From positions 62,001-126,000 of the forward strand of contig NZ_AOLQ01000025.1 in NCBI RefSeq assembly GCF_000337775.1: a stretch of 64,000 nucleotides of DNA, read 5' to 3'. Every line of letters starts with the position of its first letter. Positions within the stretch are counted from its first letter, which is position 1. This stretch comes from Haloarcula vallismortis ATCC 29715. Lineage in GTDB: Archaea > Halobacteriota > Halobacteria > Halobacteriales > Haloarculaceae. The notes under the pieces are model-generated. The model was not told where the DNA came from and did no database searches. It saw nothing but the letters and a program-made list of their open reading frames with translations. Positions 1 to 64,000 of the stretch are shown here, one piece after another. Both the position numbers and the translations under genes were made by a program.

Positions 1-254
1 AGGCCGAGCGGTTCGCCCGTCGGGAGGGACTGCCGATGACCGCCGGGAGCGATGCCCACATCGCGGAGATGGTCGGGCAGGCAGTCACCAACGTCGGCAC
101 GGACGAGCGAACGGTCGAAGCAATTCTCGACGCGATTCGAGATGGCAAGACGACCGTCGAGGGCAAGCGGACGCCGTGGCGGATTAGCTTCCGGCAGGCC
201 GCTGGCGGTGCGAAGCGACGCGTCAAGAACGGCATCGCGGAGCTCCTACAGTGA
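1..254 (+). CDS. PHP-domain metal-dependent phosphoesterase, C-terminal fragment
   Basis: The gene enters from outside the window; the reading frame starts at base 3 and ends at a TGA at 252-254, leaving about 83 residues. The segment L-P-M-T-A-G-S-D-A-H is the late metal-binding motif of PHP-domain proteins, whose Asp and His bind the catalytic metals. What follows is a typical short C-terminal tail ending in basic residues. The stop overlaps the start of the asparagine-synthase-like gene, so the two are probably co-transcribed. The substrate cannot be told from this fragment; histidinol-phosphatase-like or general phosphoesterase roles are possible. Confidence 0.75.
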   Translation, partial: AERFARREGLPMTAGSDAHIAEMVGQAVTNVGTDERTVEAILDAIRDGKTTVEGKRTPWRISFRQAAGGAKRRVKNGIAELLQ

Positions 255-1348
255 TGCAGGGAGCCGATACAGACGCTGTCGCCGGTGCCCTCGAACGCGG
301 CGACGCGCTTCCCGGAACCGGCGGCTTCGCGGGGGAACTGGACGGAGTGCTCGTCCGCGACGTACTCGGGCGGTATCCGCTGTTCGTGGAGCGCGCCGTC
401 TCTGACGAGGGGCGACGTGCCCCCGGGCAGTGGAGCCACGACCCGACAGACCTCACAAACCCTAATTCGTTCCCCGCCGGCCACGTTCGGGACGAGAGTG
501 GGTCCCGACGCCACTGGACTCTGCCGTCGCCGGAGCCGTTTGCCGACCGCGAGATAGCCATCGAGCAGGTCCGTAATGCCGTCGAGAAGAGCGTCGACGC
601 CGTCGACACCGACGGCCTCGCCATCGCGTTCTCCGGCGGTGTGGACTCAGCGCTACTTGCAGCACGGCTTGACGCGCCGCTGTACGTCGCCGGCTTCCCC
701 GACAGCCACGACGTTGAGGCGGCGCGGTCGGCCGCTGACCTGCTAGGAACCGAGGTCCGCGTCGTCGAACTCACACACGACGCTATCGAACGGGCCGTTC
801 CCGAGATCGCCCGCGCGACGGGGCGGGTCAACGCCATGGACGTACAGATATCGCTCCCGCTGTCCCTCGCCGCCGAACGCGTCGCCGCCGACGGCTTCGA
901 CCGGCTGGCGCTCGGCCAGGGGGCCGACGAGCTGTTCGGCGGATACGCGAAAGTCGCCAAGGCGCCCGAGGACCCCCGCGTCGAGGCCGACACCGTTCGC
1001 GGGGCACAGCGCGAGGTCATTGCTTCGCTCCCAGACCAGCTTGAACGGGACGTCCTCACACTGCGGGCCGCGGGCGTCGAGCCAGTGACGCCGCTGTTAC
1101 ACGACCGCGTTGTCGATGCTGCCCTGCGTCTGGATGGCGACCTGCTCGTCGACGGCGAGACGCGGAAGGTCGCGCTCCGGGCGGCGGCCCGCGAATCGCT
1201 CCCGGACGAAATCGCCAGCCGGGACAAGAAGGCCGCCCAGTACGGCTCGCTCGCCGCTCGGGAACTCGACCGTCTGGCCCGGCAGGCCGGCTACAAACGC
1301 CGGATGGACGACCACGTCACGCAGTACGTCGAGTCGCTCATCGAGTGA
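254..1348 (+). CDS. Asparagine synthase-like protein (AsnB C-terminal domain family)
   Basis: About 364 residues. The ATP-pyrophosphatase loop S-G-G-V-D-S-A-L-L near residue 128 is the AMP-forming amidotransferase signature, and a second family motif (L-G-Q-G-A-D-E-L-F-G-G-Y) lies near residue 221. Together these identify an asparagine-synthase-type synthetase domain. There is no N-terminal Cys-type glutaminase domain of a full AsnB; the first 110 residues are short and divergent. It may therefore use ammonia or act on another carboxylate. The start is ATG 254 or GTG 251, and TGATG overlaps the PHP gene stop, suggesting translational coupling. Exact substrate unknown. Confidence 0.75.
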   Translation: MQGADTDAVAGALERGDALPGTGGFAGELDGVLVRDVLGRYPLFVERAVSDEGRRAPGQWSHDPTDLTNPNSFPAGHVRDESGSRRHWTLPSPEPFADREIAIEQVRNAVEKSVDAVDTDGLAIAFSGGVDSALLAARLDAPLYVAGFPDSHDVEAARSAADLLGTEVRVVELTHDAIERAVPEIARATGRVNAMDVQISLPLSLAAERVAADGFDRLALGQGADELFGGYAKVAKAPEDPRVEADTVRGAQREVIASLPDQLERDVLTLRAAGVEPVTPLLHDRVVDAALRLDGDLLVDGETRKVALRAAARESLPDEIASRDKKAAQYGSLAARELDRLARQAGYKRRMDDHVTQYVESLIE

Positions 1349-1355
1349 GCCGCGT

Positions 1356-1832
1356 CTACGCCTCGCGAACCGATTTGATTGCCTGCTGACCGACCTCGAC
1401 GACATCTGCCGGGAGTTCTTCGCGCCGGTCCTGCAGATCGGCAACGGAGAACCATTCCCAGTCGTCAGCCGGCTGTTCGCCCGGCCCCGGCGTGATGTCG
1501 CGGCCGTCCGCGCGACCGTAGAAGATGAAGTCGATGTGCTGGTGGCCGACCTCGCCCTCAGCGTTGACGTTGATGTCTTCGAGCAGGAAATGCTGTGGCT
1601 GCGGGATGGAGCGGACCGTCTCGCTCTCGATGTCCTGCTGTGGTGCGATCAGCTCTACGTCGAGGCCCAGTTCCTCGCGCGTTTCGCGCAGGGCGGCCTC
1701 GTGGGGGAGTTCGTCGCGGTCGATGTGGCCGCCGGCGGGCAGCCACATGTCGAGCTTGCTGTGTTCGTGCAGCGCGACGGCACCGTCGCTGACGACGTAG
1801 ACAGTCGCGACAAAATGACGCGTCGTTTCCAT
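1356..1832 (-). CDS. NUDIX hydrolase
   Basis: A 158-residue single-domain protein. The NUDIX box is complete: G-H-I-D-R-D-E, seven residues, then R-E-T-R-E-E-L-G-L, with the paired Glu residues that bind Mg2+. Family members cleave nucleoside diphosphates linked to another moiety. The N-terminal strand (T-R-H-F-V-A-T-V-Y-V-V) is the usual first beta strand of the fold. It is convergent with the asparagine-synthase-like gene, seven bases apart, and downstream of the TFB gene on the same strand with a gap of about 40 bases. Substrate not predictable from the sequence. Confidence 0.85.
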   Translation of the reverse strand: METTRHFVATVYVVSDGAVALHEHSKLDMWLPAGGHIDRDELPHEAALRETREELGLDVELIAPQQDIESETVRSIPQPQHFLLEDINVNAEGEVGHQHIDFIFYGRADGRDITPGPGEQPADDWEWFSVADLQDRREELPADVVEVGQQAIKSVREA

Positions 1833-1875
1833 ACCGACGGGACGGGACAGTCGGTTGTTTCGGTTACGATATCGG

Positions 1876-2850
1876 TCAGGGGTGGATGTTGTCTTCCGCT
1901 TCCAGCAGTTCGTGGTAGCGGTTGCGGATGGTGACCTCGGAGATGTTCGCGACTTCGCTGACCTGGCTCTGGGTCACCTTCTCGTTGGTGAGCAGCGAGG
2001 CAGCGTACACCGCGGCGGCAGCGAGGCCGACCGGCGACTTCCCGGAGTGGACGCCCTCCTGTTTTGCGTTCTGGAGGAGCTGGCGAGCGCGCCGCTCGAC
2101 TTCTTCGGAGAGGTCTAGATCCGACGCGAACCGCGGGACGTAGCTCTCGGGGTCGGCCGGCTGGATTTCGAGGCTGAGTTCACGGACGACGTAGCGGTAG
2201 GTGCGAGCGATCTCGTCTTTCTCGACCCGGGAGACGCCCGCAATCTCATCAAGCGACCGCGGCGTGCCGGCCTGTCGCGCGGCGGCATACAGCGACGCTG
2301 TCGAAACGCCTTCGATGGAGCGGCCCGGAAGGAGGTCTTCATCGAGTGCGCGGCGGTAGATGACGCTGGCCGTCTCGCGGACGTTCTCCGGCAGTCCGAG
2401 GGCGGAGGCCATGCGGTCGATTTCGCCCAGCGCCTGCTTGAGGTTGCGCTCCTTGGAGTCCCGAGTTCGAAAGCGCTCGTTCCAGGTGCGCAGTCGCTGC
2501 ATCTTCTCGCGCTGGCGCGAAGACAGGGAGTTGCCGTAGGCGTCCTTGTCCTGCCAGCCGATGTTGGTCGACAGGCCCTTGTCGTGCATCATGTTCGTCG
2601 TCGGCGCGCCGACGCGGGATTTCTCGTCTTTTTCCTTCGAATCGAACGCGCGCCACTCGGGGCCGGGGTCGATCTCGTCTTCCTCGACAACCAGTCCACA
2701 GTCTTCACACACCGTTTCACCGCGCTCGCTGTCGGAGAGTAACGCGCCGCTACACTCCGGACAGACGAGCGTCTCCGACTCCTCTTCGTCCGTCTTCTCT
2801 GTCTCCGTTTCGCGCTCGTTCGAGTATCGGCGGATGCTGGTATCGGTCAT
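1876..2850 (-). CDS. tfb: Transcription initiation factor TFB (TFIIB homologue)
   Basis: A 324-residue protein with the classic layout: an N-terminal zinc ribbon with C30, C33, C48 and C51, a B-finger/linker with the conserved W-R-A-F-D segment, then two cyclin-like repeats (roughly 125-215 and 220-315). It recruits RNA polymerase to TBP-bound promoters and contacts the BRE. The in-frame ORF could extend 40 residues upstream, but that stretch is basic and hydrophobic, unlike a haloarchaeal N-terminus, so the ATG at 2850 is preferred. Haloarchaea carry several TFB paralogues; which one this is cannot be told here. A TATA-like TTTTAAG lies on the minus strand near 2922-2932. Confidence 0.95.
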   Translation of the reverse strand: MTDTSIRRYSNERETETEKTDEEESETLVCPECSGALLSDSERGETVCEDCGLVVEEDEIDPGPEWRAFDSKEKDEKSRVGAPTTNMMHDKGLSTNIGWQDKDAYGNSLSSRQREKMQRLRTWNERFRTRDSKERNLKQALGEIDRMASALGLPENVRETASVIYRRALDEDLLPGRSIEGVSTASLYAAARQAGTPRSLDEIAGVSRVEKDEIARTYRYVVRELSLEIQPADPESYVPRFASDLDLSEEVERRARQLLQNAKQEGVHSGKSPVGLAAAAVYAASLLTNEKVTQSQVSEVANISEVTIRNRYHELLEAEDNIHP

Positions 2851-2914
2851 TTGTTGGATGGGGGCAACCGGGTATCGGACCCGAAAAACGTGTTGTAACC
2901 AATTGTTGTACCTA

Positions 2915-2940
2915 CGGCGACTTAAAACTTTTGTCTGTTT
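2915..2940 (-). promoter_or_regulatory. Probable tfb promoter (BRE/TATA)
   Basis: On the minus strand an A-rich BRE-like stretch runs into TTTTAAGT, about 75-85 bases before the chosen TFB start. This would give a leader of roughly 50 bases, longer than most haloarchaeal mRNAs. Position inferred from pattern only. Confidence 0.45.
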
Positions 2941-3073
2941 CAGAATCCCAATTTTCCGAAGGGAAAACAAGAGTTGGTAATTCTTGTTTATTCGCTTCTT
3001 AAATTGTTAATTACGCTATAGGTTTGCCCAGTGTTTCGAAACGCTTACCGCGCATCCAGCACTCCGGCCCGAC

Positions 3074-3352
3074 ATGAGCGACCCCGCCGTCGATCCCGAG
3101 GAGGTCCGGCACGTCGCGGACCTCGCCCGCGTCGACCTCGCAGATGACGAAATCGAGCGGTTCACCGAGCAGTTCGGCGACATCCTTGATGCATTCGAGG
3201 CGCTCGACGATGTCCCTGAAACAGAACGAGAGGCTGAGCTTTCGAACGTGATGCGCCCCGACGAGACGCGCGAAAGCCTCTCACAGGAGGCCGCGCTTCA
3301 GAACGCCAGCGACACCGAGGAAGGACAGTTCAAAGGGCCGAAGGTGTCGTAG
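3074..3352 (+). CDS. gatC: Asp-tRNA(Asn)/Glu-tRNA(Gln) amidotransferase subunit C
   Basis: A 92-residue protein matching GatC: V-R-H-V-A-D-L-A-R-V near the N-terminus, a central D-I-L-D-A-F-E-A-L-D segment and the late V-M-R-P-D-E-T-R motif. GatC clamps the GatA/GatB interface in the GatCAB complex, which converts misacylated Glu-tRNA(Gln) or Asp-tRNA(Asn) to the correct amide form. The stop codon TAG is followed directly by the gatA ATG with no gap, so the two are one operon. gatB is not in this window. Confidence 0.93.
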   Translation: MSDPAVDPEEVRHVADLARVDLADDEIERFTEQFGDILDAFEALDDVPETEREAELSNVMRPDETRESLSQEAALQNASDTEEGQFKGPKVS

Positions 3353-4687
3353 ATGACGGCGTACAACGGCTACGTCACCGAGGAGACAATCGAGGGGGCC
3401 GAGGACGGCCCGCTCGCGGGCCGGACTGTCGCGGTCAAAGATAACATCTCAACCGAGGGCGTCCGGACGACCTGTGGCTCGGCGATGCTTTCCGACTACG
3501 TCCCGCCGTACGACGCGACGGTCGTCGAGCGGCTGAAAGACGCCGGCGCGACTATCCCCGGCAAGACGAACATGGACGAGTTCGGGATGGGGACGACCAC
3601 CGAGACCTCCGCGTTCGGTCCCGTCGAGAACCCCGTCGCCGAGGGCCGCGTGCCGGGCGGTTCCTCCGGCGGGTCGGCCGCCGTCGTCGCTGCTGGCGAC
3701 GCCGACCTCGCGCTGGGGAGCGACACCGGCGGCTCCATCCGCTGCCCGGCTGCGTTCTGTGGCGTCGTCGGCATCAAACCCACCTACGGGCTGGTCTCCC
3801 GGTACGGCCTCGTCGCCTACGCCAACAGCCTCGAACAGATCGGTCCCATCGCGCCGACCGTCGAGGACGCCGCGGAACTGCTGGATGTTATCGCCGGCCC
3901 GGACGAACACGATGCGACGACGCAGGAAGCCCCCGAAGCTGACGGCTCCTACGCGGCGGCCGCCGACGGCGACGTGGACGGGCTCTCTATCGGCGTCCCA
4001 ACCGAACTGCTGGATGGAGCCGACGACGCAGTCGTCGAGACGTTCTGGGATGCGATGGCCGATCTCGAAGCACAGGGCGCGAGCTATCACGAGGTCGACC
4101 TCCCGAGCGTCGAACACGCCGTCGAAGCCTACTACGTTATCGCGATGTCCGAGGCCTCCTCGAACCTCGCGCGGTTCGACGGCGTCCGGTACGGGCTCTC
4201 CGGGAGCGAAGCGAGCGGAGGCTCGGGAGACGAGCAGCGCGAGTCTGCCGGTGAGTCCGGCGGCTACGACGGCAACTGGAACGAGTCCTTCGCCAACGCC
4301 CGTGAGGAGGGCTTCGGCGAGGAGGTCAAGCGCCGGATTCTGCTCGGGACCTACGCTCTGTCGGCGGGCTACCACGACAAGTACTACAAGAAGGCTCAGG
4401 ACGCTCGCGCGTGGGTCAAACAGGACTTCGACGAGGCGCTCGACGATGCCGATGTGCTCGCGTCGCCGACAATGCCTGTCCCACCGATGCAACGCGGCGA
4501 GAGTTTGGACGACCCACTCACGATGTATCTGGCCGACGCCAACACGACCCCGGTGAACCTCGCGAACCTCCCGGCAATCTCGGTTCCAGCCGGCGAGACT
4601 GGGGACGGGCTGCCCGTGGGCCTGCAGCTGGTCGGGCCGGCCTTTGGCGAGCGAGAAATCATCCGAGCGGGCAGCGCGCTGGCCTGA
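3353..4687 (+). CDS. gatA: Asp-tRNA(Asn)/Glu-tRNA(Gln) amidotransferase subunit A
   Basis: A 444-residue amidase-signature protein that releases ammonia from glutamine for GatB. The catalytic Lys lies in the A-V-K-D-N-I motif, and the Ser pair in the Gly/Ser-rich stretch from P-G-G-S-S-G-G-S to S-D-T-G-G-S-I-R. C-terminal motifs such as P-A-I-S-V-P-A-G are present. It is somewhat short for GatA, mainly because of a compact N-terminus. Around 4200-4262 an in-frame, low-complexity Gly/Ser/Glu-rich insert interrupts the otherwise conserved R-Y-G to Y-D-G-N-W segment. It follows gatC without spacing. Confidence 0.95.
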   Translation: MTAYNGYVTEETIEGAEDGPLAGRTVAVKDNISTEGVRTTCGSAMLSDYVPPYDATVVERLKDAGATIPGKTNMDEFGMGTTTETSAFGPVENPVAEGRVPGGSSGGSAAVVAAGDADLALGSDTGGSIRCPAAFCGVVGIKPTYGLVSRYGLVAYANSLEQIGPIAPTVEDAAELLDVIAGPDEHDATTQEAPEADGSYAAAADGDVDGLSIGVPTELLDGADDAVVETFWDAMADLEAQGASYHEVDLPSVEHAVEAYYVIAMSEASSNLARFDGVRYGLSGSEASGGSGDEQRESAGESGGYDGNWNESFANAREEGFGEEVKRRILLGTYALSAGYHDKYYKKAQDARAWVKQDFDEALDDADVLASPTMPVPPMQRGESLDDPLTMYLADANTTPVNLANLPAISVPAGETGDGLPVGLQLVGPAFGEREIIRAGSALA

Positions 4688-4740
4688 GACCGTCGCGTTT
4701 GGTCGCTGACACACCGCCGACCAGCCGCGTCCTCGTCACG

Positions 4741-4750
4741 TTTTTTATAC
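4741..4750 (+). promoter_or_regulatory. TATA box of the HtpX-like protease gene
   Basis: A T-rich TATA element (TTTTTTATAC) centred about 28 bases before GTG 4774. The spacing is ideal for a leaderless haloarchaeal transcript and is the main reason for choosing that GTG over more upstream in-frame starts inside gatA. Confidence 0.7.
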
Positions 4751-4773
4751 AGCGAATCAAACCACGAACGATA

Positions 4774-5907
4774 GTGCCCGCGACCAACTCCAATCCACGG
4801 CTGCGTCTGACTTTCCTCCTGCTCGGCCTGATTGCCTTCGACGCACTTGCCGTGGCCATGGTGTACGTCCTGGCACACGTCGCCTACGGCCTGCTTCCGA
4901 TGTTCGGCCTCCCGGTCGGTGCGTCAGTCTGGACCCGGGGATTCCATCTGGTCCCGCTCGGGCCGGTGGTATTAGCTGGAACGCCGTTCGTGTTGGCTCT
5001 CCAGTTCCTCTTTGGCTACCGGGTCACGCTGCGGGAGACCACCGGCGGGCCGGCCCTGCCCGAGGCGGCCGAGCCGGAGACAAGCCGAGAGCGGTTCGCC
5101 AGCATCAAACGCGAGCGGCTGGCGACACGGCTCCGCGAACGGGTCGGACGGCTGGCCCGAGCGGCGGACATGCCGACGCCCGACGTGCGCGTTATCGACT
5201 CGGCGACACCGAACAGCTACGCCGCGAGCCGGCCCGGCGAGCAGACGCTGTTCGTCACGACGGCACTCGTCGACCGCCTTGACGATGCCGAACTGGACGC
5301 CGTCCTCGCTCACGAACTCGCCCACCTGAAAAACGGCGACTCGTTCGTGATGACAGCGGCGGCGTTCCTGCCAATCGTGAGCGCACGCGCCATGCGGAGG
5401 CTCCGGACGACGCTCGAAACGTCGGTGGTCACCTACCGGTTCCTTGACGGGGAAATCAGCAGCAACGCTGTCGGTGCTGCCTATTTTCACCTCCCGCTGG
5501 TCGCGTTCGCGCTGGTCGCGCTCCCGCTCACGGCGGCGCTGTATCTGGCTAGCACGGCCTGTTACCGGCTGTTGTCCCGGATTCGGGAGTACGCTGCCGA
5601 CGCCGGAGGCGTCGCCATCTGTGGCTCCCCGGCGGCGCTCGTCAGTGCACTGGAGGCGCTGACCGAGAACCTCCGTCCGACCGCCGATATCCGGGCCGCC
5701 GGGACGGGCGTCCGGGAACTGTGCGTGGTACCGTACGCGATTGCAGACGGGACGTCCGACCCGCCGGAGGGACGGGCCGAGCGGCTCGCCCACCGCTGGC
5801 AGAGCCTCTCCGAGCGGCTGCTGCCCAGGTCGCATCCACCTGTGGAAAGCCGCATTGCTGCGCTGGCGGAGCGACAGTCCGCCCTTGACCAGCCCGAACG
5901 GCTGTGA
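4774..5907 (+). CDS. M48-family membrane zinc metalloprotease (HtpX-like)
   Basis: About 377 residues from GTG 4774. Two N-terminal membrane segments precede a cytoplasmic stretch. The zinc-protease motif H-E-L-A-H-L-K-N-G-D follows V-L-A, and a third zinc ligand candidate lies in R-E-Y-A-A-D-A, as in HtpX/Ste24-type M48 peptidases. Two further hydrophobic segments lie between the motifs. HtpX-type enzymes degrade damaged membrane proteins. The C-terminal P-P-V-E-S-R-I-A-A-L is the usual HP-P-x-x-x-R-I end motif of the family. Stop TGA overlaps the region leading to a small membrane-protein gene. Confidence 0.87.
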   Translation: MPATNSNPRLRLTFLLLGLIAFDALAVAMVYVLAHVAYGLLPMFGLPVGASVWTRGFHLVPLGPVVLAGTPFVLALQFLFGYRVTLRETTGGPALPEAAEPETSRERFASIKRERLATRLRERVGRLARAADMPTPDVRVIDSATPNSYAASRPGEQTLFVTTALVDRLDDAELDAVLAHELAHLKNGDSFVMTAAAFLPIVSARAMRRLRTTLETSVVTYRFLDGEISSNAVGAAYFHLPLVAFALVALPLTAALYLASTACYRLLSRIREYAADAGGVAICGSPAALVSALEALTENLRPTADIRAAGTGVRELCVVPYAIADGTSDPPEGRAERLAHRWQSLSERLLPRSHPPVESRIAALAERQSALDQPERL

Positions 5908-5948
5908 CGAATGGGTACAGTTTACTCGCCGGCGGCCCGAGAGAACGT

Positions 5949-6134
5949 ATGAGCGACGACGCCGAGGGACGACTCAGCTGGCTCCACTGGCCGACGGTCC
6001 TGAAAGGACTGGCACTGGGAATCGGGGCCGGCCTGATACTGGCCGTGTCACTGGGTGATTTCTACCTCGGGATACTGCTTGGAACGCTCAACGGCCTCGC
6101 GTTCGGTATCGGCTGGTCACACTCACGGGCCTGA
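5949..6134 (+). CDS. Small membrane protein, function unknown
   Basis: A 61-residue protein with an acidic N-terminus (M-S-D-D-A-E-G) followed by a helix-rich region with two hydrophobic segments rich in Gly, Leu and Ile. The ATG at 5949 is preferred over an upstream in-frame ATG at 5904, which would overlap the protease stop and add a polar extension. It lies 41 bases after the protease gene on the same strand and could share its transcript. I do not recognise a family. Confidence 0.6.
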   Translation: MSDDAEGRLSWLHWPTVLKGLALGIGAGLILAVSLGDFYLGILLGTLNGLAFGIGWSHSRA

Positions 6135-6166
6135 GCTGTGCGAAGCAGACGCTACGCGGATGACAG

Positions 6167-7270
6167 TCACAGCACACTGTCGTACACATCGGCCAGCTTG
6201 TCGATGGCGTGTTCGACGCTGATCACGTCTCGACGGGCAAGACAGCGCTCCCGAAGGTGCTCTCGTTCGTCGAGGACACGCTCGATAGCCCCCCGGAAAC
6301 CGTCGATGTCGCCTTCGTCGTAGGTGTAGCCGGTTTCACCGTCCTCGATGGTGTCGCTGAGCGCGCCGGCGTCGACACCGGCGACGGGCGTCCCACAGCA
6401 GTTGGCTTCCAGCGCGACGAGCCCCTGCGTCTCGACGGGGCTGGGGAACGCGAATACGTCAAGCGTCGAGTACAGCTCGGGCAGCTCCGCCCGGTCGAGA
6501 AAGCCAAGAAAACGCACGTCGACGTCGCTGTCTTCGGCCGTCGCTTCGAGCGACTCGCGGGCCGGTCCGTCGCCGCCGAACACGACAGTCACGTCCAGCC
6601 CCTCGCAGGCGGTGATGATGTCCTCAAGACACTTCTCGTAGCCGTGGCGGCCGGTGTAGCCGATGATAGGGCCATCAGGGAGGTCATAGCGGTCCCGGAA
6701 GTCGGCCGTGTCGACCGGTTCAAACACGGTCGTGTCGACGCCGTTCGGGACGACGGATACCGTTGTATCGAGGCCAATAGACTCTCGCAGATGAGTCGCT
6801 GCGCGCTCGCTCGGCGCGATGACGGTGTCGGCACGGCCCAGGAACCAGCGTTCGTAGCTCTCGGCGCTGGAGCGGACCGCTGACTCGACAGCACCGTTGA
6901 ACGAGACGTACTCGGCGTACTCGCTGGTCGGCGTGTGATACGACGCGACGAACGGGATATCGAGTTTGCCCGCGAGTCGCTGGCCCGCCATCCCGAGGCT
7001 GAAAGGAGTGTGGGCGTGGACCAGTTCGGCGTCCCGGACGCCCTTCGGTATCTGTGGCATCCCGAGCCGAAACCCCTCGTAGAACGGGAACGGAAGGCTC
7101 CGGACCGGATACTCGTTCTCGGTCGGGTCGTGATTGCTTTTCGGATAGACCACGCCCATGCGACCGCCGCGGTCGCGCCAGCGGTCCCGCCACGTCTCGA
7201 CCGTGTAGGTCACCCCATTGACGGTCGGGAGATACGTGTCGGTAAACGTCGCGACGTGCGGCAGTGCCAT
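6167..7270 (-). CDS. Glycosyltransferase family 4 (GT-B fold)
   Basis: A 367-residue protein. The N-terminal F-T-D-T-Y-L-P-T-V-N-G-V-T is typical of retaining GT4 enzymes similar to mannosyl- or glucosyl-transferases for lipids. The C-terminal Rossmann half has V-P-N-G-V-D, G-Y-T-G-R and the nucleotide-sugar E-x7-E region P-V-E-T-Q-G-L-V-A-L-E. The ATG at 7270 is chosen because the preceding in-frame extension is not GT-like. A glycolipid or glycoprotein glycan role is plausible given a second GT4 gene 1.5 kb away, but the acceptor is unknown. Confidence 0.88.
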   Translation of the reverse strand: MALPHVATFTDTYLPTVNGVTYTVETWRDRWRDRGGRMGVVYPKSNHDPTENEYPVRSLPFPFYEGFRLGMPQIPKGVRDAELVHAHTPFSLGMAGQRLAGKLDIPFVASYHTPTSEYAEYVSFNGAVESAVRSSAESYERWFLGRADTVIAPSERAATHLRESIGLDTTVSVVPNGVDTTVFEPVDTADFRDRYDLPDGPIIGYTGRHGYEKCLEDIITACEGLDVTVVFGGDGPARESLEATAEDSDVDVRFLGFLDRAELPELYSTLDVFAFPSPVETQGLVALEANCCGTPVAGVDAGALSDTIEDGETGYTYDEGDIDGFRGAIERVLDEREHLRERCLARRDVISVEHAIDKLADVYDSVL

Positions 7271-7390
7271 CGCCGCGGCGTAGCAGGACCAGGGCTTAAA
7301 CGGTTGCCATTGGCACGCCACTCATCAGACAGCTGCCACCAGCCACCAGTCGCCAGAGCGTTTTTCCGCGGCCGCGGTGGATTGTGGGTC

Positions 7391-8713
7391 ATGGACCGGG
7401 ATGGCTGGCTGTACGCCTGGGCGCTCGCATCGGTCGCGCTGGGCGCAGGCTCGCTGCTCGTGCCGCTGTATTTCGTCGCTATCGGCGGTGAGACGTTCAT
7501 GCTGGGCGTTCTCGCTGGAGTGGCCGCCGCCGCGGGTGCGCCGGGTGCACTCCTTTTCGGACGCCTCGCCGACAAAACAGAGAAGCGCCGCGCACTTGTC
7601 CTCATCGCGCTGGGGCTGGCGACCCTGGCGCTTTTGCTCGTCTCACTCACCGAACAGCCGTGGCTGGTCATCGTTGGCAACGGCCTCCTGTGGTTTGCGG
7701 CCGGCGCTGTCGCGCCGGTGCTGACGCTGCTTGTCACTGCCGGAACCGTCGAGCGGGACTGGCCGGCGCGGTTCGCCGTCCTGAACCGTTATCAGGGCTG
7801 GGGGTGGGCCGGCGGCCTCGTCCTCGGGCTGGTGTGGACGGCGCTGTTGTCGGTCCCGCTCGGTCCCCTCGTCGCCCAGCAGTCGCTACTGTGGGTGTGT
7901 GCGGCCGCGGTCGGCCTGTCAGCGTTTCTCGCAGCGAAGTGGCTGCCCCCCGACCCCGACGAGCTCGACCGGCCGCGGGCCAGTCGGATGGCGCGGGCCA
8001 TCGCCCGGTCGCGTCGGCTTCCGGTCAGGAGCGCGACGTTCCCCGTCGGTCCGGGCCGGCTGTACTGGCTCACGCGGTCGATACACCCCCGAGAAGTCGC
8101 GGCCCGGTTCTCCCCGTCGCTGACCATCTACTTCGGGGCAGTCGTCGCATTCTTCGTCGGTTTCGGCGTGTTCTGGGGGCCGCTGCCGCTGTATCTCTCG
8201 CGGACGCTCGGCTACGAATCGGGGCTCGTCTTCGCACTGTATCTCGTCTCCAGCATCGGCTCGGCACTGTGGTACGACCGCGCCGGCTCGCTCGCCGAAC
8301 GCTACAGCCCGAGCGGGCTTCAGGTCGGGGGCCTGCTCGCCCGCGCGGCGCTCCATCCGGCCGTCGCCGTCGTGGGACTCCTGCTGTCGGCGACGCTCAT
8401 GGGGACGATTATCAACGGCGTCGTGTTCGCCCTCATCGGCGTCGCCTGGGCTGTCATCGCCGTCACCGCGGCCAGCGTCGTCACGCAGCTCGCACCGTCG
8501 GCCATTCGCGGCGAGGCGCTCGGCATCTACACCGCCGTCTCCGGGCTGGCAAGCGGCGTCGGGTCGATACTTGGCGGCTGGCTCGGCGGCTACGATTTCC
8601 TGCTTGCGTTCGGCGTCGCCGGCGCGCTGGTGCTGGTCGGTGCAGTGCTGGTCGCGGTCGTCTGGCGGCGCTCGCCGACGATATCTGTCGACAGCGAACC
8701 GCTTTCGGCGTAA
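7391..8713 (+). CDS. Major facilitator superfamily transporter
   Basis: A 440-residue, very hydrophobic protein with about 12 predicted membrane helices in two halves joined by a basic cytoplasmic loop near residues 195-235. The loop between helices 2 and 3 (G-R-L-A-D-K-T-E-K-R-R) is the MFS signature. ATG 7391 places the first helix directly at the N-terminus. It lies between two GT4 genes, divergent from the first and convergent with the second, so it may export or import a sugar-related or lipid-related compound. Substrate unknown. Confidence 0.85.
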   Translation: MDRDGWLYAWALASVALGAGSLLVPLYFVAIGGETFMLGVLAGVAAAAGAPGALLFGRLADKTEKRRALVLIALGLATLALLLVSLTEQPWLVIVGNGLLWFAAGAVAPVLTLLVTAGTVERDWPARFAVLNRYQGWGWAGGLVLGLVWTALLSVPLGPLVAQQSLLWVCAAAVGLSAFLAAKWLPPDPDELDRPRASRMARAIARSRRLPVRSATFPVGPGRLYWLTRSIHPREVAARFSPSLTIYFGAVVAFFVGFGVFWGPLPLYLSRTLGYESGLVFALYLVSSIGSALWYDRAGSLAERYSPSGLQVGGLLARAALHPAVAVVGLLLSATLMGTIINGVVFALIGVAWAVIAVTAASVVTQLAPSAIRGEALGIYTAVSGLASGVGSILGGWLGGYDFLLAFGVAGALVLVGAVLVAVVWRRSPTISVDSEPLSA

Positions 8714-8734
8714 GAATCGTCCGCTTCGACCGTC

Positions 8735-9784
8735 TCAGACCAGTTCGTCGTACGTCTCGACCAGCCGCCGGCCGACCCGATCCAGGCTGTGCTCTCTGGC
8801 CGTCTCCCTGGCGTTCTCGCCCAGCCGCTCCCGCAGGTCGGGGTTCTCGGCGAGGCGCTCCAGTGCTTCGCGGAACTCCGCTTCGTCCGCGCAGATGAGG
8901 CAGTCGTGGCCGTCCTCGTAGTACTCCCGGAACACCGGGATGTCCGAGAGGACGACCGCCTTCCCGCAGGCCATCGCCTCCAGCACAGCGATGCCCTGGT
9001 TCTCGGCCTTCGTCGGGAACAGGTACACGTCGCCGGCCCCGAACGCGCCGCGGATGTCCTCTATCCACCCGGTAAAGGTCACGTTCTCGGGCGGGTCGTT
9101 CACCCACCGCTTGACCGTCTTGGAGGCCTGTGGCCCGGCGTCGTAGGGACCGAACCACGCAAAGTCGTAGTCGGTTTCTTGCGCGAGTTCACAGAACGTC
9201 GTCAGCCCCTTGCGCTCGAAGACGTTGCCGACGGCGAAGACGACCATCCCGTCGAGGTCGTAGCGGTGCCGGTAGTCTTCCCGCAGGTCCTCGTAGCCCG
9301 CCAGCGCGTCGATGTCGACGCCGTTTGTCATCGGCCGTATCGGCGCATCGACGGGATAGGATTCGAGGATTCTCTTCGTGTACTCGGACGGGCAGAGAAC
9401 CATATCGGCCTGCGAATAGAACCACTTCAAGTAGCGCCCCAGCGCCGGCGCAATCAGGTTCGACCCACGGAAACTGTCCCGGAAATCCTCGCGGGTGACG
9501 TGGGCGTGGAGGACGAGCGGGATGTCCGCCTGCGCCGCGTGCTGCGCCACGGCGACGGAGCCGGGTCCGATCATGTTGCAGTGGGCGATGTCGAACTGTC
9601 GGAACACCGGATCGTTGAACGCGATATTGCCACCCAGTGCCCACGCTGGATGGCCCTCCTGCCATGGCGTCGTCTCCACCTCGATGTCAGTCTCGGATAA
9701 CGCCGCCCGCTGGTGGTCCACGGCGGTGCCGATGCCTGACCGGTCGAGGCGGTCGGCCAGTTCGAGATAGTTCAGGACACGCAC
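8735..9784 (-). CDS. Glycosyltransferase family 4 (GT-B fold)
   Basis: A 349-residue protein. The N-terminal domain starts M-R-V-L-N-Y-L-E-L and contains H-A-H-V-T-R-E-D-F. The C-terminal domain has the T-N-G-V-D motif, V-G-N-V-F-E-R-K-G for the nucleotide sugar, and an E-x7-E-type motif in E-N-Q-G-I-A-V-L-E-A-M-A-C-G. The sequence differs clearly from the neighbouring GT4, so it is not a recent duplicate. It is separated from the MFS gene by 21 bases, tail to tail. The acceptor is unknown; membrane glycolipid assembly is one possibility. Confidence 0.87.
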   Translation of the reverse strand: MRVLNYLELADRLDRSGIGTAVDHQRAALSETDIEVETTPWQEGHPAWALGGNIAFNDPVFRQFDIAHCNMIGPGSVAVAQHAAQADIPLVLHAHVTREDFRDSFRGSNLIAPALGRYLKWFYSQADMVLCPSEYTKRILESYPVDAPIRPMTNGVDIDALAGYEDLREDYRHRYDLDGMVVFAVGNVFERKGLTTFCELAQETDYDFAWFGPYDAGPQASKTVKRWVNDPPENVTFTGWIEDIRGAFGAGDVYLFPTKAENQGIAVLEAMACGKAVVLSDIPVFREYYEDGHDCLICADEAEFREALERLAENPDLRERLGENARETAREHSLDRVGRRLVETYDELV

Positions 9785-10120
9785 GTCTCGGGGCTCTCTG
9801 GCCGAGCCGAAAATCCTATCGAATTGGTCTGTGGGGAGGGGATTGGAAGTCTTTACTTTCCAAACGATAGTCTAGAACAGCCAGAAAGTCCGCCCGGGTC
9901 GACTGATTTCACAACCACAGGGTGGGACTGAAAGGGGCGAGACGCTGGGCGTTCGAGACGACGTAAGCACTGGAGCGAACAGAGTGAGCGAAGCGCGCAG
10001 CGAGTCGCAGTAGCCCAGCGTCTCGGGGCTTTCTGGCTGTTCACAAAGCGACCAAATCGCGCGTCGACAATTGCTAGCTCGTTCGGAAGGCATTTTCCCG
10101 CCGCCGACCCAGTACCGCCA
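9785..10120. other. Intergenic stretch with nested inverted-repeat element
   Basis: No coding region is supported here. The stretch is dominated by the 168-base element at 9875-10042, described separately. The remaining 75 bases before rnp4 presumably hold its promoter; no strong TATA is visible. Confidence 0.7.
9875..10042. repeat. Nested perfect inverted-repeat element
   Basis: Two perfect inverted repeats are nested: an outer 14-base pair of arms (9875-9888 and 10029-10042, GAACAGCCAGAAAG) and an inner 13-base pair (9938-9950 and 10013-10025, CGAGACGCTGGGC). The inner loop has a GAGCGAA-like imperfect tandem pattern around 9972-10005. There is no ORF and no transposase. It could be a structured RNA, a transposase-dependent miniature element, or a bidirectional terminator between the GT4 gene and rnp4. 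Confidence 0.8.
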
Positions 10121-10408
10121 ATGACGGACGAGGCGACCATCGCCCGCGAGCGGATCGAGCGCCTCCAGTCGCTCGCCCGCGAGGCCGTACAGGCCGGCAA
10201 GGAGGAACGTGCTCGGTCGTACGTCCTGCGTGCTCGACGCGTCGCCGAGCGTCACCGCCTGCGGCTGCCGCGGTCCTTCGAACGGTCGACGTGTGACGCC
10301 TGTAACACGTATCTCCTGCATGGCCACAACGCCCGGTCTCGAACCCAGTCCGGCCACGTCGTCATCACCTGCGACTGTGGGTCACAGTCCCGCTACCCGT
10401 ACGACTGA
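10121..10408 (+). CDS. rnp4: Ribonuclease P protein component 4 (Rpp21/Rpr2 family)
   Basis: A 95-residue protein with a helical N-terminal half and a zinc ribbon: C-D-A-C near residue 54-57 and C-D-C near residue 87-89. R-S-Y-V-L-R-A-R-R is the conserved basic helix. Rpp21 pairs with Rpp29 on the specificity domain of archaeal RNase P RNA and helps mature tRNA 5' ends. It is followed by a YhbY-type RNA-binding gene 52 bases downstream and the MscS gene, an arrangement common in haloarchaea. Confidence 0.92.
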   Translation: MTDEATIARERIERLQSLAREAVQAGKEERARSYVLRARRVAERHRLRLPRSFERSTCDACNTYLLHGHNARSRTQSGHVVITCDCGSQSRYPYD

Positions 10409-10428
10409 GGTTTCTTTGCGACTACTGG

Positions 10429-10435
10429 TTTTAAG
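10429..10435 (+). promoter_or_regulatory. TATA box before the YhbY-like gene
   Basis: TTTTAAG lies about 26-32 bases before ATG 10461, fitting a leaderless transcript of the YhbY-like and MscS genes separate from rnp4. Confidence 0.55.
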
Positions 10436-10460
10436 GGCCTGTCCTCGCTAAACGGTGTAC

Positions 10461-10709
10461 ATGAGTGATTCTTCTCGACAGTCGCGGATACACGACCTCG
10501 ATGCGACGCTTCGCGTCGGTAAGCACGGCATCGAATCAGTAGCGGACGAACTCGACGACCAGCTGGAGAACACGGACTTGGTGAAGGTGAAGTTCCTCCG
10601 GTCGTCCCGGGGCGGCACGACGGCCGAAGAACTCGCTGAGGACCTGGCCGAGATGGTCAACGCAGAGGTGATTCAGGTCCGGGGCCACACTGCGGTGTTC
10701 GAGAAATGA
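10461..10709 (+). CDS. YhbY/CRM-domain RNA-binding protein
   Basis: An 82-residue single CRM-domain protein. The sequence runs from A-T-L-R-V-G-K-H-G-I-E-S-V, through V-K-V-K-F-L-R-S, to Q-V-R-G-H-T-A-V-F-E. This is the YhbY-type fold with a GxxG-like RNA-contact loop, associated with ribosome assembly or RNA processing. ATG 10461 is preferred over GTG 10455 because of the TATA spacing. Its stop overlaps the MscS start (ATGATG), suggesting coupling. The RNA target is unknown. Confidence 0.87.
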   Translation: MSDSSRQSRIHDLDATLRVGKHGIESVADELDDQLENTDLVKVKFLRSSRGGTTAEELAEDLAEMVNAEVIQVRGHTAVFEK

Positions 10710-11587
10710 TGCAGGTCCAACCGCTCGCCGACTTGCTCGCAGGGTTCGGCGTGCCGGCAGCGGGGTCCATCGCCTCCGCGGTGGTCTTTGTCGTCGTCTT
10801 CGCCCTCGTCTACGTTCTGGGGAAGGCGATTGTCCTGCCTATCGTCGACCGCTCGCTCAAGTCCCGGGACCTCGATGCCCACGCCCGGCGACCGCTGAAG
10901 AAGGTCGTCAGTATCGGCATTGTCTTCGTCGCTATCTCCGTTGCCTTTGGTATGGCCGAGTACGGGAACTTCCTGCAGTCGCTGGCGACTATCGCCGCCG
11001 CGGCGACGCTGGCTATCGGCTTCGCGATGCAGGACGTTATCTCGAACTTCGTCGCCGGCGTGTTCATCTACACCGATAAGCCGTTCCGGATCGGCGACTG
11101 GATCGAGTGGGACGGCAACTCCGGCGTCGTCGAGGACATCAGCCTGCGGGTTTCCCGCGTCCGGACCTTCGACAACGAACTGCTGACCGTGCCGAACTCG
11201 AACCTGACAGACGGCGTCATCAAGAACCCCGTCGCGAAGGAGCAGCTTCGACTCAAATTCATGTTCGGCATCGGCTACGACGACGACATCGACAAGGCGA
11301 CCGAGATAATTCTGGAAGAGGCCAGAGACCATCCGGGCATCATGGACGACCCCGAGCCCTCGGTCCGACTGACCGAACTCGGCGACTCCTCTGTCGGCCT
11401 CCAGTCCCGTATCTGGATCGAAGACCCGAGCCGCGCCGACTTCGTCAAGACACGCGGCGAGTACGTCACGTCAGTCAAGGAGCGGTTCGATGCGGAGGAC
11501 ATCAACATCCCGTACCCGAACCGGACCATCGGCGGCGGGCTGGAGATGACTGGGCTCGACAGCGTCGTGGAACCGGCTGACGACTAG
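10706..11587 (+). CDS. MscS-family mechanosensitive ion channel
   Basis: About 293 residues. Three N-terminal membrane helices end in a Gly/Ala-rich pore helix (A-A-A-T-L-A-I-G-F-A-M-Q). The cytoplasmic beta domain starts with D-V-I-S-N-F-V-A-G-V-F-I and includes the family segment P-F-R-I-G-D-W-I and V-P-N-S-N-L. Such channels open under hypo-osmotic stress and release solutes, relevant to a halophile. The start is ATG 10706 or ATG 10709. It overlaps the YhbY-like gene and is followed by a T-run. Confidence 0.93.
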   Translation: MMQVQPLADLLAGFGVPAAGSIASAVVFVVVFALVYVLGKAIVLPIVDRSLKSRDLDAHARRPLKKVVSIGIVFVAISVAFGMAEYGNFLQSLATIAAAATLAIGFAMQDVISNFVAGVFIYTDKPFRIGDWIEWDGNSGVVEDISLRVSRVRTFDNELLTVPNSNLTDGVIKNPVAKEQLRLKFMFGIGYDDDIDKATEIILEEARDHPGIMDDPEPSVRLTELGDSSVGLQSRIWIEDPSRADFVKTRGEYVTSVKERFDAEDINIPYPNRTIGGGLEMTGLDSVVEPADD

Positions 11588-11602
11588 GGACAGGTCGGCG
11601 GC

Positions 11603-11608
11603 TTTTTT
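11603..11608 (+). terminator. T-run terminator after the MscS gene
   Basis: TTTTTT about 15 bases after the stop codon, preceded by a GC-rich stretch. Archaeal RNA polymerase commonly terminates at such U-tracts. Confidence 0.5.
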
Positions 11609-11756
11609 CGGTGATCGCGGAACGTGACTGCTGTACCAGTGTCTGGTGCTTGGCTCGATACTGTGGCTTGTGCCTGCATGTACGGGAGGACCAGAGGCGA
11701 TGCTCCCAGATCCACGGACGGGGCACAGATAGTGGGGTGAGGGAAACGCTCATGTT

Positions 11757-11780
11757 GTGTGTGAGCGACACACGTTGTAT
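11757..11780 (+). promoter_or_regulatory. Inverted repeat beside the TATA of the GH13-like gene
   Basis: GTGTGT, a 5-base spacer and ACACAC form a perfect inverted repeat at 11757-11773, directly before TTGTAT at 11775-11780. The second element lies 34 bases before ATG 11814. A repressor site over the BRE/TATA is a reasonable guess. Confidence 0.4.
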
Positions 11781-11813
11781 GAGCGAACCGGACAGGCCAC
11801 GGGATGACGGCCG

Positions 11814-14204
11814 ATGACACGTTCAAGTTTCCTACCCGATGCGACGGACTCGCTGTGTACGTGGCAGCGTGAGCGACTCGACGAGCACGATAGCCGGTTC
11901 GAAGCGGCAACGCAAATCACGTCCCGGCTCGGTGCACACTGGCGGGACAGCCACGCGGAGTTCGGGTTCTGGACGCCAGAGCTCGTCGGTGAGGTGCCGG
12001 CCAACGCCGTTGAGCTCGAACTGCTGACGGCGACCGAGTCGGTCGACTTGACCGCCGCCGAGCAGACCGTTACCTTCGACAGACAGCTCGTGGAGACACG
12101 TCGGGAAGGAGAGTTTACGTGGGCGGCTGTGGACGGACCACGGCCAGGGACGCGCGACCAGCTCGGAACCCTCTACCGCCTCAGCTACGAACAGGACGGC
12201 GGCCGGGAGACCATCACCGACCCGTTCGCGGACTCACTGCCCTTCGGTGCCTACGGGCCCCCGGAACTGTACGACATGGACCGCCTTGATGAGCAACGGG
12301 ACGACCGGGCGTACTTTCAGGCGCTCGTGGAGGACGGCGTCGCCCCGCACGCCCACGAAGACGATGGACTGCCCCGATTCGAGCCTGCGACAAGTATGCT
12401 CGAAGTCCACCCGGGAACCGCAACGGAGTCGGGCACGCTCGCTGGACTCACCGAGCTATTCGATCAGATCGGCCAGAAACAGCGTGACGACGAGGCGTTG
12501 ACGCCGGCCGAACGTAACTTCACCGGCTACGACGCCATCCAGCTAATGCCACTCGCGCCCATCACACAGAACGAGGACGAGCTGGGCTACTGGCTACCTG
12601 AGACCGAGAGCAAGACGCAACTCATGGCGACGGTCAGACGGCCAGACATGGTAAACTGGGGGTACGATATCGTCGTCTCTGGGTTCGGAACGGTCAATCC
12701 GGCGATCTTGGAGAGCCGTCGGCCGGACGAACTCGTCGACCTCATCGCGACCCTGCACACGATGTCCGACCCGGTCAAGGTCGTCTTCGACATCGCGCTG
12801 GGCCACGCCGATAACGGGGCGCTCCCCCTGCTCAACGACGAGTGGTTCGCAGGACCGGGGATGTACGGACAGGAACTCGACTACACTCAGCCGATTGTCC
12901 GTGCGGGCCTGCTCGAACTCCAGCGCCGCAAGATGGATTTCGGGGCAGACGGAATCCGCGTCGACGGCGCACAGGACTTCACGAACTGGGACCCCGAGGC
13001 TGAAGAGGAGTGGCACGACGACGAGTACCTCGCCGAGATGGACCGGGTAACACAGGAGGTGGCCGGCGTCGAGTACCGCCCGTGGATGATCTACGAGGAC
13101 GGCCGCCCGTGGCCGCGCTCGGACTGGGAACTCGCCTCCACGTACCGGACGCTCATCGAGGAACACCCCCACGCCTACCAGTGGGGGCCAGTTACGTTCG
13201 CCCACAACACGCCGGCGCTCCAGACGTTCTGGGCGACGAAGTGGTGGCGCGTCCGCGAGGTCGCGGATATGGGCGAGAACTGGATTTCCGGGGTCGCGAA
13301 CCACGACACGATCCGACGCGGGACACAGCTCGACCCGGACCCGCCGTTCAGCCAGCCACAGATAAACCGATATCTCGGCGATAGCCGGCAGGAACAACTC
13401 GAACGAGCCTACAACAACCCCGCCACGACAATCCTGTTTCACGGCTTCATGCCCGGCTGTCCGATGGATTTCACGCACGCTAACATGCGAGCCCCGTGGG
13501 GCTTCGTCCGCGATACGGACCCCGTCTGGAACCTGAAAGTCCTCGCCGAGGAGAAGAACTTCCCTGAGTGGCAGATTCGTGACCGCGACTTCGAAGACGA
13601 CCGGTTTTTCACCCGTCTCAAGGGGTGGGGTTTCGAAAGCCGCGAGGAACTGAGCGCGTTCCTGGCACGTCTCAGCGACGCGGTCAGCATGACCGACTAC
13701 GACAAGGCGGAGATGGCGGCGCTGCTTTCGGTGGTCGAGACACCCGTCGGGGACGACCTCTCCGTCGAGGACCTAGAACAACTGGGTCTCGACTGGATGC
13801 GTGATGTCGCTCACTTCGCCACGCTATCACACTGGACCGACACACAGGACGACGGTCGAACCGCGTTCGACCTCGAGGTCAGACGGTTCCGCCACGAGCA
13901 CGACTGGGTGACGGCAGATTTCACGGGCGACGATGAACTCGACTACGTCTATCCGACTGATGGGACAGTGCTGTACTACGGCTATCGCACCGATCCGGAG
14001 ACCGGCGAAGAACTCCTGTTCGTGGGGACCATGGAGGGGGTTGCTGAAACCGTCACTCCCAGTCACCTCGTCGATGTCGACGAAAACGGCTGGGAGGTCG
14101 CGCTCGCCTCGCCAGGGCTGGCAGTCGAGGATCCAGGCGAACCGATACCGCTCGCTGACAGCCAGGCCGTGCTCTTCAGTCGCGTTACTGAGAGCGAATC
14201 GTAG
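11814..14204 (+). CDS. gghA: GH13-like glycoside hydrolase, probable glucosylglycerol hydrolase
   Basis: A 796-residue protein with the four GH13 regions. Region I is D326-I-A-L-G-H331. Region II is G-I-R382-V-D384, with D384 the nucleophile candidate. Region III is M-I-Y-E428-D, with E428 the acid/base candidate. Region IV is G-V-A-N-H497-D498-T. The long N-terminal domain (about 1-240) and the overall pattern resemble cyanobacterial GghA (Slr1670), which breaks glucosylglycerol, a compatible solute, into glucose and glycerol. This assignment is from memory of the family. An unusual alpha-amylase-clan enzyme with another substrate remains possible. It stands alone, with a possible operator upstream. 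Confidence 0.65.
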   Translation: MTRSSFLPDATDSLCTWQRERLDEHDSRFEAATQITSRLGAHWRDSHAEFGFWTPELVGEVPANAVELELLTATESVDLTAAEQTVTFDRQLVETRREGEFTWAAVDGPRPGTRDQLGTLYRLSYEQDGGRETITDPFADSLPFGAYGPPELYDMDRLDEQRDDRAYFQALVEDGVAPHAHEDDGLPRFEPATSMLEVHPGTATESGTLAGLTELFDQIGQKQRDDEALTPAERNFTGYDAIQLMPLAPITQNEDELGYWLPETESKTQLMATVRRPDMVNWGYDIVVSGFGTVNPAILESRRPDELVDLIATLHTMSDPVKVVFDIALGHADNGALPLLNDEWFAGPGMYGQELDYTQPIVRAGLLELQRRKMDFGADGIRVDGAQDFTNWDPEAEEEWHDDEYLAEMDRVTQEVAGVEYRPWMIYEDGRPWPRSDWELASTYRTLIEEHPHAYQWGPVTFAHNTPALQTFWATKWWRVREVADMGENWISGVANHDTIRRGTQLDPDPPFSQPQINRYLGDSRQEQLERAYNNPATTILFHGFMPGCPMDFTHANMRAPWGFVRDTDPVWNLKVLAEEKNFPEWQIRDRDFEDDRFFTRLKGWGFESREELSAFLARLSDAVSMTDYDKAEMAALLSVVETPVGDDLSVEDLEQLGLDWMRDVAHFATLSHWTDTQDDGRTAFDLEVRRFRHEHDWVTADFTGDDELDYVYPTDGTVLYYGYRTDPETGEELLFVGTMEGVAETVTPSHLVDVDENGWEVALASPGLAVEDPGEPIPLADSQAVLFSRVTESES

Positions 14205-14581
14205 CGACGTCACATAATACGCTGTGTTCACTGCGAAGTGGAGCGACGTGTCGTGTCGAGGTCGTGAACACCTACACAAAGGCGCGTACGGACTCGTCCA
14301 GAGTAGCACCACCTGGTTCGACTTAGCGGCCGTGATACGGCGAAAAGGCGGAATTCAGATATCAGACGAGTCTGTCTTTTTGATTTCCACGGCACAACGC
14401 AATCGCGGCGCTCTCGCCCAGCGAAACTACAAAGCCGAATATATCAATGAGAAAGAACCGAGATTGGTGCTCTCTGGCTTACTTCATCCTGGCCGTTTCT
14501 ATGACCAGGTTTTCTCCACGGAATGGGAAACAGAGCCTTCGGACGCTCTGTCTGCCAAACGTTGGCCGTCACAAAACGGGA
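14205..14581. other. Intergenic stretch without recognisable gene
   Basis: I see no supported gene. An open frame runs through it and on into the tRNA gene, but it has no family signal. A perfect 7-base hairpin with an 8-base loop (14530-14551) lies about 30 bases beyond the tRNA 3' end and could end or process the tRNA transcript. Confidence 0.6.
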
Positions 14582-14656
14582 CGGGCGCTGAGGGATTTGA
14601 ACCCCCGACGGTTTGGTCCGAAGCCAAGCACTCTGTCCAAGCTGAGCTAAGCGCCC
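14582..14656 (-). tRNA. tRNA-Arg (anticodon TCG)
   Basis: On the minus strand a full cloverleaf can be drawn. The acceptor stem is GGGCGCT/AGCGCCC, the D-stem GCTC/GAGT (G-T closing pair) and the T-arm GGGGG-TTCAAAT-CCCTC. The anticodon loop CTTCGGA has TCG at positions 34-36. The discriminator base is G. The anticodon stem CTTGG/CCAAA has four good pairs and one C-A mismatch at its base (27-43). No intron and no encoded CCA are seen. Confidence 0.87.
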
Positions 14657-14684
14657 TACGTACAATGGTATGATGACGTTATGG

Positions 14685-14690
14685 TTTAAA
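14685..14690 (-). promoter_or_regulatory. TATA box of the tRNA-Arg gene
   Basis: TTTAAA lies 29-34 bases upstream of the tRNA 5' end on the minus strand, inside the short palindrome GGTTTAAACC (14683-14692). Confidence 0.6.
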
Positions 14691-14730
14691 CCAACCGGTT
14701 CCGCCGCGCGATGGTCCCGCAGTCACGGGA

Positions 14731-15006
14731 TTACTCCGAAACCGCTTCAGCCGCATCGGAATCAGTGTCAGCGGAGACTTCAGCCACGACAGCCTCCGTG
14801 TCGACGCCCCGTTCCTCGGCGAGTGCCTCGATGAGTGCGCGCTGTTCGGCCAGTTCGTCTTCCATTCCGTCAACGCGGGCGTTCGTCTCGTCGACGGTGC
14901 TTCGCAGATCTTCGAGCTGTGTCTTCAACTCGTTGACCTTCTTGTAGAGGTCCTCGGCGATGTCGGCAACCTTCTGTATCTTTTTCGCGGTGGAACCCAA
15001 TCCCAT
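14731..15006 (-). CDS. Haloarchaeal coiled-coil protein (DUF5798-like)
   Basis: A 91-residue protein. After M-G-L-G-S-T-A-K-K-I-Q it is one long heptad-patterned helix (about residues 8-65), then a Glu/Ala/Val-rich acidic tail. No catalytic motif is seen. It resembles the short haloarchaeal family DUF5798, of unknown function. ATG 15006 is preferred over 15012, since family members begin with M-G-L-G. It lies between the tRNA gene and a divergent membrane-protein gene. Confidence 0.7.
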   Translation of the reverse strand: MGLGSTAKKIQKVADIAEDLYKKVNELKTQLEDLRSTVDETNARVDGMEDELAEQRALIEALAEERGVDTEAVVAEVSADTDSDAAEAVSE

Positions 15007-15085
15007 AGCCATGGCTACGGAGAGCCGACATTTCCTCGTTTCGCTCGAACGTCGCTGTTAAGACGCCGCCGGACACAGCGACGAT

Positions 15086-15499
15086 ATGGACGATTTGCGG
15101 CTCGCGCCAACTGTCGGTATCGTCGGCTGCGTTCTGTATCTCCTCGCGCTCGCAGTTCCGTACGGCCTCGTCGAGACGACGAGCGCCGTGGGAGCGTACT
15201 ACAGCTCGGGGGCGTTGTCCCCGCTGTTGCCGGGCGTGTTCGCGCTCGTCTGCATCATCGTGCTGGCGGCCGGCCGCGAGGGCCGGTCGGACCCGAGCGT
15301 CGCGGCGGGCGCGAGCATCGGTATGGGCGTGTTCATCGTCGCCCTGAGCCTACTCTGGGCGGTCACCGTCCCCGAAAGCCTCGTACTGGGACTGACCGAG
15401 TCGACGCTGATGGAACACCACCGCTGGGGCGTCGTCGCCGCTGGCTGTCTCATCCCGCTTGGTGGGACGTGGTTTGCGCGGGCGCTGGACCTGCTGTAG
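15086..15499 (+). CDS. Four-helix membrane protein, function unknown
   Basis: A 137-residue protein with four hydrophobic segments (about residues 8-28, 42-62, 72-95 and 112-132) and short loops. The loop after the second segment is charged (G-R-E-G-R-S-D-P-S). It looks like a conserved haloarchaeal membrane family without a known role. It lies between the divergent coiled-coil gene and the SRP RNA gene on the same strand. Confidence 0.75.
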   Translation: MDDLRLAPTVGIVGCVLYLLALAVPYGLVETTSAVGAYYSSGALSPLLPGVFALVCIIVLAAGREGRSDPSVAAGASIGMGVFIVALSLLWAVTVPESLVLGLTESTLMEHHRWGVVAAGCLIPLGGTWFARALDLL

Positions 15500-15552
15500 G
15501 CCCGTCTCCCTACCGGGGCGTCGTCCAGCGGTCTGGGCGCATCCGAAAGGCC

Positions 15553-15559
15553 CTTATGG
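15553..15559 (+). promoter_or_regulatory. TATA box of the SRP RNA gene
   Basis: CTTATGG centred about 25 bases before the proposed RNA 5' end at 15581. Confidence 0.55.
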
Positions 15560-15580
15560 GGTGGCGGCGGAGTTTCAGAT

Positions 15581-15886
15581 GGACTAGGTCGGGGGGCTAG
15601 GCCCCCCTCCTCGCCCGCACTGTGGTCTTGAGCGGGGACCGAACACCGGGGGCGTCCGGTCTGACGGACGTGGACCCCGTAAGCTAACGTGGAAGCCTCG
15701 TCCCACGGGGACGGCGGTCCACGTGGTCGCACCTGCAGGGGTGTGCCCACGTGGTTAAACGATGGCACTCCGCCAGGCACGGAAGTGAGCAGCGGACCAT
15801 CGAACACCCGTCGCTCGTGGGGTCGCGGGGTGGAGGAGGCAAACGGGATTACCCGCGTCCGAACGCCGGGCCATCCTGGCTGTCCG
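15581..15886 (+). ncRNA. ffs: 7S signal recognition particle RNA
   Basis: A GC-rich structured region of about 305 bases, the usual archaeal length. The near-invariant helix 8 sequence GGAAGTGAGCAGC is at 15781-15793, where SRP54 binds. The 5' part (CTAGGTCGGGGGG followed by CCCCCCTCCTCGCCCGCA) matches the archaeal Alu-domain start. The RNA scaffolds SRP19 and SRP54 and targets secretory proteins to the membrane. Ends are approximate to a few bases. Confidence 0.9.
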
Positions 15887-16252
15887 TTCCATTCATATCT
15901 CTTGTCTCTACGAACAGCGTTGGTGCAGGTAACCGAACAGTCCTCGAAACGTTCTGTGGGAATACAACTATAATAACCGGGTACTGCTGAGTGTTTACTT
16001 CTGTATTAGGCTATTCCTGATTATAATACCAGATTTATGTGCCCATACAACTATTTTCTCGCTATATATCTTTTATTGCTCCAGTTATTTCCATCTTATT
16101 GCGAATTTGTAGCTATATATGATTTAAATGGGAGACGTAGTATTACAATCCTGCGTACGCGTCTATATCTATACTAATATTTCTGTATATAGATCTCAGC
16201 GTAGCGTCGGTACGACCAATTTCGGCTTTCCGTCGCTGTCTGGTCTCGAAGA
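15887..16252. other. AT-rich intergenic stretch
   Basis: About 365 bases without a supported gene. The middle (about 15960-16200) is strikingly AT-rich, with many TATA-like words (TATATATC, GATTTAAATG, CTATATCTATAC), unlike the flanking DNA. No repeats, IS ends or RNA genes are recognised. Confidence 0.7.
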
Positions 16253-17968
16253 CTACGATGGCCCGCTGTCGGCGTCCCACTCCTGCAGTTCCTTCCGCCG
16301 GATTTTCCCACTCGTCGTTTGTGGCAACGTATCGGCAAATTCGATCTCGCGGGGGTACTCGTACTCGGCGAGGTGTTCTCTGACGACGGACTTGATTTCC
16401 GACCGGAGCGTCCCGTGAGCCGGTGCGTCCTCAGCTGGCTCGACGTAGGCTTTGATGATTTCGCCGCGTGTGTCGTCCGGCACGCCGATGACGCCGGCCT
16501 GAATCACGGCAGGGTGTTCGAGAATCGCGCTCTCGACCTCCATCGGGCCGACGCGGTAGCCGCTCGTGATGATAACGTCGTCCTTGCGCGATTTGAACCA
16601 GACGTAGCCGTCGTCGTCCTGCCGGGCCAGGTCGCCGGTCACGAACCAGCCCTCGACCTCCTTGGCTGCCGTCTTCTCGGGCATGTGCCAGTACTCGTCG
16701 AAGAACACCGAGCGGTCGTGCGGTCGCAGTGCTATCTCGCCGAGTTCGCCGGTCGAGAGGGGCTCAGCGACGCCGCGGTCGGCGGCGTCGGGGTCCAGAA
16801 TCGTCAGGTCGTACCCCGGCAGCGGTTTGCCCATGCTGCCGGGCTGGGTATCGAACCAGTTGGAGTTGGTAGCGACGACGAGGTTCAGTTCAGTCTGGCC
16901 GTAGAACTCGTTGATCGTGACCGAATCAAGGGTGTCCACGACCCAATCTACGATTTCGGGCGTCAGCGACTCGCCGCCGACAGCAAGCGTCTCGATGTCG
17001 AGGTCGTATGTCGCCGTCGGGACCTCGATATCCATCAGCATTCGGAGGGCGGTGGCCGGCATGAACGACCGGGTGACGCCGAACTCCGAGAGCAGGTCAA
17101 ACGCCTCGTCGGCGTCAAAGCCCGAGGCGGGGTAGCCGACGACAGTCCCGCCGTGGTGCCACGTCGCAAAGAGCGTCCCCCCGAGTGCCGCACCCCAAGC
17201 CCAGTCCGCGGGCGTCCAGACCGTCGCGTCCGGCCCGAGACCGTGGTCAAAGAAATTGTACGCCGCCGCTGCGCGCCCGAGCCAGAGCGCGTGCGAGTGA
17301 CGGACGCCCTTTGGTGGCCCCGTCGAGCCACTCGTGTACAGTATCGCCGTGTCGGTGGCCGGCGTCGAGTCGTATGTATCGATAGCCGCGTCCTCCGGCA
17401 CGGCGAGTACGTCCTCGAAGGCGTGGACATCGTCCGTCGGGGCGTCGGTTTCGATTTCGACGATGTGTTCCAGCGCCGAGCAGTCGTCCCGGACTGCGTC
17501 GATATCGTCACGCACGGCTGGATCAATAACGGCGACGGTCACGCCAGCGTCGTCCAGCCGATACCGGAGTGCGTCCGTGCCGAACAGGACCGTCAGCGGA
17601 ACCGACACGGCCCCGAGCTTCCAGTTCGCCAGGTGTGTGACTGGATTCTGTGGCTTCTGTGGGACGACGACGCCGACCCGGTCGCCGGCCTCGACGCCGA
17701 GTCCGGCCAGCCCTGCCGCGAGCCTATCTGATAGCTGATCCAGTTCGCGGAACGTGTACTGGTCGCGCCGGCCATCTGGATATGCCTGTTCGAGTGCCAC
17801 CCTGTCGGGGTCGTCGTGTTTTCGCAGAAAGTCGACCGCCGGATTGTACGACGTTGGCAGGTCCCAGGTGAACTCATCGCGGGCCTCGTCGTACTCCTCG
17901 AAGTCCGGCATTACTGTCCAGACCATGGCATGCTGGTCGTCTGGGTGGCTGTTGCGTCTTTCGGTCAT
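16253..17968 (-). CDS. Acyl-CoA synthetase, AMP-binding family
   Basis: About 571 residues. The adenylate-forming signature Y-T-S-G-S-T-G-P-P-K-G-V is near residue 205. Later motifs Y-G-Q-T-E, T-G-D-L-A-R and the C-terminal K-S-R-K-D-D-V-I-I-T-S-G-Y-R and T-T-S-G-K-I-R-R-K-E are complete, including the catalytic Lys. It activates an acid with ATP and joins it to CoA; the sequence is closer to medium-chain/acetyl-type synthetases than to long-chain ones. The ATG at 17968 leaves 53 bases to the divergent methyltransferase gene. Exact acid unknown. Confidence 0.92.
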   Translation of the reverse strand: MTERRNSHPDDQHAMVWTVMPDFEEYDEARDEFTWDLPTSYNPAVDFLRKHDDPDRVALEQAYPDGRRDQYTFRELDQLSDRLAAGLAGLGVEAGDRVGVVVPQKPQNPVTHLANWKLGAVSVPLTVLFGTDALRYRLDDAGVTVAVIDPAVRDDIDAVRDDCSALEHIVEIETDAPTDDVHAFEDVLAVPEDAAIDTYDSTPATDTAILYTSGSTGPPKGVRHSHALWLGRAAAAYNFFDHGLGPDATVWTPADWAWGAALGGTLFATWHHGGTVVGYPASGFDADEAFDLLSEFGVTRSFMPATALRMLMDIEVPTATYDLDIETLAVGGESLTPEIVDWVVDTLDSVTINEFYGQTELNLVVATNSNWFDTQPGSMGKPLPGYDLTILDPDAADRGVAEPLSTGELGEIALRPHDRSVFFDEYWHMPEKTAAKEVEGWFVTGDLARQDDDGYVWFKSRKDDVIITSGYRVGPMEVESAILEHPAVIQAGVIGVPDDTRGEIIKAYVEPAEDAPAHGTLRSEIKSVVREHLAEYEYPREIEFADTLPQTTSGKIRRKELQEWDADSGPS

Positions 17969-18021
17969 CGTCGTCACAACCGATCCAGCAGAACTTTCCG
18001 TCTTCCCCACTCGGCTCTACC

Positions 18022-18624
18022 GTGGACTCTACCGACATTCGCGAGGAGTGGGCCGACCGGTCCGGCGAGTACTCTCCCGCGTATTATGCCTACTATGGAG
18101 CGGACGAGACGAGTGAGCTGGTGCAGTCGATTCTTGCAGAGCACGTCGAGCAAGACGCGGCTATTCTGGAGGTTGGCTGCAGTTCCGGGCGGCACCTCGC
18201 CGCATTGTCTGAAGCTGGCTACTCGGATCTGACCGGGGTCGACATCAACGCCGATGCGTTAGATGTCCTCTCCGAGACGTACCCCGACCTCGCGGCCACG
18301 GGTTCGTTTCACGCGATGGCTATCGAAGAATTCGTCACGGATATCCCGGATGGCACGTACGACGTCGTTTTTTCGGTCGAAACACTGCAGCATCTCCACC
18401 CGGATGTCGACTGGGCGTTTGAGGAGTTAGCCCGGATTGTGGATGAGTTGTTGATCACTGTCGAGAACGAAGGCGGTGACGCAGGTGACGTAAATTTCGT
18501 CGATGACAACGTCCCGCTGTACTATCGAGACTGGAACGCGGTGTTCACAGGCTGTGGGCTTACCGAAGTAGATTCTATGGCTGGAAAGCGAGACACTGTT
18601 CGTATATTTCGGACGACCAAGTAG
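18022..18624 (+). CDS. Class I SAM-dependent methyltransferase
   Basis: A 200-residue protein from GTG 18022. The SAM-binding motif I is I-L-E-V-G-C-S-S-G-R-H; the acidic end of strand 2 is L-T-G-V-D-I-N-A-D; motif IV is Y-D-V-V-F-S-V-E-T-L-Q-H. This is a small-molecule-type Rossmann methyltransferase. It is divergent from the acyl-CoA synthetase gene. Substrate unknown. Confidence 0.87.
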   Translation: MDSTDIREEWADRSGEYSPAYYAYYGADETSELVQSILAEHVEQDAAILEVGCSSGRHLAALSEAGYSDLTGVDINADALDVLSETYPDLAATGSFHAMAIEEFVTDIPDGTYDVVFSVETLQHLHPDVDWAFEELARIVDELLITVENEGGDAGDVNFVDDNVPLYYRDWNAVFTGCGLTEVDSMAGKRDTVRIFRTTK

Positions 18625-18839
18625 ATAATAGCGTAAGGAGGTTTTATTCGGAGCAGTAAGATCATCTATCGATAATATATGGCTAAATTCCCAAAATTTG
18701 GCAAGATAACCATGATTATGATTGTAAAGCGCGGGTAGCGTCTGTAGAATTCGCTCGCGAACTCATCTAAGATTTTCGGCTCGTTACAAATCACATCAAG
18801 TGGATGGTGACAGGCTGGGAGTCGCATTGCTATTAGCCC

Positions 18840-18848
18840 AACAACTGT
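18840..18848 (+). promoter_or_regulatory. AACAACTGT copy 1
   Basis: One of three same-strand copies of this 9-mer in 1.6 kb around the FAH and IclR genes. Candidate operator half-site; this copy is about 390 bases upstream of the FAH gene. Confidence 0.35.
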
Positions 18849-19145
18849 GTTTCGAATAGAAACTGAGTTGCTGAATGTCGGCTTTATAGAGAGCCATACT
18901 GCGACATCACTCGCTGTTGCAGAACTGGAGTTGGGGCGGTGATTACGTGTCTCACGAGACGTACACCGAGATAACAGAATAACGTATGTACGTCTGTCAT
19001 TCGTAATGTTCTATATTGCTGAACAACAGTTCACCTGACGGGACATGGATTATTGGTCGACGGCAGGGCGTTCCCCGTGTGTGGCTCTATGGAACTGGTG
19101 GCTGTGCCCAGTCATGTGCATCGCTGAATAACTGATTCCAGCCAC

Positions 19146-19154
19146 AACAACTGT
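19146..19154 (+). promoter_or_regulatory. AACAACTGT copy 2
   Basis: Second copy of the shared 9-mer, about 80 bases upstream of the FAH-family start codon, where an activator or repressor site would be expected. Confidence 0.4.
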
Positions 19155-19233
19155 CAGTGTGTCTTCTACGAAAGGCAAGAAGCATGTCGTTGGCAGCACA
19201 AGATTCATGTATTGTTGCAGTTTCCAACTCTGT

Positions 19234-20097
19234 ATGAGGTACTACCAGCTGCGTGACGGGAACTCACAGCGGTTAGCGGTCGAAACTGGGGATGGTGTGT
19301 ACGATCTGACCAGCGTCAAGCCCCAGCTCCGAACGTTCCGTGACCTCCTCAAATCATCCTCGATTGCGGAGACCGCGCCGGACGAACTCAGCGCCCGCCA
19401 CCTCGATGCCGCTGAGACGGTGCCCGAACAGCGACTCGAAGGCAATGCTACCGATCCCGTCACTGCCGACGAAGTCTGGGCCGCTGGCGTGACGTACCAG
19501 ATCAGCGAAGAAGCACGAACAGAGGAAAGCGACACGCCGGAGATGTACCTTGACGTGTACGACGCTGAACGGCCGGAGATATTCTTCAAGTCGACGCCGA
19601 ACCGGACTGTCGGTCCCGACGAAGCGGTCGGTATCCGAGCCGACTCAGACTGGGACGTGCCCGAGCCCGAGCTTGCGGTTGTTCTCTACGAGGGAGAAAT
19701 CGTCGGCTACACTGCCGGCAACGACATGAGTAGTCGGTCTATCGAAGGGGCGAACCCGCTGTACCTGCCCCAGGCGAAGGTGTACGACCGCTGTTGTTCG
19801 ATCGGCCCAGCGGTCGTCACGGACATCGAAGACCCGCACTCGCTGGCGCTCTCAATGTCGATTCACCGTGGCGGCGACCGAGTCTACCACGGGGAGACCA
19901 CCACCAGCGAGATGAAACGTACCTGCGAGGAACTCGTTTCGTACTACACCGCGCACAACGCAGTCCCCGAGCTGTCGGTGCTACTTACTGGTACATCGCT
20001 TGTTCCCGACGACAATTTCACGCTGCGGGAGGGAGATGAAGTCACCATCGACATCGAGTCCATCGGAACACTGAAAAATCCTGTCACGGTCGTCTGA
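19234..20097 (+). CDS. FAH-family protein, probable 2-keto-3-deoxy-sugar-acid dehydratase
   Basis: A 287-residue protein. The C-terminal two thirds are the fumarylacetoacetate hydrolase fold: P-E-I-F-F-K-S-T-P-N-R, then the metal-binding segment P-E-P-E-L-A-V-V-L, G-Y-T-A-G-N-D-M-S-S-R-S, Q-A-K-V-Y-D and the late L-R-E-G-D-E-V-T-I-D-I. Haloarchaeal members such as XacE dehydrate 2-keto-3-deoxy-pentonates to alpha-ketoglutarate semialdehyde and sit near IclR regulators, as here. ATG 19234 is preferred, since M-R-Y-Y-Q-L is a typical family N-terminus. The exact keto-acid is inference. Confidence 0.75.
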   Translation: MRYYQLRDGNSQRLAVETGDGVYDLTSVKPQLRTFRDLLKSSSIAETAPDELSARHLDAAETVPEQRLEGNATDPVTADEVWAAGVTYQISEEARTEESDTPEMYLDVYDAERPEIFFKSTPNRTVGPDEAVGIRADSDWDVPEPELAVVLYEGEIVGYTAGNDMSSRSIEGANPLYLPQAKVYDRCCSIGPAVVTDIEDPHSLALSMSIHRGGDRVYHGETTTSEMKRTCEELVSYYTAHNAVPELSVLLTGTSLVPDDNFTLREGDEVTIDIESIGTLKNPVTVV

Positions 20098-20425
20098 GCG
20101 GCTATCGGACCGGGAACGCAGTCTCTCTCGTACCTGCCTTGGAGAGGGGCCCACAGCGCGGTACCCTGTTCGACGACTGGTTTCAGTTGTGCACCTGTGT
20201 GTCGGTCTGCGTGGGAGTTTGGGCCGACGGAGTTATGACTCCCCTCCATTCGACTACACGCACCGTCGGTATCTCTGTCTGTGACAATCGACCAGAAGGT
20301 GTGTGCCTCAGTCTGCAGTGATGTGCTCTCGATATGCCGTGACAGAGAACGGTGTGCCGTCGAGACCACCGCCTGTCCCAGATGTTTGAACAACTGTTTA
20401 ATACGAGGGCGCACCATGAGCGGAT
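20098..20425. other. Intergenic stretch between FAH and IclR genes
   Basis: No gene is supported. Its last 40 bases hold the IclR promoter: an imperfect 16-base palindrome (20386-20401) and a TATA element. Confidence 0.65.
20386..20404 (+). promoter_or_regulatory. IclR gene promoter with overlapping palindrome
   Basis: TTTAATAC at 20397-20404 lies 22-29 bases before the ATG. It overlaps a 16-base imperfect palindrome (TTGAACAACTGTTTAA, 12 of 16 positions symmetric) at 20386-20401, which contains the third AACAACTGT copy (20389-20397). This geometry suggests autoregulation by repression. Confidence 0.5.
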
Positions 20426-21190
20426 ATGGCAAAGACCGCTCAAAACCCAGTCAAATCCGCTGAGACGACGTTCGAGGTGCTTGACGCACTGAAAGACCTC
20501 GACGGGGCCGGTGTCACCGAGCTGGCCCAGCATCTTGGCATCCCGAAGAGTACGGTTCACAACTACCTGAGCACGCTGGAACAGGAAGAGTACGTCGTCA
20601 ACAGAGACGGTGTGTACGAGGTAGGGCTTCGGTTTCTGGAGCTGGGCGCATACGCCCGCCACCGGGAGAAACTGTTCGAGATTGCGAAGCCAGAAGTTGA
20701 TCGGCTGGCCGCAGAAACCGGCGAACTCGGAAATATTCTCGTCGAGGAACACGGCCGCGGGTCGTACCTGTATCGCGCTCGGGGAGACAAAGCTGTACAG
20801 GTCAAGGCCCACGTCGGAACACGCGTTCCGCTTCATACGACAGCGCTCGGAAAGGCGATTCTTGCTCATATGCCGGCAGAACGGGTCGATGCGATCGTCG
20901 ACCGCCACGGACTCGGCGGGGAGGCCAGCAAGTCGATAAGTACCAGAGCGGAACTGGAGCAAGAGCTGGCGGATATCCGGGAACGTGGTGTCGCCTTCGA
21001 CGACGAAGAGCGTCTCGAAGGGCTCCGCTGTGTCGCTGCTCCAGTGCTCAATCACGATGACGAAATTATCGGTGCGATCAGTGTTTCCGGACCGACCAAT
21101 CGGTTCCGTAGCGACCGGTTCCGCGAGGAACTCCCGCAGAAAGTACTCGAAGTCGCCAACGTGATAGAGCTGAACGTTACCTACTCGTGA
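20426..21190 (+). CDS. IclR-family transcriptional regulator
   Basis: A 254-residue protein. The winged helix-turn-helix is at about residues 10-70 (V-T-E-L-A-Q-H-L-G-I-P-K-S-T-V-H-N-Y-L). The IclR effector-binding GAF-like domain follows, with V-P-L-H-T-T-A-L-G-K-A-I-L and the late A-I-S-V-S-G-P-T motif. Haloarchaeal IclR proteins such as XacR control sugar-acid catabolism. The adjacent FAH-family gene and shared upstream 9-mer support a local target. The inducer is unknown. Confidence 0.9.
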   Translation: MAKTAQNPVKSAETTFEVLDALKDLDGAGVTELAQHLGIPKSTVHNYLSTLEQEEYVVNRDGVYEVGLRFLELGAYARHREKLFEIAKPEVDRLAAETGELGNILVEEHGRGSYLYRARGDKAVQVKAHVGTRVPLHTTALGKAILAHMPAERVDAIVDRHGLGGEASKSISTRAELEQELADIRERGVAFDDEERLEGLRCVAAPVLNHDDEIIGAISVSGPTNRFRSDRFREELPQKVLEVANVIELNVTYS

Positions 21191-21842
21191 CAGCAGTGTT
21201 CGAAAAAGGGGAACGCAAGCCCGTTTTGTGGAAGCCAGACTTACGTGGCTTATTTTCAACAACAGGGCCAGCGATTGCAGAACAGCACAGACCAGTCAAG
21301 AGGTTACTCAAAGTACATACCGTACGCGTCTTTTGTCCGTATTATACCATCCCAGGGCGCGCGCCCGGCTTTCGTCTGATAACTGTTAGCGCCTAGCTGT
21401 GGCGGATAGATAATGTTTATACGTAATATTCAGTATGAGTGAACGGGTCCTAACGCCAACGAACACTGTCCGAGACTAGATGTGACCACGACTCCGACGC
21501 AGTCTGTACCCCAATAATGGATGTACTACTGTTACTCCAAACGAAACACATCGATTGTGCGTTTCGTATCACTGGATATGTTCCAAGTAGTAGCCGAACA
21601 TGCTGTCCTTCGACGTAGTATCGCCAAATATCTGCTTTGCAACCAATATATCGTAATATAGCACTATTTTGGTGCCTTAGAGACTGATATTGCGGAGTAT
21701 ATCCACATTTGAGGATGAAAGCAGCCGCATTTGGTTGACGTAGGGATAGAGAGGCAACTACCTGTCAATAGATTTCGCGCAGGTAGGCACACAACATAGC
21801 TATCGCTCCGGCCATAGCGCGCGCCAGATCGAGGGTATGTGG
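21191..21842. other. Long AT-rich intergenic stretch
   Basis: About 650 bases with no gene I can support. It contains a perfect 12-base palindrome GGGCGCGCGCCC (21355-21366) and an imperfect inverted repeat ACGAAAC...GTTTCGT (21541-21567). The composition resembles the other AT-rich gaps at 16 and 19 kb. No transposase remnants could be read in any frame. Confidence 0.6.
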
Positions 21843-22019
21843 TTATGCGAGGAACTGAATGCCCAGAGCCAGCAGGAACAGTACCACGACCCCGATCGAT
21901 GATAGTTCGAGCCACCGGGACCGAACGCCGGCGGGCCTGATACTTGCGACGAACAGCGTTCCGACGACACCGACGACGACGACCAGTGCCAGATACACCG
22001 CGTTGAGCGCTGATGCCAT
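21843..22019 (-). CDS. Small two-helix membrane protein
   Basis: A 58-residue ORF starting M-A-S-A-L-N-A-V-Y-L. It has two hydrophobic segments (about 5-25 and 41-58) separated by a basic loop (R-P-A-G-V-R-S-R). A TTTACT TATA-like element lies 24-29 bases upstream on the minus strand, fitting a leaderless mRNA. It is divergent from the gene at 22109. No family recognised; the coding call rests on promoter position, membrane pattern and third-position GC. Confidence 0.55.
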   Translation of the reverse strand: MASALNAVYLALVVVVGVVGTLFVASIRPAGVRSRWLELSSIGVVVLFLLALGIQFLA

Positions 22020-22108
22020 ATGGTATCATTTCACATCAGAACAGTAAACACTGGTGGTTGCACGGCCCCGCCACAACCGTAATGAGAGACAGTCACATAG
22101 TCAGGCGC

Positions 22109-22507
22109 ATGCGTCTCGAACTGCGAATCTGTAAACACTGCTACGAGGGCGATCATGGTAACGATCAAAAGACGGCTGTGACACAGGATATGGTCGCCTG
22201 CGCCGAGCAGGTCCGCGAGTACAAGGACCTCATTGGACTAGACGCGCTCTACATAACGAGGGTCACGGAAGGCGACCCCGGTGGCGCGGAGGCGCTCGAC
22301 GTCATCGTTGCCAGCATCGAGGGCGACCAAGTCGCGCTCTCGGACACGCAACTGGTCATGGAAGATGGGGACGGCAACATGCTCGTCTACCCGGAACCCA
22401 AGGATATCCTCCAGGTCCTGACCCGAAACCTGAACCAAATTCAGGAACAGACCCGGCAGGATGTCGATGTCAAGCTGTCGCCGGAAGGACAGGCACTCAT
22501 CGCGTAG
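22109..22507 (+). CDS. Conserved haloarchaeal protein of unknown function
   Basis: A 132-residue protein from ATG 22109 (an upstream ATG at 22082 is possible). The start M-R-L-E-L-R-I-C-K-H-C has one C-x2-C pair. No partner pair is visible, so a zinc site would need a dimer or another ligand. The remainder is an acidic alpha/beta sequence with no catalytic motif known to me. It is convergent with the formate-dehydrogenase-like operon, 30 bases away. Confidence 0.65.
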   Translation: MRLELRICKHCYEGDHGNDQKTAVTQDMVACAEQVREYKDLIGLDALYITRVTEGDPGGAEALDVIVASIEGDQVALSDTQLVMEDGDGNMLVYPEPKDILQVLTRNLNQIQEQTRQDVDVKLSPEGQALIA

Positions 22508-22537
22508 GTGCGAAATAAATGACGGCGCGCGGGCGAT

Positions 22538-23587
22538 TCAGTTCTCGGACTCAGCGTCGTCAGCGTTCGGCTGGCCGCCGTCGGTCTGGGGTTCGCCCCC
22601 GTCGGCCGCAGTCGGCTGTTCCCGCTCTTCCTCTAGCTGCTGCTCCCAGCGGATGCGCAGGACGTTCCCGTACATCGACAGCACGAGCCCGACCCCGAGG
22701 ACGACCATCCCGAGGTTGATGCCAACCGTCAGCAGGATGCTCGACGGGCCGCCGCCAATCGCAAGCTCGCGCGGCACCGGATACCCCTCGTCGAAGATGC
22801 TCCCGATGAGCACCGAGACGATGCCGATGACGGTCATCGCACCGAAGATGGTCGAAACGGTGCGCCACGAGGGCGACAGCGAGAGCCGCTCGATCCCCGT
22901 AGTATCCGGCTCTTCGTCCTCGTCGCCGTGGTGTTCGGGCACCATGCTGCGGGGAATAAACGCCTTCGTCTCGACGGGGTAGAAGGCGGGGTGCATCCCG
23001 TGCTCGAAGATGTGGAACATGACTCCCATCAGCATGATGACACCCAGCAGGCCGTGGAACGTGACGAAGGCCATCGCGGCCGCCTTGGTCTGGAACATCG
23101 CAGCGAGTCCGGTCTTGCTCCAGATGAGCAGCCCCGAAATCGCGAGCAGCGTCAGCTCGATAGAGAAGATGAACACGACGCCTTTACCGATGTAGGACAG
23201 CAGCGGGACCTCGTCGGCTTTGTAGCCGCCGAACTGCCGCGCGCTCGGGTGTCGCTCGTCGGCCCGGCCCAGCACGAACTGGATATCCTGGATGAACGCG
23301 TCGATGTCGTCCTTTCCGGGGAGAATCTTCGAGAAGTTGCTCCGGCCGGTCGAGGAGATAATCTGGAGCGTGATCCAGAAGATGACGAGCGCGACCAGCC
23401 CGATGCCGGTGATGCGGTGAATCGCTGTCACACCGGAGGCCCCGCCCATGAGCGTGAGCATCCACCACAGTTCGTCGTTGAACATGATGGCGTAGCCGGT
23501 GAAAAACAGCAGGAACACGTCGAGACCCAGAAGCGAGTGGAACAGGGTCGTCACGCGCGTGAACTTCCCGTGGTCGAGGTTACTCAC
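22538..23587 (-). CDS. Formate dehydrogenase-like cytochrome b (gamma) subunit
   Basis: A 349-residue membrane protein of the di-haem cytochrome b561-like FdhI/PsrC-neighbour type. Candidate haem-ligand His residues lie in T-T-L-F-H-S-L, I-H-R-I-T-G, V-T-F-H-G-L-L-G and F-H-I-F-E-H-G. There are about five membrane helices, then a polar acidic tail of about 45 residues. It would anchor the complex and pass electrons to the quinone pool. It is the last gene of a four-gene operon; its start overlaps the preceding stop by four bases. Confidence 0.85.
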   Translation of the reverse strand: MSNLDHGKFTRVTTLFHSLLGLDVFLLFFTGYAIMFNDELWWMLTLMGGASGVTAIHRITGIGLVALVIFWITLQIISSTGRSNFSKILPGKDDIDAFIQDIQFVLGRADERHPSARQFGGYKADEVPLLSYIGKGVVFIFSIELTLLAISGLLIWSKTGLAAMFQTKAAAMAFVTFHGLLGVIMLMGVMFHIFEHGMHPAFYPVETKAFIPRSMVPEHHGDEDEEPDTTGIERLSLSPSWRTVSTIFGAMTVIGIVSVLIGSIFDEGYPVPRELAIGGGPSSILLTVGINLGMVVLGVGLVLSMYGNVLRIRWEQQLEEEREQPTAADGGEPQTDGGQPNADDAESEN

Positions 23588-23994
23588 GCGCCGTCACCTC
23601 CCTGTCCGTCGCCGCCGGCCGGCGAGCCACCGTCGGCCGCGACGGCCTCGCTGACGTCCTCGCCGGGTTCACGCATCTGGCCGGCCAGTCGCTGGAACGC
23701 CGCCCAGTGGATGAACACCATCACGAGGATGAACGCGCCCATGATGACGTCGGCCGCGTGGATGAGCGCGATGAGGAAATCGAGCGCTGGGATGGTGTTA
23801 CCGAACACCCAGTCCGAACCGATGCCACCGCCCTCGACACTTGGGTTGACCCGGTACAGCGATTCGTAACCGATTCTGAGCCCCTGTGCCCAGAACAACG
23901 ACAGCGCCGCCACAGCGAGTCCGACGACCGCGCTGATGAGCACCGAGACGCGGCTGTAGCCGCTCACCTCCGGAAGGTCCTCTTCTGCCGTCAT
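23584..23994 (-). CDS. Small membrane subunit in the formate dehydrogenase operon
   Basis: A 136-residue protein with two long membrane helices (about residues 15-38 and 70-97) around an extracytoplasmic loop of about 30 residues. A Gly/Ala/Asp-rich tail follows. Both its start and stop overlap neighbouring genes by four bases, so it is translated with the complex. I know no named family; an accessory anchor or assembly role is inferred from position only. Confidence 0.7.
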   Translation of the reverse strand: MTAEEDLPEVSGYSRVSVLISAVVGLAVAALSLFWAQGLRIGYESLYRVNPSVEGGGIGSDWVFGNTIPALDFLIALIHAADVIMGAFILVMVFIHWAAFQRLAGQMREPGEDVSEAVAADGGSPAGGDGQGGDGA

Positions 23995-24653
23995 TGGAAC
24001 TCACTGGCGTCCTCGCCAAAGATGATGTCCATGGCCACGTCGTTGAAGAACGTGCCGCTGTCCCTGTTGTCCAGTTCGTCCGAAATCTGTTCCGGGGTCC
24101 CGACCAAGATGGCGTCGGTTGCACACTCCTCGGCGCAGGCCGGCCCCTTGCCAACGTCTTGGCGCTCTTCGCACATGGTACACTTGTCCATGTTGCCGCC
24201 GCTGCCGACGAGGTTGGCGACCCCCGAATCCTCGTCGGGGAACTGGGGCGCGCCGAAGGGACACGCCGAGAGGCAGTACTGACAGCCGATACAGAGGTCG
24301 TCACGGACCCGGACGAAGCCGTTCTCCTTCGAGATGAGCGAGTCGGTCGGGCACACCGAGACACACGGCGCGTTCTCACAGTGGTAACACTGCATCGGCA
24401 CCGCGGTCTCGCCGGGTGACTCGCCCTGGCCTATCGCCTGCCCGCTGCTGGCGTTGAGCCCCGACGCGGCCTCCTGGCCTTCGAGCATCGTTGCGATACT
24501 GATTCGCTGTTCGTCCCGTGGGACGTCCCACGTTCGTTTACAGGAGACGACACAGCCGCCACAGTCGATGCACGCTTCGACGTCCGGGAAGATACGCGCG
24601 TCCTCGCCGGTACTCATCACGCCGTCGTGCATCACTTCGTTGCCTGTTGACAT
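23991..24653 (-). CDS. Four-cluster ferredoxin-type beta subunit of formate dehydrogenase-like complex
   Basis: A 220-residue electron-transfer subunit. Sixteen Cys fall in four groups: C-I-D-C-G-G-C-V-V-S-C, C-Y-H-C-E-N-A-P-C-V-S-V-C-P, C-I-G-C-Q-Y-C-L-S-A-C-P-F-G and C-T-M-C-E-E-R followed by C-A-E-E-C. This is the FdhB/DmsB/PsrB pattern of four [4Fe-4S] clusters linking the catalytic subunit to the membrane. There is no signal peptide, as expected for co-export with the Tat-signal alpha subunit. It lies 11 bases after the alpha-subunit gene. Confidence 0.92.
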   Translation of the reverse strand: MSTGNEVMHDGVMSTGEDARIFPDVEACIDCGGCVVSCKRTWDVPRDEQRISIATMLEGQEAASGLNASSGQAIGQGESPGETAVPMQCYHCENAPCVSVCPTDSLISKENGFVRVRDDLCIGCQYCLSACPFGAPQFPDEDSGVANLVGSGGNMDKCTMCEERQDVGKGPACAEECATDAILVGTPEQISDELDNRDSGTFFNDVAMDIIFGEDASEFQ

Positions 24654-24664
24654 ACTAGCTCACC

Positions 24665-27600
24665 TCATTGCACCGTCGAGTTGTCGCGGACGTCGAAGTC
24701 CTTCTGTGTCCCAACGTCGTTCACGTCCTGCGGGAACGTGAGATCGAGATCGACATCCATGTTGAATTCGTTGACTACCTCCTCGGTCGCCGGGTAGACG
24801 CCGACCATCGACACCTTCGTTTCCTGCATCTGGGTCTCGACATCGTAGCCGCGTGACGTGATCGCGTTCGCGGAATCCCCGATCGCGTAGGGCACGTGCC
24901 CGTCGGGATACTTCTCCTCCAGGCTCTGGCCTTTGAACACGCCACCCCAGTGGTACGGCAGGAACACTTCCTGTGGGTTCGGTCGGTTCGTCACCCGCGA
25001 TTTCACCAGGACGGACCCGCGGTCCGTCGAGGCGATGACGATCAGGTCGCCGCCGTCAATGCCCAGGTCCTCCGCCATCTCCGGATGGACCTCGGCGTAC
25101 ATGTGCGGCTGGAGGTCAGCGGTGTGGATGTTGTTCCGCGTCTCCGCACCACCGCCCTGGTGTTCGACCTGCCGACCGCTGGTCATGATGGTGTCCAGGT
25201 CCGGGCCTTCCTCCTGATTGTGGATGATGTCCGTCGCCCGTTCCTGCTCGACGAGGTTGTTCTGGTCGAGCCGGTAGAAGTTCCGCTGCTGGCCGTTTGC
25301 CGGCCACTCGTTCAGCAGTTCCGTGTCCGGCCCCTCGATAGGCTCGCGGTGGACCGGCACCTTATCGAGGAAGCTCCAGACGACGGCCCGTGCCCGGCCG
25401 CGCCCGGTCGGCGCGTCGGGTTGTGCGAAGTCGTACTGCTCGTAGAACTCGGGGTCGACCCCCTCACCGATCATCGTTTCGAGGTACTCGTCGAACACCG
25501 CGCTCCCCGTGTCGGGGTTATTGAGCGCCTGCGCGGCGGTGTACACCGACTCCTGGTTGTCGAGCGCGTACTGCTGTGGGATGGTGAGTTCGTCCGGCTG
25601 GACCTCTTGCTCGGAGTCGATGAGGCTCTGTGGCGGCGTCACCTTCCAGCCCGGGTACTCGGGGATACCGTGAATCATGCCGTCCGCGGCCGTGTCGTCG
25701 TCGTCAGCCCACTCGGGGTTGTACGGCGCACGGGTCAGGTCCAGAGCCTCTTCCTGGCTCTCGTAGCGGTCCCCGACAGCGTCGAGCGTCTCCTGCATCG
25801 GGTACTCGTCGTCCGTCGGCATTGCGTCCCAGTCCTCCGGGGTCGGTGCCGAGACGCCCCACCGGGTCCGGAAGTCCTGTCCCCCGTTGTTGGGGTCGAG
25901 GTCGTCGTTCCAGATAATCGGCGTCCCCGGATGGTCCTCGCCCCAGCAAGGCCAGGGGAGCATCCAGTACTCACCCGCGACCGGCGTCCCCTCGGCCCCT
26001 TTGAGGTCCTCGTTGGAGAACGCGTAGTCGTACTCCAGATGTTGCTGGAGCCGTTCGGGTGTCTGCCGGTAGCCGATGGTGTTGGTTCCGAGGTTGAACT
26101 CGCGGACGACACCCTCGTAGGAGGACTTGCCGTTGTAGAGGTCCGAGCCCGCGCCCCAGTCGAAGTGCTCGCCGAAGCCGAGGTAGCCGGCGAGTTCCTG
26201 CATGATCTGGAGGTCCGGCTTGGAGTTGTGGGCCGGCGAGCGGACCGGTTCGGACCACTGCACCGACCGGTTCGTGTTGGTCAGCGACCGGTAGTGCTCG
26301 TACTGGCTAGACGCCGGCAACAGCAACACCGGCGGGCCGTCCTCGTAGTCGGGGAGGACGCTCGCGACCGAGGGGAACACGTCGATGACGACCAGCAGGT
26401 CGAGGTTCTCCATCCCCTCTTTCATCTGTTCCATCTCGCTGATGGAGTTCGCCGAGTGCCCCCAGAAGAACGCGATTTTCGTCTGGTCGGGCTGGTAGAT
26501 CGGCGTCTCCTGATAGCGGTCCTCCTTGTCGAGTGCCGATTCGAACCAGCGGGCCACCGTCAGCCCGTTCTGGAACAGCATCGAGTTCTCGGCCGGGTTA
26601 TTCGGCCCGTGGTCAGTGTTCGGCGGGAGCGAGGCTGCGTCCTCGCTCCCTTCGTAGTTCGGGCTCTGGCGGACGTACTTCTCCGGCGGCATCAGCTCGA
26701 ACCGGTCGTACATGTCCGCAAACGAGGTGGAGCCGCTGGTCTCGGGGGTGCGGTCCCAGATTTCGGCCCACCACGACCAGCCACCCGGTGACAGACCGTA
26801 ATACCCCGGAAGGATGTGGCTGGCGACAGCCAGGTCGGTCGCTCCCTGCACGTTCGCGTGGCCACGCATTACCTGGAGGCCGCCGCCGCTCCGGGCCGCG
26901 CTCCCGGAGGCGAGGCTCGCCATCGCATACGAGCGGATGTTCTGGGTCCCGTTGTTGTGCTGGGTCCCACCCATCGCCCACTCAATCTGGACGTGGGGCC
27001 GGGCCTCGTCGATCATGTCGGCGATGCGCTCGATGTCCTCGGCGGACACCCAGGTAATCTCCTCGACGGTCTCCTTGTCGTACTGGTCGAGTTGCGCCTC
27101 AACGTCTTCCCAGCCCTGAACGCGGTCCGTGAGCATGTTCTGTCCGCTTTCGTCCGCGTCGGGGTCCATCGCCAGCCCGTGCTTGTCGCGGAGCTCTTTG
27201 ATGATCCCCATCATCAGGGCCACGTCGGTGCCCGGACGGAACCGCATGAACTCGTCGGCGTGGGCCGACGTTTTCGTGAACCGCGGGTCCAGATTGAGGA
27301 TAGTGCCGCCCCGCTTTTGCCCTTCGAGGATGTGCTGCATCGCGATTGGGTGTGCCTCGGCCGGGTTCTGCCCGATGATGATGTTCAGGTCGAAGTTCCG
27401 GTAGTCCTGAACGGTGTTGGTCATCGCGCCGTACCCCCAGGTGTTTGCCAGCCCCGTCACCGTCGTGGAGTGGCAAATCCGAGCCTGGTGGTCGATGTTG
27501 TTCGTGCCCATGAACGCCGCCAGTTTCCGGCTTGCGTAGGCCTCCTCGTTGGAGTGATGGGCGCTGCCGAGCAACATCACGCTCTCGCGGCTGTGCTCCG

Positions 27601-28066
27601 CGTCGACGTCGACGGCCTCGCTCGGTGAGACGTCGTCATCCGGCCACAGCGCTCGGATGTCGGTCGCCAGGCGGTCGTAGGCCTCGTTCCAGCCGAGCTT
27701 GCGCCACTCGCCGTCCTCCTGAATCATCGGATGCTTCAGGCGCTTCTCGGAGTGTTCGGTCTCGTAGATGCCGGCCCCTTTCGAGCACAGCGACCCGGCA
27801 TTTATAGGGTGTTCATGCCATGGTTCCATGCCGACGAAGGAGTTGCCCTTCCTCTCGCCCCGGAAGCCACAGCCCACCGAACAGTAGTTGCAAATGGTCT
27901 TGGTCAGTTCGGTGTCCGTGTCTGTCCCGTCCGTTTCCTCGCCGTCTTCCTGAAGTGCCCGACCAGCGCCGCTGACGCCGAGAGCGACCCCGCCCGCGAG
28001 GGCGCTCGCTTTCATGAACGAGCGCCGGTCGAGATCCAGTGAGACTGGTTCCTGTTGTGTACTCAT
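24665..28066 (-). CDS. fdhA: Formate dehydrogenase-like molybdopterin alpha subunit, Tat-exported, Cys form
   Basis: A 1133-residue catalytic subunit of the DMSO-reductase superfamily. A Tat signal (R-R-S-F-M-K, residues 14-19) precedes a hydrophobic stretch. A [4Fe-4S] site is formed by C59, C62, C66 and C94. The metal ligand position is C198 in A-R-I-C-H-S-T-T-V, where formate dehydrogenases have Sec or Cys followed by His; here it is a TGC Cys codon. FDH-N-like length and a four-gene operon with FdhB-like and cytochrome b genes suggest periplasmic-side formate oxidation to quinone. Another small-molecule substrate cannot be excluded. Start ATG 28066 gives the usual short Tat N-region. Confidence 0.88.
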   Translation of the reverse strand: MSTQQEPVSLDLDRRSFMKASALAGGVALGVSGAGRALQEDGEETDGTDTDTELTKTICNYCSVGCGFRGERKGNSFVGMEPWHEHPINAGSLCSKGAGIYETEHSEKRLKHPMIQEDGEWRKLGWNEAYDRLATDIRALWPDDDVSPSEAVDVDAEHSRESVMLLGSAHHSNEEAYASRKLAAFMGTNNIDHQARICHSTTVTGLANTWGYGAMTNTVQDYRNFDLNIIIGQNPAEAHPIAMQHILEGQKRGGTILNLDPRFTKTSAHADEFMRFRPGTDVALMMGIIKELRDKHGLAMDPDADESGQNMLTDRVQGWEDVEAQLDQYDKETVEEITWVSAEDIERIADMIDEARPHVQIEWAMGGTQHNNGTQNIRSYAMASLASGSAARSGGGLQVMRGHANVQGATDLAVASHILPGYYGLSPGGWSWWAEIWDRTPETSGSTSFADMYDRFELMPPEKYVRQSPNYEGSEDAASLPPNTDHGPNNPAENSMLFQNGLTVARWFESALDKEDRYQETPIYQPDQTKIAFFWGHSANSISEMEQMKEGMENLDLLVVIDVFPSVASVLPDYEDGPPVLLLPASSQYEHYRSLTNTNRSVQWSEPVRSPAHNSKPDLQIMQELAGYLGFGEHFDWGAGSDLYNGKSSYEGVVREFNLGTNTIGYRQTPERLQQHLEYDYAFSNEDLKGAEGTPVAGEYWMLPWPCWGEDHPGTPIIWNDDLDPNNGGQDFRTRWGVSAPTPEDWDAMPTDDEYPMQETLDAVGDRYESQEEALDLTRAPYNPEWADDDDTAADGMIHGIPEYPGWKVTPPQSLIDSEQEVQPDELTIPQQYALDNQESVYTAAQALNNPDTGSAVFDEYLETMIGEGVDPEFYEQYDFAQPDAPTGRGRARAVVWSFLDKVPVHREPIEGPDTELLNEWPANGQQRNFYRLDQNNLVEQERATDIIHNQEEGPDLDTIMTSGRQVEHQGGGAETRNNIHTADLQPHMYAEVHPEMAEDLGIDGGDLIVIASTDRGSVLVKSRVTNRPNPQEVFLPYHWGGVFKGQSLEEKYPDGHVPYAIGDSANAITSRGYDVETQMQETKVSMVGVYPATEEVVNEFNMDVDLDLTFPQDVNDVGTQKDFDVRDNSTVQ

Positions 28067-28218
28067 GGTGAATGGTGCCCACCCATTACCGATGCTGTCC
28101 GCGCTTGCCACGCAATCTGGTTTGTCATTGTCTAACTAGACGTGCTACAACTTTACTGTCATGTATGATAAAAGGTGTCATATTTTGCCATGATTATTAC
28201 TGGGGATTTTTTGACGGG

Positions 28219-28230
28219 CCAAAATTTTGG
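28219..28230. promoter_or_regulatory. 12-base perfect palindrome CCAAAATTTTGG
   Basis: A perfect self-complementary 12-mer in the fdhA/hdr divergent region, six bases from the GTGTTCAC inverted repeat. A regulator-binding site is likely; the protein is unknown. Confidence 0.5.
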
Positions 28231-28235
28231 GGGTT

Positions 28236-28261
28236 GTGTTCACGAATACATATGTGAACAC
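28236..28261. promoter_or_regulatory. Inverted repeat GTGTTCAC-N10-GTGAACAC
   Basis: Perfect 8-base arms with a 10-base AT-rich spacer. It ends 10 bases before the rightward TATA box, a position typical of an activator or repressor that touches TFB/TBP. It differs from the CGAAC-N4-GTTCG site reported for haloarchaeal NarO. Confidence 0.6.
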
Positions 28262-28271
28262 TCCGCAAGGT

Positions 28272-28279
28272 CTATTACC
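28272..28279 (+). promoter_or_regulatory. TATA box of the HdrA/MvhD-like gene
   Basis: CTATTACC, 23-30 bases before ATG 28302, consistent with a leaderless transcript. Confidence 0.55.
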
Positions 28280-28301
28280 GGCACAGGGTTTTGCATGATT
28301 A

Positions 28302-30437
28302 ATGGATACAGGTGCCTTTGTGTGTTCCTGCGGGGGATCGTGTGATATCGACCTCGAAGCGGTTCGGGACGGCGTCGATGATGTCGACGTCGTGGCCAGT
28401 TCCGAACTGCTCTGTCAGGACGGCCTGGCCGGGATGTCACAGGTCATCGAGGAGTACGACCTCGATCAGGTCATCGCGACGACGCCGGAACCGTCGTGCC
28501 AGGACCGAATTCGCGGGCTGGCCGACGAACACGGCCTGCATCCCGAGGCGTCGGTGTTCGTCGACCATCGGGAGACCAACGCCTGGGTCCACGACGAGGC
28601 GGCGGCCACCGACAAGACGGCACGCCTCATCAACGCGAAACAGGCCGGCCTGCGCGAGGAAGCGCCGTCGCGAACGGTGTCGAAAGACGCCGGGAACCGC
28701 GTCGCCGTCGTCGGCGACCCCGGCGCGGCCCGGTCACTGACCGACGACGCCGACGTGACGTTCATCGCGGACGGCCGGGACTTCGCCGACGTGGAAGGAC
28801 TCGGCGACGTGACGATGGAACGCGGTCGCGTCGTCGACATCGAGGGGTCCTACGGCGAGTACGAACTCACGCTGGAAGCCCGCGTCACCGACGACTGTAT
28901 CGATTGCATGGACTGCGTGCGTGAGGGGCCGGATGGGATGGTGACGGAGTTCCCCGTCGACATCCATCCGGACGCCCCTGACGGCGAGTGGACGAACACC
29001 TGTCCGACTGACGCTATCGACTTAGGCGGCGTCACCCGCACCGTCGAAGTCGACCAGGTCATCTACCCGGGCGGCCGCGACAACGCCCGCGGCGGTCGAC
29101 TGGGTTTCTACACCGGGCCGGTCGACGCCGGAACCATCGCCGCCGTCGAATCACAACTGGGCGGCATCGAGAAACCGCAGTTCCTCGACCTCGATATGGA
29201 CGTCTGTGCGGCCGGCGCATCAAGCCAGGAGGGGTGTACGGCCTGCGTCGACGCCTGTCCCCACGGCGCGGTCGACCGGCCGACCATCGACTCCGTCGAG
29301 TTCGACGAGACCGCCTGTGAGAACTGCGGTGCCTGTACGAGCGCCTGTCCGACCGGCGCGACCCAGCTCCGCGAGCCTTCGAACCGGCGGCTCGCCCGCG
29401 AGGTCGAGGCGCTGCTGGAAGACGACGCGGACGGGGGGCTGCTCTCGCGGGGTGACAGCAGGGGTATCGAGACGCAGGTCGTCGCGTTCGTCTGCTCGGA
29501 GTACGCTGCCGAGCGACTCCGAGCACATGGACGCAAAGCCGTCCGGTCGGGCGACCTCGACTACCCACCGATTCTCCCGGTCCAGGTCAACTGTACGGAC
29601 ACCGTCGGCGAGGCCCACGTCATGCACGCGCTCGCGGCCGGCGCGGACGGGGTGGCAATCGTCGGCTGTGGGGGCTCCTGTCTGCACTCCGGCCCCGACC
29701 CCAAGCAGGAGCTGGTCGACCGGCTCAATCAGGCGACGACTGACCTCGGGCTGGGCGACCGCGTCGGTTTCTTCGCGCCGGAGGCCGGCAACCCCGAGGC
29801 GTTCGTCGAGTCGCTGTCCGGCTTCGTCGAGTTCGGGTTAGACGAGACGCCAGTCCCGGCCGGCGACTACGAGGCGACGGGCCGCAGCGATACGGGCCGC
29901 GAGGAACCCCGCCCCAACCCCGACTTCGACAGCCACGGCTGGACCTTAGAGAGCGTCCGGACTATCCTCGATCACGCCGAGCCCGAACGCGAGGTGATCC
30001 GCGGGCTGAAGGACTTCGGCGTCATGGACGTCAACGACGCGTGTACGCTGACGCCGACCTGTACGAACCTCTGTCCGACCGACGCCATCAAGCGGACCGG
30101 GCAGGGCGAACTGGCGTTTAACCACGCTGACTGTGTCAACTGCGGCCTCTGTGAGGAGGGCTGTCCGGAGACGGCGATTACGATGCACGACGGGCTCGAC
30201 CTCTCCTTGCTCCCCGAGAACCGGGGCGGCGAGGCCTGGGTGACGGTTCACGAGGGCGAGATGCTGGAGTGTGTCCGCTGTGGCAAGCCGTTCACCAGCG
30301 TCGCCTCGGCCGACAAGATCGAGGACGAAGTAGGTGACCAGGTCGAGGGGCTGGCTCCCGACGCCGACCACAGCGTCTTCGAGTACTGTAGCGACTGTCG
30401 GAGTCGCCTGCTGTTCGACCAGGGGGAGAAGCGATGA
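28302..30437 (+). CDS. HdrA/MvhD-derived multi-cluster iron-sulfur protein
   Basis: A 711-residue soluble protein. The N-terminus (F-V-C-S-C-G-G-S-C) resembles HdrA. A short Rossmann-like remnant follows (R-V-A-V-V-G-D-P-G-A-A), lacking most of the HdrA FAD domain. Next come a C-I-D-C-M-D-C ferredoxin part, a C-T-A-C-V-D-A-C-P / C-E-N-C-G-A-C-T-S-A-C-P ferredoxin domain, and an MvhD/FlpD-like domain (V-A-F-V-C-S-E-Y and I-V-G-C-G-G-S-C). A third ferredoxin domain (C-V-N-C-G-L-C-E-E-G-C-P) and a terminal C-x2-C...C-x2-C zinc or rubredoxin-like pair complete it. It probably moves electrons between the formate dehydrogenase region and a soluble acceptor; bifurcation is doubtful without FAD. The TorD-like gene overlaps its stop by four bases. 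Confidence 0.8.
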   Translation: MDTGAFVCSCGGSCDIDLEAVRDGVDDVDVVASSELLCQDGLAGMSQVIEEYDLDQVIATTPEPSCQDRIRGLADEHGLHPEASVFVDHRETNAWVHDEAAATDKTARLINAKQAGLREEAPSRTVSKDAGNRVAVVGDPGAARSLTDDADVTFIADGRDFADVEGLGDVTMERGRVVDIEGSYGEYELTLEARVTDDCIDCMDCVREGPDGMVTEFPVDIHPDAPDGEWTNTCPTDAIDLGGVTRTVEVDQVIYPGGRDNARGGRLGFYTGPVDAGTIAAVESQLGGIEKPQFLDLDMDVCAAGASSQEGCTACVDACPHGAVDRPTIDSVEFDETACENCGACTSACPTGATQLREPSNRRLAREVEALLEDDADGGLLSRGDSRGIETQVVAFVCSEYAAERLRAHGRKAVRSGDLDYPPILPVQVNCTDTVGEAHVMHALAAGADGVAIVGCGGSCLHSGPDPKQELVDRLNQATTDLGLGDRVGFFAPEAGNPEAFVESLSGFVEFGLDETPVPAGDYEATGRSDTGREEPRPNPDFDSHGWTLESVRTILDHAEPEREVIRGLKDFGVMDVNDACTLTPTCTNLCPTDAIKRTGQGELAFNHADCVNCGLCEEGCPETAITMHDGLDLSLLPENRGGEAWVTVHEGEMLECVRCGKPFTSVASADKIEDEVGDQVEGLAPDADHSVFEYCSDCRSRLLFDQGEKR

Positions 30438-31060
30438 ACGACGCGGCCGTCTACGAGGCCCGCCTCGAACTGGTCGACTTCGTCATCGACGTGTTCTGGG
30501 ACGTGCCCGACGAAGCGTTCGTCGAGCGGCTGTTGAGCGGCGATATCCAGCTACCGGAGGACTCCATCAACGACCAGCTCGACGAGGGGTTCGAGCTATT
30601 GCAGGCGTGGATAGACGAGAACACCGACCGGTCGGTGTCGGCGGTGCAGGCGGACCTCGAACGGGAGTACACGAACCTGCTCGTCGGCCCGCGGCCGCCG
30701 GTGTTGCCCCACGAGACGAACTACCGGGAGGACACGGAGTTCATCGGCGAGGGGCTCGCCGAGGTCGATGCCAGCTACGCCGCGGCGGGGTGGTCACCGC
30801 CCGAGGACTACCCCGAAGAAGACGACTTCATCGCCGTCGAACTGGCGTTCCTGCGGTATCTCATCGAGCGCCAGCGCGAGGGCGACGAGGAGACCGTTGG
30901 CTACGAGCGGGTGTTCATCGAGCAACATCTCAGCGAGTGGGTCGTCGACTTTGCCGAGGAGATGCGCGAGGAGGCCGACGACGGCCTCTTCCTCGCGGCG
31001 GCGCTCGTCTGTGAGGGGCTGGTCCGCTTCGAAGACGAGATCGTCGCACAGATCGGCTAG
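30434..31060 (+). CDS. TorD/DmsD-family molybdoenzyme chaperone
   Basis: A 208-residue all-helical acidic protein. The conserved loop L-L-V-G-P-R-P-P-V-L-P-H-E-T-N-Y matches the E/L-Y-x-x-L-F-x-G-P pattern of TorD/NarJ-type chaperones. These bind the Tat signal of a molybdoenzyme and hold it until the cofactor is loaded. The client is most likely the nearby fdhA product, which has a Tat signal. It is co-transcribed with the HdrA/MvhD-like gene through a four-base overlap and convergent with three small membrane-protein genes. Confidence 0.85.
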   Translation: MNDAAVYEARLELVDFVIDVFWDVPDEAFVERLLSGDIQLPEDSINDQLDEGFELLQAWIDENTDRSVSAVQADLEREYTNLLVGPRPPVLPHETNYREDTEFIGEGLAEVDASYAAAGWSPPEDYPEEDDFIAVELAFLRYLIERQREGDEETVGYERVFIEQHLSEWVVDFAEEMREEADDGLFLAAALVCEGLVRFEDEIVAQIG

Positions 31061-31066
31061 AGGCGG

Positions 31067-31300
31067 CTACCGGATTCGGAGCGCGAGTCCCATGCTGGCG
31101 ACGAGGCCGACGACCAGCAGGACCTTCACGGCGGGCAGCAGGAGCGCCATCGCCTGTTCCATGAGAAAGAGCGACCGCCAGGAATTGACCGACCGCGCGA
31201 TGACCGCGACGGCCCCCGCGCCCGCGACCAGAACGCAGAGGAGCGTGATTGAAGCGGCCGCGACCACACCGAACGGGTTCGCGTGTAATCGCTCACGCAT
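31067..31300 (-). CDS. Small two-helix membrane protein (third of a three-gene set)
   Basis: A 77-residue protein with two hydrophobic segments (about 11-34 and 51-74) separated by a short loop (S-V-N-S-W-R-S-L). Its start overlaps the preceding gene's stop by eight bases, so the two are translated together. No family recognised. Convergent with the TorD-like gene, six bases away. Confidence 0.65.
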   Translation of the reverse strand: MRERLHANPFGVVAAASITLLCVLVAGAGAVAVIARSVNSWRSLFLMEQAMALLLPAVKVLLVVGLVASMGLALRIR

Positions 31301-31568
31301 CGGGGACCACCCGCCGACCGACGACGAGGACCACGAACAGCGGGACGAGGACGACTAGCAGACGGCTGACGAACAGACCGATATAGCTGATAGTCGATTC
31401 GAGGTGAATCTGCCAGTGCCAGCTTCCCTTGAGCTCGGCGATGAGGCCGATTGTGCCGACGACAAGCAGTGACAGTGCCAGCAGCGTAGCGAGGGTGTAA
31501 ACCAGAATTCGGAGATATCCGAGAAGTGAGACGGCAGTCAGTCGGGAGTTCGATTGCTCGGTGGCCAT
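31293..31568 (-). CDS. Small membrane protein (second of a three-gene set)
   Basis: A 91-residue protein from ATG 31568. It has two strong membrane segments (about 15-39 and 57-84) joined by a polar loop with W-H-W-Q-I-H-L. The ATG overlaps the stop of the 49-residue gene upstream. Longer in-frame starts exist, but would run through that gene and its promoter. Function unknown. Confidence 0.7.
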   Translation of the reverse strand: MATEQSNSRLTAVSLLGYLRILVYTLATLLALSLLVVGTIGLIAELKGSWHWQIHLESTISYIGLFVSRLLVVLVPLFVVLVVGRRVVPDA

Positions 31569-31717
31569 CAGGTACCCTCTCCGGTCCAGTGCTGCTGATA
31601 GATATCGTACGTGATGACGGCGAGGACGACCAGCCCGACACCGAGGACCGCCGCACCCATATCGGGCGGAAACGGGAGATTGAGCCCCGATTCCGAGTGC
31701 ATGAGGATAGTTAGCAT
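31568..31717 (-). CDS. 49-residue single-helix membrane protein (first of a three-gene set)
   Basis: A short ORF beginning M-L-T-I-L-M-H-S-E with one membrane helix (about residues 21-40) and a short polar C-terminus (Q-Q-H-W-T-G-E-G-T). The stop TGA overlaps the next ATG. A T-rich TATA element (TTTTTTACTT) lies about 25-35 bases upstream on the minus strand. Promoter, overlap and helix together support it as a real gene. Function unknown. Confidence 0.6.
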   Translation of the reverse strand: MLTILMHSESGLNLPFPPDMGAAVLGVGLVVLAVITYDIYQQHWTGEGT

Positions 31718-31814
31718 GAGCTGTGGTACGGTCTGGCAAGTAAAAAACTATTGCGACCTGTTTTCTTGAGACAAAGTTTTTCTCCACGTAGCCCCACCCC
31801 TGTGATAGCATACC

Positions 31815-33032
31815 ATGACATCGCGCCGCGGACTGCTGCTTCGGCTCTCCGCACTCACCGGAGCGGCCGGTCTCAGCGGTTGTTCGTCCCTGCTGGCCAG
31901 GCGAGCGGAGTCGCCAACAGGGAACCTCGACCCGAACCCGCGGGCCGACGAACTCCCGATACGACAACACGCCTGGAACGAGCGCCTTCAGAGCGATGCC
32001 GCCGGCAACGACCTGTTGCCACACCATTTCCGGCTGTTCATGCTCGACCTCGACGCCTCGCCGTCTGATACGACCGCGGAAACCGTCGAGCTAGCGATGC
32101 GAACACTGGAAGACGCGTATGAGTTCAACAGTGCAGGGCTCCTGCATATGCTCGGCTGGGGAACAAGCTACTTCGACACCTACGGGTCGCTCGATTCGTC
32201 CCCGATACGCAGCCCGCAGGTCCTCTCCCGGACGGACGACCCCGACCTGCAGGCCTTCGACGCGATGCTCGTCCTCGCGAGTGACGTTCCCTCGAACCTC
32301 TCGGCCGCCGAATCAGCGATGTTCGACACGCGCCCGCGGCTGGCCGACGCGGAGATTCAGGGCCGCCTCGGCGATGTGTTCTCCATCGCCGACCGCCGTG
32401 GCGGGTTCGTCGGGGAGGGACTCCCGGCGGCCCACGCCGACGCGGAGGGCGTCCCCGCCGACATCCCCGAGGAGGCACATATGTTCTCGGGCTTTTTCGC
32501 CGGCCGGAAGGGGACACAGGCCAGCGAGCACCGCGTTACCATCGACGACGGCCCGTATGCCGGTGGAACGACGATACACCTCTCACGAATCAACGAGGCC
32601 TTCGACAACTGGTGGGAGCTCGCCCAGTCCGACCAGGTCAAGCGGCTGTTTTCGGCGGAGTTCTCCCCGGGCGACATCGACAGGGGCGACCTCCCATTCG
32701 CCGACGTAGTCCGCGAGCACGCGAGCAGCGAGGGGGAGGTTGGACATTTCGAGAAGGTGGCCCGCGCCCGCAAGGACGGGGAGCCGATTATCCTCCGGCG
32801 CGACTTCAACACGATTGACGGCGGTCAGGCCGGGCTTCACTTCCTGTCGCTACAGGAGCGTCCGCGGGACTTCGAGGAAGTCCGGGACGCGATGAACGGC
32901 TGGTGGCTCCGGGAAGAACACGAGGACCTCCGGGACCGGCAGAACAACGGCCTGCTGGAGTTCATCGAGGTCGTGTCGCGCTCGAACTTCTACGTCCCAC
33001 CGCGCGACAAACGGGCCTTCCCGACCCCGTAG
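31815..33032 (+). CDS. DyP-type peroxidase-like Tat lipoprotein
   Basis: A 405-residue protein. The N-terminus has a twin Arg (R4-R5) and a lipobox L-S-G-C23, so it is probably exported folded and lipid-anchored. The C-terminal third follows the DyP/EfeB pattern: a His (H311) in a G-H-F-E-K-V-A-R-A-R segment where the haem-ligand His is expected, then I-L-R-R-D-F-N, then A-G-L-H-F-L-S-L-Q and N-F-Y-V-P-P-R. The usual G-x-x-D-G motif is not clear, so enzyme activity is uncertain. It may extract or store haem iron, or act as a peroxidase. It is divergent from the three small membrane genes. Confidence 0.6.
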   Translation: MTSRRGLLLRLSALTGAAGLSGCSSLLARRAESPTGNLDPNPRADELPIRQHAWNERLQSDAAGNDLLPHHFRLFMLDLDASPSDTTAETVELAMRTLEDAYEFNSAGLLHMLGWGTSYFDTYGSLDSSPIRSPQVLSRTDDPDLQAFDAMLVLASDVPSNLSAAESAMFDTRPRLADAEIQGRLGDVFSIADRRGGFVGEGLPAAHADAEGVPADIPEEAHMFSGFFAGRKGTQASEHRVTIDDGPYAGGTTIHLSRINEAFDNWWELAQSDQVKRLFSAEFSPGDIDRGDLPFADVVREHASSEGEVGHFEKVARARKDGEPIILRRDFNTIDGGQAGLHFLSLQERPRDFEEVRDAMNGWWLREEHEDLRDRQNNGLLEFIEVVSRSNFYVPPRDKRAFPTP

Positions 33033-33072
33033 CCGCCGCTGGTCAGGTGTGAGAGTCGAAAGCGGCCGCCGT

Positions 33073-33204
33073 CTACTCCTCGTTGTCCGGTGTTGTGTCG
33101 TTCTGGTTCACGTCGCCCGGCCAGACGCCGTGGTCCCAGACCTCGAAACCGTTGAATGTCTCTGTCGCACCTTTAGGCTTCCACTCGCTTTGTTCGTGTG
33201 CCAT
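33073..33204 (-). CDS. 43-residue acidic protein, unknown function
   Basis: A short ORF beginning M-A-H-E-Q-S-E-W-K-P-K-G and rich in Trp, Gly and acidic residues (F-E-V-W-D-H-G-V-W-P-G-D). The composition is typical of real haloarchaeal microproteins and not of random GC-rich frames, which are usually Arg-rich. A TTAAG element about 30 bases upstream could be its TATA. It is convergent with the DyP-like gene. Confidence 0.5.
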   Translation of the reverse strand: MAHEQSEWKPKGATETFNGFEVWDHGVWPGDVNQNDTTPDNEE

Positions 33205-33248
33205 TGTATATCAACTGTCGCAGTGACCGGGCTTAACTTTTGGTGCCG

Positions 33249-33593
33249 TCACTCAGACGGCGTCCCCGGCGGTTTCTGCTCGTCCGTGACCTCGTCGAGG
33301 AACGCGTTGGCGTAGAGGTCGACGTGCATCTTCAGAACCGCGCTCTCGTCGACGCCGCTCTCCTCGGCCTGCCGGCGGAGCAACGCGGCCAGTTCCTCGG
33401 TCGGCTCGTACCGTATCTCGCGGCCGTCGACCTCGAACGCCACGTTGTGGGACTGTGAGACGAGATGTTCGATCTCTAGCAGCGCCTGCTCGACTTTGGT
33501 CGCCATCGCCTCGTCGATGTCCTCTAATCGCCGGTCGGCCCACTCCTGTGCGGCCTCGTACAGGCGGTCGCTCACCTCGAAGGTAAGCGTCAA
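33249..33593 (-). CDS. Hypothetical acidic helical protein
   Basis: A 114-residue protein starting M-T-L-T-F-E-V-S-D-R-L-Y. It is mostly helical with a Q-A-L-L-E-I-E-H-L helix, a short beta segment (V-A-F-E-V-D-G-R-E-I-R-Y) and a polar C-terminus. There are no Cys and no membrane segment. The start overlaps the stop of the zinc-ribbon gene by four bases. No family recognised; a small DNA-binding or dimeric scaffold protein is possible. Confidence 0.65.
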   Translation of the reverse strand: MTLTFEVSDRLYEAAQEWADRRLEDIDEAMATKVEQALLEIEHLVSQSHNVAFEVDGREIRYEPTEELAALLRRQAEESGVDESAVLKMHVDLYANAFLDEVTDEQKPPGTPSE

Positions 33594-33733
33594 AACGACA
33601 CCCCCTCGCCCTCGAACTCAGGCGTCCACAGCGTCGTCTCCTCACACACCGGACAGTCCTGCCGGCGCGGTTGCCCCTCGAACGCCGAGAGGTCTATCAT
33701 CTGGCCACATTCCTCGCAACTGTAGTACGTCAT
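33590..33733 (-). CDS. 47-residue zinc-ribbon protein
   Basis: A tiny protein with two C-x2-C pairs (C-E-E-C-G and C-P-V-C-E) spaced 19 residues apart, the layout of a rubredoxin-type zinc ribbon. It starts M-T-Y-Y-S and is linked by four-base ATGA overlaps to both neighbours. Haloarchaeal zinc-ribbon microproteins are common and often regulatory; no specific role is shown here. Confidence 0.75.
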   Translation of the reverse strand: MTYYSCEECGQMIDLSAFEGQPRRQDCPVCEETTLWTPEFEGEGVSF

Positions 33734-33996
33734 TCTTCGGATGGCGGCCACGACTGTGGGGCCGGGTCTGACTCGGTAATCTCGGAGTACAGCACCACGA
33801 GTGCCCCGAGAACGATAGCCAACACAAGCACTCCGGCGATGCCACCCAGCGCGTTCTGGCCGATGAACGATGCCGTTCCGGCCGTGAAGTCGATGGCCGA
33901 CAGTACTTCGAACAGTGTCAGTAACAGCCAGACGAAGGCACCCAGCACCACGAACGTGAGTATCTTCGATTGTTGGACTGCGGTTCGGAGTGTCAT
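33730..33996 (-). CDS. Small two-helix membrane protein
   Basis: An 88-residue protein with two membrane helices (about 12-35 and 50-72) and a Pro/Glu-rich C-terminal tail (S-D-P-A-P-Q-S-W-P-P-S-E-E). It has its own TATA-like element, TATTTATAAC, at 34030-34040 on the minus strand, and leads a three-gene set with overlaps. Function unknown. Confidence 0.7.
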   Translation of the reverse strand: MTLRTAVQQSKILTFVVLGAFVWLLLTLFEVLSAIDFTAGTASFIGQNALGGIAGVLVLAIVLGALVVLYSEITESDPAPQSWPPSEE

Positions 33997-34029
33997 TGTC
34001 GTTCGTGTATGACAATGACCAGCAAGCGT

Positions 34030-34040
34030 TATAAATATAC
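34030..34040 (-). promoter_or_regulatory. TATA box of the small membrane / zinc-ribbon operon
   Basis: TATTTATAAC-like element on the minus strand about 33-43 bases before ATG 33996, inside the 48-base gap after the DUF7124-like gene. Confidence 0.5.
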
Positions 34041-34044
34041 GGCG

Positions 34045-34833
34045 TCACCCATCAGCGAGGTCCCAGTCTGCCTTCTCCGCGGCGTCGGCAAGCGAGATAA
34101 ACTCCCAGCCGGTCCGCTCGGCAATGGGCTCGTCGGCCGGTCGGCCCACTAGAACCATCCGCTCTGCGTAGAACATCGAGTGCTCGTTGATGTCGGCAAG
34201 CCGCTCGGCTGGCTCCTGGCCCGCGCCGCTGAAGAAGTCGGCGTCGATGCCGTTGTCGCGCTGGAATTTGTTGATGACGAAGGCGTCGACGTCGCCGACG
34301 ATACCAACCCAGTCGGCCCAGGCGCGCGCCTCGCGGAAGACCCGTTGCGGGTCGGCGAACTGCCGGGCCGCGTCGTATGTCACGGCCATCGTCATATCGT
34401 CGATGCCACCACCGTGAGGACCGCTCGCATCTACGGGCTCCTCGCCGGCGGCGGGGTCCTCGGCGACGTTCGAGGCGGGGTCAGTGTTAGTCGCGGCTGC
34501 GCCACCTGCGCCCCCGCTATCCGTCGGAATACCGACCGGCTTGTCTTTATTCTCACGGGGGACGTGGGGGACCGACTGACCACCACGGGCCGCGCTGGCG
34601 GTATTCCCATCGTTCCCCTCCATGCCGGTGTCGCCGTCCTGACTCGTCCCTGTGGCCGCATCGGGACTCTCAGCCTCGGCGTCGCTATTGGGCCGCACCG
34701 ATGCGGTCCCAGTGGCTCCGGGGTCGGGCTCGTCTTCGGGGTCACCCTCGCCACTCCAGAACCAGTCACCCCTGTTTGGCGTCTCTTCGTCGTCCTGTAC
34801 GTCGAGTTCGTCGAGGTCGATTTCGTCTGTCAT
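34045..34833 (-). CDS. DUF7124-like protein with long disordered N-terminal half
   Basis: A 262-residue protein. Residues 1-140 are low-complexity and acidic, rich in Gly, Asp, Ser, Pro and Thr, and look disordered. Residues about 145-262 form a compact domain (M-T-M-A-V-T-Y-D-A-A-R-Q-F-A-D-P, then W-V-G-I-V-G-D-V-D-A-F). The ATG overlaps the stop of the AOR-like gene by four bases, so the pair is co-translated. I recall a haloarchaeal family DUF7124 with this C-terminal domain; its function is unknown. A role as partner or regulator of the AOR homologue is inferred from position. Confidence 0.65.
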   Translation of the reverse strand: MTDEIDLDELDVQDDEETPNRGDWFWSGEGDPEDEPDPGATGTASVRPNSDAEAESPDAATGTSQDGDTGMEGNDGNTASAARGGQSVPHVPRENKDKPVGIPTDSGGAGGAAATNTDPASNVAEDPAAGEEPVDASGPHGGGIDDMTMAVTYDAARQFADPQRVFREARAWADWVGIVGDVDAFVINKFQRDNGIDADFFSGAGQEPAERLADINEHSMFYAERMVLVGRPADEPIAERTGWEFISLADAAEKADWDLADG

Positions 34834-36602
34834 TCTCCGAGTGTCGTGTCCGCTGGTAGTGTCGACTGGTCGACGGCGTCCGCGAGGCCAAGTCGTTCGA
34901 TTGTCTCGGCGGTGGGCCGGCCGTCGGTGTCCCAGCCGCGCTGGTCATAGTAGGCGTCGAGCATCGCGTCGAAGGACTCGGTGTCGATTGCCGCGCCCGC
35001 GTTCGGTCCCGAATCGAGCGGTTCCTGCAGTTTCGCCGGAAGTTCGTCGTCAGCCCGCGAGACGCCCTCGCGGACGTTGAACAGGCGTGTGAGCGTCCAG
35101 ACGCGCTCGCCGACCGTCGCGAGGTCGCCGTCAGTGTCCAGACCGATAGCGTCGAGCCACTCCGCGCCGAGGTCGTCGAAGGCGTCGCCGACGAAATCAT
35201 CGACGACGAGACACCACAGCACTGAGCGCTGGTCCTGTTCGCGAATGACGGCCGCGGCCGCTCGCTCGGGGCTCCAGTCGCCGTCGAAGGCCTCCCGCTC
35301 GATGGGGAGCGCCCGCCGGTGGCAGGCTCCGCGGTCGCTGGTCGCGTACGCCAGCGCCATGCTCCGTGCGCCGCGGGGGTCGTACGCGGGCAGTTCCATG
35401 GCCTTGACCGTCGGCAGGAGGTCGTCCCCGCCCAGGCGGGCCGAAGCCGCGTCGACGCCGTCGGCCAGGGCGTCCCCGAGCGTCGTCTCCCGCGCGACGA
35501 TTTCGTTCAGAAGCGCTCGCGCGTCGTCGGGACTTCCGTAGTCGAACGATTCCTCCAGCAGACCTACGTCGCCGGCTTTGATGGCCCACGAAACGGCGCT
35601 CCCGGCGCTGATGAGGTCGAGGCCGAGTCGGTTGCACGTCTCGCCCAACGTCGCCACAGCGTCGAAGTCGTCGATGCCGAGCCCGGCCCCGAGACTCATC
35701 GCCGTCGCACCGCGGGGGACGGTCTCACCGTCCTCCGTCTCGACGCGGAATCCGCCGGGACTGTCCGCATCGTCGTACTCCCGCCCCGCGGCGAGGTCCT
35801 GTACGGCCTCGATGCCGACTCCGTCGGCCCCCTCGAACTGACCGTCCTCCCAGCCCCGCGTCGAGAGCGCACCGACCTCGTTGGCGAAATCGACCGTCTC
35901 CACGGTCCCGCTGGCGTGGAGCCACTGTCCGGTGTCGCCCTCGCGGTACCGCTTTGCGTACTGTTTCCGTAGCTCCGCGAGGTCTGTCGGCGGGTCGCCG
36001 CGGACGACGATGGCTTTCAGTCGCTTTGCGCCCATCACTGCCCCGGCACCGCCCCGGCCGGCGTGGTGTTCGCCGCCGTCGGAGGCGATGGTCGCGAACG
36101 CGACGCCCTGCTCGCCCGCTGGGCCGATACACGCCACCGCAGCCTCGGGAAACGCCGCGTCGGTTTCGGCCGTGTCATGGCCCCACGTCTCGGCGGGTTC
36201 GACCGTCGCGTCGTCGTCCTTGACGACGAGTGTGACCGGCTCCGAGGCGCGTCCGGTGACCAGAATCCCGACGTGGTCCTGCAACGCGCCGGCCAGCGTG
36301 TCCGGAAACGTCCCGCCGGCGTAGGAGTCGAGGAAACCACCAGTCAGCGGCGACTTCGTGACCGCCGCGTAGCGCGTTTCGCCGGGGAGCAACCCGGAAA
36401 CCGGTCCGAGCATGAACAACAGGACGTTCTCGGGGGCCAGCGGGTCGGTGCCGGCGTCGAGTTCGTCGTACAGGTACCGAGCGCCCAGGCCCTTGCCGCC
36501 CACGAACCGCCGACGCCACCGCTCCGGGACCGGACGACTCTCGACCGACGCCGACGACAGGTTGACGTGGAGCATCCGGTCTCGGTTGCCTACTGTCATC
36601 AT
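34830..36602 (-). CDS. Aldehyde:ferredoxin oxidoreductase family protein lacking [4Fe-4S] ligands
   Basis: A 590-residue homologue of tungsten AOR. The N-terminal L-H-V-N-L-S-S and F-V-G-G-K-G-L-G, the pterin motif A-G-R-G-G-A-G-A-V-M-G-A-K (residues 181-193), N-E-V-G-A-L-S-T-R-G and E-T-C-N-R-L-G-L-D are conserved. The C-x2-C-x3-C cluster motif expected near residues 270-282 is absent. The protein has only four Cys (158, 323, 427, 464), none grouped. It may bind tungstopterin without a cluster and use another acceptor, or have a new role. Start at CATCAT, 36600-36602. Co-translated with the DUF7124-like gene and divergent from mobA. Confidence 0.85.
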   Translation of the reverse strand: MMTVGNRDRMLHVNLSSASVESRPVPERWRRRFVGGKGLGARYLYDELDAGTDPLAPENVLLFMLGPVSGLLPGETRYAAVTKSPLTGGFLDSYAGGTFPDTLAGALQDHVGILVTGRASEPVTLVVKDDDATVEPAETWGHDTAETDAAFPEAAVACIGPAGEQGVAFATIASDGGEHHAGRGGAGAVMGAKRLKAIVVRGDPPTDLAELRKQYAKRYREGDTGQWLHASGTVETVDFANEVGALSTRGWEDGQFEGADGVGIEAVQDLAAGREYDDADSPGGFRVETEDGETVPRGATAMSLGAGLGIDDFDAVATLGETCNRLGLDLISAGSAVSWAIKAGDVGLLEESFDYGSPDDARALLNEIVARETTLGDALADGVDAASARLGGDDLLPTVKAMELPAYDPRGARSMALAYATSDRGACHRRALPIEREAFDGDWSPERAAAAVIREQDQRSVLWCLVVDDFVGDAFDDLGAEWLDAIGLDTDGDLATVGERVWTLTRLFNVREGVSRADDELPAKLQEPLDSGPNAGAAIDTESFDAMLDAYYDQRGWDTDGRPTAETIERLGLADAVDQSTLPADTTLGE

Positions 36603-36680
36603 ACCTCATTCTTCTGTCTGTCGACTAAAGGATTACCCACAGCACGAAGCGCCTTTCTGCCAGACCTGAGAAGGCAGAGT

Positions 36681-37286
36681 ATGCGCGCAGGCATTATCAT
36701 CGCTGGCGGCCGGTCGACGCGGTTCGGCGACAGCGACAAGGCCGTCGCTGACCTCGCTGGCACGCCGATGATCCGCCGCGTCGCCGACCGACTGGGGCAG
36801 GCCGTCGGCGAACTCGTCGTGAACTGCCGCGAGGACCAGGTCGAGGCCATCGACGCGGCGCTTTCGGACCACACCCTCGACCCGACGTTCGCGCTCGATA
36901 CGGACCCCGACCAGGGGCCGATGGCAGGCATCGCGACCGGGCTGGGGGCCGTCGAGAGCGAGTACGCGGCCGTGGTGGCCTGTGACATGCCCTTTGTCGA
37001 CCCGTCGTTCGTCGACTACCTGTTCGAGCGGGCGGCGTCCCACGAGGCCGCGGTCCCGCGCCCCGACGAGTGGTTCCAGACGACACAGGCAGTGTATCAC
37101 GCAGACGCCATGGGCGACGCCTGCCAGCGAGCGCTGGAGCGCGGCGAGCACAGGATTGTCGAGCCGCTGTTCGACCTCGATTACGTCGTCGTCGAGCGCG
37201 AGGAGATTCTCGAACACACCTCATTGGATACGTTCGAGAACCTCAACACTCGCGAGGAGTTCGAGGCCGCTATCGAGCGGCTCTAG
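36681..37286 (+). CDS. mobA: Molybdenum cofactor guanylyltransferase
   Basis: A 201-residue nucleotidyltransferase. The N-terminal I-I-I-A-G-G-R-S-T-R-F-G-D-S-D-K-A is the MobA GTP-binding loop. V-A-C-D-M-P-F-V carries the metal-binding Asp, and D-Q-G-P-M-A-G-I and F-E-N-L-N-T are family motifs. It joins GMP to molybdopterin to make the dinucleotide form used by DMSO-reductase-family enzymes such as the nearby fdhA product. ATG 36681 gives the normal length; longer upstream starts would run antisense through the AOR gene. Confidence 0.92.
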   Translation: MRAGIIIAGGRSTRFGDSDKAVADLAGTPMIRRVADRLGQAVGELVVNCREDQVEAIDAALSDHTLDPTFALDTDPDQGPMAGIATGLGAVESEYAAVVACDMPFVDPSFVDYLFERAASHEAAVPRPDEWFQTTQAVYHADAMGDACQRALERGEHRIVEPLFDLDYVVVEREEILEHTSLDTFENLNTREEFEAAIERL

Positions 37287-37308
37287 GGGCCGCTGGGGCC
37301 AGCCGTGC

Positions 37309-38028
37309 TCAGACGACAGCGACGAGCGGGTCGTCTGCTCGCATCTCGGCGAGCACGACACGCGGGACATCGGCGCGCTCGTGAATCGCTTCGGCGACGG
37401 CCCGCGCGCTCGTTTCGAGTTCGTCGTCGTCGACCATGTTGAGCAGCGGAATCGCGGTCGCGCTGGCTGGCAGGTCTTTCAATCCACCTCGGTCGCTGGC
37501 GAGCACCGCGGCGACATCTTGCGGGTGGATCACGTCGCCGGGGTCCAGCCCGGTAATCGCGGCCACTTCGTCGACTCGATGGACAATGTCGTCCGTTAGC
37601 GGTTCGCCGACGACGTGAGCGCTCGCGATGGGAACGACCGTCGAGGCCGTCGAGGGGAGCTGTGGCTCGCGGTCGCTCGGCGCTTTGAATTCTCGCATTC
37701 GCGCGCCGTCAGCTTTCACCAGAATCGGGTGGTCGATGTCTGCCAGGTCGGCGACGGTCGCCGGGTCGTAGCCGCGGTAGCGGTCCGGGCGTTCCTGTGC
37801 CGGGACGACACCCAGCGGCCACGCAGATGCCGTCTCGATGGCTGTCCGTGGGGTCTCTGTCACAACAACGTCTGTGACCCAGCCGTCGAAAATCGGAATT
37901 CGGACCGTCGCAGTAACGACTGCGCGCACCAGTCGCGCTGCGAGTGTTGCCATCGCCGTCTTCTTCCCCCCAGCGCCGACGAAGCAGGTGGTCCCGTGCT
38001 GTGCGTCTAGCGCGTCGACGATGTCCAT
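37309..38028 (-). CDS. yqeC: YqeC-like P-loop protein (selenium-dependent molybdenum hydroxylase accessory family)
   Basis: A 239-residue protein. The N-terminal P-loop-like F-V-G-A-G-G-K-K-T-A-M and the later I-L-V-K-A-D-G-A-R-M-R-E-F-K-A-P (Walker-B region) match YqeC. The tail V-V-L-A-E-M-R-A-D-D-P-L-V is also conserved. In bacteria YqeC is linked to maturation of selenium-dependent molybdenum hydroxylases. Here it sits between mobA and moaA, which supports a molybdenum-enzyme role without proving selenium use. Convergent with mobA. Confidence 0.8.
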   Translation of the reverse strand: MDIVDALDAQHGTTCFVGAGGKKTAMATLAARLVRAVVTATVRIPIFDGWVTDVVVTETPRTAIETASAWPLGVVPAQERPDRYRGYDPATVADLADIDHPILVKADGARMREFKAPSDREPQLPSTASTVVPIASAHVVGEPLTDDIVHRVDEVAAITGLDPGDVIHPQDVAAVLASDRGGLKDLPASATAIPLLNMVDDDELETSARAVAEAIHERADVPRVVLAEMRADDPLVAVV

Positions 38029-38098
38029 ACGCAGTGCAGGGCAGTGGTCTGGTTAATCGTTACCCTGTGTCCGACGACGGCACTGGAGCAGTCACGCC

Positions 38099-38106
38099 AT
38101 TTAATA
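38099..38106 (+). promoter_or_regulatory. TATA box of moaA
   Basis: TTTAATAG about 30-36 bases before ATG 38135, predicting a leader of a few bases. Confidence 0.5.
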
Positions 38107-38134
38107 GGCTGTGCTGTGAACAGTTAGCAAGGAT

Positions 38135-39217
38135 ATGCTCGAAGACGACTTCGGTCGCGAGGTCTCCGGTGTCCGCGTCTCCCTCACCGACCGGTGTAAC
38201 TTCGACTGCGTCTACTGCCACAACGAGGGGCTGGGCGACACACGGGGCCCGATGGAGGCACAGGACGACGAACTCACTGCCGACACCATCGTGGCCTTCC
38301 TCGAAGTCGCCGCCGAATTCGGCGTCGACTCGGTGAAGTTCACTGGCGGGGAGCCGATGCTCCGGGAGGACCTAGAGGAGATCGTCCGGCGCGCACCCGA
38401 CGAGATGGAGGTGTCGATGACGACCAACGGCACCTTCCTTCCCGGCCGCGCCCCGGACCTCGTCGACGCCGGACTCGAGCGAGTCAACGTCTCGCAGGAC
38501 GCCCTCGATAGCGAGGCCTTCGCCGAACTGACCCAGAGCGGGGCTTACGACCGCGTCCTCGAAGGCGTGGAAGCGGCGCTGGACGCCGGCCTCGAACCGG
38601 TAAAGCTCAATATGGTCGTCTTCGAGCCGACCGCGGGCTACGTCCCGAAGATGGTCGACCACGTCGCCGAGAACCCCGGCCTCCAGCTTCAGCTCATCGA
38701 GTACATGCCTGAACTGGCGGGCCACCCGGAGTGGGCCATCGACATCGACCGGGTCCACGACTGGCTTGAGGACCGCGCCGACAAAGTCGAACACCGCGAG
38801 ATGCACGACCGCAAGCGCTACTGGATGCACAGCAGCGACGCGGCGGTCGAAAGTAGCGGCGCTACAACATCACTGGCCGCGTCCGACGGCGGGATACGGA
38901 CGGAACCGGTCAACAACCGCAACAGCGGGATGGTCGAAATCGTCGATCCCGTCGGCAACAAGAACTTCTGTGCGAACTGTCACCGCGTGCGGCTCACCCA
39001 CGACGGCTACCTCAAGGGCTGTCTGAACCGAAACGACGACCTGCGTGACATCGGCACGACCAAGGAGTCGATGCGCGATGCGTTCCGCGAGACAGTCGAC
39101 ACCCGCGTCCCCTACTACGGCGAGTATATGGTCGAAACAGAAGATGGCGAGTGGGAGATAAACGAGGAGTACATCGACACCGACGGGGACCGTGCGCCCT
39201 ACGAGTACTCGGAGTAG
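38135..39217 (+). CDS. moaA: GTP 3',8-cyclase (molybdenum cofactor biosynthesis protein A)
   Basis: A 360-residue radical-SAM enzyme for the first step of molybdopterin synthesis. The SAM cluster is C21-x3-C25-x2-C28 in [10 protein letters not shown]. The second, GTP-binding cluster is formed by the C-terminal F-C-A-N-C-H-R-V-R and G-C-L Cys residues. F-T-G-G-E-P-M-L-R is the SAM-binding GGEP motif. A haloarchaeal polar insert (Ser/Ala/Gly-rich, about residues 240-265) separates the barrel from the C-terminal part. Followed by the MOT1-like transporter gene on the same strand, 51 bases later. Confidence 0.95.
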
Positions 39218-39268
39218 CGACCGCCGCGGGCAAACGCTCTTACTGTTCCATCGTGAAAACCGGCCAGG

Positions 39269-40354
39269 ATGAGTTTCACGTTCCGCGACCAGACGACGGT
39301 TTCGCTGTCGTGGAACGAACTGACCGGTGCGGTCGGGGACTCGGCAACGGTGCTGCCGGTCGTCGTGGCCGTCGCCGTGCTGACGGAGCTCTCGCTCCCG
39401 GTCATGCTCGTCTGGTTCGGCGTTTTTCAGGTCGTCTGGGGGCTGTACTACGGCGTCCCAATATCGGTCGAGCCGATGAAGGCCTTCGCCGCACTGGTCA
39501 TCGCCGGAACCATCTCCACCGGTGAACTGGTCGTCGCGGGGCTTTTGCTGGCCGGTATCCTGCTCGTGCTCGGAACGACGCAATCACTCGAAACCGTCAA
39601 TCAGTACGTCGATGACACTGTCGTTCGGGGGGTGCAACTCGGCGTCGCGCTGGTCCTGCTAGAAACCGGCATCGGTCTCGGACTCACCGACCTGCGGCTC
39701 GTGGCTGTCGCTATCGGTGTAGTGGCTGTTTTCGCGCTCCTGGGCCACAGCGGGCAGAGCGCCTTCGCCGTCTTCGCCGTTGGAGCCGCCCTTGCCCTCG
39801 CGGAGACCGGGATGCCGACGCCAGCGGTCCCCGGTGTTGACGCTATGTTTATGCTCCCGAGCATGACGCTATCGGCGCAGACGGCGGAAGCCGTCCTCGC
39901 CCAGATTGCGGTCACGGTCGGCAACGCCGCCCTCGCCACGTCGGTCTTGCTCGCGGATTACTTCGACCGGGACGTGTCTGTGGACCAGCTCTCAAACAGC
40001 ATGGGGCTGATGAACCTTGCTGCGGTCCCCTTTGGCGCATTCCCGATGTGTCACGGGAGCGGTGGCGTCGCCGGGAAGTATGCCTTCGGTGCCAGAACGC
40101 CCGGCGCGAACCTGATACTCGGCGCGGGCTACGTGCTGACCGCGTTTCTCGCTGTCGGCGTTATCGCGGCCTACCCGACGGCGCTGCTCGGCGTCATTCT
40201 GGTGCTGATCGCGCTTCAGCTGGGCTGGACCGGGGTTTCCAGAACGGATGATCTGACAGTGGTCGCGGCGATCGGCGTCTTCGGTGTGCTCGTCAACCTC
40301 GGCCTTGCACTCGTCCTCGGCGTTCTCGTCCAGCAACTGCGCGCCAAGGTGTGA
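39269..40354 (+). CDS. MOT1-type molybdate (or sulfate) transporter
   Basis: A 361-residue protein with about 10-11 membrane helices. The signature motifs of the MOT1 branch of SulP-like transporters are present: E-L-T-G-A-V-G-D-S-A-T-V-L-P near residue 17, P-M-K-A-F-A-A in the middle, and P-M-C-H-G-S-G-G-V-A-G-K-Y-A-F-G-A-R near residue 258. There is no STAS domain, as expected for MOT1. Its place directly after moaA argues for molybdate or tungstate as substrate. Confidence 0.88.
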   Translation: MSFTFRDQTTVSLSWNELTGAVGDSATVLPVVVAVAVLTELSLPVMLVWFGVFQVVWGLYYGVPISVEPMKAFAALVIAGTISTGELVVAGLLLAGILLVLGTTQSLETVNQYVDDTVVRGVQLGVALVLLETGIGLGLTDLRLVAVAIGVVAVFALLGHSGQSAFAVFAVGAALALAETGMPTPAVPGVDAMFMLPSMTLSAQTAEAVLAQIAVTVGNAALATSVLLADYFDRDVSVDQLSNSMGLMNLAAVPFGAFPMCHGSGGVAGKYAFGARTPGANLILGAGYVLTAFLAVGVIAAYPTALLGVILVLIALQLGWTGVSRTDDLTVVAAIGVFGVLVNLGLALVLGVLVQQLRAKV

Positions 40355-40408
40355 CCGCGGGCCGGCCCCCACACGCTTGTATCAGGAGGTCGAAGGGACG
40401 ACTAATAG

Positions 40409-41422
40409 ATGCGCCCTGCAACGGAACTCGAAAACCTGCTTGGAGAAGCCGAATCACTCACTATCGTCTGCCACAACAACCCCGACCCAGACTGTCTGGC
40501 TAGCGCGCTCGCACTCGGTCGCATCGCGGCCGCCGTCGGCATCGACGAGCGGCGAATCCTCTACAGCGGCGAGATATCTCACCAGCAGAACCGCTCGTTC
40601 GTCAATCTGCTTGAGATGGACCTCCGGGAGTTCGATGCGGCTGACGTAACAGACCGGGACTCCTCGGAACTGCTTGCTTTCGTCGACCACTCGATACCGG
40701 GGTCGAACAACCGCGTTCCCGAAGATGTCTCGGTCGACATCGTCATCGACCACCATCCCGCCGAGGACATCCGAGCCCGGTTCGTCGATCACCGCGTGGA
40801 GAGCGGGGCAACGGCGACGATACTGACCGAGTACCTGCGGGACCTCGAGATCGAACTTGACGACCGACTGGCGACCGCGCTGCTGTTTGCGATCCGTCGG
40901 GAGACGCTGGGGTTCCTGCGCGGCGTGACCCCGGACGAGTACGGGGCCGCCGGCTTTCTGACTGAAACGGCCGACGCGGACCTGCTTCGACAGCTATCTT
41001 CGCCGTCAGTCAGCGGCGCGACCGTCGACGCAATCGCGGACGCCATCGAGAACCGGACGGTCCGTGGGTCGGTGCTGATCTCACACGTCGGGCGGACGCC
41101 GGAGCGGGACGCCCTGCCGCAGGCGGCCGACTACCTGGCGACCCTGGAGGGCGTTGAGACAGCCATCGTCTTCGGTATCGTCGAGGACACCATCCATCTC
41201 AGTGCCCGGTCGACGGATTCCCGGGTCAATATCGGCGACGTGTTGAACGACTCGTTGGGCGACGTCGGAAGCGCGGGCGGCCACCGGGAGATGGCCGGCG
41301 GGGAGGTGCCACTCGGTATCTTCGCTGATTACACGAGTGATGACACCGTCCTCGTCGACATCGTCGAGCAAGTGATTTCGGCGCGGCTGTTCGCCGGGTT
41401 GAACCTCTCAGAAGACAACTGA
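40409..41422 (+). CDS. DHH-family phosphoesterase
   Basis: A 337-residue protein. The DHH domain has C-H-N-N-P-D-P-D, F-V-D-H-S-I-P-G and V-I-D-H-H-P-A-E-D, which bind two metal ions. The C-terminal DHHA1 domain has G-G-H-R-E-M-A-G-G. The layout is that of archaeal NrnA-like oligoribonuclease/pAp phosphatase or related single-strand nucleases. It is separated from the transporter gene by 54 bases and convergent with the aCPSF1 gene. Exact substrate unknown. Confidence 0.88.
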   Translation: MRPATELENLLGEAESLTIVCHNNPDPDCLASALALGRIAAAVGIDERRILYSGEISHQQNRSFVNLLEMDLREFDAADVTDRDSSELLAFVDHSIPGSNNRVPEDVSVDIVIDHHPAEDIRARFVDHRVESGATATILTEYLRDLEIELDDRLATALLFAIRRETLGFLRGVTPDEYGAAGFLTETADADLLRQLSSPSVSGATVDAIADAIENRTVRGSVLISHVGRTPERDALPQAADYLATLEGVETAIVFGIVEDTIHLSARSTDSRVNIGDVLNDSLGDVGSAGGHREMAGGEVPLGIFADYTSDDTVLVDIVEQVISARLFAGLNLSEDN

Positions 41423-41429
41423 GCCGCCG

Positions 41430-43352
41430 TCAGGACAACCGGAACGTTTCCAGGTTCTTCGGGTTGTGGGTCCGCATGTTGAATTTCTGGTACAGCGCAG
41501 AGGACAGTTGGTTGGTCGTGGACGCGTCACCGTGGACACAGAGGATTTTCTCCGGCCGCGGGTGCATCGTCTCGACGAACGATTCGAGGCCCTGCCGGTC
41601 AGCGTGGCCGGAGAAGCCGTCGACCGTCTCGATGTTCATCTTGAGGCTCACCCGTTCAGCGCGTGGCCCGCTCGTGTCGCCGAGCGTAATCTCGTCCTGA
41701 CCGCGCTGGATCTGGCGGCCGAGCGTCCCTTCAGCCTGATACCCGACAAAGGCCATCGTGCTGTCCGGGTCGCTGCCCAGCAGGCGGAGCCAGGACATCA
41801 CGGGGCCGCCAGTGACCATCCCAGAGGTCGTCAGGATGATCGCCGGCTCGTCGTCGGCGATGTCCTGACGCATCTCGTCGCCGCCGTCGACCTGCTCGAA
41901 CTGCTCGGCGAGGAACGGGTTTTCGTCCTCGTACAGGATGCGCTGTCGGAGGTCGTCCCGGAGATACTCCGGATACGCGGTGTGGATGGCCGTCGCCTCC
42001 CGAATCATCCCGTCTAAGTACACCGGCATTGTCGGGATGTCGCCTTCCCGCATCGCCTCTTCGAGGACGAGCATGAGTTCTTGCGACCGACCGACGGCGA
42101 AGGCCGGAATCAGGATTTTGCCGTCGTTTTCGTGGGCCTCGTTGATAACGTCCCTGAGAACGCGCTCGGAGTCGGACTGGTCGGTCTGGTAGTCGTTCTT
42201 GCCGCCGTAGGTCGACTCCAGCACCAGCGTCTCCACCCGTGGGAAGTCGTTGACAGCGCCGTCGAGCAGGCGGGTGTCCTTATAGTGAATGTCACCGGAG
42301 AAGGCGACGTTGTACCGCCCTTCGCCGATGTGGAAGTGACATACCGCCGACCCGAGGATGTGGCCGGCGTTGTGCATCGTGAGCTTGATATCCGGTGCGA
42401 TGTCGGTGACGTTGCCGAACTCCAGTGGAATCGTGTGTTTCAGCGCGTCACGGACCTGCTGGCTCTCGTAGGGCGGAGTGCGACCTTCTTTCGAGGCCAC
42501 ATCCAGATAATCCAGCTGGAGCAGCCCCATCAGGTCCCGGGTTGGCGCGGTCGTGTAGATCGGCCCGTCGTAGCCGTACTTGAAGAGGATAGGAATGAGT
42601 GCGGAGTGGTCGAGGTGGGCGTGGGTCAGGACGACGGCATCGAGGGAGTTCGGCCCCGCGGCGAGCGCTTCGGGCGCCTGGAGATACGGGACCTCGCCCT
42701 CGGCACCGGGCTTGTCACCGCAGTCGATGAGGATGCGGGATTCCGGCGTCGAGAGGATGAAGGCGGCGCGCCCGACCTCACGACAGCAGCCCAGTGTCGT
42801 GAGTCGAACCCAGTCCTCGTCGCTCGTGGTGGGGCGGTTGATCTGGCGGCCGACGCGCTGGAGGATATCACGCCGTTCGTCACGTTCCTGCTTGAGATAA
42901 TTCCGGACGTTTGAGACGGTCGATGACTCCATCGGCGGCGTCCGGACGACCTCAGGGGTCCAGCCGACGGAAGCCGAGATTTCGTCGAGGGTTGCCCCGT
43001 GACGGCCGATGACGCGACCGGGCTTTTCGGCCTCGATAAACACTTCGCCGGTCTGGCGGTCGAAATCTAGATTCTGGACGCCAGCGTCTTCCGGTATCGT
43101 CTGTGTGATTCGGGCCCGGGCTTCGTTTGGCGGAACGAGGGCTTCTTGCGTGGGGCGAACGTTGATTCGTTTACGAAGCGTCTGTGCGAGGTTTCTGACG
43201 ATGCCGTCGCGGTTAGCGACCGTCTGCGCGTCCGGCGTGTAAATAACTAGTTCCGGTCCCTCGAACGCGACAGATTCGATTTCGATGTCGTCCGGTGTCT
43301 CTTCTTCGACCTGTGCTTTGATTCGATCAAGTGTTTCGTCTGCGGAACTCAT
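41430..43352 (-). CDS. Beta-CASP ribonuclease aCPSF1 (archaeal transcription termination factor FttA)
   Basis: A 640-residue protein. Two N-terminal KH-type domains (about 1-75 and 76-145, with G-R-V-I-G-R-H-G-A) bind RNA. The metallo-beta-lactamase core has T-H-A-H-L-D-H (243-249). The beta-CASP domain carries P-A-F-A-V-G-R-S-Q-E-L and T-T-S-G-M-V-T-G-G, and the final H-G-D motif is in V-H-G-D-A-S. Archaeal aCPSF1 cleaves nascent RNA at U-rich ends and releases RNA polymerase. The gene is monocistronic and convergent with the DHH gene. Confidence 0.95.
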   Translation of the reverse strand: MSSADETLDRIKAQVEEETPDDIEIESVAFEGPELVIYTPDAQTVANRDGIVRNLAQTLRKRINVRPTQEALVPPNEARARITQTIPEDAGVQNLDFDRQTGEVFIEAEKPGRVIGRHGATLDEISASVGWTPEVVRTPPMESSTVSNVRNYLKQERDERRDILQRVGRQINRPTTSDEDWVRLTTLGCCREVGRAAFILSTPESRILIDCGDKPGAEGEVPYLQAPEALAAGPNSLDAVVLTHAHLDHSALIPILFKYGYDGPIYTTAPTRDLMGLLQLDYLDVASKEGRTPPYESQQVRDALKHTIPLEFGNVTDIAPDIKLTMHNAGHILGSAVCHFHIGEGRYNVAFSGDIHYKDTRLLDGAVNDFPRVETLVLESTYGGKNDYQTDQSDSERVLRDVINEAHENDGKILIPAFAVGRSQELMLVLEEAMREGDIPTMPVYLDGMIREATAIHTAYPEYLRDDLRQRILYEDENPFLAEQFEQVDGGDEMRQDIADDEPAIILTTSGMVTGGPVMSWLRLLGSDPDSTMAFVGYQAEGTLGRQIQRGQDEITLGDTSGPRAERVSLKMNIETVDGFSGHADRQGLESFVETMHPRPEKILCVHGDASTTNQLSSALYQKFNMRTHNPKNLETFRLS

Positions 43353-43493
43353 AAGTTTGGAGATGGAGGCCCGATAGCCGTCGGAAAACCACGGCCCTCA
43401 ATTGCCGTTATCTAGCCGGAGTGCGACCATGGTAAAGAACCTTTGCTTGTTTTGCTGTGTCAGTACGGCCCGTACATTGGCAGGAACCGGCGA

Positions 43494-43500
43494 GTTTTAG
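43494..43500 (+). promoter_or_regulatory. TATA box of the 59-residue acidic protein gene
   Basis: TTTTAGT, 25-31 bases before ATG 43525. Confidence 0.5.
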
Positions 43501-43524
43501 TGTGCGACTGCGAGATGTATCTAT

Positions 43525-43704
43525 ATGGGCTTTGGTAGCTACGATGAATCCGAACAGAAGGACAACGACGTAGACGCGGACGACAGCGAGGGTGTCGCGG
43601 TCCACGAGAACGACCACGACGGATCGGTCTCCTTCGAGACGGAGGCGACCACGAGCGATCTCGTCGACAAACTCGGCGACATGAAAGACGAGGACGAGGA
43701 GTAA
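43525..43704 (+). CDS. 59-residue acidic haloarchaeal protein (DUF5786-like)
   Basis: A small, very acidic protein beginning M-G-F-G-S-Y-D-E-S-E-Q, with about 40 percent Asp+Glu and an amphipathic C-terminal helix (S-D-L-V-D-K-L-G-D-M). I recall this start as the conserved haloarchaeal family DUF5786, of unknown function. It has its own TATA box and is convergent with the glutaredoxin gene. Confidence 0.75.
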   Translation: MGFGSYDESEQKDNDVDADDSEGVAVHENDHDGSVSFETEATTSDLVDKLGDMKDEDEE

Positions 43705-43720
43705 CGCCTTCGACTGACCC

Positions 43721-44071
43721 TTAGAACGGCGCTCCCTGACCGACTTTTTCGGCGAGTTCGCCGCGCTCGTCGAGCTGTTCGAGGATGTCACTGCCGCCGA
43801 TGAACTCCCCGTCGACGAACGTCTGGGGGATTGTCTCGCGCCCGCTGTGGCGCTCTAGGGCCTCCCGGTACGCGTCGGTAGCCTTGAGTACGTCCACTGT
43901 TTCGATGTCGTCGCGGTGCTGTTGCAGCAGTCCGAGGGCCTTCTTCGAGTAGCCACACTGTGGCATCAGCTCGTTGCCTTTCATGAACAGGACAACCTCG
44001 TTGTCCTCGATGACGTTGTCTACCTGATCCGTGACTTCATCCGGGGAGAGTTCTTCGGGCTCGAATGCCAT
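43721..44071 (-). CDS. Monothiol glutaredoxin-family protein
   Basis: A 116-residue protein with the Grx4-type active site P-Q-C-G-Y-S, preceded by V-V-L-F-M-K-G-N. The cis-Pro loop is T-I-P-Q-T-F-V-D-G and the glutathione-binding G-G-S-D follows. Monothiol glutaredoxins of this type bind a [2Fe-2S] cluster and pass it on. ATG 44071 gives the right length. Next to a BolA gene on the same strand, its usual protein partner. In haloarchaea gamma-glutamylcysteine rather than glutathione would be the thiol. Confidence 0.9.
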   Translation of the reverse strand: MAFEPEELSPDEVTDQVDNVIEDNEVVLFMKGNELMPQCGYSKKALGLLQQHRDDIETVDVLKATDAYREALERHSGRETIPQTFVDGEFIGGSDILEQLDERGELAEKVGQGAPF

Positions 44072-44143
44072 ACCATCACTAACAGCGTCGGCAATAAAGG
44101 CGTACCGACGGGTCGAACAACGCCGCACCGCCGAGATACACGG

Positions 44144-44386
44144 CTACTCGGCTTCCTCAGGCGTCAGGGTCGTCAGCTCGATGGCGTGAATGTCGCGGGT
44201 GAGATGGTCCCCCAGCGCGTCGTGGACGAGCTGGTGCTGGTCGACCAGCGACTCGCCCTCGAACGCCGGCGAAACCACGCGTACGGCGTAGTGTTTGTCG
44301 TCGTCGGGGTCCCGCGGTGTGGTGACTGTCGCCTGTGCTTCCGGAAGCGCTTCCTCGATCAGTTCGGCGACGGCATCCTCATCCAT
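44144..44386 (-). CDS. BolA-family protein
   Basis: An 80-residue protein. The core A-V-R-V-V-S-P-A-F-E-G-E-S-L-V-D-Q-H-Q-L-V-H-D-A-L matches BolA, including the conserved His in the helix. The end H-A-I-E-L-T-T-L-T is also typical. BolA proteins form [2Fe-2S]-bridged complexes with monothiol glutaredoxins, encoded just downstream here. ATG 44386 is chosen, as the region upstream is Arg-rich and non-coding in appearance. Confidence 0.88.
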   Translation of the reverse strand: MDEDAVAELIEEALPEAQATVTTPRDPDDDKHYAVRVVSPAFEGESLVDQHQLVHDALGDHLTRDIHAIELTTLTPEEAE

Positions 44387-44439
44387 ACGCGCTCTGAAGA
44401 GAGCGGCAGGCAAAACAGTTGGCGTCACAGGGACGTCGC

Positions 44440-44616
44440 TCACCAATTGGGTGACAGTTCCCGGGCGATACCGACCCCAAGGGCGGCCACTCCCAGAAGC
44501 GCAAGCGCGACTCCGCCAAGCCAGAGCGCCGAAAACGCGGCCGCAAGCCGGACGGTCCAAAGCCCGGCTACCAGGGCCAACCCGCCGGCTACGACCAGTT
44601 CGACGAACCGTTCCAT
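44440..44616 (-). CDS. Small two-helix membrane protein
   Basis: A 58-residue ORF beginning M-E-R-F-V-E-L-V-V. It has two hydrophobic segments rich in Ala, Leu and Gly (about 6-20 and 31-50) and a short tail ending in P-N-W. It sits 53 bases upstream of the bolA start, in the same direction. No family recognised. The call rests on membrane pattern and position. Confidence 0.5.
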   Translation of the reverse strand: MERFVELVVAGGLALVAGLWTVRLAAAFSALWLGGVALALLGVAALGVGIARELSPNW

Positions 44617-44695
44617 GTCCGTGCCTGCGATGACCGGCTGTAAATTCCTGCCGGCTGAACCACAGGTGTTTGTGCCCCGGGTACGTAGCTCGTCT

Positions 44696-45079
44696 ATGAG
44701 CGACGCAACGCTCGTCTATGACGACGACTGCGGTTTCTGCACGTGGTGGGCCGACTTCATCGACGAACGGTCCGACCTCGAAATCGTCGGCTTCTCTCAG
44801 CTAGACGGCGACCTACTGGAGCGACTGCCAGACGACTACGAATCCTGTTCGCACCTGGTGACCGATGAAGACGTGTATTCCTGCGGGGAATCCATCGAGA
44901 CAGCGCTCACATACACCGACGTGGGCAAGCCGGCGCGGCCGCTGGTCTCGTTTCTCCGGCAGTTCGAGGACTACGAGCGAGTCCGCGAGCGGGCCTATCG
45001 GCGGGTCGCCGATAACCGTTCGAAGTGGGGGCAGGTCATGTCGAAGACGCCGCCAGCGCGCAGGGACGATTCTGACTGA
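44696..45079 (+). CDS. DCC-family thiol-disulfide oxidoreductase-like protein
   Basis: A 127-residue protein with the name-giving motif Y-D-D-D-C-G-F-C-T-W near the N-terminus (C-x2-C), followed by a thioredoxin-like region and R-P-L-V-S-F-L-R-Q-F. These small proteins (DUF393) often accompany HTTM or related membrane proteins; here a lipase-maturation-factor-like gene faces it tail to tail, 9 bases away. ATG 44696 starts M-S-D-A-T-L-V-Y. Redox partner unknown. Confidence 0.88.
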   Translation: MSDATLVYDDDCGFCTWWADFIDERSDLEIVGFSQLDGDLLERLPDDYESCSHLVTDEDVYSCGESIETALTYTDVGKPARPLVSFLRQFEDYERVRERAYRRVADNRSKWGQVMSKTPPARRDDSD

Positions 45080-45088
45080 CGAACCGTC

Positions 45089-46546
45089 TCAGACTCTGTC
45101 CAGTCGCAGGTCACCGTCGCTGACCGGGCTGACGTAGGTGCCGACACGTTCACGCTCCCACCACTGACCTGTCTGGCGGCGCTTTTTGGGTGTCGTGAAC
45201 CGATACCGATAGCGGACCGCGCGAATGTGCGTGGGTGTGGTCTCCGCAAACGGCACAGAAGCGAGGAGGTCCTCGGTGGCCTCATCGCCAGCCAGTAGCC
45301 GGTCCAGCAACGCGAGGAACCACGGACTCCGATGAGGTGAGGGAGCCATCGCCGCGAACCACAACTGCCAGTCCAGCCGGTAGTGATAGGGTGCGACCTG
45401 CCGCGGTCGCTGTGCTGTGTCCGTTGGCTTGCCTTTGAATTCGTAGGCTCGCCACTCCGTGTCGGCCGTGACGACCTCGTCGGTGGTCCCCTGAACGACT
45501 ATTTCATAGCGGGTCCGGGTGATTGAGCCGAACGCGCCGTAGGTGTTGACTAGCCGGAGCGGATCGAAGGCGGTGTTCATCACCTGCTGTTCTGAGAGGA
45601 TGTTCCGGACCGGGTCGATACTCCGCCAAACGACGACCACCGCGAGTACCATCGACAGCGCCTGCAGATACAGCGGCGGCGCGCTCGTGTTCGGTGCGAC
45701 GACGGGGAGTATCGACGTGAGAACGCCGTCGCTGAACGTCGCGATAGCCTGAACGATAGTGAGAGCGTTGAGCCACGAGAAGTTGCCAGTCAACATGAGC
45801 CAGCCCTGAAAGCCGATGGTTGCCACTCCCGCTACTGACGCCCACGGCTGTGGCGCGAAGTAGAGGAACGGCACAGCGACCTCGATGACGTGGTTTCCAA
45901 GCACCTCTATCCGGTGGAACCGGTCGGGGAGGTGATGGGCGTACCAGCTCACCGGGTTCGGAATCGGCTGTGTTTCGTAGTGGTAGTCCAGTGCAGTGAG
46001 GTCCCGCCAGCAGTCGTCCCCGCGCAGTTTGATGAGTCCGGCCCCGAACATATTGCGGAACAGTACCCACTTGAGGAGCCACACGACAGCGACCGGAGGC
46101 CCTGCTGGCCCCGCGCCGAGAAATGCCGCGAGGAAGCCGGTCTCCAGCAGCATCGACTCCCAGCCGTAGCCGTAGAAGGTCTGGCCGGCGTTGACAAAGG
46201 AGAGGTACAGCGCCCACAGCAGGAGCCACAGCAGCATCGACACGGGGACCGCGTACGGGCGCGGGAGCCACGACGGAAAGCCGACGAGTGCCAGCACTGA
46301 GAGCCCGACGCCGACCCAGGCTGTGCTGCCGATGACGCGGTCGTCCGGATAGAGATAGAACAGACTGGGGCGCTCACGGAACTCGTGGCGGTCGACGTAC
46401 TGCTGTATCGACAACAGGCCGTCCTCGCCCGCAAGCGGACGGAACTGTCTGGCTGCGATGATGAACGCCAGCAGGTAAATGACCGCCAGCGCCCGGTGGA
46501 ACAGAACCCGGACGAGCCAGTACGTCTCTGGCTCCCACAGCAGCAT
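45089..46546 (-). CDS. Lipase maturation factor (LMF1)-family membrane protein
   Basis: A 485-residue membrane protein with about eight helices in the first 300 residues. Motifs typical of the family are Q-T-F-Y-G-Y-G-W-E-S-M-L-L-E-T-G-F, M-F-G-A-G-L-I-K-L-R-G-D-D-C-W and Y-H-Y-E-T-Q-P-I-P-N-P. The soluble C-terminal part has Y-E-F-K-G-K-P and P-Y-H-Y-R-L-D-W-Q-L-W-F-A-A. Vertebrate LMF1 helps secreted lipases fold in the ER; the prokaryotic role is unknown. The facing DCC protein suggests thiol chemistry at the membrane. Confidence 0.88.
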   Translation of the reverse strand: MLLWEPETYWLVRVLFHRALAVIYLLAFIIAARQFRPLAGEDGLLSIQQYVDRHEFRERPSLFYLYPDDRVIGSTAWVGVGLSVLALVGFPSWLPRPYAVPVSMLLWLLLWALYLSFVNAGQTFYGYGWESMLLETGFLAAFLGAGPAGPPVAVVWLLKWVLFRNMFGAGLIKLRGDDCWRDLTALDYHYETQPIPNPVSWYAHHLPDRFHRIEVLGNHVIEVAVPFLYFAPQPWASVAGVATIGFQGWLMLTGNFSWLNALTIVQAIATFSDGVLTSILPVVAPNTSAPPLYLQALSMVLAVVVVWRSIDPVRNILSEQQVMNTAFDPLRLVNTYGAFGSITRTRYEIVVQGTTDEVVTADTEWRAYEFKGKPTDTAQRPRQVAPYHYRLDWQLWFAAMAPSPHRSPWFLALLDRLLAGDEATEDLLASVPFAETTPTHIRAVRYRYRFTTPKKRRQTGQWWERERVGTYVSPVSDGDLRLDRV

Positions 46547-46614
46547 ACACCCGATGTGGCCCAGCCACGAACTAAACCGTACCGGGCGGCGGCTGTCTCA
46601 GCCGTTACCTGCTT

Positions 46615-47025
46615 TCAGGCCAGTAGTTGCTGGTGTGTCGGCTTCATACAGCGGTCCTGGACGACGCGGCGGCCGGCCGCCTCGGCGCGCTCGACAGCAT
46701 CATCGTCGTGGATGCCGAGCTGGAGCCAGATGACGGCGTCGTCGTCGCGTTCCAAGGCCGCATCAACGATATCACTGACCTCGTCGCTGGGCCTGAACAC
46801 ATCGATGATATCGATGTCGCCGGGAACCTCTGCCAGTGAGTCGTAGGCCTTCTGCCCGAATATCTCGTCAGCGAAGGGGTTGACCGGTATCACTTCGTAC
46901 CCCTGTTCGGTGAGGTACTTCGGTATCTCGTGTGCGTCCTTGCCGGGGCTGGTCGAACACCCGACGACGGCGACGCGGTCCAGTTCGAGAATCTCTTGGA
47001 GTTCGTCGTCCGAAGTAACAGGCAT
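46615..47025 (-). CDS. CoA-binding domain protein (YccU-like)
   Basis: A 136-residue Rossmann-type protein. V-A-V-V-G-C-S-T-S-P-G-K-D-A-H-E-I-P-K-Y-L is the CoA-binding motif, and V-I-P-V-N-P and I-W-L-Q-L-G-I-H-D-D complete the family pattern. The end V-V-Q-D-R-C-M-K carries the conserved Cys. Such single-domain proteins bind CoA, but their physiological role is unclear. ATG 47025 is preferred because M-P-V-T-S-D matches family starts. Confidence 0.85.
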   Translation of the reverse strand: MPVTSDDELQEILELDRVAVVGCSTSPGKDAHEIPKYLTEQGYEVIPVNPFADEIFGQKAYDSLAEVPGDIDIIDVFRPSDEVSDIVDAALERDDDAVIWLQLGIHDDDAVERAEAAGRRVVQDRCMKPTHQQLLA

Positions 47026-47071
47026 ACACGACAGTTCGTGGGGCACCAATAAAAGCGATTGCCTGCGGGAC

Positions 47072-47446
47072 CTATTCTGCGCGCTCGTCGGACGCTGTCG
47101 GTTCCTGTAGGTAGGTCTCGCCCCACGCTGCCATTTCGGTGATTACGGACTCCAGTGACTCCCCGTGTTCGGTGAGCGAGTAATTGACGCGAAACGGCTG
47201 TTCGTTGATTACTTCTCGGTCGACGAGCCCCTTCTCCTGTAGGTCTTCGAGGCTGTCAGAGAGCACTTTGGACGAAATCCCGTCGACGTTCTCTTTGAGT
47301 TCGTTAAATCCAGAGGGGCCGTTCTCAAGCAGTCGGTGGATGATAACAGGGTGCCACTTCTTCCCGATAAGAGACGCCGTCGTGGTTATCGGACACCAGT
47401 CCTCGCCAGCACACCAGACGGAGAGCTTCTCCGGTGAATCGCTCAT
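47072..47446 (-). CDS. HxlR-family winged-helix regulator
   Basis: A 124-residue protein. C-P-I-T-T-T-A-S-L-I-G-K-K-W-H-P-V-I-I-H is the HxlR start helix. The DNA-binding part F-N-E-L-K-E-N-V-D-G-I-S-S-K-V-L-S-D follows, then the wing with V-N-Y-S-L-T-E-H-G. Two Cys in the N-terminus (V-W-C and D-W-C) could sense redox state. The gene has an inverted repeat just upstream of its TATA, consistent with autoregulation. Regulon unknown; the CoA-binding gene follows 46 bases downstream. Confidence 0.9.
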   Translation of the reverse strand: MSDSPEKLSVWCAGEDWCPITTTASLIGKKWHPVIIHRLLENGPSGFNELKENVDGISSKVLSDSLEDLQEKGLVDREVINEQPFRVNYSLTEHGESLESVITEMAAWGETYLQEPTASDERAE

Positions 47447-47809
47447 ATCTTGTCGTGATTTCGGTCGCGGCCGGCTAATAACTACCCCTGTGCGGGTAGC
47501 CGGAATCCATCGTTTGGGGACCACATCGAGAGACGGAGTGGACTCTCGCGCACCGATGTCTGGCAAGAACTGCAAGCCAAGATACCTGTGTGGAACCTAA
47601 TCATGGCTTCCTGACACGGCTACCGCCGCAGGCGGTTTCAATTATTTCACAGGTCGTCGAATCGGCTGTTTACCCTGTTCACAGGAGAAAACCCGTATGA
47701 TAGCTGGGCTGGGACGGAAACCACCTCGATTACTCCTGACATTAGTACGGTTATTTTCGCCCGGAACGGAGTAGTCATATTTTTCTCCGGTTATTCAGTG
47801 TATTCTTGT
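47447..47809. other. Intergenic region between divergent HxlR and ThuA-like genes
   Basis: No gene is supported. It holds the HxlR operator/TATA at its left edge, a perfect hairpin ACCGCC-GCA-GGCGGT (47622-47636), and the ThuA promoter with ATATTTTT at about 47777-47784. Confidence 0.65.
47475..47499 (-). promoter_or_regulatory. HxlR promoter with inverted-repeat operator
   Basis: CTACCC and GGGTAG form a perfect inverted repeat with a 6-base spacer (47482-47499). It lies directly upstream of a minus-strand TATA-like TTATTAG (47475-47481), about 30 bases before ATG 47446. Overlap with the BRE suggests control by the HxlR protein itself. Confidence 0.5.
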
Positions 47810-48505
47810 ATGGTTGCAGTCACCGTGTGGAACGAAAACCGCCACGAACGGGCGACAGGTCCTGCCAACGCGATGTACCCGGACGGAATCCACACGACCT
47901 TGGCTGAGATGCTTACTTCATACGGCCACACCGTTCAGACAGCGACACTCGATGACCCTGCCCACGGACTAACTGAGGCGGTACTCGCCGAAACTGACGT
48001 GTTGCTGTGGTGGGGCGATGTCGCACATGATGCCGTCAGCGATGGGGCTGCGAGCCGCGTCGAGCAGGCTGTCCGTGACGGAACGGGGTTCATTCCGCTC
48101 CACTCCAGTCACGAATCGAAGCCGTTCGAGGCGCTCATGGGAACGACTGGCACCCTGCGCTGGCGCGAAGAGGGCGAGCGTGAACACGTCTGGGTCGTCG
48201 AAGCGAGCCATCCCGTTACCGCCGGACTTCCCGAGGAGTTCGAACTCGAACGTGCCGAGATCTACGGAAAGGGATTCGACCTGCCGATACCCGACACTCT
48301 GGTGACTGTAAGCTGGTGCGATGACGGCACGGTATTTCCCAGCGGGTGTTGTTACTACCGTGGTGCGGGGCGGATATTCTACTTCCAACCTGGCCACGAG
48401 ACGTTTCCGGTATACCACCGGCCGGTCGTCCAGAAACTCTTGCACAACGCCGTTGCATGGGCCGCGCCGAATGAGCCCGACCAACCCAGCGCCGGACCGT
48501 CCTGA
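47810..48505 (+). CDS. ThuA-like (trehalose utilisation) domain protein
   Basis: A 231-residue protein of the class I glutamine-amidotransferase-like fold. V-T-V-W-N-E-N-R-H-E at the start, D-V-L-L-W-W-G-D-V-A-H-D, G-F-I-P-L-H-S-S-H, and the late F-Y-F-Q-P-G-H-E-T-F-P-V-Y match the ThuA family. ThuA-type proteins occur with sugar-oxidation genes, but the reaction is not settled. ATG 47810 is favoured over GTG 47798, as the TATA-like ATATTTTT lies 26-33 bases before it. Confidence 0.87.
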   Translation: MVAVTVWNENRHERATGPANAMYPDGIHTTLAEMLTSYGHTVQTATLDDPAHGLTEAVLAETDVLLWWGDVAHDAVSDGAASRVEQAVRDGTGFIPLHSSHESKPFEALMGTTGTLRWREEGEREHVWVVEASHPVTAGLPEEFELERAEIYGKGFDLPIPDTLVTVSWCDDGTVFPSGCCYYRGAGRIFYFQPGHETFPVYHRPVVQKLLHNAVAWAAPNEPDQPSAGPS

Positions 48506-48776
48506 CGATCAGGGCAACCACTGTGGTGCCTGTTGACCGTCGACTGATCTGCCCTCTGTTCAATCGACCGTCTGGAAACGGCCGCTCGAATCTGTAACTA
48601 TATGATTAGGAGGTGGCTTCAGGGACGGTAGGCTCTGTTTTCTCTCGGGGTGGTGGCCGAAGGCGACTGCAAACTTAGGAGGCGAGACTACGACCATGAG
48701 CCAGTATGCGAGGACAACAGCGGAGCCGTAGACCGATTCCAAAGGGTTTGTATCTAATGACTCCGGAGAGTGGCCT

Positions 48777-49946
48777 ATGACAGAGAACGTGGTCGTGCTC
48801 GGAGCGGGGTACGCTGGCGCGGGGGCAATCAAGAGTTTAGAGGACGAGTTAGACGGTGAGACGGACGTTGACGTCACGTGGGTCTCCGAGACGGATTATC
48901 ATCTGGTGTTACACGAGTCCCACCGCTGTATCCGGGACCCGAGTGTACAGGAGAATATCGCCATTCCCGTCCACGAAATCAAGCAGCCCTCGACGGCGTT
49001 CATTCAGGACGAGGTCGTCGGTATCGACACCGACGCCCAGGAAGTGGAACTGGCCGAGTCCGACACCGTCGAGTACGATTATCTGCTCGTGGGGCTGGGC
49101 TCGCAGACTGCATTCTTCGGGATCGACGGGCTCGAAGAGCACGCGCTGACGCTCAAGAGCCTCGACGACGCACTCGATATCCACGACAATATTCAGCAGG
49201 CCGCTCGTGAGGCCTCCACGAACGACCCCGCGCAGGTCGTCATCGGCGGCGCTGGCCTCTCTGGCATCCAGACCGCCGGCGAGGTTGCCGAGTTCCGTGA
49301 CGAACACAACGCGCCCATCGGAATTCACCTCGTCGAAGGCCTCGACCAGGTCCTGCCAAACAGCGACCCCGAGCTTCAGGGCGCTCTGCGCAAGCGCCTG
49401 GAAGCCGCCGACGTGAACATCAAATGCGGGGAGTTCATCGGCGAGGTCGACGAGGAGACCGTGTACATCGGTGACGAGGACGAACTCGACTACGACGTGC
49501 TGGTCTGGACGGGTGGTATCACGGGCCGGGACTGCATGCAGGATGTCGACCTCGACAAGGATGAACGGAATCATCGCGTCCACGCGGAAGGAAACTTCCA
49601 GACCGAGAACGAGCGGGTGTTTGCCATCGGTGACTCGGCGCTGATCGACCAGCCCGGCGACCAGCCCGCGCCGCCGACCGCTCAGGCCGCCTGGCAGGCC
49701 GCCGAAGTCGCCGGTGAGAACCTCGCCCGAGCGGCACGAGGCCAGCCCCTGAAGACCTGGACCCACAAAGACAAGGGGACAGTCGTCTCGGTTGGGGAGA
49801 AAGCTGTCGCCCACGACGTGGTGAACGTGCCTATCGAAACCTTCGGCGGACTGCCGGCAAAACTGCTGAAGAAGGCGATTGCCGCCCGCTGGATCAACGA
49901 CGTTACGAGTGTCGGTCGGGCCGCCAAGGCCTGGCCCGACATGTAG
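48777..49946 (+). CDS. NAD(P)/FAD-dependent oxidoreductase, type II NADH dehydrogenase-like
   Basis: A 389-residue two-dinucleotide-binding flavoprotein. The FAD-binding V-V-V-L-G-A-G-Y-A-G-A-G is at residues 5-16. The NAD(P)H site is V-I-G-G-A-G-L-S-G-I-Q-T-A-G-E, and the second FAD motif is V-F-A-I-G-D-S-A. The C-terminus (A-K-L-L-K-K-A-I-A-A-R-W) is a basic amphipathic helix suited for membrane attachment, as in NDH-2. It would pass electrons from NADH to menaquinone. A TATA-like TTTGTATCTAA lies about 23-33 bases upstream. Confidence 0.88.
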   Translation: MTENVVVLGAGYAGAGAIKSLEDELDGETDVDVTWVSETDYHLVLHESHRCIRDPSVQENIAIPVHEIKQPSTAFIQDEVVGIDTDAQEVELAESDTVEYDYLLVGLGSQTAFFGIDGLEEHALTLKSLDDALDIHDNIQQAAREASTNDPAQVVIGGAGLSGIQTAGEVAEFRDEHNAPIGIHLVEGLDQVLPNSDPELQGALRKRLEAADVNIKCGEFIGEVDEETVYIGDEDELDYDVLVWTGGITGRDCMQDVDLDKDERNHRVHAEGNFQTENERVFAIGDSALIDQPGDQPAPPTAQAAWQAAEVAGENLARAARGQPLKTWTHKDKGTVVSVGEKAVAHDVVNVPIETFGGLPAKLLKKAIAARWINDVTSVGRAAKAWPDM

Positions 49947-49954
49947 CGAGTCCC

Positions 49955-49960
49955 TTTTTT
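49955..49960 (+). terminator. T-run after the NDH-2-like gene
   Basis: TTTTTT nine bases after the stop codon; a likely U-tract terminator just before the hairpin battery. Confidence 0.5.
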
Positions 49961-49973
49961 ACTACAGGGGTTT

Positions 49974-50158
49974 CCCCGCACGCTCTTCGAGCGTGCTGCG
50001 GGCACCACTTTCTGCTCACGGGCGCGGAGCGCCCGTTCGCACGGCTAGCGGGACCTTCGGTCCCGCCCGGCTCGCAAAAATCTACGCTACAAACGACCTC
50101 CGAGTCGCGCTCTGCGAGCGCACTCGGGGTGAAACCGCGCTCGCTCCGCTCGCGCGGT
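49974..50158. repeat. Battery of five consecutive hairpins
   Basis: Five near-perfect stem-loops with 3-base loops follow one another. GCACGCTC-TTC-GAGCGTGC is at 49978-49996, ACGGGCGC-GGA-GCGCCCGT at 50018-50036 and GCGGGACC-TTC-GGTCCCGC at 50048-50066. A CCGAGT/ACTCGG stem with inner GCGCTC-TGC-GAGCGC lies at 50100-50127, and ACCGCGC...GCGCGGT with a GCTCGCTCCGCTC core at about 50134-50158. The stem sequences differ, so it is not a CRISPR. No ORF is supported. It lies between convergent genes. Confidence 0.85.
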
Positions 50159-50194
50159 ATGCTGTTTTGCCTTCGACCCGTCCCAATCGAGGCA

Positions 50195-51421
50195 CTACCA
50201 GGCCGACTCTAACACACCGACAATATCCTCTTGGGTTGGTTCCAGTTCTGGTGGGGCATTCGCCATGAAGGAATCTTCGAGGACGGCGTCGGCGACTTCG
50301 GGGAACGCATCGCGGTCGGGGCCGGCGACATCTCGGAGTCGCGTGGGGAGACCCAGCGCTACCACCACGTCACTCACCCGGTCAACGACCGCAGCAGCGG
50401 GGTCGGCCTCATCACCGACACCGAGTGACTCAGCAAGCAGCGACCGCCGACCGTCGACCTGTTCGAAGAGATACGAGAGCGCGTGCGGAGCAATGACTCC
50501 GTGGGCCGCGCCCTGCTGGACCTCGTAGGTCCGGGTCAGCCCGTGACCGAATGCGTGGAGCAAGGAGAGAGTCGTCCCATCGGCCCGGGCGATACCGTAC
50601 TGGACGAGCATGGTGCCCTGCGCAAGCGACTGATACACCCACGGGTCGTCGTCGCCGTCGCCGAACGCACGCAGTGCCTGCGTAAAGAGGTCGAGCCCGC
50701 GTGACGCCGTCGCGTCGGTTATCGGCGTCGCGGTGGCCGCGTACAGCGTCTCGATACCCTTGTCGAAGCCGTTCATCGCCGACGCGGCGAGGACCGACCG
50801 GGGTGCCGTCGCAATCAGATCGGGGTCGTAACAGACCGCTGTGGGCATCAGGTCCGGGTCGCTGACGCCGCCGCTGGCCGGTCGGTCAACGGGACAGGTG
50901 TCGGGGTGGGCCGTGACTCCGGCAACGATAGAGAGATCAGCGCCTGCCAGCGTCGTCGGGACGGCCAGAATAGGCGGCAGACCCGCTTCGGGGACAGCTA
51001 TCGTTCCGGCGTCAACGAAGGCCCGACCGACGGCGGCTGGGTCGCGGTCGGTGGCCGCGAGGATACTGATAATCTTCGCTACGTCGAGGCTACTCCCGCC
51101 GCCGACGGCGACGAGGCAGTCTGCGTCCACCTCGCGGAACCGTTCGAGCCCGTCGTAGGCGGTTCCGAGCCGCTTGGCTGGCGTCGTTTCCGCAAAGACA
51201 CCCGCCAGTCGGTCGCCGAGCCCCGCCCGCACGGGGTCCATCACGGCCGGCGTTGCACCGACGGTCGTGCCACAGACGACCAGCGCACGGTCGTAGCCCT
51301 GTGCGTCCAACTCTGCACCCAGCGACCGCGCGGCGTCGGGGGCGTATCGGAGCGTTGCGGGGTCGTAGTCGAACCGAAACGGGGCGGCGAGGTCGCCGGC
51401 GACCGGTGGGTTGGGCGTCAC
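50195..51421 (-). CDS. Iron-containing alcohol dehydrogenase family protein
   Basis: A 408-residue group III alcohol dehydrogenase. The NAD(P)-binding V-A-V-G-G-G-S-S-L-D-V-A-K is present. The metal-binding region has N-G-F-D-K-G-I-E and the late L-L-H-A-F-G-H-G-L and G-A-A-H-G-V-I-A-P-H with the His ligands. It could reduce aldehydes or oxidise alcohols. It lies 16 bases after the second moeA paralogue on the same strand, so an operon is likely, although no functional link is known. Confidence 0.9.
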   Translation of the reverse strand: MTPNPPVAGDLAAPFRFDYDPATLRYAPDAARSLGAELDAQGYDRALVVCGTTVGATPAVMDPVRAGLGDRLAGVFAETTPAKRLGTAYDGLERFREVDADCLVAVGGGSSLDVAKIISILAATDRDPAAVGRAFVDAGTIAVPEAGLPPILAVPTTLAGADLSIVAGVTAHPDTCPVDRPASGGVSDPDLMPTAVCYDPDLIATAPRSVLAASAMNGFDKGIETLYAATATPITDATASRGLDLFTQALRAFGDGDDDPWVYQSLAQGTMLVQYGIARADGTTLSLLHAFGHGLTRTYEVQQGAAHGVIAPHALSYLFEQVDGRRSLLAESLGVGDEADPAAAVVDRVSDVVVALGLPTRLRDVAGPDRDAFPEVADAVLEDSFMANAPPELEPTQEDIVGVLESAW

Positions 51422-51437
51422 CGTGAACCACTCCGGC

Positions 51438-53327
51438 TCACTGCGACTCCATTCCGGCCATCCCGTCGGTCAGCGAGTCGAGGTTGTCGAGGGTCTCGGC
51501 GAGCGCGCCGACGCTGGCTTTCCCCCGGCGGTCTGGGTTCGCGAGGACCCGGACCGGCTGGGTCCCGAGCGGGACGAATCCGAGGCCGAGTTTCGCCGCC
51601 GTGGCGCGAAGCCCGAGCCCAGCGTCCACATCGCCTGCCAGGACCTTCCGTGCGGGACTTTCGTGTGCCTTTGTCGTCAGTTCGTAGCCGTCGATGGCGT
51701 CGATGACTTCGGCGCGGCCGACGCCGCGTTCATCGCCAAGTGCGTCGAGTTCGTCGTCGAAGCTCCGCCGCAGGCCGGAGGCGGTGTCGCGGTTGACGAA
51801 GCGGTAGTCCCCGTCGACGAGGTCGCCCAGGCCGGCCACGTCGCTCTCTGGGCCGACGATGAGGCCCCACTCGCGCTGCCAGCCGCCGATATCGGCCGTG
51901 TCGTGGTCGCTGGCGGTTGGACCCGCGACGACAGCAGCGTCGGGTACGCCGTTGCCGAGGCGGCGGAGTCCTTCAGTCGACCCGAGCGGGAGATACCGCG
52001 GGCGGTCGATTGTGTCGAGCAGGCGCGAGAGGAGCGGGTCATCCTCGCCCATACCCAGGAGCGTCGGCGGCCTGACGGCCGGGGAGAACAGCGTCACGTC
52101 GACCGTTTCCCCCTCGGCGAGGTAGTCGGTCCCCGGCGGTACGTCGACGAAGCCGTCCGCGTCGACGAGGCTCGTCGTCGCGCCGCTGCCCTTGTCGACG
52201 GGGTAGACCAGCAGCGACCCGGTCCCATCCTCGATGAGTCCGGCCGGCATGAGGCGTCTGCGGCCCTCGCCGTAGCGTTCCTGGACCGCCATCGTTCCGG
52301 ACACCGTGGCCGTCTGTGGCGGGTCCCTCCCAGCGGCGTCCCGGACTGCCGGCGCGACGAACGTCTGGAAGATGGTCAGCGCCGACACTGGATACCCGGG
52401 CAGACCGACGTAGGCCGAGTCGCCGATGGTACCCACGAGCATCGGCTTGCCGGGTTTGACAGCGACGCCGTGGAGCCTGAGTTCGCCGCGCTCCTCGATG
52501 ACGCGGTAGATGACGTCGACCGCGCTCGCGCTGGTCGACCCCGAGGAGAGGACGAGGTCGCACTCGTCGGCCGCCTCGTGGAGCAACCGCTCCATCTCCG
52601 CGTAGTCGTCGCCAGCGTGAGGGTACATCACTGGGTCGCCGCCGGCCTCCGCGACTGCACCTGCAAGCGTGTAGCTGTTCACGTCGTATATTTGGCCGGC
52701 GGCGCTGTCGAGGGGGTTCCCGGGCCGGACGAGTTCGTCGCCGGTCGAGAGGATGCCGACACGGGGGCGGCCACGCACCGGAACCTCGTCGACGCCCAGC
52801 GCCGACAGGAGCCCGATTTCGCGTGGCGTGATTCGCGTTCCGGGACCGAGTGCCCGCGCCCCAGCCGCGATGTCCGCGCCGGCGAGCATCACGTTGTCAC
52901 CGGGCGCGACGGAGGTGCGTATCTCGACGCCGTCGTCCGTCTCGGTCGTCCGCTCGACCATCACGACAGCGTCCGCACCGGGAGGCATCACCGCGCCGGT
53001 GGAAATCTCGGCGACAGAGCCCGACTCGACGGTCACGTCGGGCTCCTCGCCAGCGTGAACCTCGCCGGCGACCGACAGCGCCACCGGGTCGGCCTCGTCA
53101 GCGCCGAAGGTGTCCCTGGCACGGACCGCGTAGCCGTCCATGCTCGCACGGTCGAACCCCGGTACGTCGATGTCAGCGTCGACCCGCTCAGCGAGCACGC
53201 GGTCCCGGGCGTCCGAGAGCGGGACCGTCTCCGGGGCAGGGTCGATGTCGAGACCCGCGACGACCTCGTGAGCCTCCTCGGGCGAAGCCAAGTCGCGGAA
53301 CTCGCGGCGGTCGCTCACTGGGACCAC
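51438..53327 (-). CDS. moeA: MoeA-family protein fused to a substrate-binding-protein-like domain
   Basis: A 629-residue protein. Residues 1-400 are MoeA: A-S-M-D-G-Y-A-V-R-A, E-I-S-T-G-A-V-M-P-P-G-A-D-A, I-L-S-T-G-D-E-L, S-S-G-S-T-S-A-S-A-V-D and G-K-P-M-L-V-G-T, L-P-G-Y-P-V-S-A-L. Residues about 420-629 form a periplasmic-binding-protein-like domain of the type fused to MoeA in archaea, perhaps sensing molybdate, tungstate or cofactor. MoeA inserts the metal into adenylated molybdopterin. Its start overlaps the upstream moeA by 13 bases. Confidence 0.92.
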   Translation of the reverse strand: MVPVSDRREFRDLASPEEAHEVVAGLDIDPAPETVPLSDARDRVLAERVDADIDVPGFDRASMDGYAVRARDTFGADEADPVALSVAGEVHAGEEPDVTVESGSVAEISTGAVMPPGADAVVMVERTTETDDGVEIRTSVAPGDNVMLAGADIAAGARALGPGTRITPREIGLLSALGVDEVPVRGRPRVGILSTGDELVRPGNPLDSAAGQIYDVNSYTLAGAVAEAGGDPVMYPHAGDDYAEMERLLHEAADECDLVLSSGSTSASAVDVIYRVIEERGELRLHGVAVKPGKPMLVGTIGDSAYVGLPGYPVSALTIFQTFVAPAVRDAAGRDPPQTATVSGTMAVQERYGEGRRRLMPAGLIEDGTGSLLVYPVDKGSGATTSLVDADGFVDVPPGTDYLAEGETVDVTLFSPAVRPPTLLGMGEDDPLLSRLLDTIDRPRYLPLGSTEGLRRLGNGVPDAAVVAGPTASDHDTADIGGWQREWGLIVGPESDVAGLGDLVDGDYRFVNRDTASGLRRSFDDELDALGDERGVGRAEVIDAIDGYELTTKAHESPARKVLAGDVDAGLGLRATAAKLGLGFVPLGTQPVRVLANPDRRGKASVGALAETLDNLDSLTDGMAGMESQ

Positions 53328-54538
53328 TCCCAGTCTTCGACGGCCACGGTGTCGCCGGCGTCGTACCCCTCGACGGACTCCGGCACGACGACCCAGCCGT
53401 CCGCGAGCGCGACGCTGGAGAGCACACCGGAGCCGCTGGCTCGCGTCGGCGTCGCAGTCGGCTGTTCGTTCGCGTCTGCGCCGTGCAGTTCCACCCGGGC
53501 GTAGGTTCTGGTCCCCGGTTCGCTGGCTATCTTCCGCGTCAGTTCGGCCTCGGTGGTCGGCGGTTCTGTCGCCGGGAGGTGGCCGGCCCGCCGGAGCGCC
53601 GGCCGGAGGAACTGGACGGCGTTGACGATGCAGGCGACCGGATACCCCGGTAGCATGAGAATCGGCGTCTCCTCGACCACACCGAGTGCGACCGGATGGC
53701 CCGGCTTCAGCGCGACGCCGTGGACCAGCACCTCGCCGATTCCGTCGACGACCTCCGGGAGCAGGTCGCGCTCGCCGACGGAGGAGCCGCCGGTCGTCAC
53801 CACGATATCGTGGTCGAGATCGTCGCTGATGGCCGTCCGGAGCGCGTCCACGTCGTCGGTGACGATGTCGCGGTAGCTTGCGTCGCCGCCCCAGCGTTCG
53901 ACGTACTGGGTGACGGTCTGACCGTTCGTCTCGATTACCTCTCCTGGTTCCGGGTCGTCCTGCACCAGCTCCTCCCCGGTCGGTATCACGCTGACGGTCG
54001 GTCGCTCGTACACCTCGACAGTGTCGTTCCCGACTGATTTCAACAGCCCGAGGTCAGATGGGCGGAGCCTGTGGCCATCCTCGTAGAGGGTCTGCTCTTC
54101 CGCTACGTCCTCGCCGACGGGGGCGACGTTCTCGCCGCCCGCGACCGCGTCGAACACGGTGACGGTGTCGCCGGCCACCTCGGTCTCCTCGACCATCACG
54201 ACGGCGTCTGCGTCATCGGGGAGTTCACTGCCCGTGTGGACGCGGGCGGCTGTTCCTGTGGTCACTGTCTCGCCGACTCGGAGCGACGCCGGCGACCGCT
54301 GGCTCGCGCCGAACGTGTCCTCAGCTCTGACGGCGAAGCCGTCCATCGCCGCGCGTCGGTAGTGGGGGACCGCTCGCTGGGCAGTGATTTCCCCCGCAAC
54401 GACGCGCTCGTCGGCGTCGCGAAGCGGGACGCGCTCCGTCCGCTCGTGTGGGGCCACTGCGTCCAGCAGCGCCTCCCTGGCTGTCGTCACCGGGGTACGG
54501 TCTTTGAACCCGGCCGACTTTCGGGACTCGTTGCTCAT
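53315..54538 (-). CDS. moeA: Molybdopterin molybdenumtransferase
   Basis: A 407-residue MoeA without extra domain. A-A-M-D-G-F-A-V-R-A, H-T-G-S-E-L-P-D-D-A-D-A-V, V-I-P-T-G-E-E-L, T-T-G-G-S-S-V-G-E-R-D and K-P-G-H-P-V-A-L, L-P-G-Y-P-V-A-C are complete, including the catalytic Asp region. The two tandem MoeA copies differ markedly, so one may serve molybdenum and the other tungsten, as proposed for archaea with two moeA genes. ATG 54538 is preferred. Divergent from a small zinc-ribbon gene. Confidence 0.93.
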   Translation of the reverse strand: MSNESRKSAGFKDRTPVTTAREALLDAVAPHERTERVPLRDADERVVAGEITAQRAVPHYRRAAMDGFAVRAEDTFGASQRSPASLRVGETVTTGTAARVHTGSELPDDADAVVMVEETEVAGDTVTVFDAVAGGENVAPVGEDVAEEQTLYEDGHRLRPSDLGLLKSVGNDTVEVYERPTVSVIPTGEELVQDDPEPGEVIETNGQTVTQYVERWGGDASYRDIVTDDVDALRTAISDDLDHDIVVTTGGSSVGERDLLPEVVDGIGEVLVHGVALKPGHPVALGVVEETPILMLPGYPVACIVNAVQFLRPALRRAGHLPATEPPTTEAELTRKIASEPGTRTYARVELHGADANEQPTATPTRASGSGVLSSVALADGWVVVPESVEGYDAGDTVAVEDWEWSQ

Positions 54539-54606
54539 GTGTGTACGAATGGCCGGCACACCAAAAAGCTCGCCAGGTTCACGGGGCTCCGGCCGGAAAG
54601 GGCTGT

Positions 54607-54765
54607 ATGGCCGATTCGGACCTCCGCTGTCGCCTCTGTGGCCGGGAACTCTCGACGGGCCTGGTCGCGACCGATAGTCGGCACTGCTGTCTCAACGCCA
54701 CGCCTATCGCCGGCACCTGCCCCGAGCATGGTCCGGTGGGGCCACACCACGCTGAAGAGGACTAG
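54607..54765 (+). CDS. 52-residue zinc-ribbon-like protein
   Basis: A small protein beginning M-A-D-S-D-L-R-C-R-L-C-G-R-E-L. Cys pairs C-x2-C near residues 8-11, C-C near 27-28 and a single Cys near 38, with several His, could bind zinc. ATG 54607 is chosen for the short Cys-rich product. It lies 53 bases before the TctA-like gene on the same strand. Function unknown. Confidence 0.6.
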   Translation: MADSDLRCRLCGRELSTGLVATDSRHCCLNATPIAGTCPEHGPVGPHHAEED

Positions 54766-54817
54766 CCGGACCGAGCGTCGCTGAGATTCAAGTACTGGAA
54801 CGGGGCCATACCTCCGT

Positions 54818-56044
54818 ATGCTACCGGGGACTCCCGTCATCGACCCGACAGCGACGCTCGCGCTACTCGCTGCGGTCGGCGCGGGGGTCGGACTGGGCAC
54901 GCTCAGCGGGCTTGTTCCGGGGTTGCACGCCAACACGTTCGCGCTTTTGCTCGCCGCCGCGGCGAGCAGTCTGCCCGGGCCACGGCTCTACGTCGGTGTC
55001 GCGATGCTGGCTGCCGGGGTAACACACACTTTTCTCGACGTGATTCCGGCGCTAGCGCTTGGCGTACCGGACCCGGCAATGGCGGCTAGCGCGCTGCCGA
55101 GTCACCAGCTGGTCATCGAGGGTCGTGGTCGGGAGGCGCTTCGCCTGTCGGCGCTTGGCAGCGGGCTGGCCGTCGTGTTTGCCGTCCCGCTGGCGGTTCC
55201 ACTCACACTCCTGATGGAACGAGCCTATCCGCTACTCCGGCCGTGGCTGTCGGTACTGCTCGCAGGGGTCGCTGTCCTCCTCGTTGTCACGGAGCACGGC
55301 CGCCGTCAGCAGATCGGGGCGGCGTGTTCGCTTGCCGCTAGCGGTCTGCTCGGAATCGGCCTGCTTGACGCGCCGGTAGCTGGAGCGTTGCCCGTGTCGG
55401 ACGTGCTGGTCCCGCTGTTCTCGGGGCTGTTCGGCGCGCCGGTGCTTCTGGCCGCCATCAAGGGAGAAGGCGTCCCGCCACAGGCCGACGTGGCGGTGAC
55501 GACGCCGCCCCGGACCGTCGGCGTTCTCGCGGGCGTTGGGACGCTCTGTGGTGGCGCTGTCGGCTACATTCCGGGTGTCTCCAGCGCCGTCGCGGCAACC
55601 CTTGCGCTGGGGTTGGTCGCCGAGCGCGGGCCGCGGGCGTTCATCGTCACGACAAGCGGTGTCAATACGGCGACGGCGGTCTTCGCGCTGTTCGCGCTCG
55701 TTTCGCTCGGAACGCCCCGGACCGGCGTTCTCGTCGCGCTCGACCGGGTCGACGTACCGCTTGTGCTCCCAGTGCTGCTCGCCGGGGTCGCTATCGCAGC
55801 CGTCGCTGGCGCAGTACTCGTCCCGACACTGGGTGACCGCTACCTCCGAACTGTCGGCCAACTGGACCCGACGCACCTCTCGTTGACGGTAATTGGGTTG
55901 CTCGTCTGTCTCTCCGCACTGTTTGCGGGACTAATCGGCGTGGGGGCGTTCGGGGCCGCGACCGCAGTGGGCCACCTGCCCCCGCGGTTCGGGGCGCGGC
56001 GGACGACCCTGATGGGGGTGTTGCTCGTCCCGCTGGCGCTATAG
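54818..56044 (+). CDS. TctA-family (tripartite tricarboxylate-type) membrane permease
   Basis: A 408-residue protein with about ten membrane helices. G-T-L-S-G-L-V-P-G-L-H-A-N-T near residue 27 and the second-half G-G-A-V-G-Y-I-P-G-V-S-S-A-V-A match the repeated Gly/Pro motif of the TctA/DUF112 family. No periplasmic-binding or TctB partner gene is next to it, so it may act alone, as many archaeal members seem to. Substrate unknown. Its stop overlaps that of the convergent CorA gene by a few bases. Confidence 0.82.
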   Translation: MLPGTPVIDPTATLALLAAVGAGVGLGTLSGLVPGLHANTFALLLAAAASSLPGPRLYVGVAMLAAGVTHTFLDVIPALALGVPDPAMAASALPSHQLVIEGRGREALRLSALGSGLAVVFAVPLAVPLTLLMERAYPLLRPWLSVLLAGVAVLLVVTEHGRRQQIGAACSLAASGLLGIGLLDAPVAGALPVSDVLVPLFSGLFGAPVLLAAIKGEGVPPQADVAVTTPPRTVGVLAGVGTLCGGAVGYIPGVSSAVAATLALGLVAERGPRAFIVTTSGVNTATAVFALFALVSLGTPRTGVLVALDRVDVPLVLPVLLAGVAIAAVAGAVLVPTLGDRYLRTVGQLDPTHLSLTVIGLLVCLSALFAGLIGVGAFGAATAVGHLPPRFGARRTTLMGVLLVPLAL

Positions 56045-57016
56045 GTAGTTCCGCTGGCGGAAGTGGATAAGCATCACTGCGACGATGACCGCCATGCCGA
56101 TCATCACCGCGGGATAGCCGAACGTCCAACCCAGTTCCGGCATGTTGTACGGGCTGTCGGCGAAGTTCATCCCGTAGATGCCGACGACGAACGTCAGGGG
56201 GATGAAGATGGTCGCGACGACAGTGAGCATCTTCATCACCTCGTTGGTGGACTGCGACACCGTGTTCAGGTAGATGTCCCGCGCCCCCGCCACTAGGTCG
56301 CGGTAGGTCTCAGTCAGATCGACAATCTGGACCAGATGGTCGTACACATCCCGGAAGTACTTCTCCGTCTGTGGCTGGATTTCTTTGGGGTCGCCACGAG
56401 CGAGGATACCGATGGCTTCGCGGGCGGGCCAGACCTGCTTGCGGAACGAGAGCAGGTCACGGCGGACGTCGTTGATCCGTTCGAGCGTCTCGATGTCGGT
56501 GGAGGCCGTCACCTCCTCCTCTATCGCCTCGATATCCGTTTCAATCTCGTCGAGCAGGTCGAAGTACGCGTCCACGATAACGTCGATGACCCGGTAGGCA
56601 GTGAAGTCCGGCCCGCGGTGGAGGAGTCGCTCGTCCCCGCGGCCGACGGCGTCCATCACGCGCTGGACGGACGGAACGGAGCCGGATGACAACGTGACGA
56701 CCCAGTCGAGACCGATGAACAGGCCCAGCGGTGTCGTCTTCACCTCTTTGTCGAAGGTCGTATCGCCGGCCGTGAGCGATGCGGACTTGACGAGGACGAA
56801 CGTGTAGCCGTTGAACTCCTGCACGTTCGCTCGGACGTCGTTCTTGATGTCCTCGATAGCCAGCGGGTGGAGGTCGAAAACGGAGCTGACGGTCTCGACC
56901 TCATCGGGTGTCGCGTCGGTGACGTGGATCCACGTCGTCCCGACCGCGGTTCGGGCGGCCGCCAAGTCGTCGTACTCTATTGCCTGTTCGTCGGCGTACA
57001 CCACCGCGGAAATCAC
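56039..57016 (-). CDS. corA: CorA-family magnesium transporter
   Basis: A 325-residue protein. A large N-terminal cytoplasmic domain with long helices is followed by two C-terminal membrane helices. The invariant pore motif Y-G-M-N-F and the preceding T-V-V-A-T-I-F-I-P-L-T-F-V-V-G helix identify it. The acidic loop after GMN (A-D-S-P-Y-N-M-P-E) attracts the metal. It carries Mg2+ (possibly Co2+) into the cell. Its start overlaps the stop of a small membrane-protein gene by four bases. Confidence 0.95.
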   Translation of the reverse strand: MISAVVYADEQAIEYDDLAAARTAVGTTWIHVTDATPDEVETVSSVFDLHPLAIEDIKNDVRANVQEFNGYTFVLVKSASLTAGDTTFDKEVKTTPLGLFIGLDWVVTLSSGSVPSVQRVMDAVGRGDERLLHRGPDFTAYRVIDVIVDAYFDLLDEIETDIEAIEEEVTASTDIETLERINDVRRDLLSFRKQVWPAREAIGILARGDPKEIQPQTEKYFRDVYDHLVQIVDLTETYRDLVAGARDIYLNTVSQSTNEVMKMLTVVATIFIPLTFVVGIYGMNFADSPYNMPELGWTFGYPAVMIGMAVIVAVMLIHFRQRNYL

Positions 57017-57183
57017 GGCGTGTCCTCCGCTGGCGTGGAGTGACCGACAGCGGCCACCGTCAGGCCGACCATGACCGCCGTTACCGACGCGGACCGGCCG
57101 GGGTAGGCGACGGTCGTCCCGACGGCGTAGCCGGCAATGCCGACGAGCGTGAGCGCCACGCCCGCGACGAACAACCGATTCAT
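57013..57183 (-). CDS. 56-residue two-helix membrane protein
   Basis: A short ORF beginning M-N-R-L-F-V-A-G-V-A with two hydrophobic segments (about 4-24 and 33-48). The four-base overlap with the corA start indicates translational coupling. No family recognised. ATG 57183 is preferred over an upstream start whose extension is polar and Arg-rich. Confidence 0.6.
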   Translation of the reverse strand: MNRLFVAGVALTLVGIAGYAVGTTVAYPGRSASVTAVMVGLTVAAVGHSTPAEDTP

Positions 57184-57226
57184 GCCTCCGTTATCACCGG
57201 GCCAAAAGAAAACAGTATCCCCGCGG

Positions 57227-57868
57227 TCAGTTCCCCGAGTGCGAGAGGCCGCCAAGCAGCGTATCGACACGCGGACTCTCTCGGTCGTCGATTCGTTCCG
57301 GGTAGACGGCGACGGCGACGACCACGTCGCCCTCGTGCTCGAAGCTCGTGAGATGTATCAGGACGTCAACCTCCTGGCCCTCGATGGAGGTCGTCCCGGA
57401 GAACACGGCCACCTCACGGGATTCGCCCAGCGCCTCCACCGAGCGGTTGCGTTCGAACTGGACGTCGTTGATCTGGTCGTTTCGGCTGGCGACTTCCTCG
57501 ACGAGGCGTTCGTTGGACCAGCTCGCCGCGGGGTTCAGCGACTGCCCCGCGACGCTGGCGCTGGGCGTCGAGAAGACGATGAAACTGCCGGCGTTTACCT
57601 CACCGACCGGTCCGAGGTCGATGCCGCGCTCGTACTGTCGGATGTGGTTCGTGACGCGGATGGTTCGCTCCTGCCCGGCGACGGTGACCGTCCGCTCGAT
57701 AGTCTGTTCGTCAGCCATCGACTGCTCGTAGCCGGTCTCTTCGAGCGCACTGTCGCCGACTGACGCCGGTGCGGAGTCGAACTCGACTGTCTCCCCGGTT
57801 ATCAGGCCGACACAGCCCGACGAGACGACGAGTAACCCGACGAGAAGCGTGAGGATGCCCTTTCGCAT
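57227..57868 (-). CDS. DUF6517-like lipoprotein
   Basis: A 213-residue exported protein. The N-terminus is a lipoprotein signal with V-S-S-G-C19 as lipobox (Sec type, no twin Arg). The rest is beta-rich and polar, with V-T-V-A-G-Q-E-R-T-I-R-V and a V-A-V-F-S-G-T-T-S-I-E-G-Q-E-V-D-V-L-I-H stretch. I recall this as a haloarchaeal surface family, DUF6517, of unknown function. It is 43 bases upstream of the small membrane gene on the same strand. Confidence 0.75.
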   Translation of the reverse strand: MRKGILTLLVGLLVVSSGCVGLITGETVEFDSAPASVGDSALEETGYEQSMADEQTIERTVTVAGQERTIRVTNHIRQYERGIDLGPVGEVNAGSFIVFSTPSASVAGQSLNPAASWSNERLVEEVASRNDQINDVQFERNRSVEALGESREVAVFSGTTSIEGQEVDVLIHLTSFEHEGDVVVAVAVYPERIDDRESPRVDTLLGGLSHSGN

Positions 57869-57974
57869 TGTTGTTCCTACACCGTGTCCAGTATATAAAG
57901 TACCTGGCCGTTCAAGCTGTTACCTGCGATATACGAAACCGCCGATAAGCGTCCAGAACCGGGCGTTCGAGCCT

Positions 57975-59453
57975 TTAGAGGCGATACGTCGGCCCGTCGT
58001 CGGTGTCCTGCACCTCGACGCCGAGCGCTTCCAGTTCGTCCCGGAGTTCATCGGCTCGCTCGTAGTTTCCGGCCTCGCGTTCCTGCTCGCGGACGCTCAG
58101 GACCAGGTCGACCACGTCGCCGGCCAGCGACACGTCGCCGCTGTCGTCGTCGCCGAAAGATAGCCCAAGGATGTCGCCGCCCAGTTCTTCGAACGTCTCG
58201 ACTGCGCGTCGCAGGCCCTGATAGTCGTACTCGTCGGGGCCATCGACGTGCGTGTTGACCGCAGCAGTGAGGTCGAGCAGTGCGGTCGTCGCCTCTCGCG
58301 TGTTGAAGTCATCGTTCATCGCAGCCTCGAAGTCGTCCCGGGCGGCGTCGACGGCGTCCCGGAGTGCCTTGTCGGTCACCTTCGCGTAGGCGTCCACGTC
58401 GTCGCAGGCCGCCACCGCGCGCTCGTAGCCCCGCGAGAGGCGGTCCCAGCGCTCCTCGGCCTCCGAAACTGTTTCGTTGCTGTAGGTCGCCCGCGAGGTG
58501 TAGGCCGTCGACAGCAGGAAGGTCCGGAGCACGTCGGGGCCGAACTCCGCGACGGCGTCGGCGACGGTGAAGTAGTTGCCGAGCGAAGAGGACATCTTCT
58601 CCTCCTCGGTCTCAAGCAGCCGGACGTGGAGCCAGTACTTCGCAAACTGCTTTCCGGTCGCGGCCTCGCTCTGGGCCACCTCGTTCTCGTGGTGGGGGAA
58701 GACGAGGTCCTGCCCGCCGACGTGGATGTCGATAGACTCGTCGAGGTGGGTCATCGACATCGCCGAGCACTCGATGTGCCAGCCGGGTCGGCCCTCGCCC
58801 CACGGCGAGTCCCATGTCTGTGCGGTCTGGCAGGCTTCCTCGGCGGGTGCGGCTTCGGGGTGCTGGTGTTCGGCGATGTCCTCGGGGTCGACGCCGCCGG
58901 CCTTCCAGAGCGCGAAGTCCGCCGGGTGGTGCTTCTCGCCTTCGGTGTCTGCACCCTGTGATTCGATGTCGTCGACGGACTGGTTCGAGAGCTTCCCGTA
59001 GTCCTCGAAGCTCGTCACGTCGAAGTAGACGGAGCCGTTTTGCTCGTAGGCGTGTCCCTGCTCGACGAGCCGTTCGACAAGGTCGATGATTTCCGGGACG
59101 TGCTCGGAGACACGGGGGTACACCTCCGCGCGGCCGAGGTTGAGCGACCGCATGTCCTCGATGACCTGCCCGACGTAGTGGCGGGCCACGCTCGCCTCGC
59201 TGTCGCCGTCCTCGCCGACGCGGGCGACGATCTTCTCGTTGACGTCGGTGAAGTTCTCGACGTGGTGGACGTCATAGCCCAGATGGTCGAGCCAGCGGGC
59301 CATCACGTCGACGTGAACCCAGCCCCGCGCGTGACCGAGATGGGGCGGGTCGGAGGTCGTCAGCCCACAGTAGTACAGCAACACAGAGTCTGGGTCGCGC
59401 GGCTCGAAGGGCTCTTTCTCACCGGTCAACGTGTTCGTCACACGAAGCGTCAT
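57975..59453 (-). CDS. cysS: Cysteinyl-tRNA synthetase
   Basis: A 492-residue class I synthetase. The first signature is P-P-H-L-G-H-A-R-G-W (HLGH in place of HIGH) and the second is E-E-K-M-S-S-S-L-G-N (KMSSS). The zinc-binding Cys of the family appear at Y-Y-C-G-L-T and W-H-I-E-C-S-A-M-S, with H-P-H-H-E-N-E as partner. The C-terminal helical domain ends with the usual L-G-V-E-V-Q-D-T-D-D-G-P-T-Y. It charges tRNA-Cys. The gene appears monocistronic. Confidence 0.97.
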   Translation of the reverse strand: MTLRVTNTLTGEKEPFEPRDPDSVLLYYCGLTTSDPPHLGHARGWVHVDVMARWLDHLGYDVHHVENFTDVNEKIVARVGEDGDSEASVARHYVGQVIEDMRSLNLGRAEVYPRVSEHVPEIIDLVERLVEQGHAYEQNGSVYFDVTSFEDYGKLSNQSVDDIESQGADTEGEKHHPADFALWKAGGVDPEDIAEHQHPEAAPAEEACQTAQTWDSPWGEGRPGWHIECSAMSMTHLDESIDIHVGGQDLVFPHHENEVAQSEAATGKQFAKYWLHVRLLETEEEKMSSSLGNYFTVADAVAEFGPDVLRTFLLSTAYTSRATYSNETVSEAEERWDRLSRGYERAVAACDDVDAYAKVTDKALRDAVDAARDDFEAAMNDDFNTREATTALLDLTAAVNTHVDGPDEYDYQGLRRAVETFEELGGDILGLSFGDDDSGDVSLAGDVVDLVLSVREQEREAGNYERADELRDELEALGVEVQDTDDGPTYRL

Positions 59454-59500
59454 TACCGGGGAGAACTGTGTCCGCCCGCTTTAAGCCGTCGGAAGGCGAC

Positions 59501-59986
59501 TCATTTCTGTACTGTTGCTTCGACTATCCGGAGCGCGTCTGGCCCGGCACGGCGGCTCACAACCACGACGAGCGCGTTGTCGGTGACAGCGGCGGCTTTG
59601 ACAGCAACGTCCGTCGCTCGCAGGCGTCCCAGCACCTCGGCCAGTGCTGCTGAAGCGAGGTCGCCAGCGGCGACAACGCCCGTCAGTGAGCCGGCGTCCT
59701 CGGCGAAAGCAGTGTCTCCGATCTGGAGGACGATAGCCGACTCAGCATCGGTGGACTCGACCCGACCAAGCCCGCTTTGCATCGAGACACGAGCGTCGCT
59801 GTCGTGTGCCGAGTCAGCGGGCAGCTCCTCGGCGAACCGACGGAGCGCAGTCGCGATTGCATCCTCCTCGCCATCGATGTCGAGCGTACGTGCAGCGGCT
59901 GTGTAGTTGACGACACCCGCTCGAAGTGCGTCGTAGAGGAACGGGCGCTCGCGGACGGCGTCCCTGGTCGCGGCTGCGAGTGACAT
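59501..59986 (-). CDS. Haloarchaeal protein of unknown function (DUF7523-like)
   Basis: A 161-residue protein from ATG 59986. A helical N-terminus (A-A-T-R-D-A-V-R-E-R-P-F-L-Y-D-A-L-R-A-G-V) resembles winged-helix domains, ending in A-I-A-T-A-L-R-R-F. The C-terminal half has V-S-M-Q-S-G-L-G-R-V and V-L-Q-I-G-D-T, an ACT-like beta/alpha pattern. This suggests a small regulator with a ligand domain, but no named family is certain beyond a haloarchaeal DUF. Downstream gene is cysS, 47 bases away. Confidence 0.7.
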   Translation of the reverse strand: MSLAAATRDAVRERPFLYDALRAGVVNYTAAARTLDIDGEEDAIATALRRFAEELPADSAHDSDARVSMQSGLGRVESTDAESAIVLQIGDTAFAEDAGSLTGVVAAGDLASAALAEVLGRLRATDVAVKAAAVTDNALVVVVSRRAGPDALRIVEATVQK

Positions 59987-60160
59987 TGGCGGCAAACACG
60001 ACCGGCGCGGGCAAAAGCGGTTCTATCGGGTGCGAGGGAACGCGGTTCCACTGTGCGGTTCGCTGCACGGTCACGTCTCGCCCCGTGACGCCCACGCCAC
60101 GGCCGTGCTAGACCCACAGAACTGTGGCCCGCTCCCAGCAAGTGAGAACAGTCAGGGGGG

Positions 60161-60204
60161 ATTGTCCATCTGGACATCCTCCCTCCACATGAGGGAAGGA
60201 CAAT
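60161..60204 (+). promoter_or_regulatory. Stem-loop that covers the start codon of the small membrane gene
   Basis: ATTGTCC (60161-60167) pairs perfectly with GGACAAT (60198-60204), which includes the first two bases of ATG 60203. Inside lies CCCTC-CACAT-GAGGG (60181-60195). An alternative hairpin GTCC-ATCT-GGAC (60164-60175) uses the same left arm. This allows two exclusive structures, a layout seen in translation-control elements. Confidence 0.45.
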
Positions 60205-60361
60205 GGCTATTGCACAACGTGAACGCGAAGTATTCGGACAGCCCCTCGAAACTGCGGAGCGAGTTATCGCTGGCCTCGCCGTGCTCGCCGGCGCGCTGGG
60301 ACATGCCGCACTGCTGGCAGCCGCTGGACTGTTGTTCTACGTCCTCCTGTTCGGGCTGTGA
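60203..60361 (+). CDS. 52-residue single- or double-helix membrane protein
   Basis: A short ORF beginning M-A-I-A-Q-R-E-R-E-V-F-G-Q-P-L-E. A charged amphipathic N-terminus of about 20 residues precedes a long hydrophobic stretch (21-52) rich in Ala and Leu. The start codon is inside a stem-loop. No family recognised. Followed 114 bases later by the CbiX-like gene on the same strand. Confidence 0.55.
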   Translation: MAIAQREREVFGQPLETAERVIAGLAVLAGALGHAALLAAAGLLFYVLLFGL

Positions 60362-60475
60362 CCGAGCGGGATCGGTCGGCAAATACACACTTTCCGCGCT
60401 CGACGTTGCACAGCCCGCCGGCTACCCGCGCGGGCCAACGAAGGCCCTAAGGACGGCTCGCACCAACCGGGAAGT

Positions 60476-61357
60476 ATGGACGAAGCACTCGTTATCGCGG
60501 CCCACGGCTCCCATCTGAACGCCGAGTCGAGTACGCCCACTTACGACCACGCCGACACGATTCGGGCGACCGGCGCGTTCGCCGAAGTCCGTGAGTCCTT
60601 CTGGAAGGAGGAACCGTCGTTCCGGGAGGCCCTGCGGACCGTCGACGCCGACGAGGTGTATCTGGTTCCGCTGTTCATCTCCGAGGGCTACTTCACCGAA
60701 CAGGTCATCCCCCGGGAGTTCCGTCTGGAGGACTGGGACCCCGCGTTATGGGACTCCGATGGGACGAGCGCCACGCACGCGACGCTCACGGCCGAGGATA
60801 CGGGCCAGACGATCCACTACTGTGGCCCGGCGGGCACCCACGACGCGATGAGCGACGTCATCGTCCAGCGGGCCGAGTCCGTTACCGGCAACCCCGATGT
60901 CGGCGAAGGGTTCGGCCTCGCGGTCGTCGGCCACGGCACGGAGCGCAACGAGAACTCCGCGAAAGCCATCCAGTACCACGCCGACCGCATCCGCGAGCGG
61001 GACCGTTTCGACGAGGTGCAGTCGCTGTTCATGGACGAGGACCCAGAGGTCGACGACGTGGCAGACTACTTCGAGAGTGACGACATCGTCGTCGTCCCGC
61101 TGTTCATCGCCGACGGCTTCCACACCCAAGAGGACATTCCAGAAGACATGGGCCTGACCGACGACTACCGGACGGGCTACGACGTACCGACGACCGTTGA
61201 GGGGCACGACATCTGGTACGCCGGCGCGGTCGGGACGGAGCCGCTGATGGCTGATGTGGTGCTTGAACGGGCCGCTGATGCGGGAGCCGATGTGGGTGCA
61301 GCAATCGAGCAGGTGCGCGAGGAGACCGGCGGTGCAAAGCCTGCGACAGGGGACTGA
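60476..61357 (+). CDS. CbiX-type sirohydrochlorin cobaltochelatase-like protein
   Basis: A 293-residue protein with two CbiX/CbiK-like repeats. The first starts with L-V-I-A-A-H-G-S-H-L and the second with L-A-V-V-G-H-G-T-E-R, each carrying the metal-binding His. V-Y-L-V-P-L-F-I-S-E-G-Y-F and I-V-V-V-P-L-F-I-A-D-G-F-H are the matching second motifs of each repeat. Such enzymes insert Co2+ or Fe2+ into sirohydrochlorin for cobalamin or sirohaem. It is followed 101 bases later by a DR2241-family gene, a known partner in Deinococcus. Confidence 0.87.
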   Translation: MDEALVIAAHGSHLNAESSTPTYDHADTIRATGAFAEVRESFWKEEPSFREALRTVDADEVYLVPLFISEGYFTEQVIPREFRLEDWDPALWDSDGTSATHATLTAEDTGQTIHYCGPAGTHDAMSDVIVQRAESVTGNPDVGEGFGLAVVGHGTERNENSAKAIQYHADRIRERDRFDEVQSLFMDEDPEVDDVADYFESDDIVVVPLFIADGFHTQEDIPEDMGLTDDYRTGYDVPTTVEGHDIWYAGAVGTEPLMADVVLERAADAGADVGAAIEQVREETGGAKPATGD

Positions 61358-61458
61358 CGGCGCAGCGCCTGCTGCTGTCGTACCGGAATACAGACCGACT
61401 GACACTGCTGGCTGGCCGGAACCAGCCGACTTTTGCCGACCGAGTCCCGTTTTCCCGT

Positions 61459-62535
61459 ATGGACGGCGAGTACGTGGACGCGCTGGTGGCAACCGCCCCC
61501 GACGGCATCGCCTTCGACGACCTCCACGTGGCCCACGAGAACGACGGGTACACGTTCCAGACGCCGGACGTGGACCACAGTGGTATCGACGAAGCAACGC
61601 TCCGGACGGTGGCAGCGGAGTCACCGTACGTCCGAAACTGGTATTTCTGGCACGCCACAGCGCCCCAGAAGGCTGACCGCTGGGCGTTCCTCCGCTGGCT
61701 CGAAGGGGCAGAGCAACGGGACGTGGCCGAGCGCTACGACGCGCTCGCCGACGGAGTGTCCGCGACCTGGGGCGAACTCCACCTGACTGTCACGCTCTCC
61801 GATGGAACGCGGACATACAGCATCCGGCACCGCGCGGATGCAGATGTCGGCAGCAGCGTGCTCGATGCCCACGACGACCCGCTCGACGCACGCGAAATCG
61901 CGAAACACGACGACGACGGCGGTTACCGGCCGCTCAAGACTGCCCCGTCGCTCCAGACCGGCTGGGTGTTTCCCGAGCTATCGGCGGGTGACCTCGTCAC
62001 AACGGTCGAAACGTTCTATCCGGCCACGATTGCGAACTGGCACCGCGAGCAAGAGGACGAACTCGACGTGACCCACTGGCGAGACACCGTCGACCGTCAG
62101 ACGGGAATCTACGGCGTCGTCAAGACCTGGGACCGCGGCGACGGCCACGAACACGTCAACTGGGTCGCCGAGGCCTGCTGTGATGACTCCCAGTGTCTCA
62201 AGCGACGGGAGTGGCAGTACGACGACGAGACGGACCTCGACGTCGACGGCGGGTCGGGGCCGTTCCCCTGTCGCGAGCCCTGTTCGCTTGTCATCGCTGG
62301 CGCGCGCAAGTGGACGAAACTCGAAGGCGAGCAGGCCCAGACCTACGAGTTCGAACTCACGCCCAGCGAGAAAGAACAGGTCGAAGAAATCATCGACGCC
62401 GTGGCCGACGGCGAGGCAGATGACATCCGCGAGGCCGACATCTACGAGGGAGCCAATCGGTATCGGACGCGGTTCCTGCGGGCGAAGCTGTTCGACGACG
62501 AGGGGAACCTCGGCGGTGTCGAGACGGAGCGGTAG
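61459..62535 (+). CDS. DR2241-family protein with putative [4Fe-4S] site
   Basis: A 358-residue protein. A Cys-rich segment (A-C-C-D-D-S-Q-C-L-K-R-R-E-W, then P-F-P-C-R-E-P-C) gives five Cys, enough for one [4Fe-4S] cluster. This is the DR2241 iron-sulfur domain. The N-terminal 200 residues form the mixed stabilising part. In Deinococcus the same module is fused to CbiX, while here the two are separate neighbours. It may supply electrons or hold the chelatase substrate; the reaction is unknown. Confidence 0.8.
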   Translation: MDGEYVDALVATAPDGIAFDDLHVAHENDGYTFQTPDVDHSGIDEATLRTVAAESPYVRNWYFWHATAPQKADRWAFLRWLEGAEQRDVAERYDALADGVSATWGELHLTVTLSDGTRTYSIRHRADADVGSSVLDAHDDPLDAREIAKHDDDGGYRPLKTAPSLQTGWVFPELSAGDLVTTVETFYPATIANWHREQEDELDVTHWRDTVDRQTGIYGVVKTWDRGDGHEHVNWVAEACCDDSQCLKRREWQYDDETDLDVDGGSGPFPCREPCSLVIAGARKWTKLEGEQAQTYEFELTPSEKEQVEEIIDAVADGEADDIREADIYEGANRYRTRFLRAKLFDDEGNLGGVETER

Positions 62536-62542
62536 CGGGGCG

Positions 62543-63106
62543 TCAGGCCGAGCGAATGGCGACGGATAGGAGCCCCAGAACGATTGTGACCGCGAGCACG
62601 GCGGCAACGGTCAACAGCACGCTCTCGGTGAGGACCAGCGTGATGAGCCCCGCAACCAGAACCGTGAAGCCGCCAGCCGCCAGTATCGGCCCCGCAGACA
62701 GGTCTTCGAGGCCGGGTTCTGATTCCGCCGATGGTTTCGGCTGTGGTTTCGACAACTCGTCGTCGACAATAACCGGTTCGTTTTCGACCCCGCCTTCTTG
62801 GATATAAATGTCGATGTACCGGGTTTCAGCGCCGTAGCCTGTCACAACTTTCAGCTTGCCACGGACTGGTCCGTCACCGTCGACGGTTACCCTGACCAGT
62901 CGATCGGTTTCGGCCCGTACGTGGTGGTTTGTTGCGTCGAGGGACGCGACAGAGGAGAGCGAGTCGTCGAGATGAAGATGGACGTGCAGGGCCTCGCCGT
63001 GGTTGACTAATCGGACGTCGAAACTCCCTGTCGCGTCGAACTCGTTTGGAACTTCCAGACTGTGGATGTCTGTCCGGTTGAGGTGCACGGGCAGGGAGTC
63101 AGGCAC
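62543..63106 (-). CDS. Haloarchaeal membrane-anchored protein of unknown function (DUF7524-like)
   Basis: A 187-residue protein. Residues 1-105 are a beta-sandwich-like domain (F-D-V-R-L-V-N-H-G-E-A-L-H-V-H-L-H-L and G-K-L-K-V-V-T-G-Y-G-A). A polar Pro/Glu linker follows, then two membrane helices (about 138-180). The order suggests a soluble domain tethered by a C-terminal hairpin. Convergent with the DR2241 gene, seven bases apart. No function known. Confidence 0.72.
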   Translation of the reverse strand: MPDSLPVHLNRTDIHSLEVPNEFDATGSFDVRLVNHGEALHVHLHLDDSLSSVASLDATNHHVRAETDRLVRVTVDGDGPVRGKLKVVTGYGAETRYIDIYIQEGGVENEPVIVDDELSKPQPKPSAESEPGLEDLSAGPILAAGGFTVLVAGLITLVLTESVLLTVAAVLAVTIVLGLLSVAIRSA

Positions 63107-63139
63107 GGGCGTGACTCCGCGTGGCGAGGAAAAAAAGGT

Positions 63140-63334
63140 TCAGGCCGGTGCCTCGTCGCGCATGTCCGGCGGGAGCAGGTTCGGAATGCCGTCCTCGATG
63201 GGGAACGTCTCGCTGCACTCGGTGCAGACGAGTTCGCCCGACAGGATTTCGCCGTCGTCGCGCTCCGTCACTTCGAGGTCGAGGTCGTGCTTGTCCAGAG
63301 GGCAGCAAATAATTTCCATCAGGTCCTCTTTCAT
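63140..63334 (-). CDS. Trm112-family zinc-binding methyltransferase partner
   Basis: A 64-residue protein. C-C-P-L-D-K-H-D-L and L-V-C-T-E-C-S-E-T-F-P-I-E-D-G-I-P-N-L-L-P-P are the Trm112/YcaR zinc-ribbon signature, with the I-P-N-L-L-P end typical of the family. In archaea Trm112 activates several tRNA, rRNA and protein methyltransferases by binding and stabilising them. ATG 63334 starts M-K-E-D-L-M-E-I-I-C-C. It lies 110 bases after purA on the same strand. Confidence 0.88.
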   Translation of the reverse strand: MKEDLMEIICCPLDKHDLDLEVTERDDGEILSGELVCTECSETFPIEDGIPNLLPPDMRDEAPA

Positions 63335-63444
63335 ACATTCGACCAAGACCGGCGGTTGCAAAAGTCTGCCGCTCTCCCAGTAGTATCGCCCTATCGCTAG
63401 GTAATCGTGTGTGCACTCGAACGTCGAGTTAGGAAGAAGCCCCG

Positions 63445-64000
63445 TTAGAACGGATGCTCGCGGACGATAGTTTCGCCGCGGCCGGGACCGACGCCGATGG
63501 CGTAGGCCGGCGTGTCGAGTTCGGACTCGATGTATTCGACGTAGGCTTTCGCGTTCTCCGGCAGCGCGTCGTACCCCTCGTCGGCGGCGTCCGCCCAGTC
63601 GACCTCGGGCCACCCATCGAAGGACTTGAAATTGGCTTCACAGCGCTTCCACTGCTCGGTGGTCGCGGGCATCGACGCCAGCTCCTCGCCGTCGAGCGTG
63701 TAGGTGTGGCCGACCTTCACTTCGTCGAGGCCAGCAAGCACGTCGAGGTGGTTGATAGCGATGCCGGTAAAGCCGGAGACGCGCGTGGAGTGGCGGAGCA
63801 TCGGCAGGTCAAGCCAGCCGACTCGCCGCGGGCGGCCGGTGACCGTACCGTACTCGCCCCCCTCCTCTCGGATGTAGTTCGCCAGCTCCTCGTTTTCGCC
63901 TTCGCCCTGTTCGTCGTAGCCGGGCGTATCGCCGACGACGCCGCCGAGTTCGGTCGGGAGCGGGCCGCTGCCGACCCGGGTGAGGTATGCCTTCACAATA
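63445..64000 (-). CDS. purA: Adenylosuccinate synthetase, C-terminal part
   Basis: The gene continues beyond the right edge of the window; about 184 C-terminal residues are present. K-A-Y-L-T-R-V-G-S-G-P-L-P-T-E is the invariant PurA segment, followed by E-Y-G-T-V-T-G-R-P-R-R-V-G-W-L-D, T-G-I-A-I-N-H-L-D-V-L and the end V-G-P-G-R-G-E-T-I. PurA joins aspartate to IMP using GTP in AMP synthesis. The stop codon overlaps nothing and Trm112 follows. Confidence 0.95.
   Translation of the reverse strand, partial: IVKAYLTRVGSGPLPTELGGVVGDTPGYDEQGEGENEELANYIREEGGEYGTVTGRPRRVGWLDLPMLRHSTRVSGFTGIAINHLDVLAGLDEVKVGHTYTLDGEELASMPATTEQWKRCEANFKSFDGWPEVDWADAADEGYDALPENAKAYVEYIESELDTPAYAIGVGPGRGETIVREHPF

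Follow-up and report, generated by a model that had tools for sequence, protein, structure and literature searches.

A 64,000-nucleotide stretch of the Haloarcula vallismortis ATCC 29715 genome (the window) encodes a large multi-Fe-S protein, here called P2, which is derived from HdrA, MvhD and HycF and has lost its FAD site (Table 1). The P2 stop codon and the start of a TorD/NarJ-family chaperone gene share the bases ATGA (30434–30437), and a formate dehydrogenase (FDH)-like operon lies upstream of P2 in divergent orientation, in agreement with an earlier sequence-only reading of the window. The operon encodes catalytic (FdhA), Fe-S (FdhB) and membrane subunits and a small hypothetical protein. 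Among solved structures, the closest relative of the window FdhA is the catalytic subunit of an FDH (9vap_A, E 3.5e-205); formate is only likely as its substrate, because its score against the NCBIfam Fdh-alpha model (390.9 bits) falls below the curated cut-off of 666. P2 of Har. japonica is 96% identical to the window protein, and a check of the P2 sequence revealed neither a signal peptide nor a transmembrane segment.

The window also contains a Mo/W island downstream of P2 (34045–40354) and, farther along, a moeA gene. The aldehyde:ferredoxin oxidoreductase of this island has counterparts near P2 and FDH in several other haloarchaeal lineages (loci L021, L166, L167 and L168). In Haloarcula, TorD is followed by a DUF7405 protein (31815–33032 in the window) with a weak Dyp-type peroxidase match at its C terminus, and in Haladaptatus (L021, 12964–14001) a Dyp-type peroxidase domain protein occupies the same place.

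Table 1. Features of the P2 locus and its surroundings in the window, with the domains of P2
Feature	Positions	Strand	Remarks
Cytochrome b561/FDH gamma-like membrane subunit	22538..23587	-	
Small hypothetical protein	23584..23994	-	One hydrophobic segment (one TM); conserved in haloarchaeal operons
FdhB-like 4Fe-4S subunit	23991..24653	-	FDH3-beta-like
FdhA-like molybdopterin subunit	24665..28111	-	Tat signal LDRRSF; Cys-His active-site motif ARICHST
Divergent intergenic region, fdhA versus P2	28112..28301	.	190 bp
P2, HdrA/MvhD/HycF-derived multi-Fe-S protein	28302..30437	+	711 aa; ATG start; FAD site lost
P2: HdrA-like N-terminal domain, aa 1–125	28302..28676	+	Cys8/10/14/38 and 66; putative [4Fe-4S]
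P2: collapsed FAD/Rossmann domain, aa 126–290	28677..29171	+	Degenerate GxGxxG (V-V-G-D-P-G-A-A)
P2: small ferredoxin-like loop	within 28677..29171	+	Inside the collapsed domain; Cys199/202/205/234
P2: HdrA C-terminal dicluster ferredoxin, aa 295–375	29184..29426	+	Cys302/312/315/319 and 339/342/345/349
P2: MvhD/FlpD-like domain, aa 393–510	29478..29831	+	Cys398/431/456/460
P2: HycF-like tail, aa 571–707	30012..30422	+	Two Fe-S sites; CxxC...CxxC ribbon 657/660/696/699
TorD/NarJ-family chaperone	30434..31060	+	208 aa; start overlaps P2 stop by 4 bp
DUF7124	34045-34833	-	Mo/W island
Aldehyde:ferredoxin oxidoreductase	34830-36602	-	Mo/W island
MobA-like	36621-37286	+	Mo/W island
YqeC	37309-38028	-	Mo/W island
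MoaA	38135-39217	+	Mo/W island
MOT1 molybdate transporter	39269-40354	+	Mo/W island
MoeA	53315-54559	-	

Domain architecture of P2 and its lost flavin site

P2 residues 3–139 match the NCBIfam HdrA model and residues 308–509 match HdrA2, whereas residues 393–510 match Pfam FlpD (64.3 bits versus a cut-off of 22.3) and several further segments match Fer4, so the HdrA-like N terminus, the MvhD/FlpD-like domain and the multiple ferredoxin domains that had been read from the sequence are indeed joined in one chain. A profile–profile alignment of 74 P2 sequences with 20 HdrA proteins gave probabilities of 99.7–100% and covered HdrA from end to end apart from a gap of about 250 residues in the FAD domain. 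P2 tracks HdrA through the N-terminal domain, the FAD fold's first beta-alpha-beta unit and the inserted ferredoxin, then skips these residues and re-enters at the last FAD motif (HdrA 'GIFVCGTAQAPKDI'), followed by the dicluster ferredoxin and MvhD. The gap takes in the HdrA segment that carries E356 and K409, placed here by similarity rather than from an aligned Methanothermococcus sequence; both residues have been named as essential for bifurcation (PMC12054007). The GxGxxG motif, intact in 18 of 18 HdrA rows, is degenerate in P2: among the 55 rows of a family alignment, its first glycine is kept in 53, the second in 9 and the third in 7.

An AlphaFold2 model of P2 (mean pLDDT 79.5, pTM 0.81; low confidence at residues 197–242 and 520–540) superposes on HdrA (5odc_A) over 319 of 653 residues, with an rmsd of 4.0 and a Z score of 14.9. 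In place of a complete FAD site, the model has a reduced Rossmann stub (residues ~126–290), of which roughly 105–130 residues are predicted to superpose on FAD proteins. The erosion of the FAD domain proposed in the sequence-only reading thus stands, although what remains is this reduced domain and not just a short motif. The reading had missed the HycF-like C terminus (residues 571–707), which in the model superposes on HycF over 127 residues (Z 10.2, rmsd 3.5) with two clusters and the ribbon, as well as the complete set of MvhD-like cysteines, of which Cys431, Cys456 and Cys460 align with those of MvhD in 7bkb and 5odc and Cys398 is assigned by position. HdrA, HycF and MvhD were the only clear families in a Foldseek search with the model.

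P2 is therefore a relative of HdrA with an MvhD fusion that has lost its flavin site. Like the type Ia HdrA proteins (HdrA2, in which HdrA is fused to MvhD; PMC12054007), it has the same domain order from the N terminus through MvhD, but its FAD domain spans ~165 rather than ~420 residues and lacks the bifurcation segment, a HycF-like tail has been added, and its host has no methanogenesis. As compared with soluble HdrA, P2 has the N-terminal HdrA domain and the C-terminal dicluster ferredoxin but not the complete FAD domain, and its operon contains no HdrB or HdrC genes. HycF itself (formate hydrogenlyase subunit 6) belongs to a hydrogenase complex bound to the membrane, whereas in P2 the corresponding region is the C-terminal end of a protein that is soluble.

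Nearly all members of the P2 family have four ferredoxin-type sites and the ribbon, and the remaining cysteines differ between archaea and bacteria. Cys199/202/205/234 and the MvhD set 398/431/456/460 are intact in all 27 haloarchaeal sequences of the FDH and Psr clades, whereas at most one of the 52 bacterial homologues has Cys199/202/205 and the MvhD set (0–1/52). Conversely, the second cysteine of the first Fe-S site in the HycF-like tail has been lost in haloarchaea (C584 to T) and is kept in 52 of 52 bacteria. The N-terminal HdrA domain is absent from the Shewanella and Halomonas homologues (554–604 aa) and is therefore dispensable. In the VIA-align output, rows that cover residues 376–570 are sparse.

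Distribution and genomic partners of P2

In a set of 243 haloarchaeal genomes with a completeness of 95% or more, P2 occurs in 71 and an FdhA orthologue in 72, each across 28 genera, and 69 genomes have both (Fisher p 2.7e-54, uncorrected for kinship). Their co-occurrence, anticipated in the sequence-only reading, extends to gene position, as 69 of the 73 copies of P2 are no more than 10 kb from FdhA. Two genomes have P2 only and three FdhA only; in two of the latter (G194 and G304), a divergent P2 in fact adjoins FdhA. The third, G044, has no P2 and encodes TorD and a Tat FDH whose membrane subunit is of the NrfD type; a related FDH thus exists without P2, which is therefore not universally needed. 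This locus (L034, 5954–11128) offers a natural control for P2 dependence.

A scan of GTDB contigs with P2 returned 80 loci, 78 of them bacterial, with FdhA (61/80), TorD (65/80) and DUF3305 (62/80) in the retrieved DNA. A tblastn search of plasmids matched alphaproteobacterial FDH3 operons (98–99% query coverage, E to 7e-19), in which the homologues are labelled '4Fe-4S binding protein', are often divergent from FdhA and are accompanied by TorD, DUF3305/3306 and a small Tat protein. Several non-haloarchaeal families of Halobacteriota encode full-length P2 of ~32% identity, mostly in FdhA-FdhB-TorD clusters. At one locus (L181), P2 and TorD are followed by two consecutive Tat-signalled large open reading frames (12241–14487 and 15624–18001), the second of which matches FdhA. 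In the tree, the haloarchaeal and bacterial forms are fully separated (support 100), and haloarchaeal P2 proteins from Psr-type operons form a single clade (99% SH-aLRT). The sequence-only reading suggested that a haloarchaeon may have made this change; that idea fails, since the same collapsed protein is present in Proteobacteria and non-haloarchaeal Halobacteriota, and the collapse thus predates these lineages.

P2 belongs to a known, functionally uncharacterised family. The 'fer4' or '4Fe-4S binding protein' of FDH3 operons (for example, Sagittula ABFK29_RS24650) is homologous to P2 over its full length and shares the collapsed HdrA core, the ferredoxin sites, the HycF-like tail and the FdhA-FdhB-FdhC-TorD neighbourhood, often in divergent orientation. 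The bacterial forms are 24–28% identical to P2 and, unlike it, lack the inserted ferredoxin loop and MvhD cysteines and are accompanied by DUF3305/DUF3306, a small Tat protein and FdhD. Such a 'fer4' frame was drawn, without a function, in TorD-fdh operons (Bay et al. 2015, PMC4464133). In Shewanella, the 'iron-sulfur cluster-binding protein' SO_4506, which precedes FdhT (SO_4507) and FdhA (SO_4509) and is co-regulated with them under RyhB (PMC5826389), would be a P2 homologue, judging from the operon order (L062). Full-text searches of open-access papers yielded neither an experiment on any member of the family nor an assigned function. New here are the HdrA ancestry of the family, its switching of partners and the FdhD gap described below.

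P2 also accompanies enzymes other than FDH. Four loci (L035, L036, L163 and L165) combine it with a PhsA/PsrA-like (thiosulfate/polysulfide reductase-like) catalytic subunit, in which a Tat motif could be read at L035, and with an FeS subunit, NrfD, TorD, Mrp/ApbC and MobA; the operon of this haloarchaeal clade has the order PhsA/PsrA-like-FeS-NrfD-TorD-P2-Mrp, in some cases with MobA after it, and at L164 the gene order is TorD-P2-Mrp. Where FdhA is not nearby, 14 of 21 bacterial loci have moaA, mobA, moeA, mobB, fdhD or tupABC in the retrieved DNA, and the others lie mostly on short contigs (L082 being an exception); FDH3 FdhA is encoded elsewhere in nine of ten bacterial genomes in which P2 is not adjacent to FDH. 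At the archaeal locus L177, which contains neither a molybdoenzyme nor TorD, the P2 gene immediately precedes, on its downstream side, those for the Tat-signalled small subunit and the large subunit of a [NiFe]-hydrogenase and for HycI, HypB, HypF and HypA. The hydrogenase association comprises this one clear locus and L175, where P2-TorD stands beside hyp-like open reading frames identified by eye. The neighbours of P2 are assembly factors: TorD, Mrp/ApbC, FdhD and Moco genes. These PhsA/PsrA-like, Moco/W and [NiFe]-hydrogenase contexts reject P2 as an FDH-specific subunit. What the contexts have in common is a Tat-exported Fe-S enzyme with assembly factors, usually including TorD; no one metal, quinone subunit or substrate unites them.

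Candidate roles for P2 before Tat export

Of 66 FdhA frames, 59 show a Tat motif. FdhA is exported folded through Tat and P2 has neither a signal nor a transmembrane segment, from which we infer that P2 would meet FdhA only before export. A precedent is NapF, a cytoplasmic protein with four labile [4Fe-4S] clusters that is required for reconstituting the cluster of NapA ahead of Tat export (reviewed in PMC10609526). By analogy, P2 would resemble NapF in being a cytoplasmic protein with several [4Fe-4S] clusters whose gene adjoins that of a Tat-exported Fe-S molybdoenzyme; their homology is limited to ferredoxin motifs (43.9 bits against the TIGR00402 napF model, cut-off 102.2), and P2 is about four times as large and has HdrA, MvhD and ribbon parts. 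The shared context of Tat-exported enzymes and assembly factors, together with the NapF precedent, favours a cytoplasmic role in Fe-S maturation. On the basis of genomics and fold, we consider it reasonably probable that P2, derived from an MvhD-fused HdrA, acts in the cytoplasm as a NapF-like partner in Fe-S maturation for Fe-S metalloenzymes bound for Tat export. In this scheme, internal collapse of the flavin domain would have converted such an HdrA into P2, which would reside in the cytoplasm and bind the FdhA precursor, and perhaps FdhB, alongside the neighbouring TorD-like chaperone; while TorD holds the precursor, P2 would supply [4Fe-4S] clusters, reducing equivalents or both for cofactor loading before Tat export. 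The intact MvhD-like [2Fe-2S] site and a size far exceeding that of NapF suggest, from the sequence, electron transfer rather than cluster donation alone, and the retention of the MvhD site in archaea argues for electron input in the archaeal branch.

The sequence-only reading had offered an electron conduit or a maturation or redox-sensing partner as possible roles, and the genomic contexts lend support to maturation. P2 could instead pass electrons in the cytoplasm between a soluble low-potential pool (ferredoxin or the neighbouring aldehyde:ferredoxin oxidoreductase, whose gene lies near P2 in the window and at the four loci named above) and either the membrane subunit of FDH or some other cytoplasmic enzyme, as its intact haloarchaeal clusters, including the MvhD-type site, and its HycF-like tail, as in formate hydrogenlyase, would allow. 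However, FdhA and FdhB are Tat-exported and P2, having no signal peptide, cannot wire the mature exported enzyme. Moreover, the membrane subunit varies with context (cytochrome b561, NrfD, none at the hydrogenase locus), bacterial homologues have lost the MvhD and inserted-ferredoxin cysteines yet keep the operon link, and the neighbours of P2 are maturation genes; a conduit for FDH also leaves the association of P2 with PhsA/PsrA-like reductases, Moco genes and [NiFe]-hydrogenase unexplained. We consider a conduit unlikely.

A redox or Fe-S sensor that controls how the neighbouring enzyme is expressed or exported would fit the short intergenic region between the divergent genes, the many clusters with one degenerate site (C584T) and the co-regulation of the Shewanella gene, as indicated by operon order, with fdhA by RyhB, an Fe-responsive small RNA (PMC5826389), but P2 matched neither a DNA-binding nor a kinase nor an effector domain in Pfam or NCBIfam, and a maturation factor would equally be expected to show co-regulation, leaving this role improbable. 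That P2 still bifurcates, with a flavin in the residual Rossmann fold or through a partner, is highly improbable, given the missing FAD-domain segment of E356 and K409 and the loss of GxGxxG in most of the family; nor was any HdrA-like protein found in 14 haloarchaeal genomes at E<=1e-40.

The maturation role also touches on FdhD, as a rule indispensable to FDHs, which sulfurates the cofactor or delivers it to FDHs and is critical in Escherichia coli (PMC10609526). A search found no FdhD (PF02634) in the window genome or in any of the 243 haloarchaeal genomes, ~70 of which have an FDH-type operon; the same search was positive in 8 of 14 controls, three archaea among them, and in 14 of 14 P2-bearing bacterial genomes. 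As a general rule, simple replacement of FdhD by P2 is unsupported, since FdhD is present in all 14 of these bacterial genomes and G044, without FdhD, has an FDH but no P2. P2 is a low-probability candidate for some of the work of FdhD in haloarchaeal FDH maturation. A broader version, in which the flavin-less HdrA is a general pre-export activator of Tat metalloenzymes (Mo/W and [NiFe]) and in haloarchaea also performs the sulfuration or cofactor-activation step of FdhD through its haloarchaeal-only cysteine sets, is improbable.

These observations draw attention to haloarchaeal FDHs, which must mature without FdhD. Maturation limits the production of FDHs intended for CO2 reduction, and a missing factor therefore has practical weight. 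In archaea and bacteria alike, P2 accompanies exported metal enzymes, and it probably helps to load or activate them before export. If this is true, a bifurcating enzyme would have lost its flavin and its scaffold would have been put to new use as an assembly factor, a protein labelled '4Fe-4S binding protein' in thousands of genomes would gain a testable job, and the finding would bear on the question of which protein inserts the Fe-S cluster of a molybdoenzyme catalytic subunit before Tat export.
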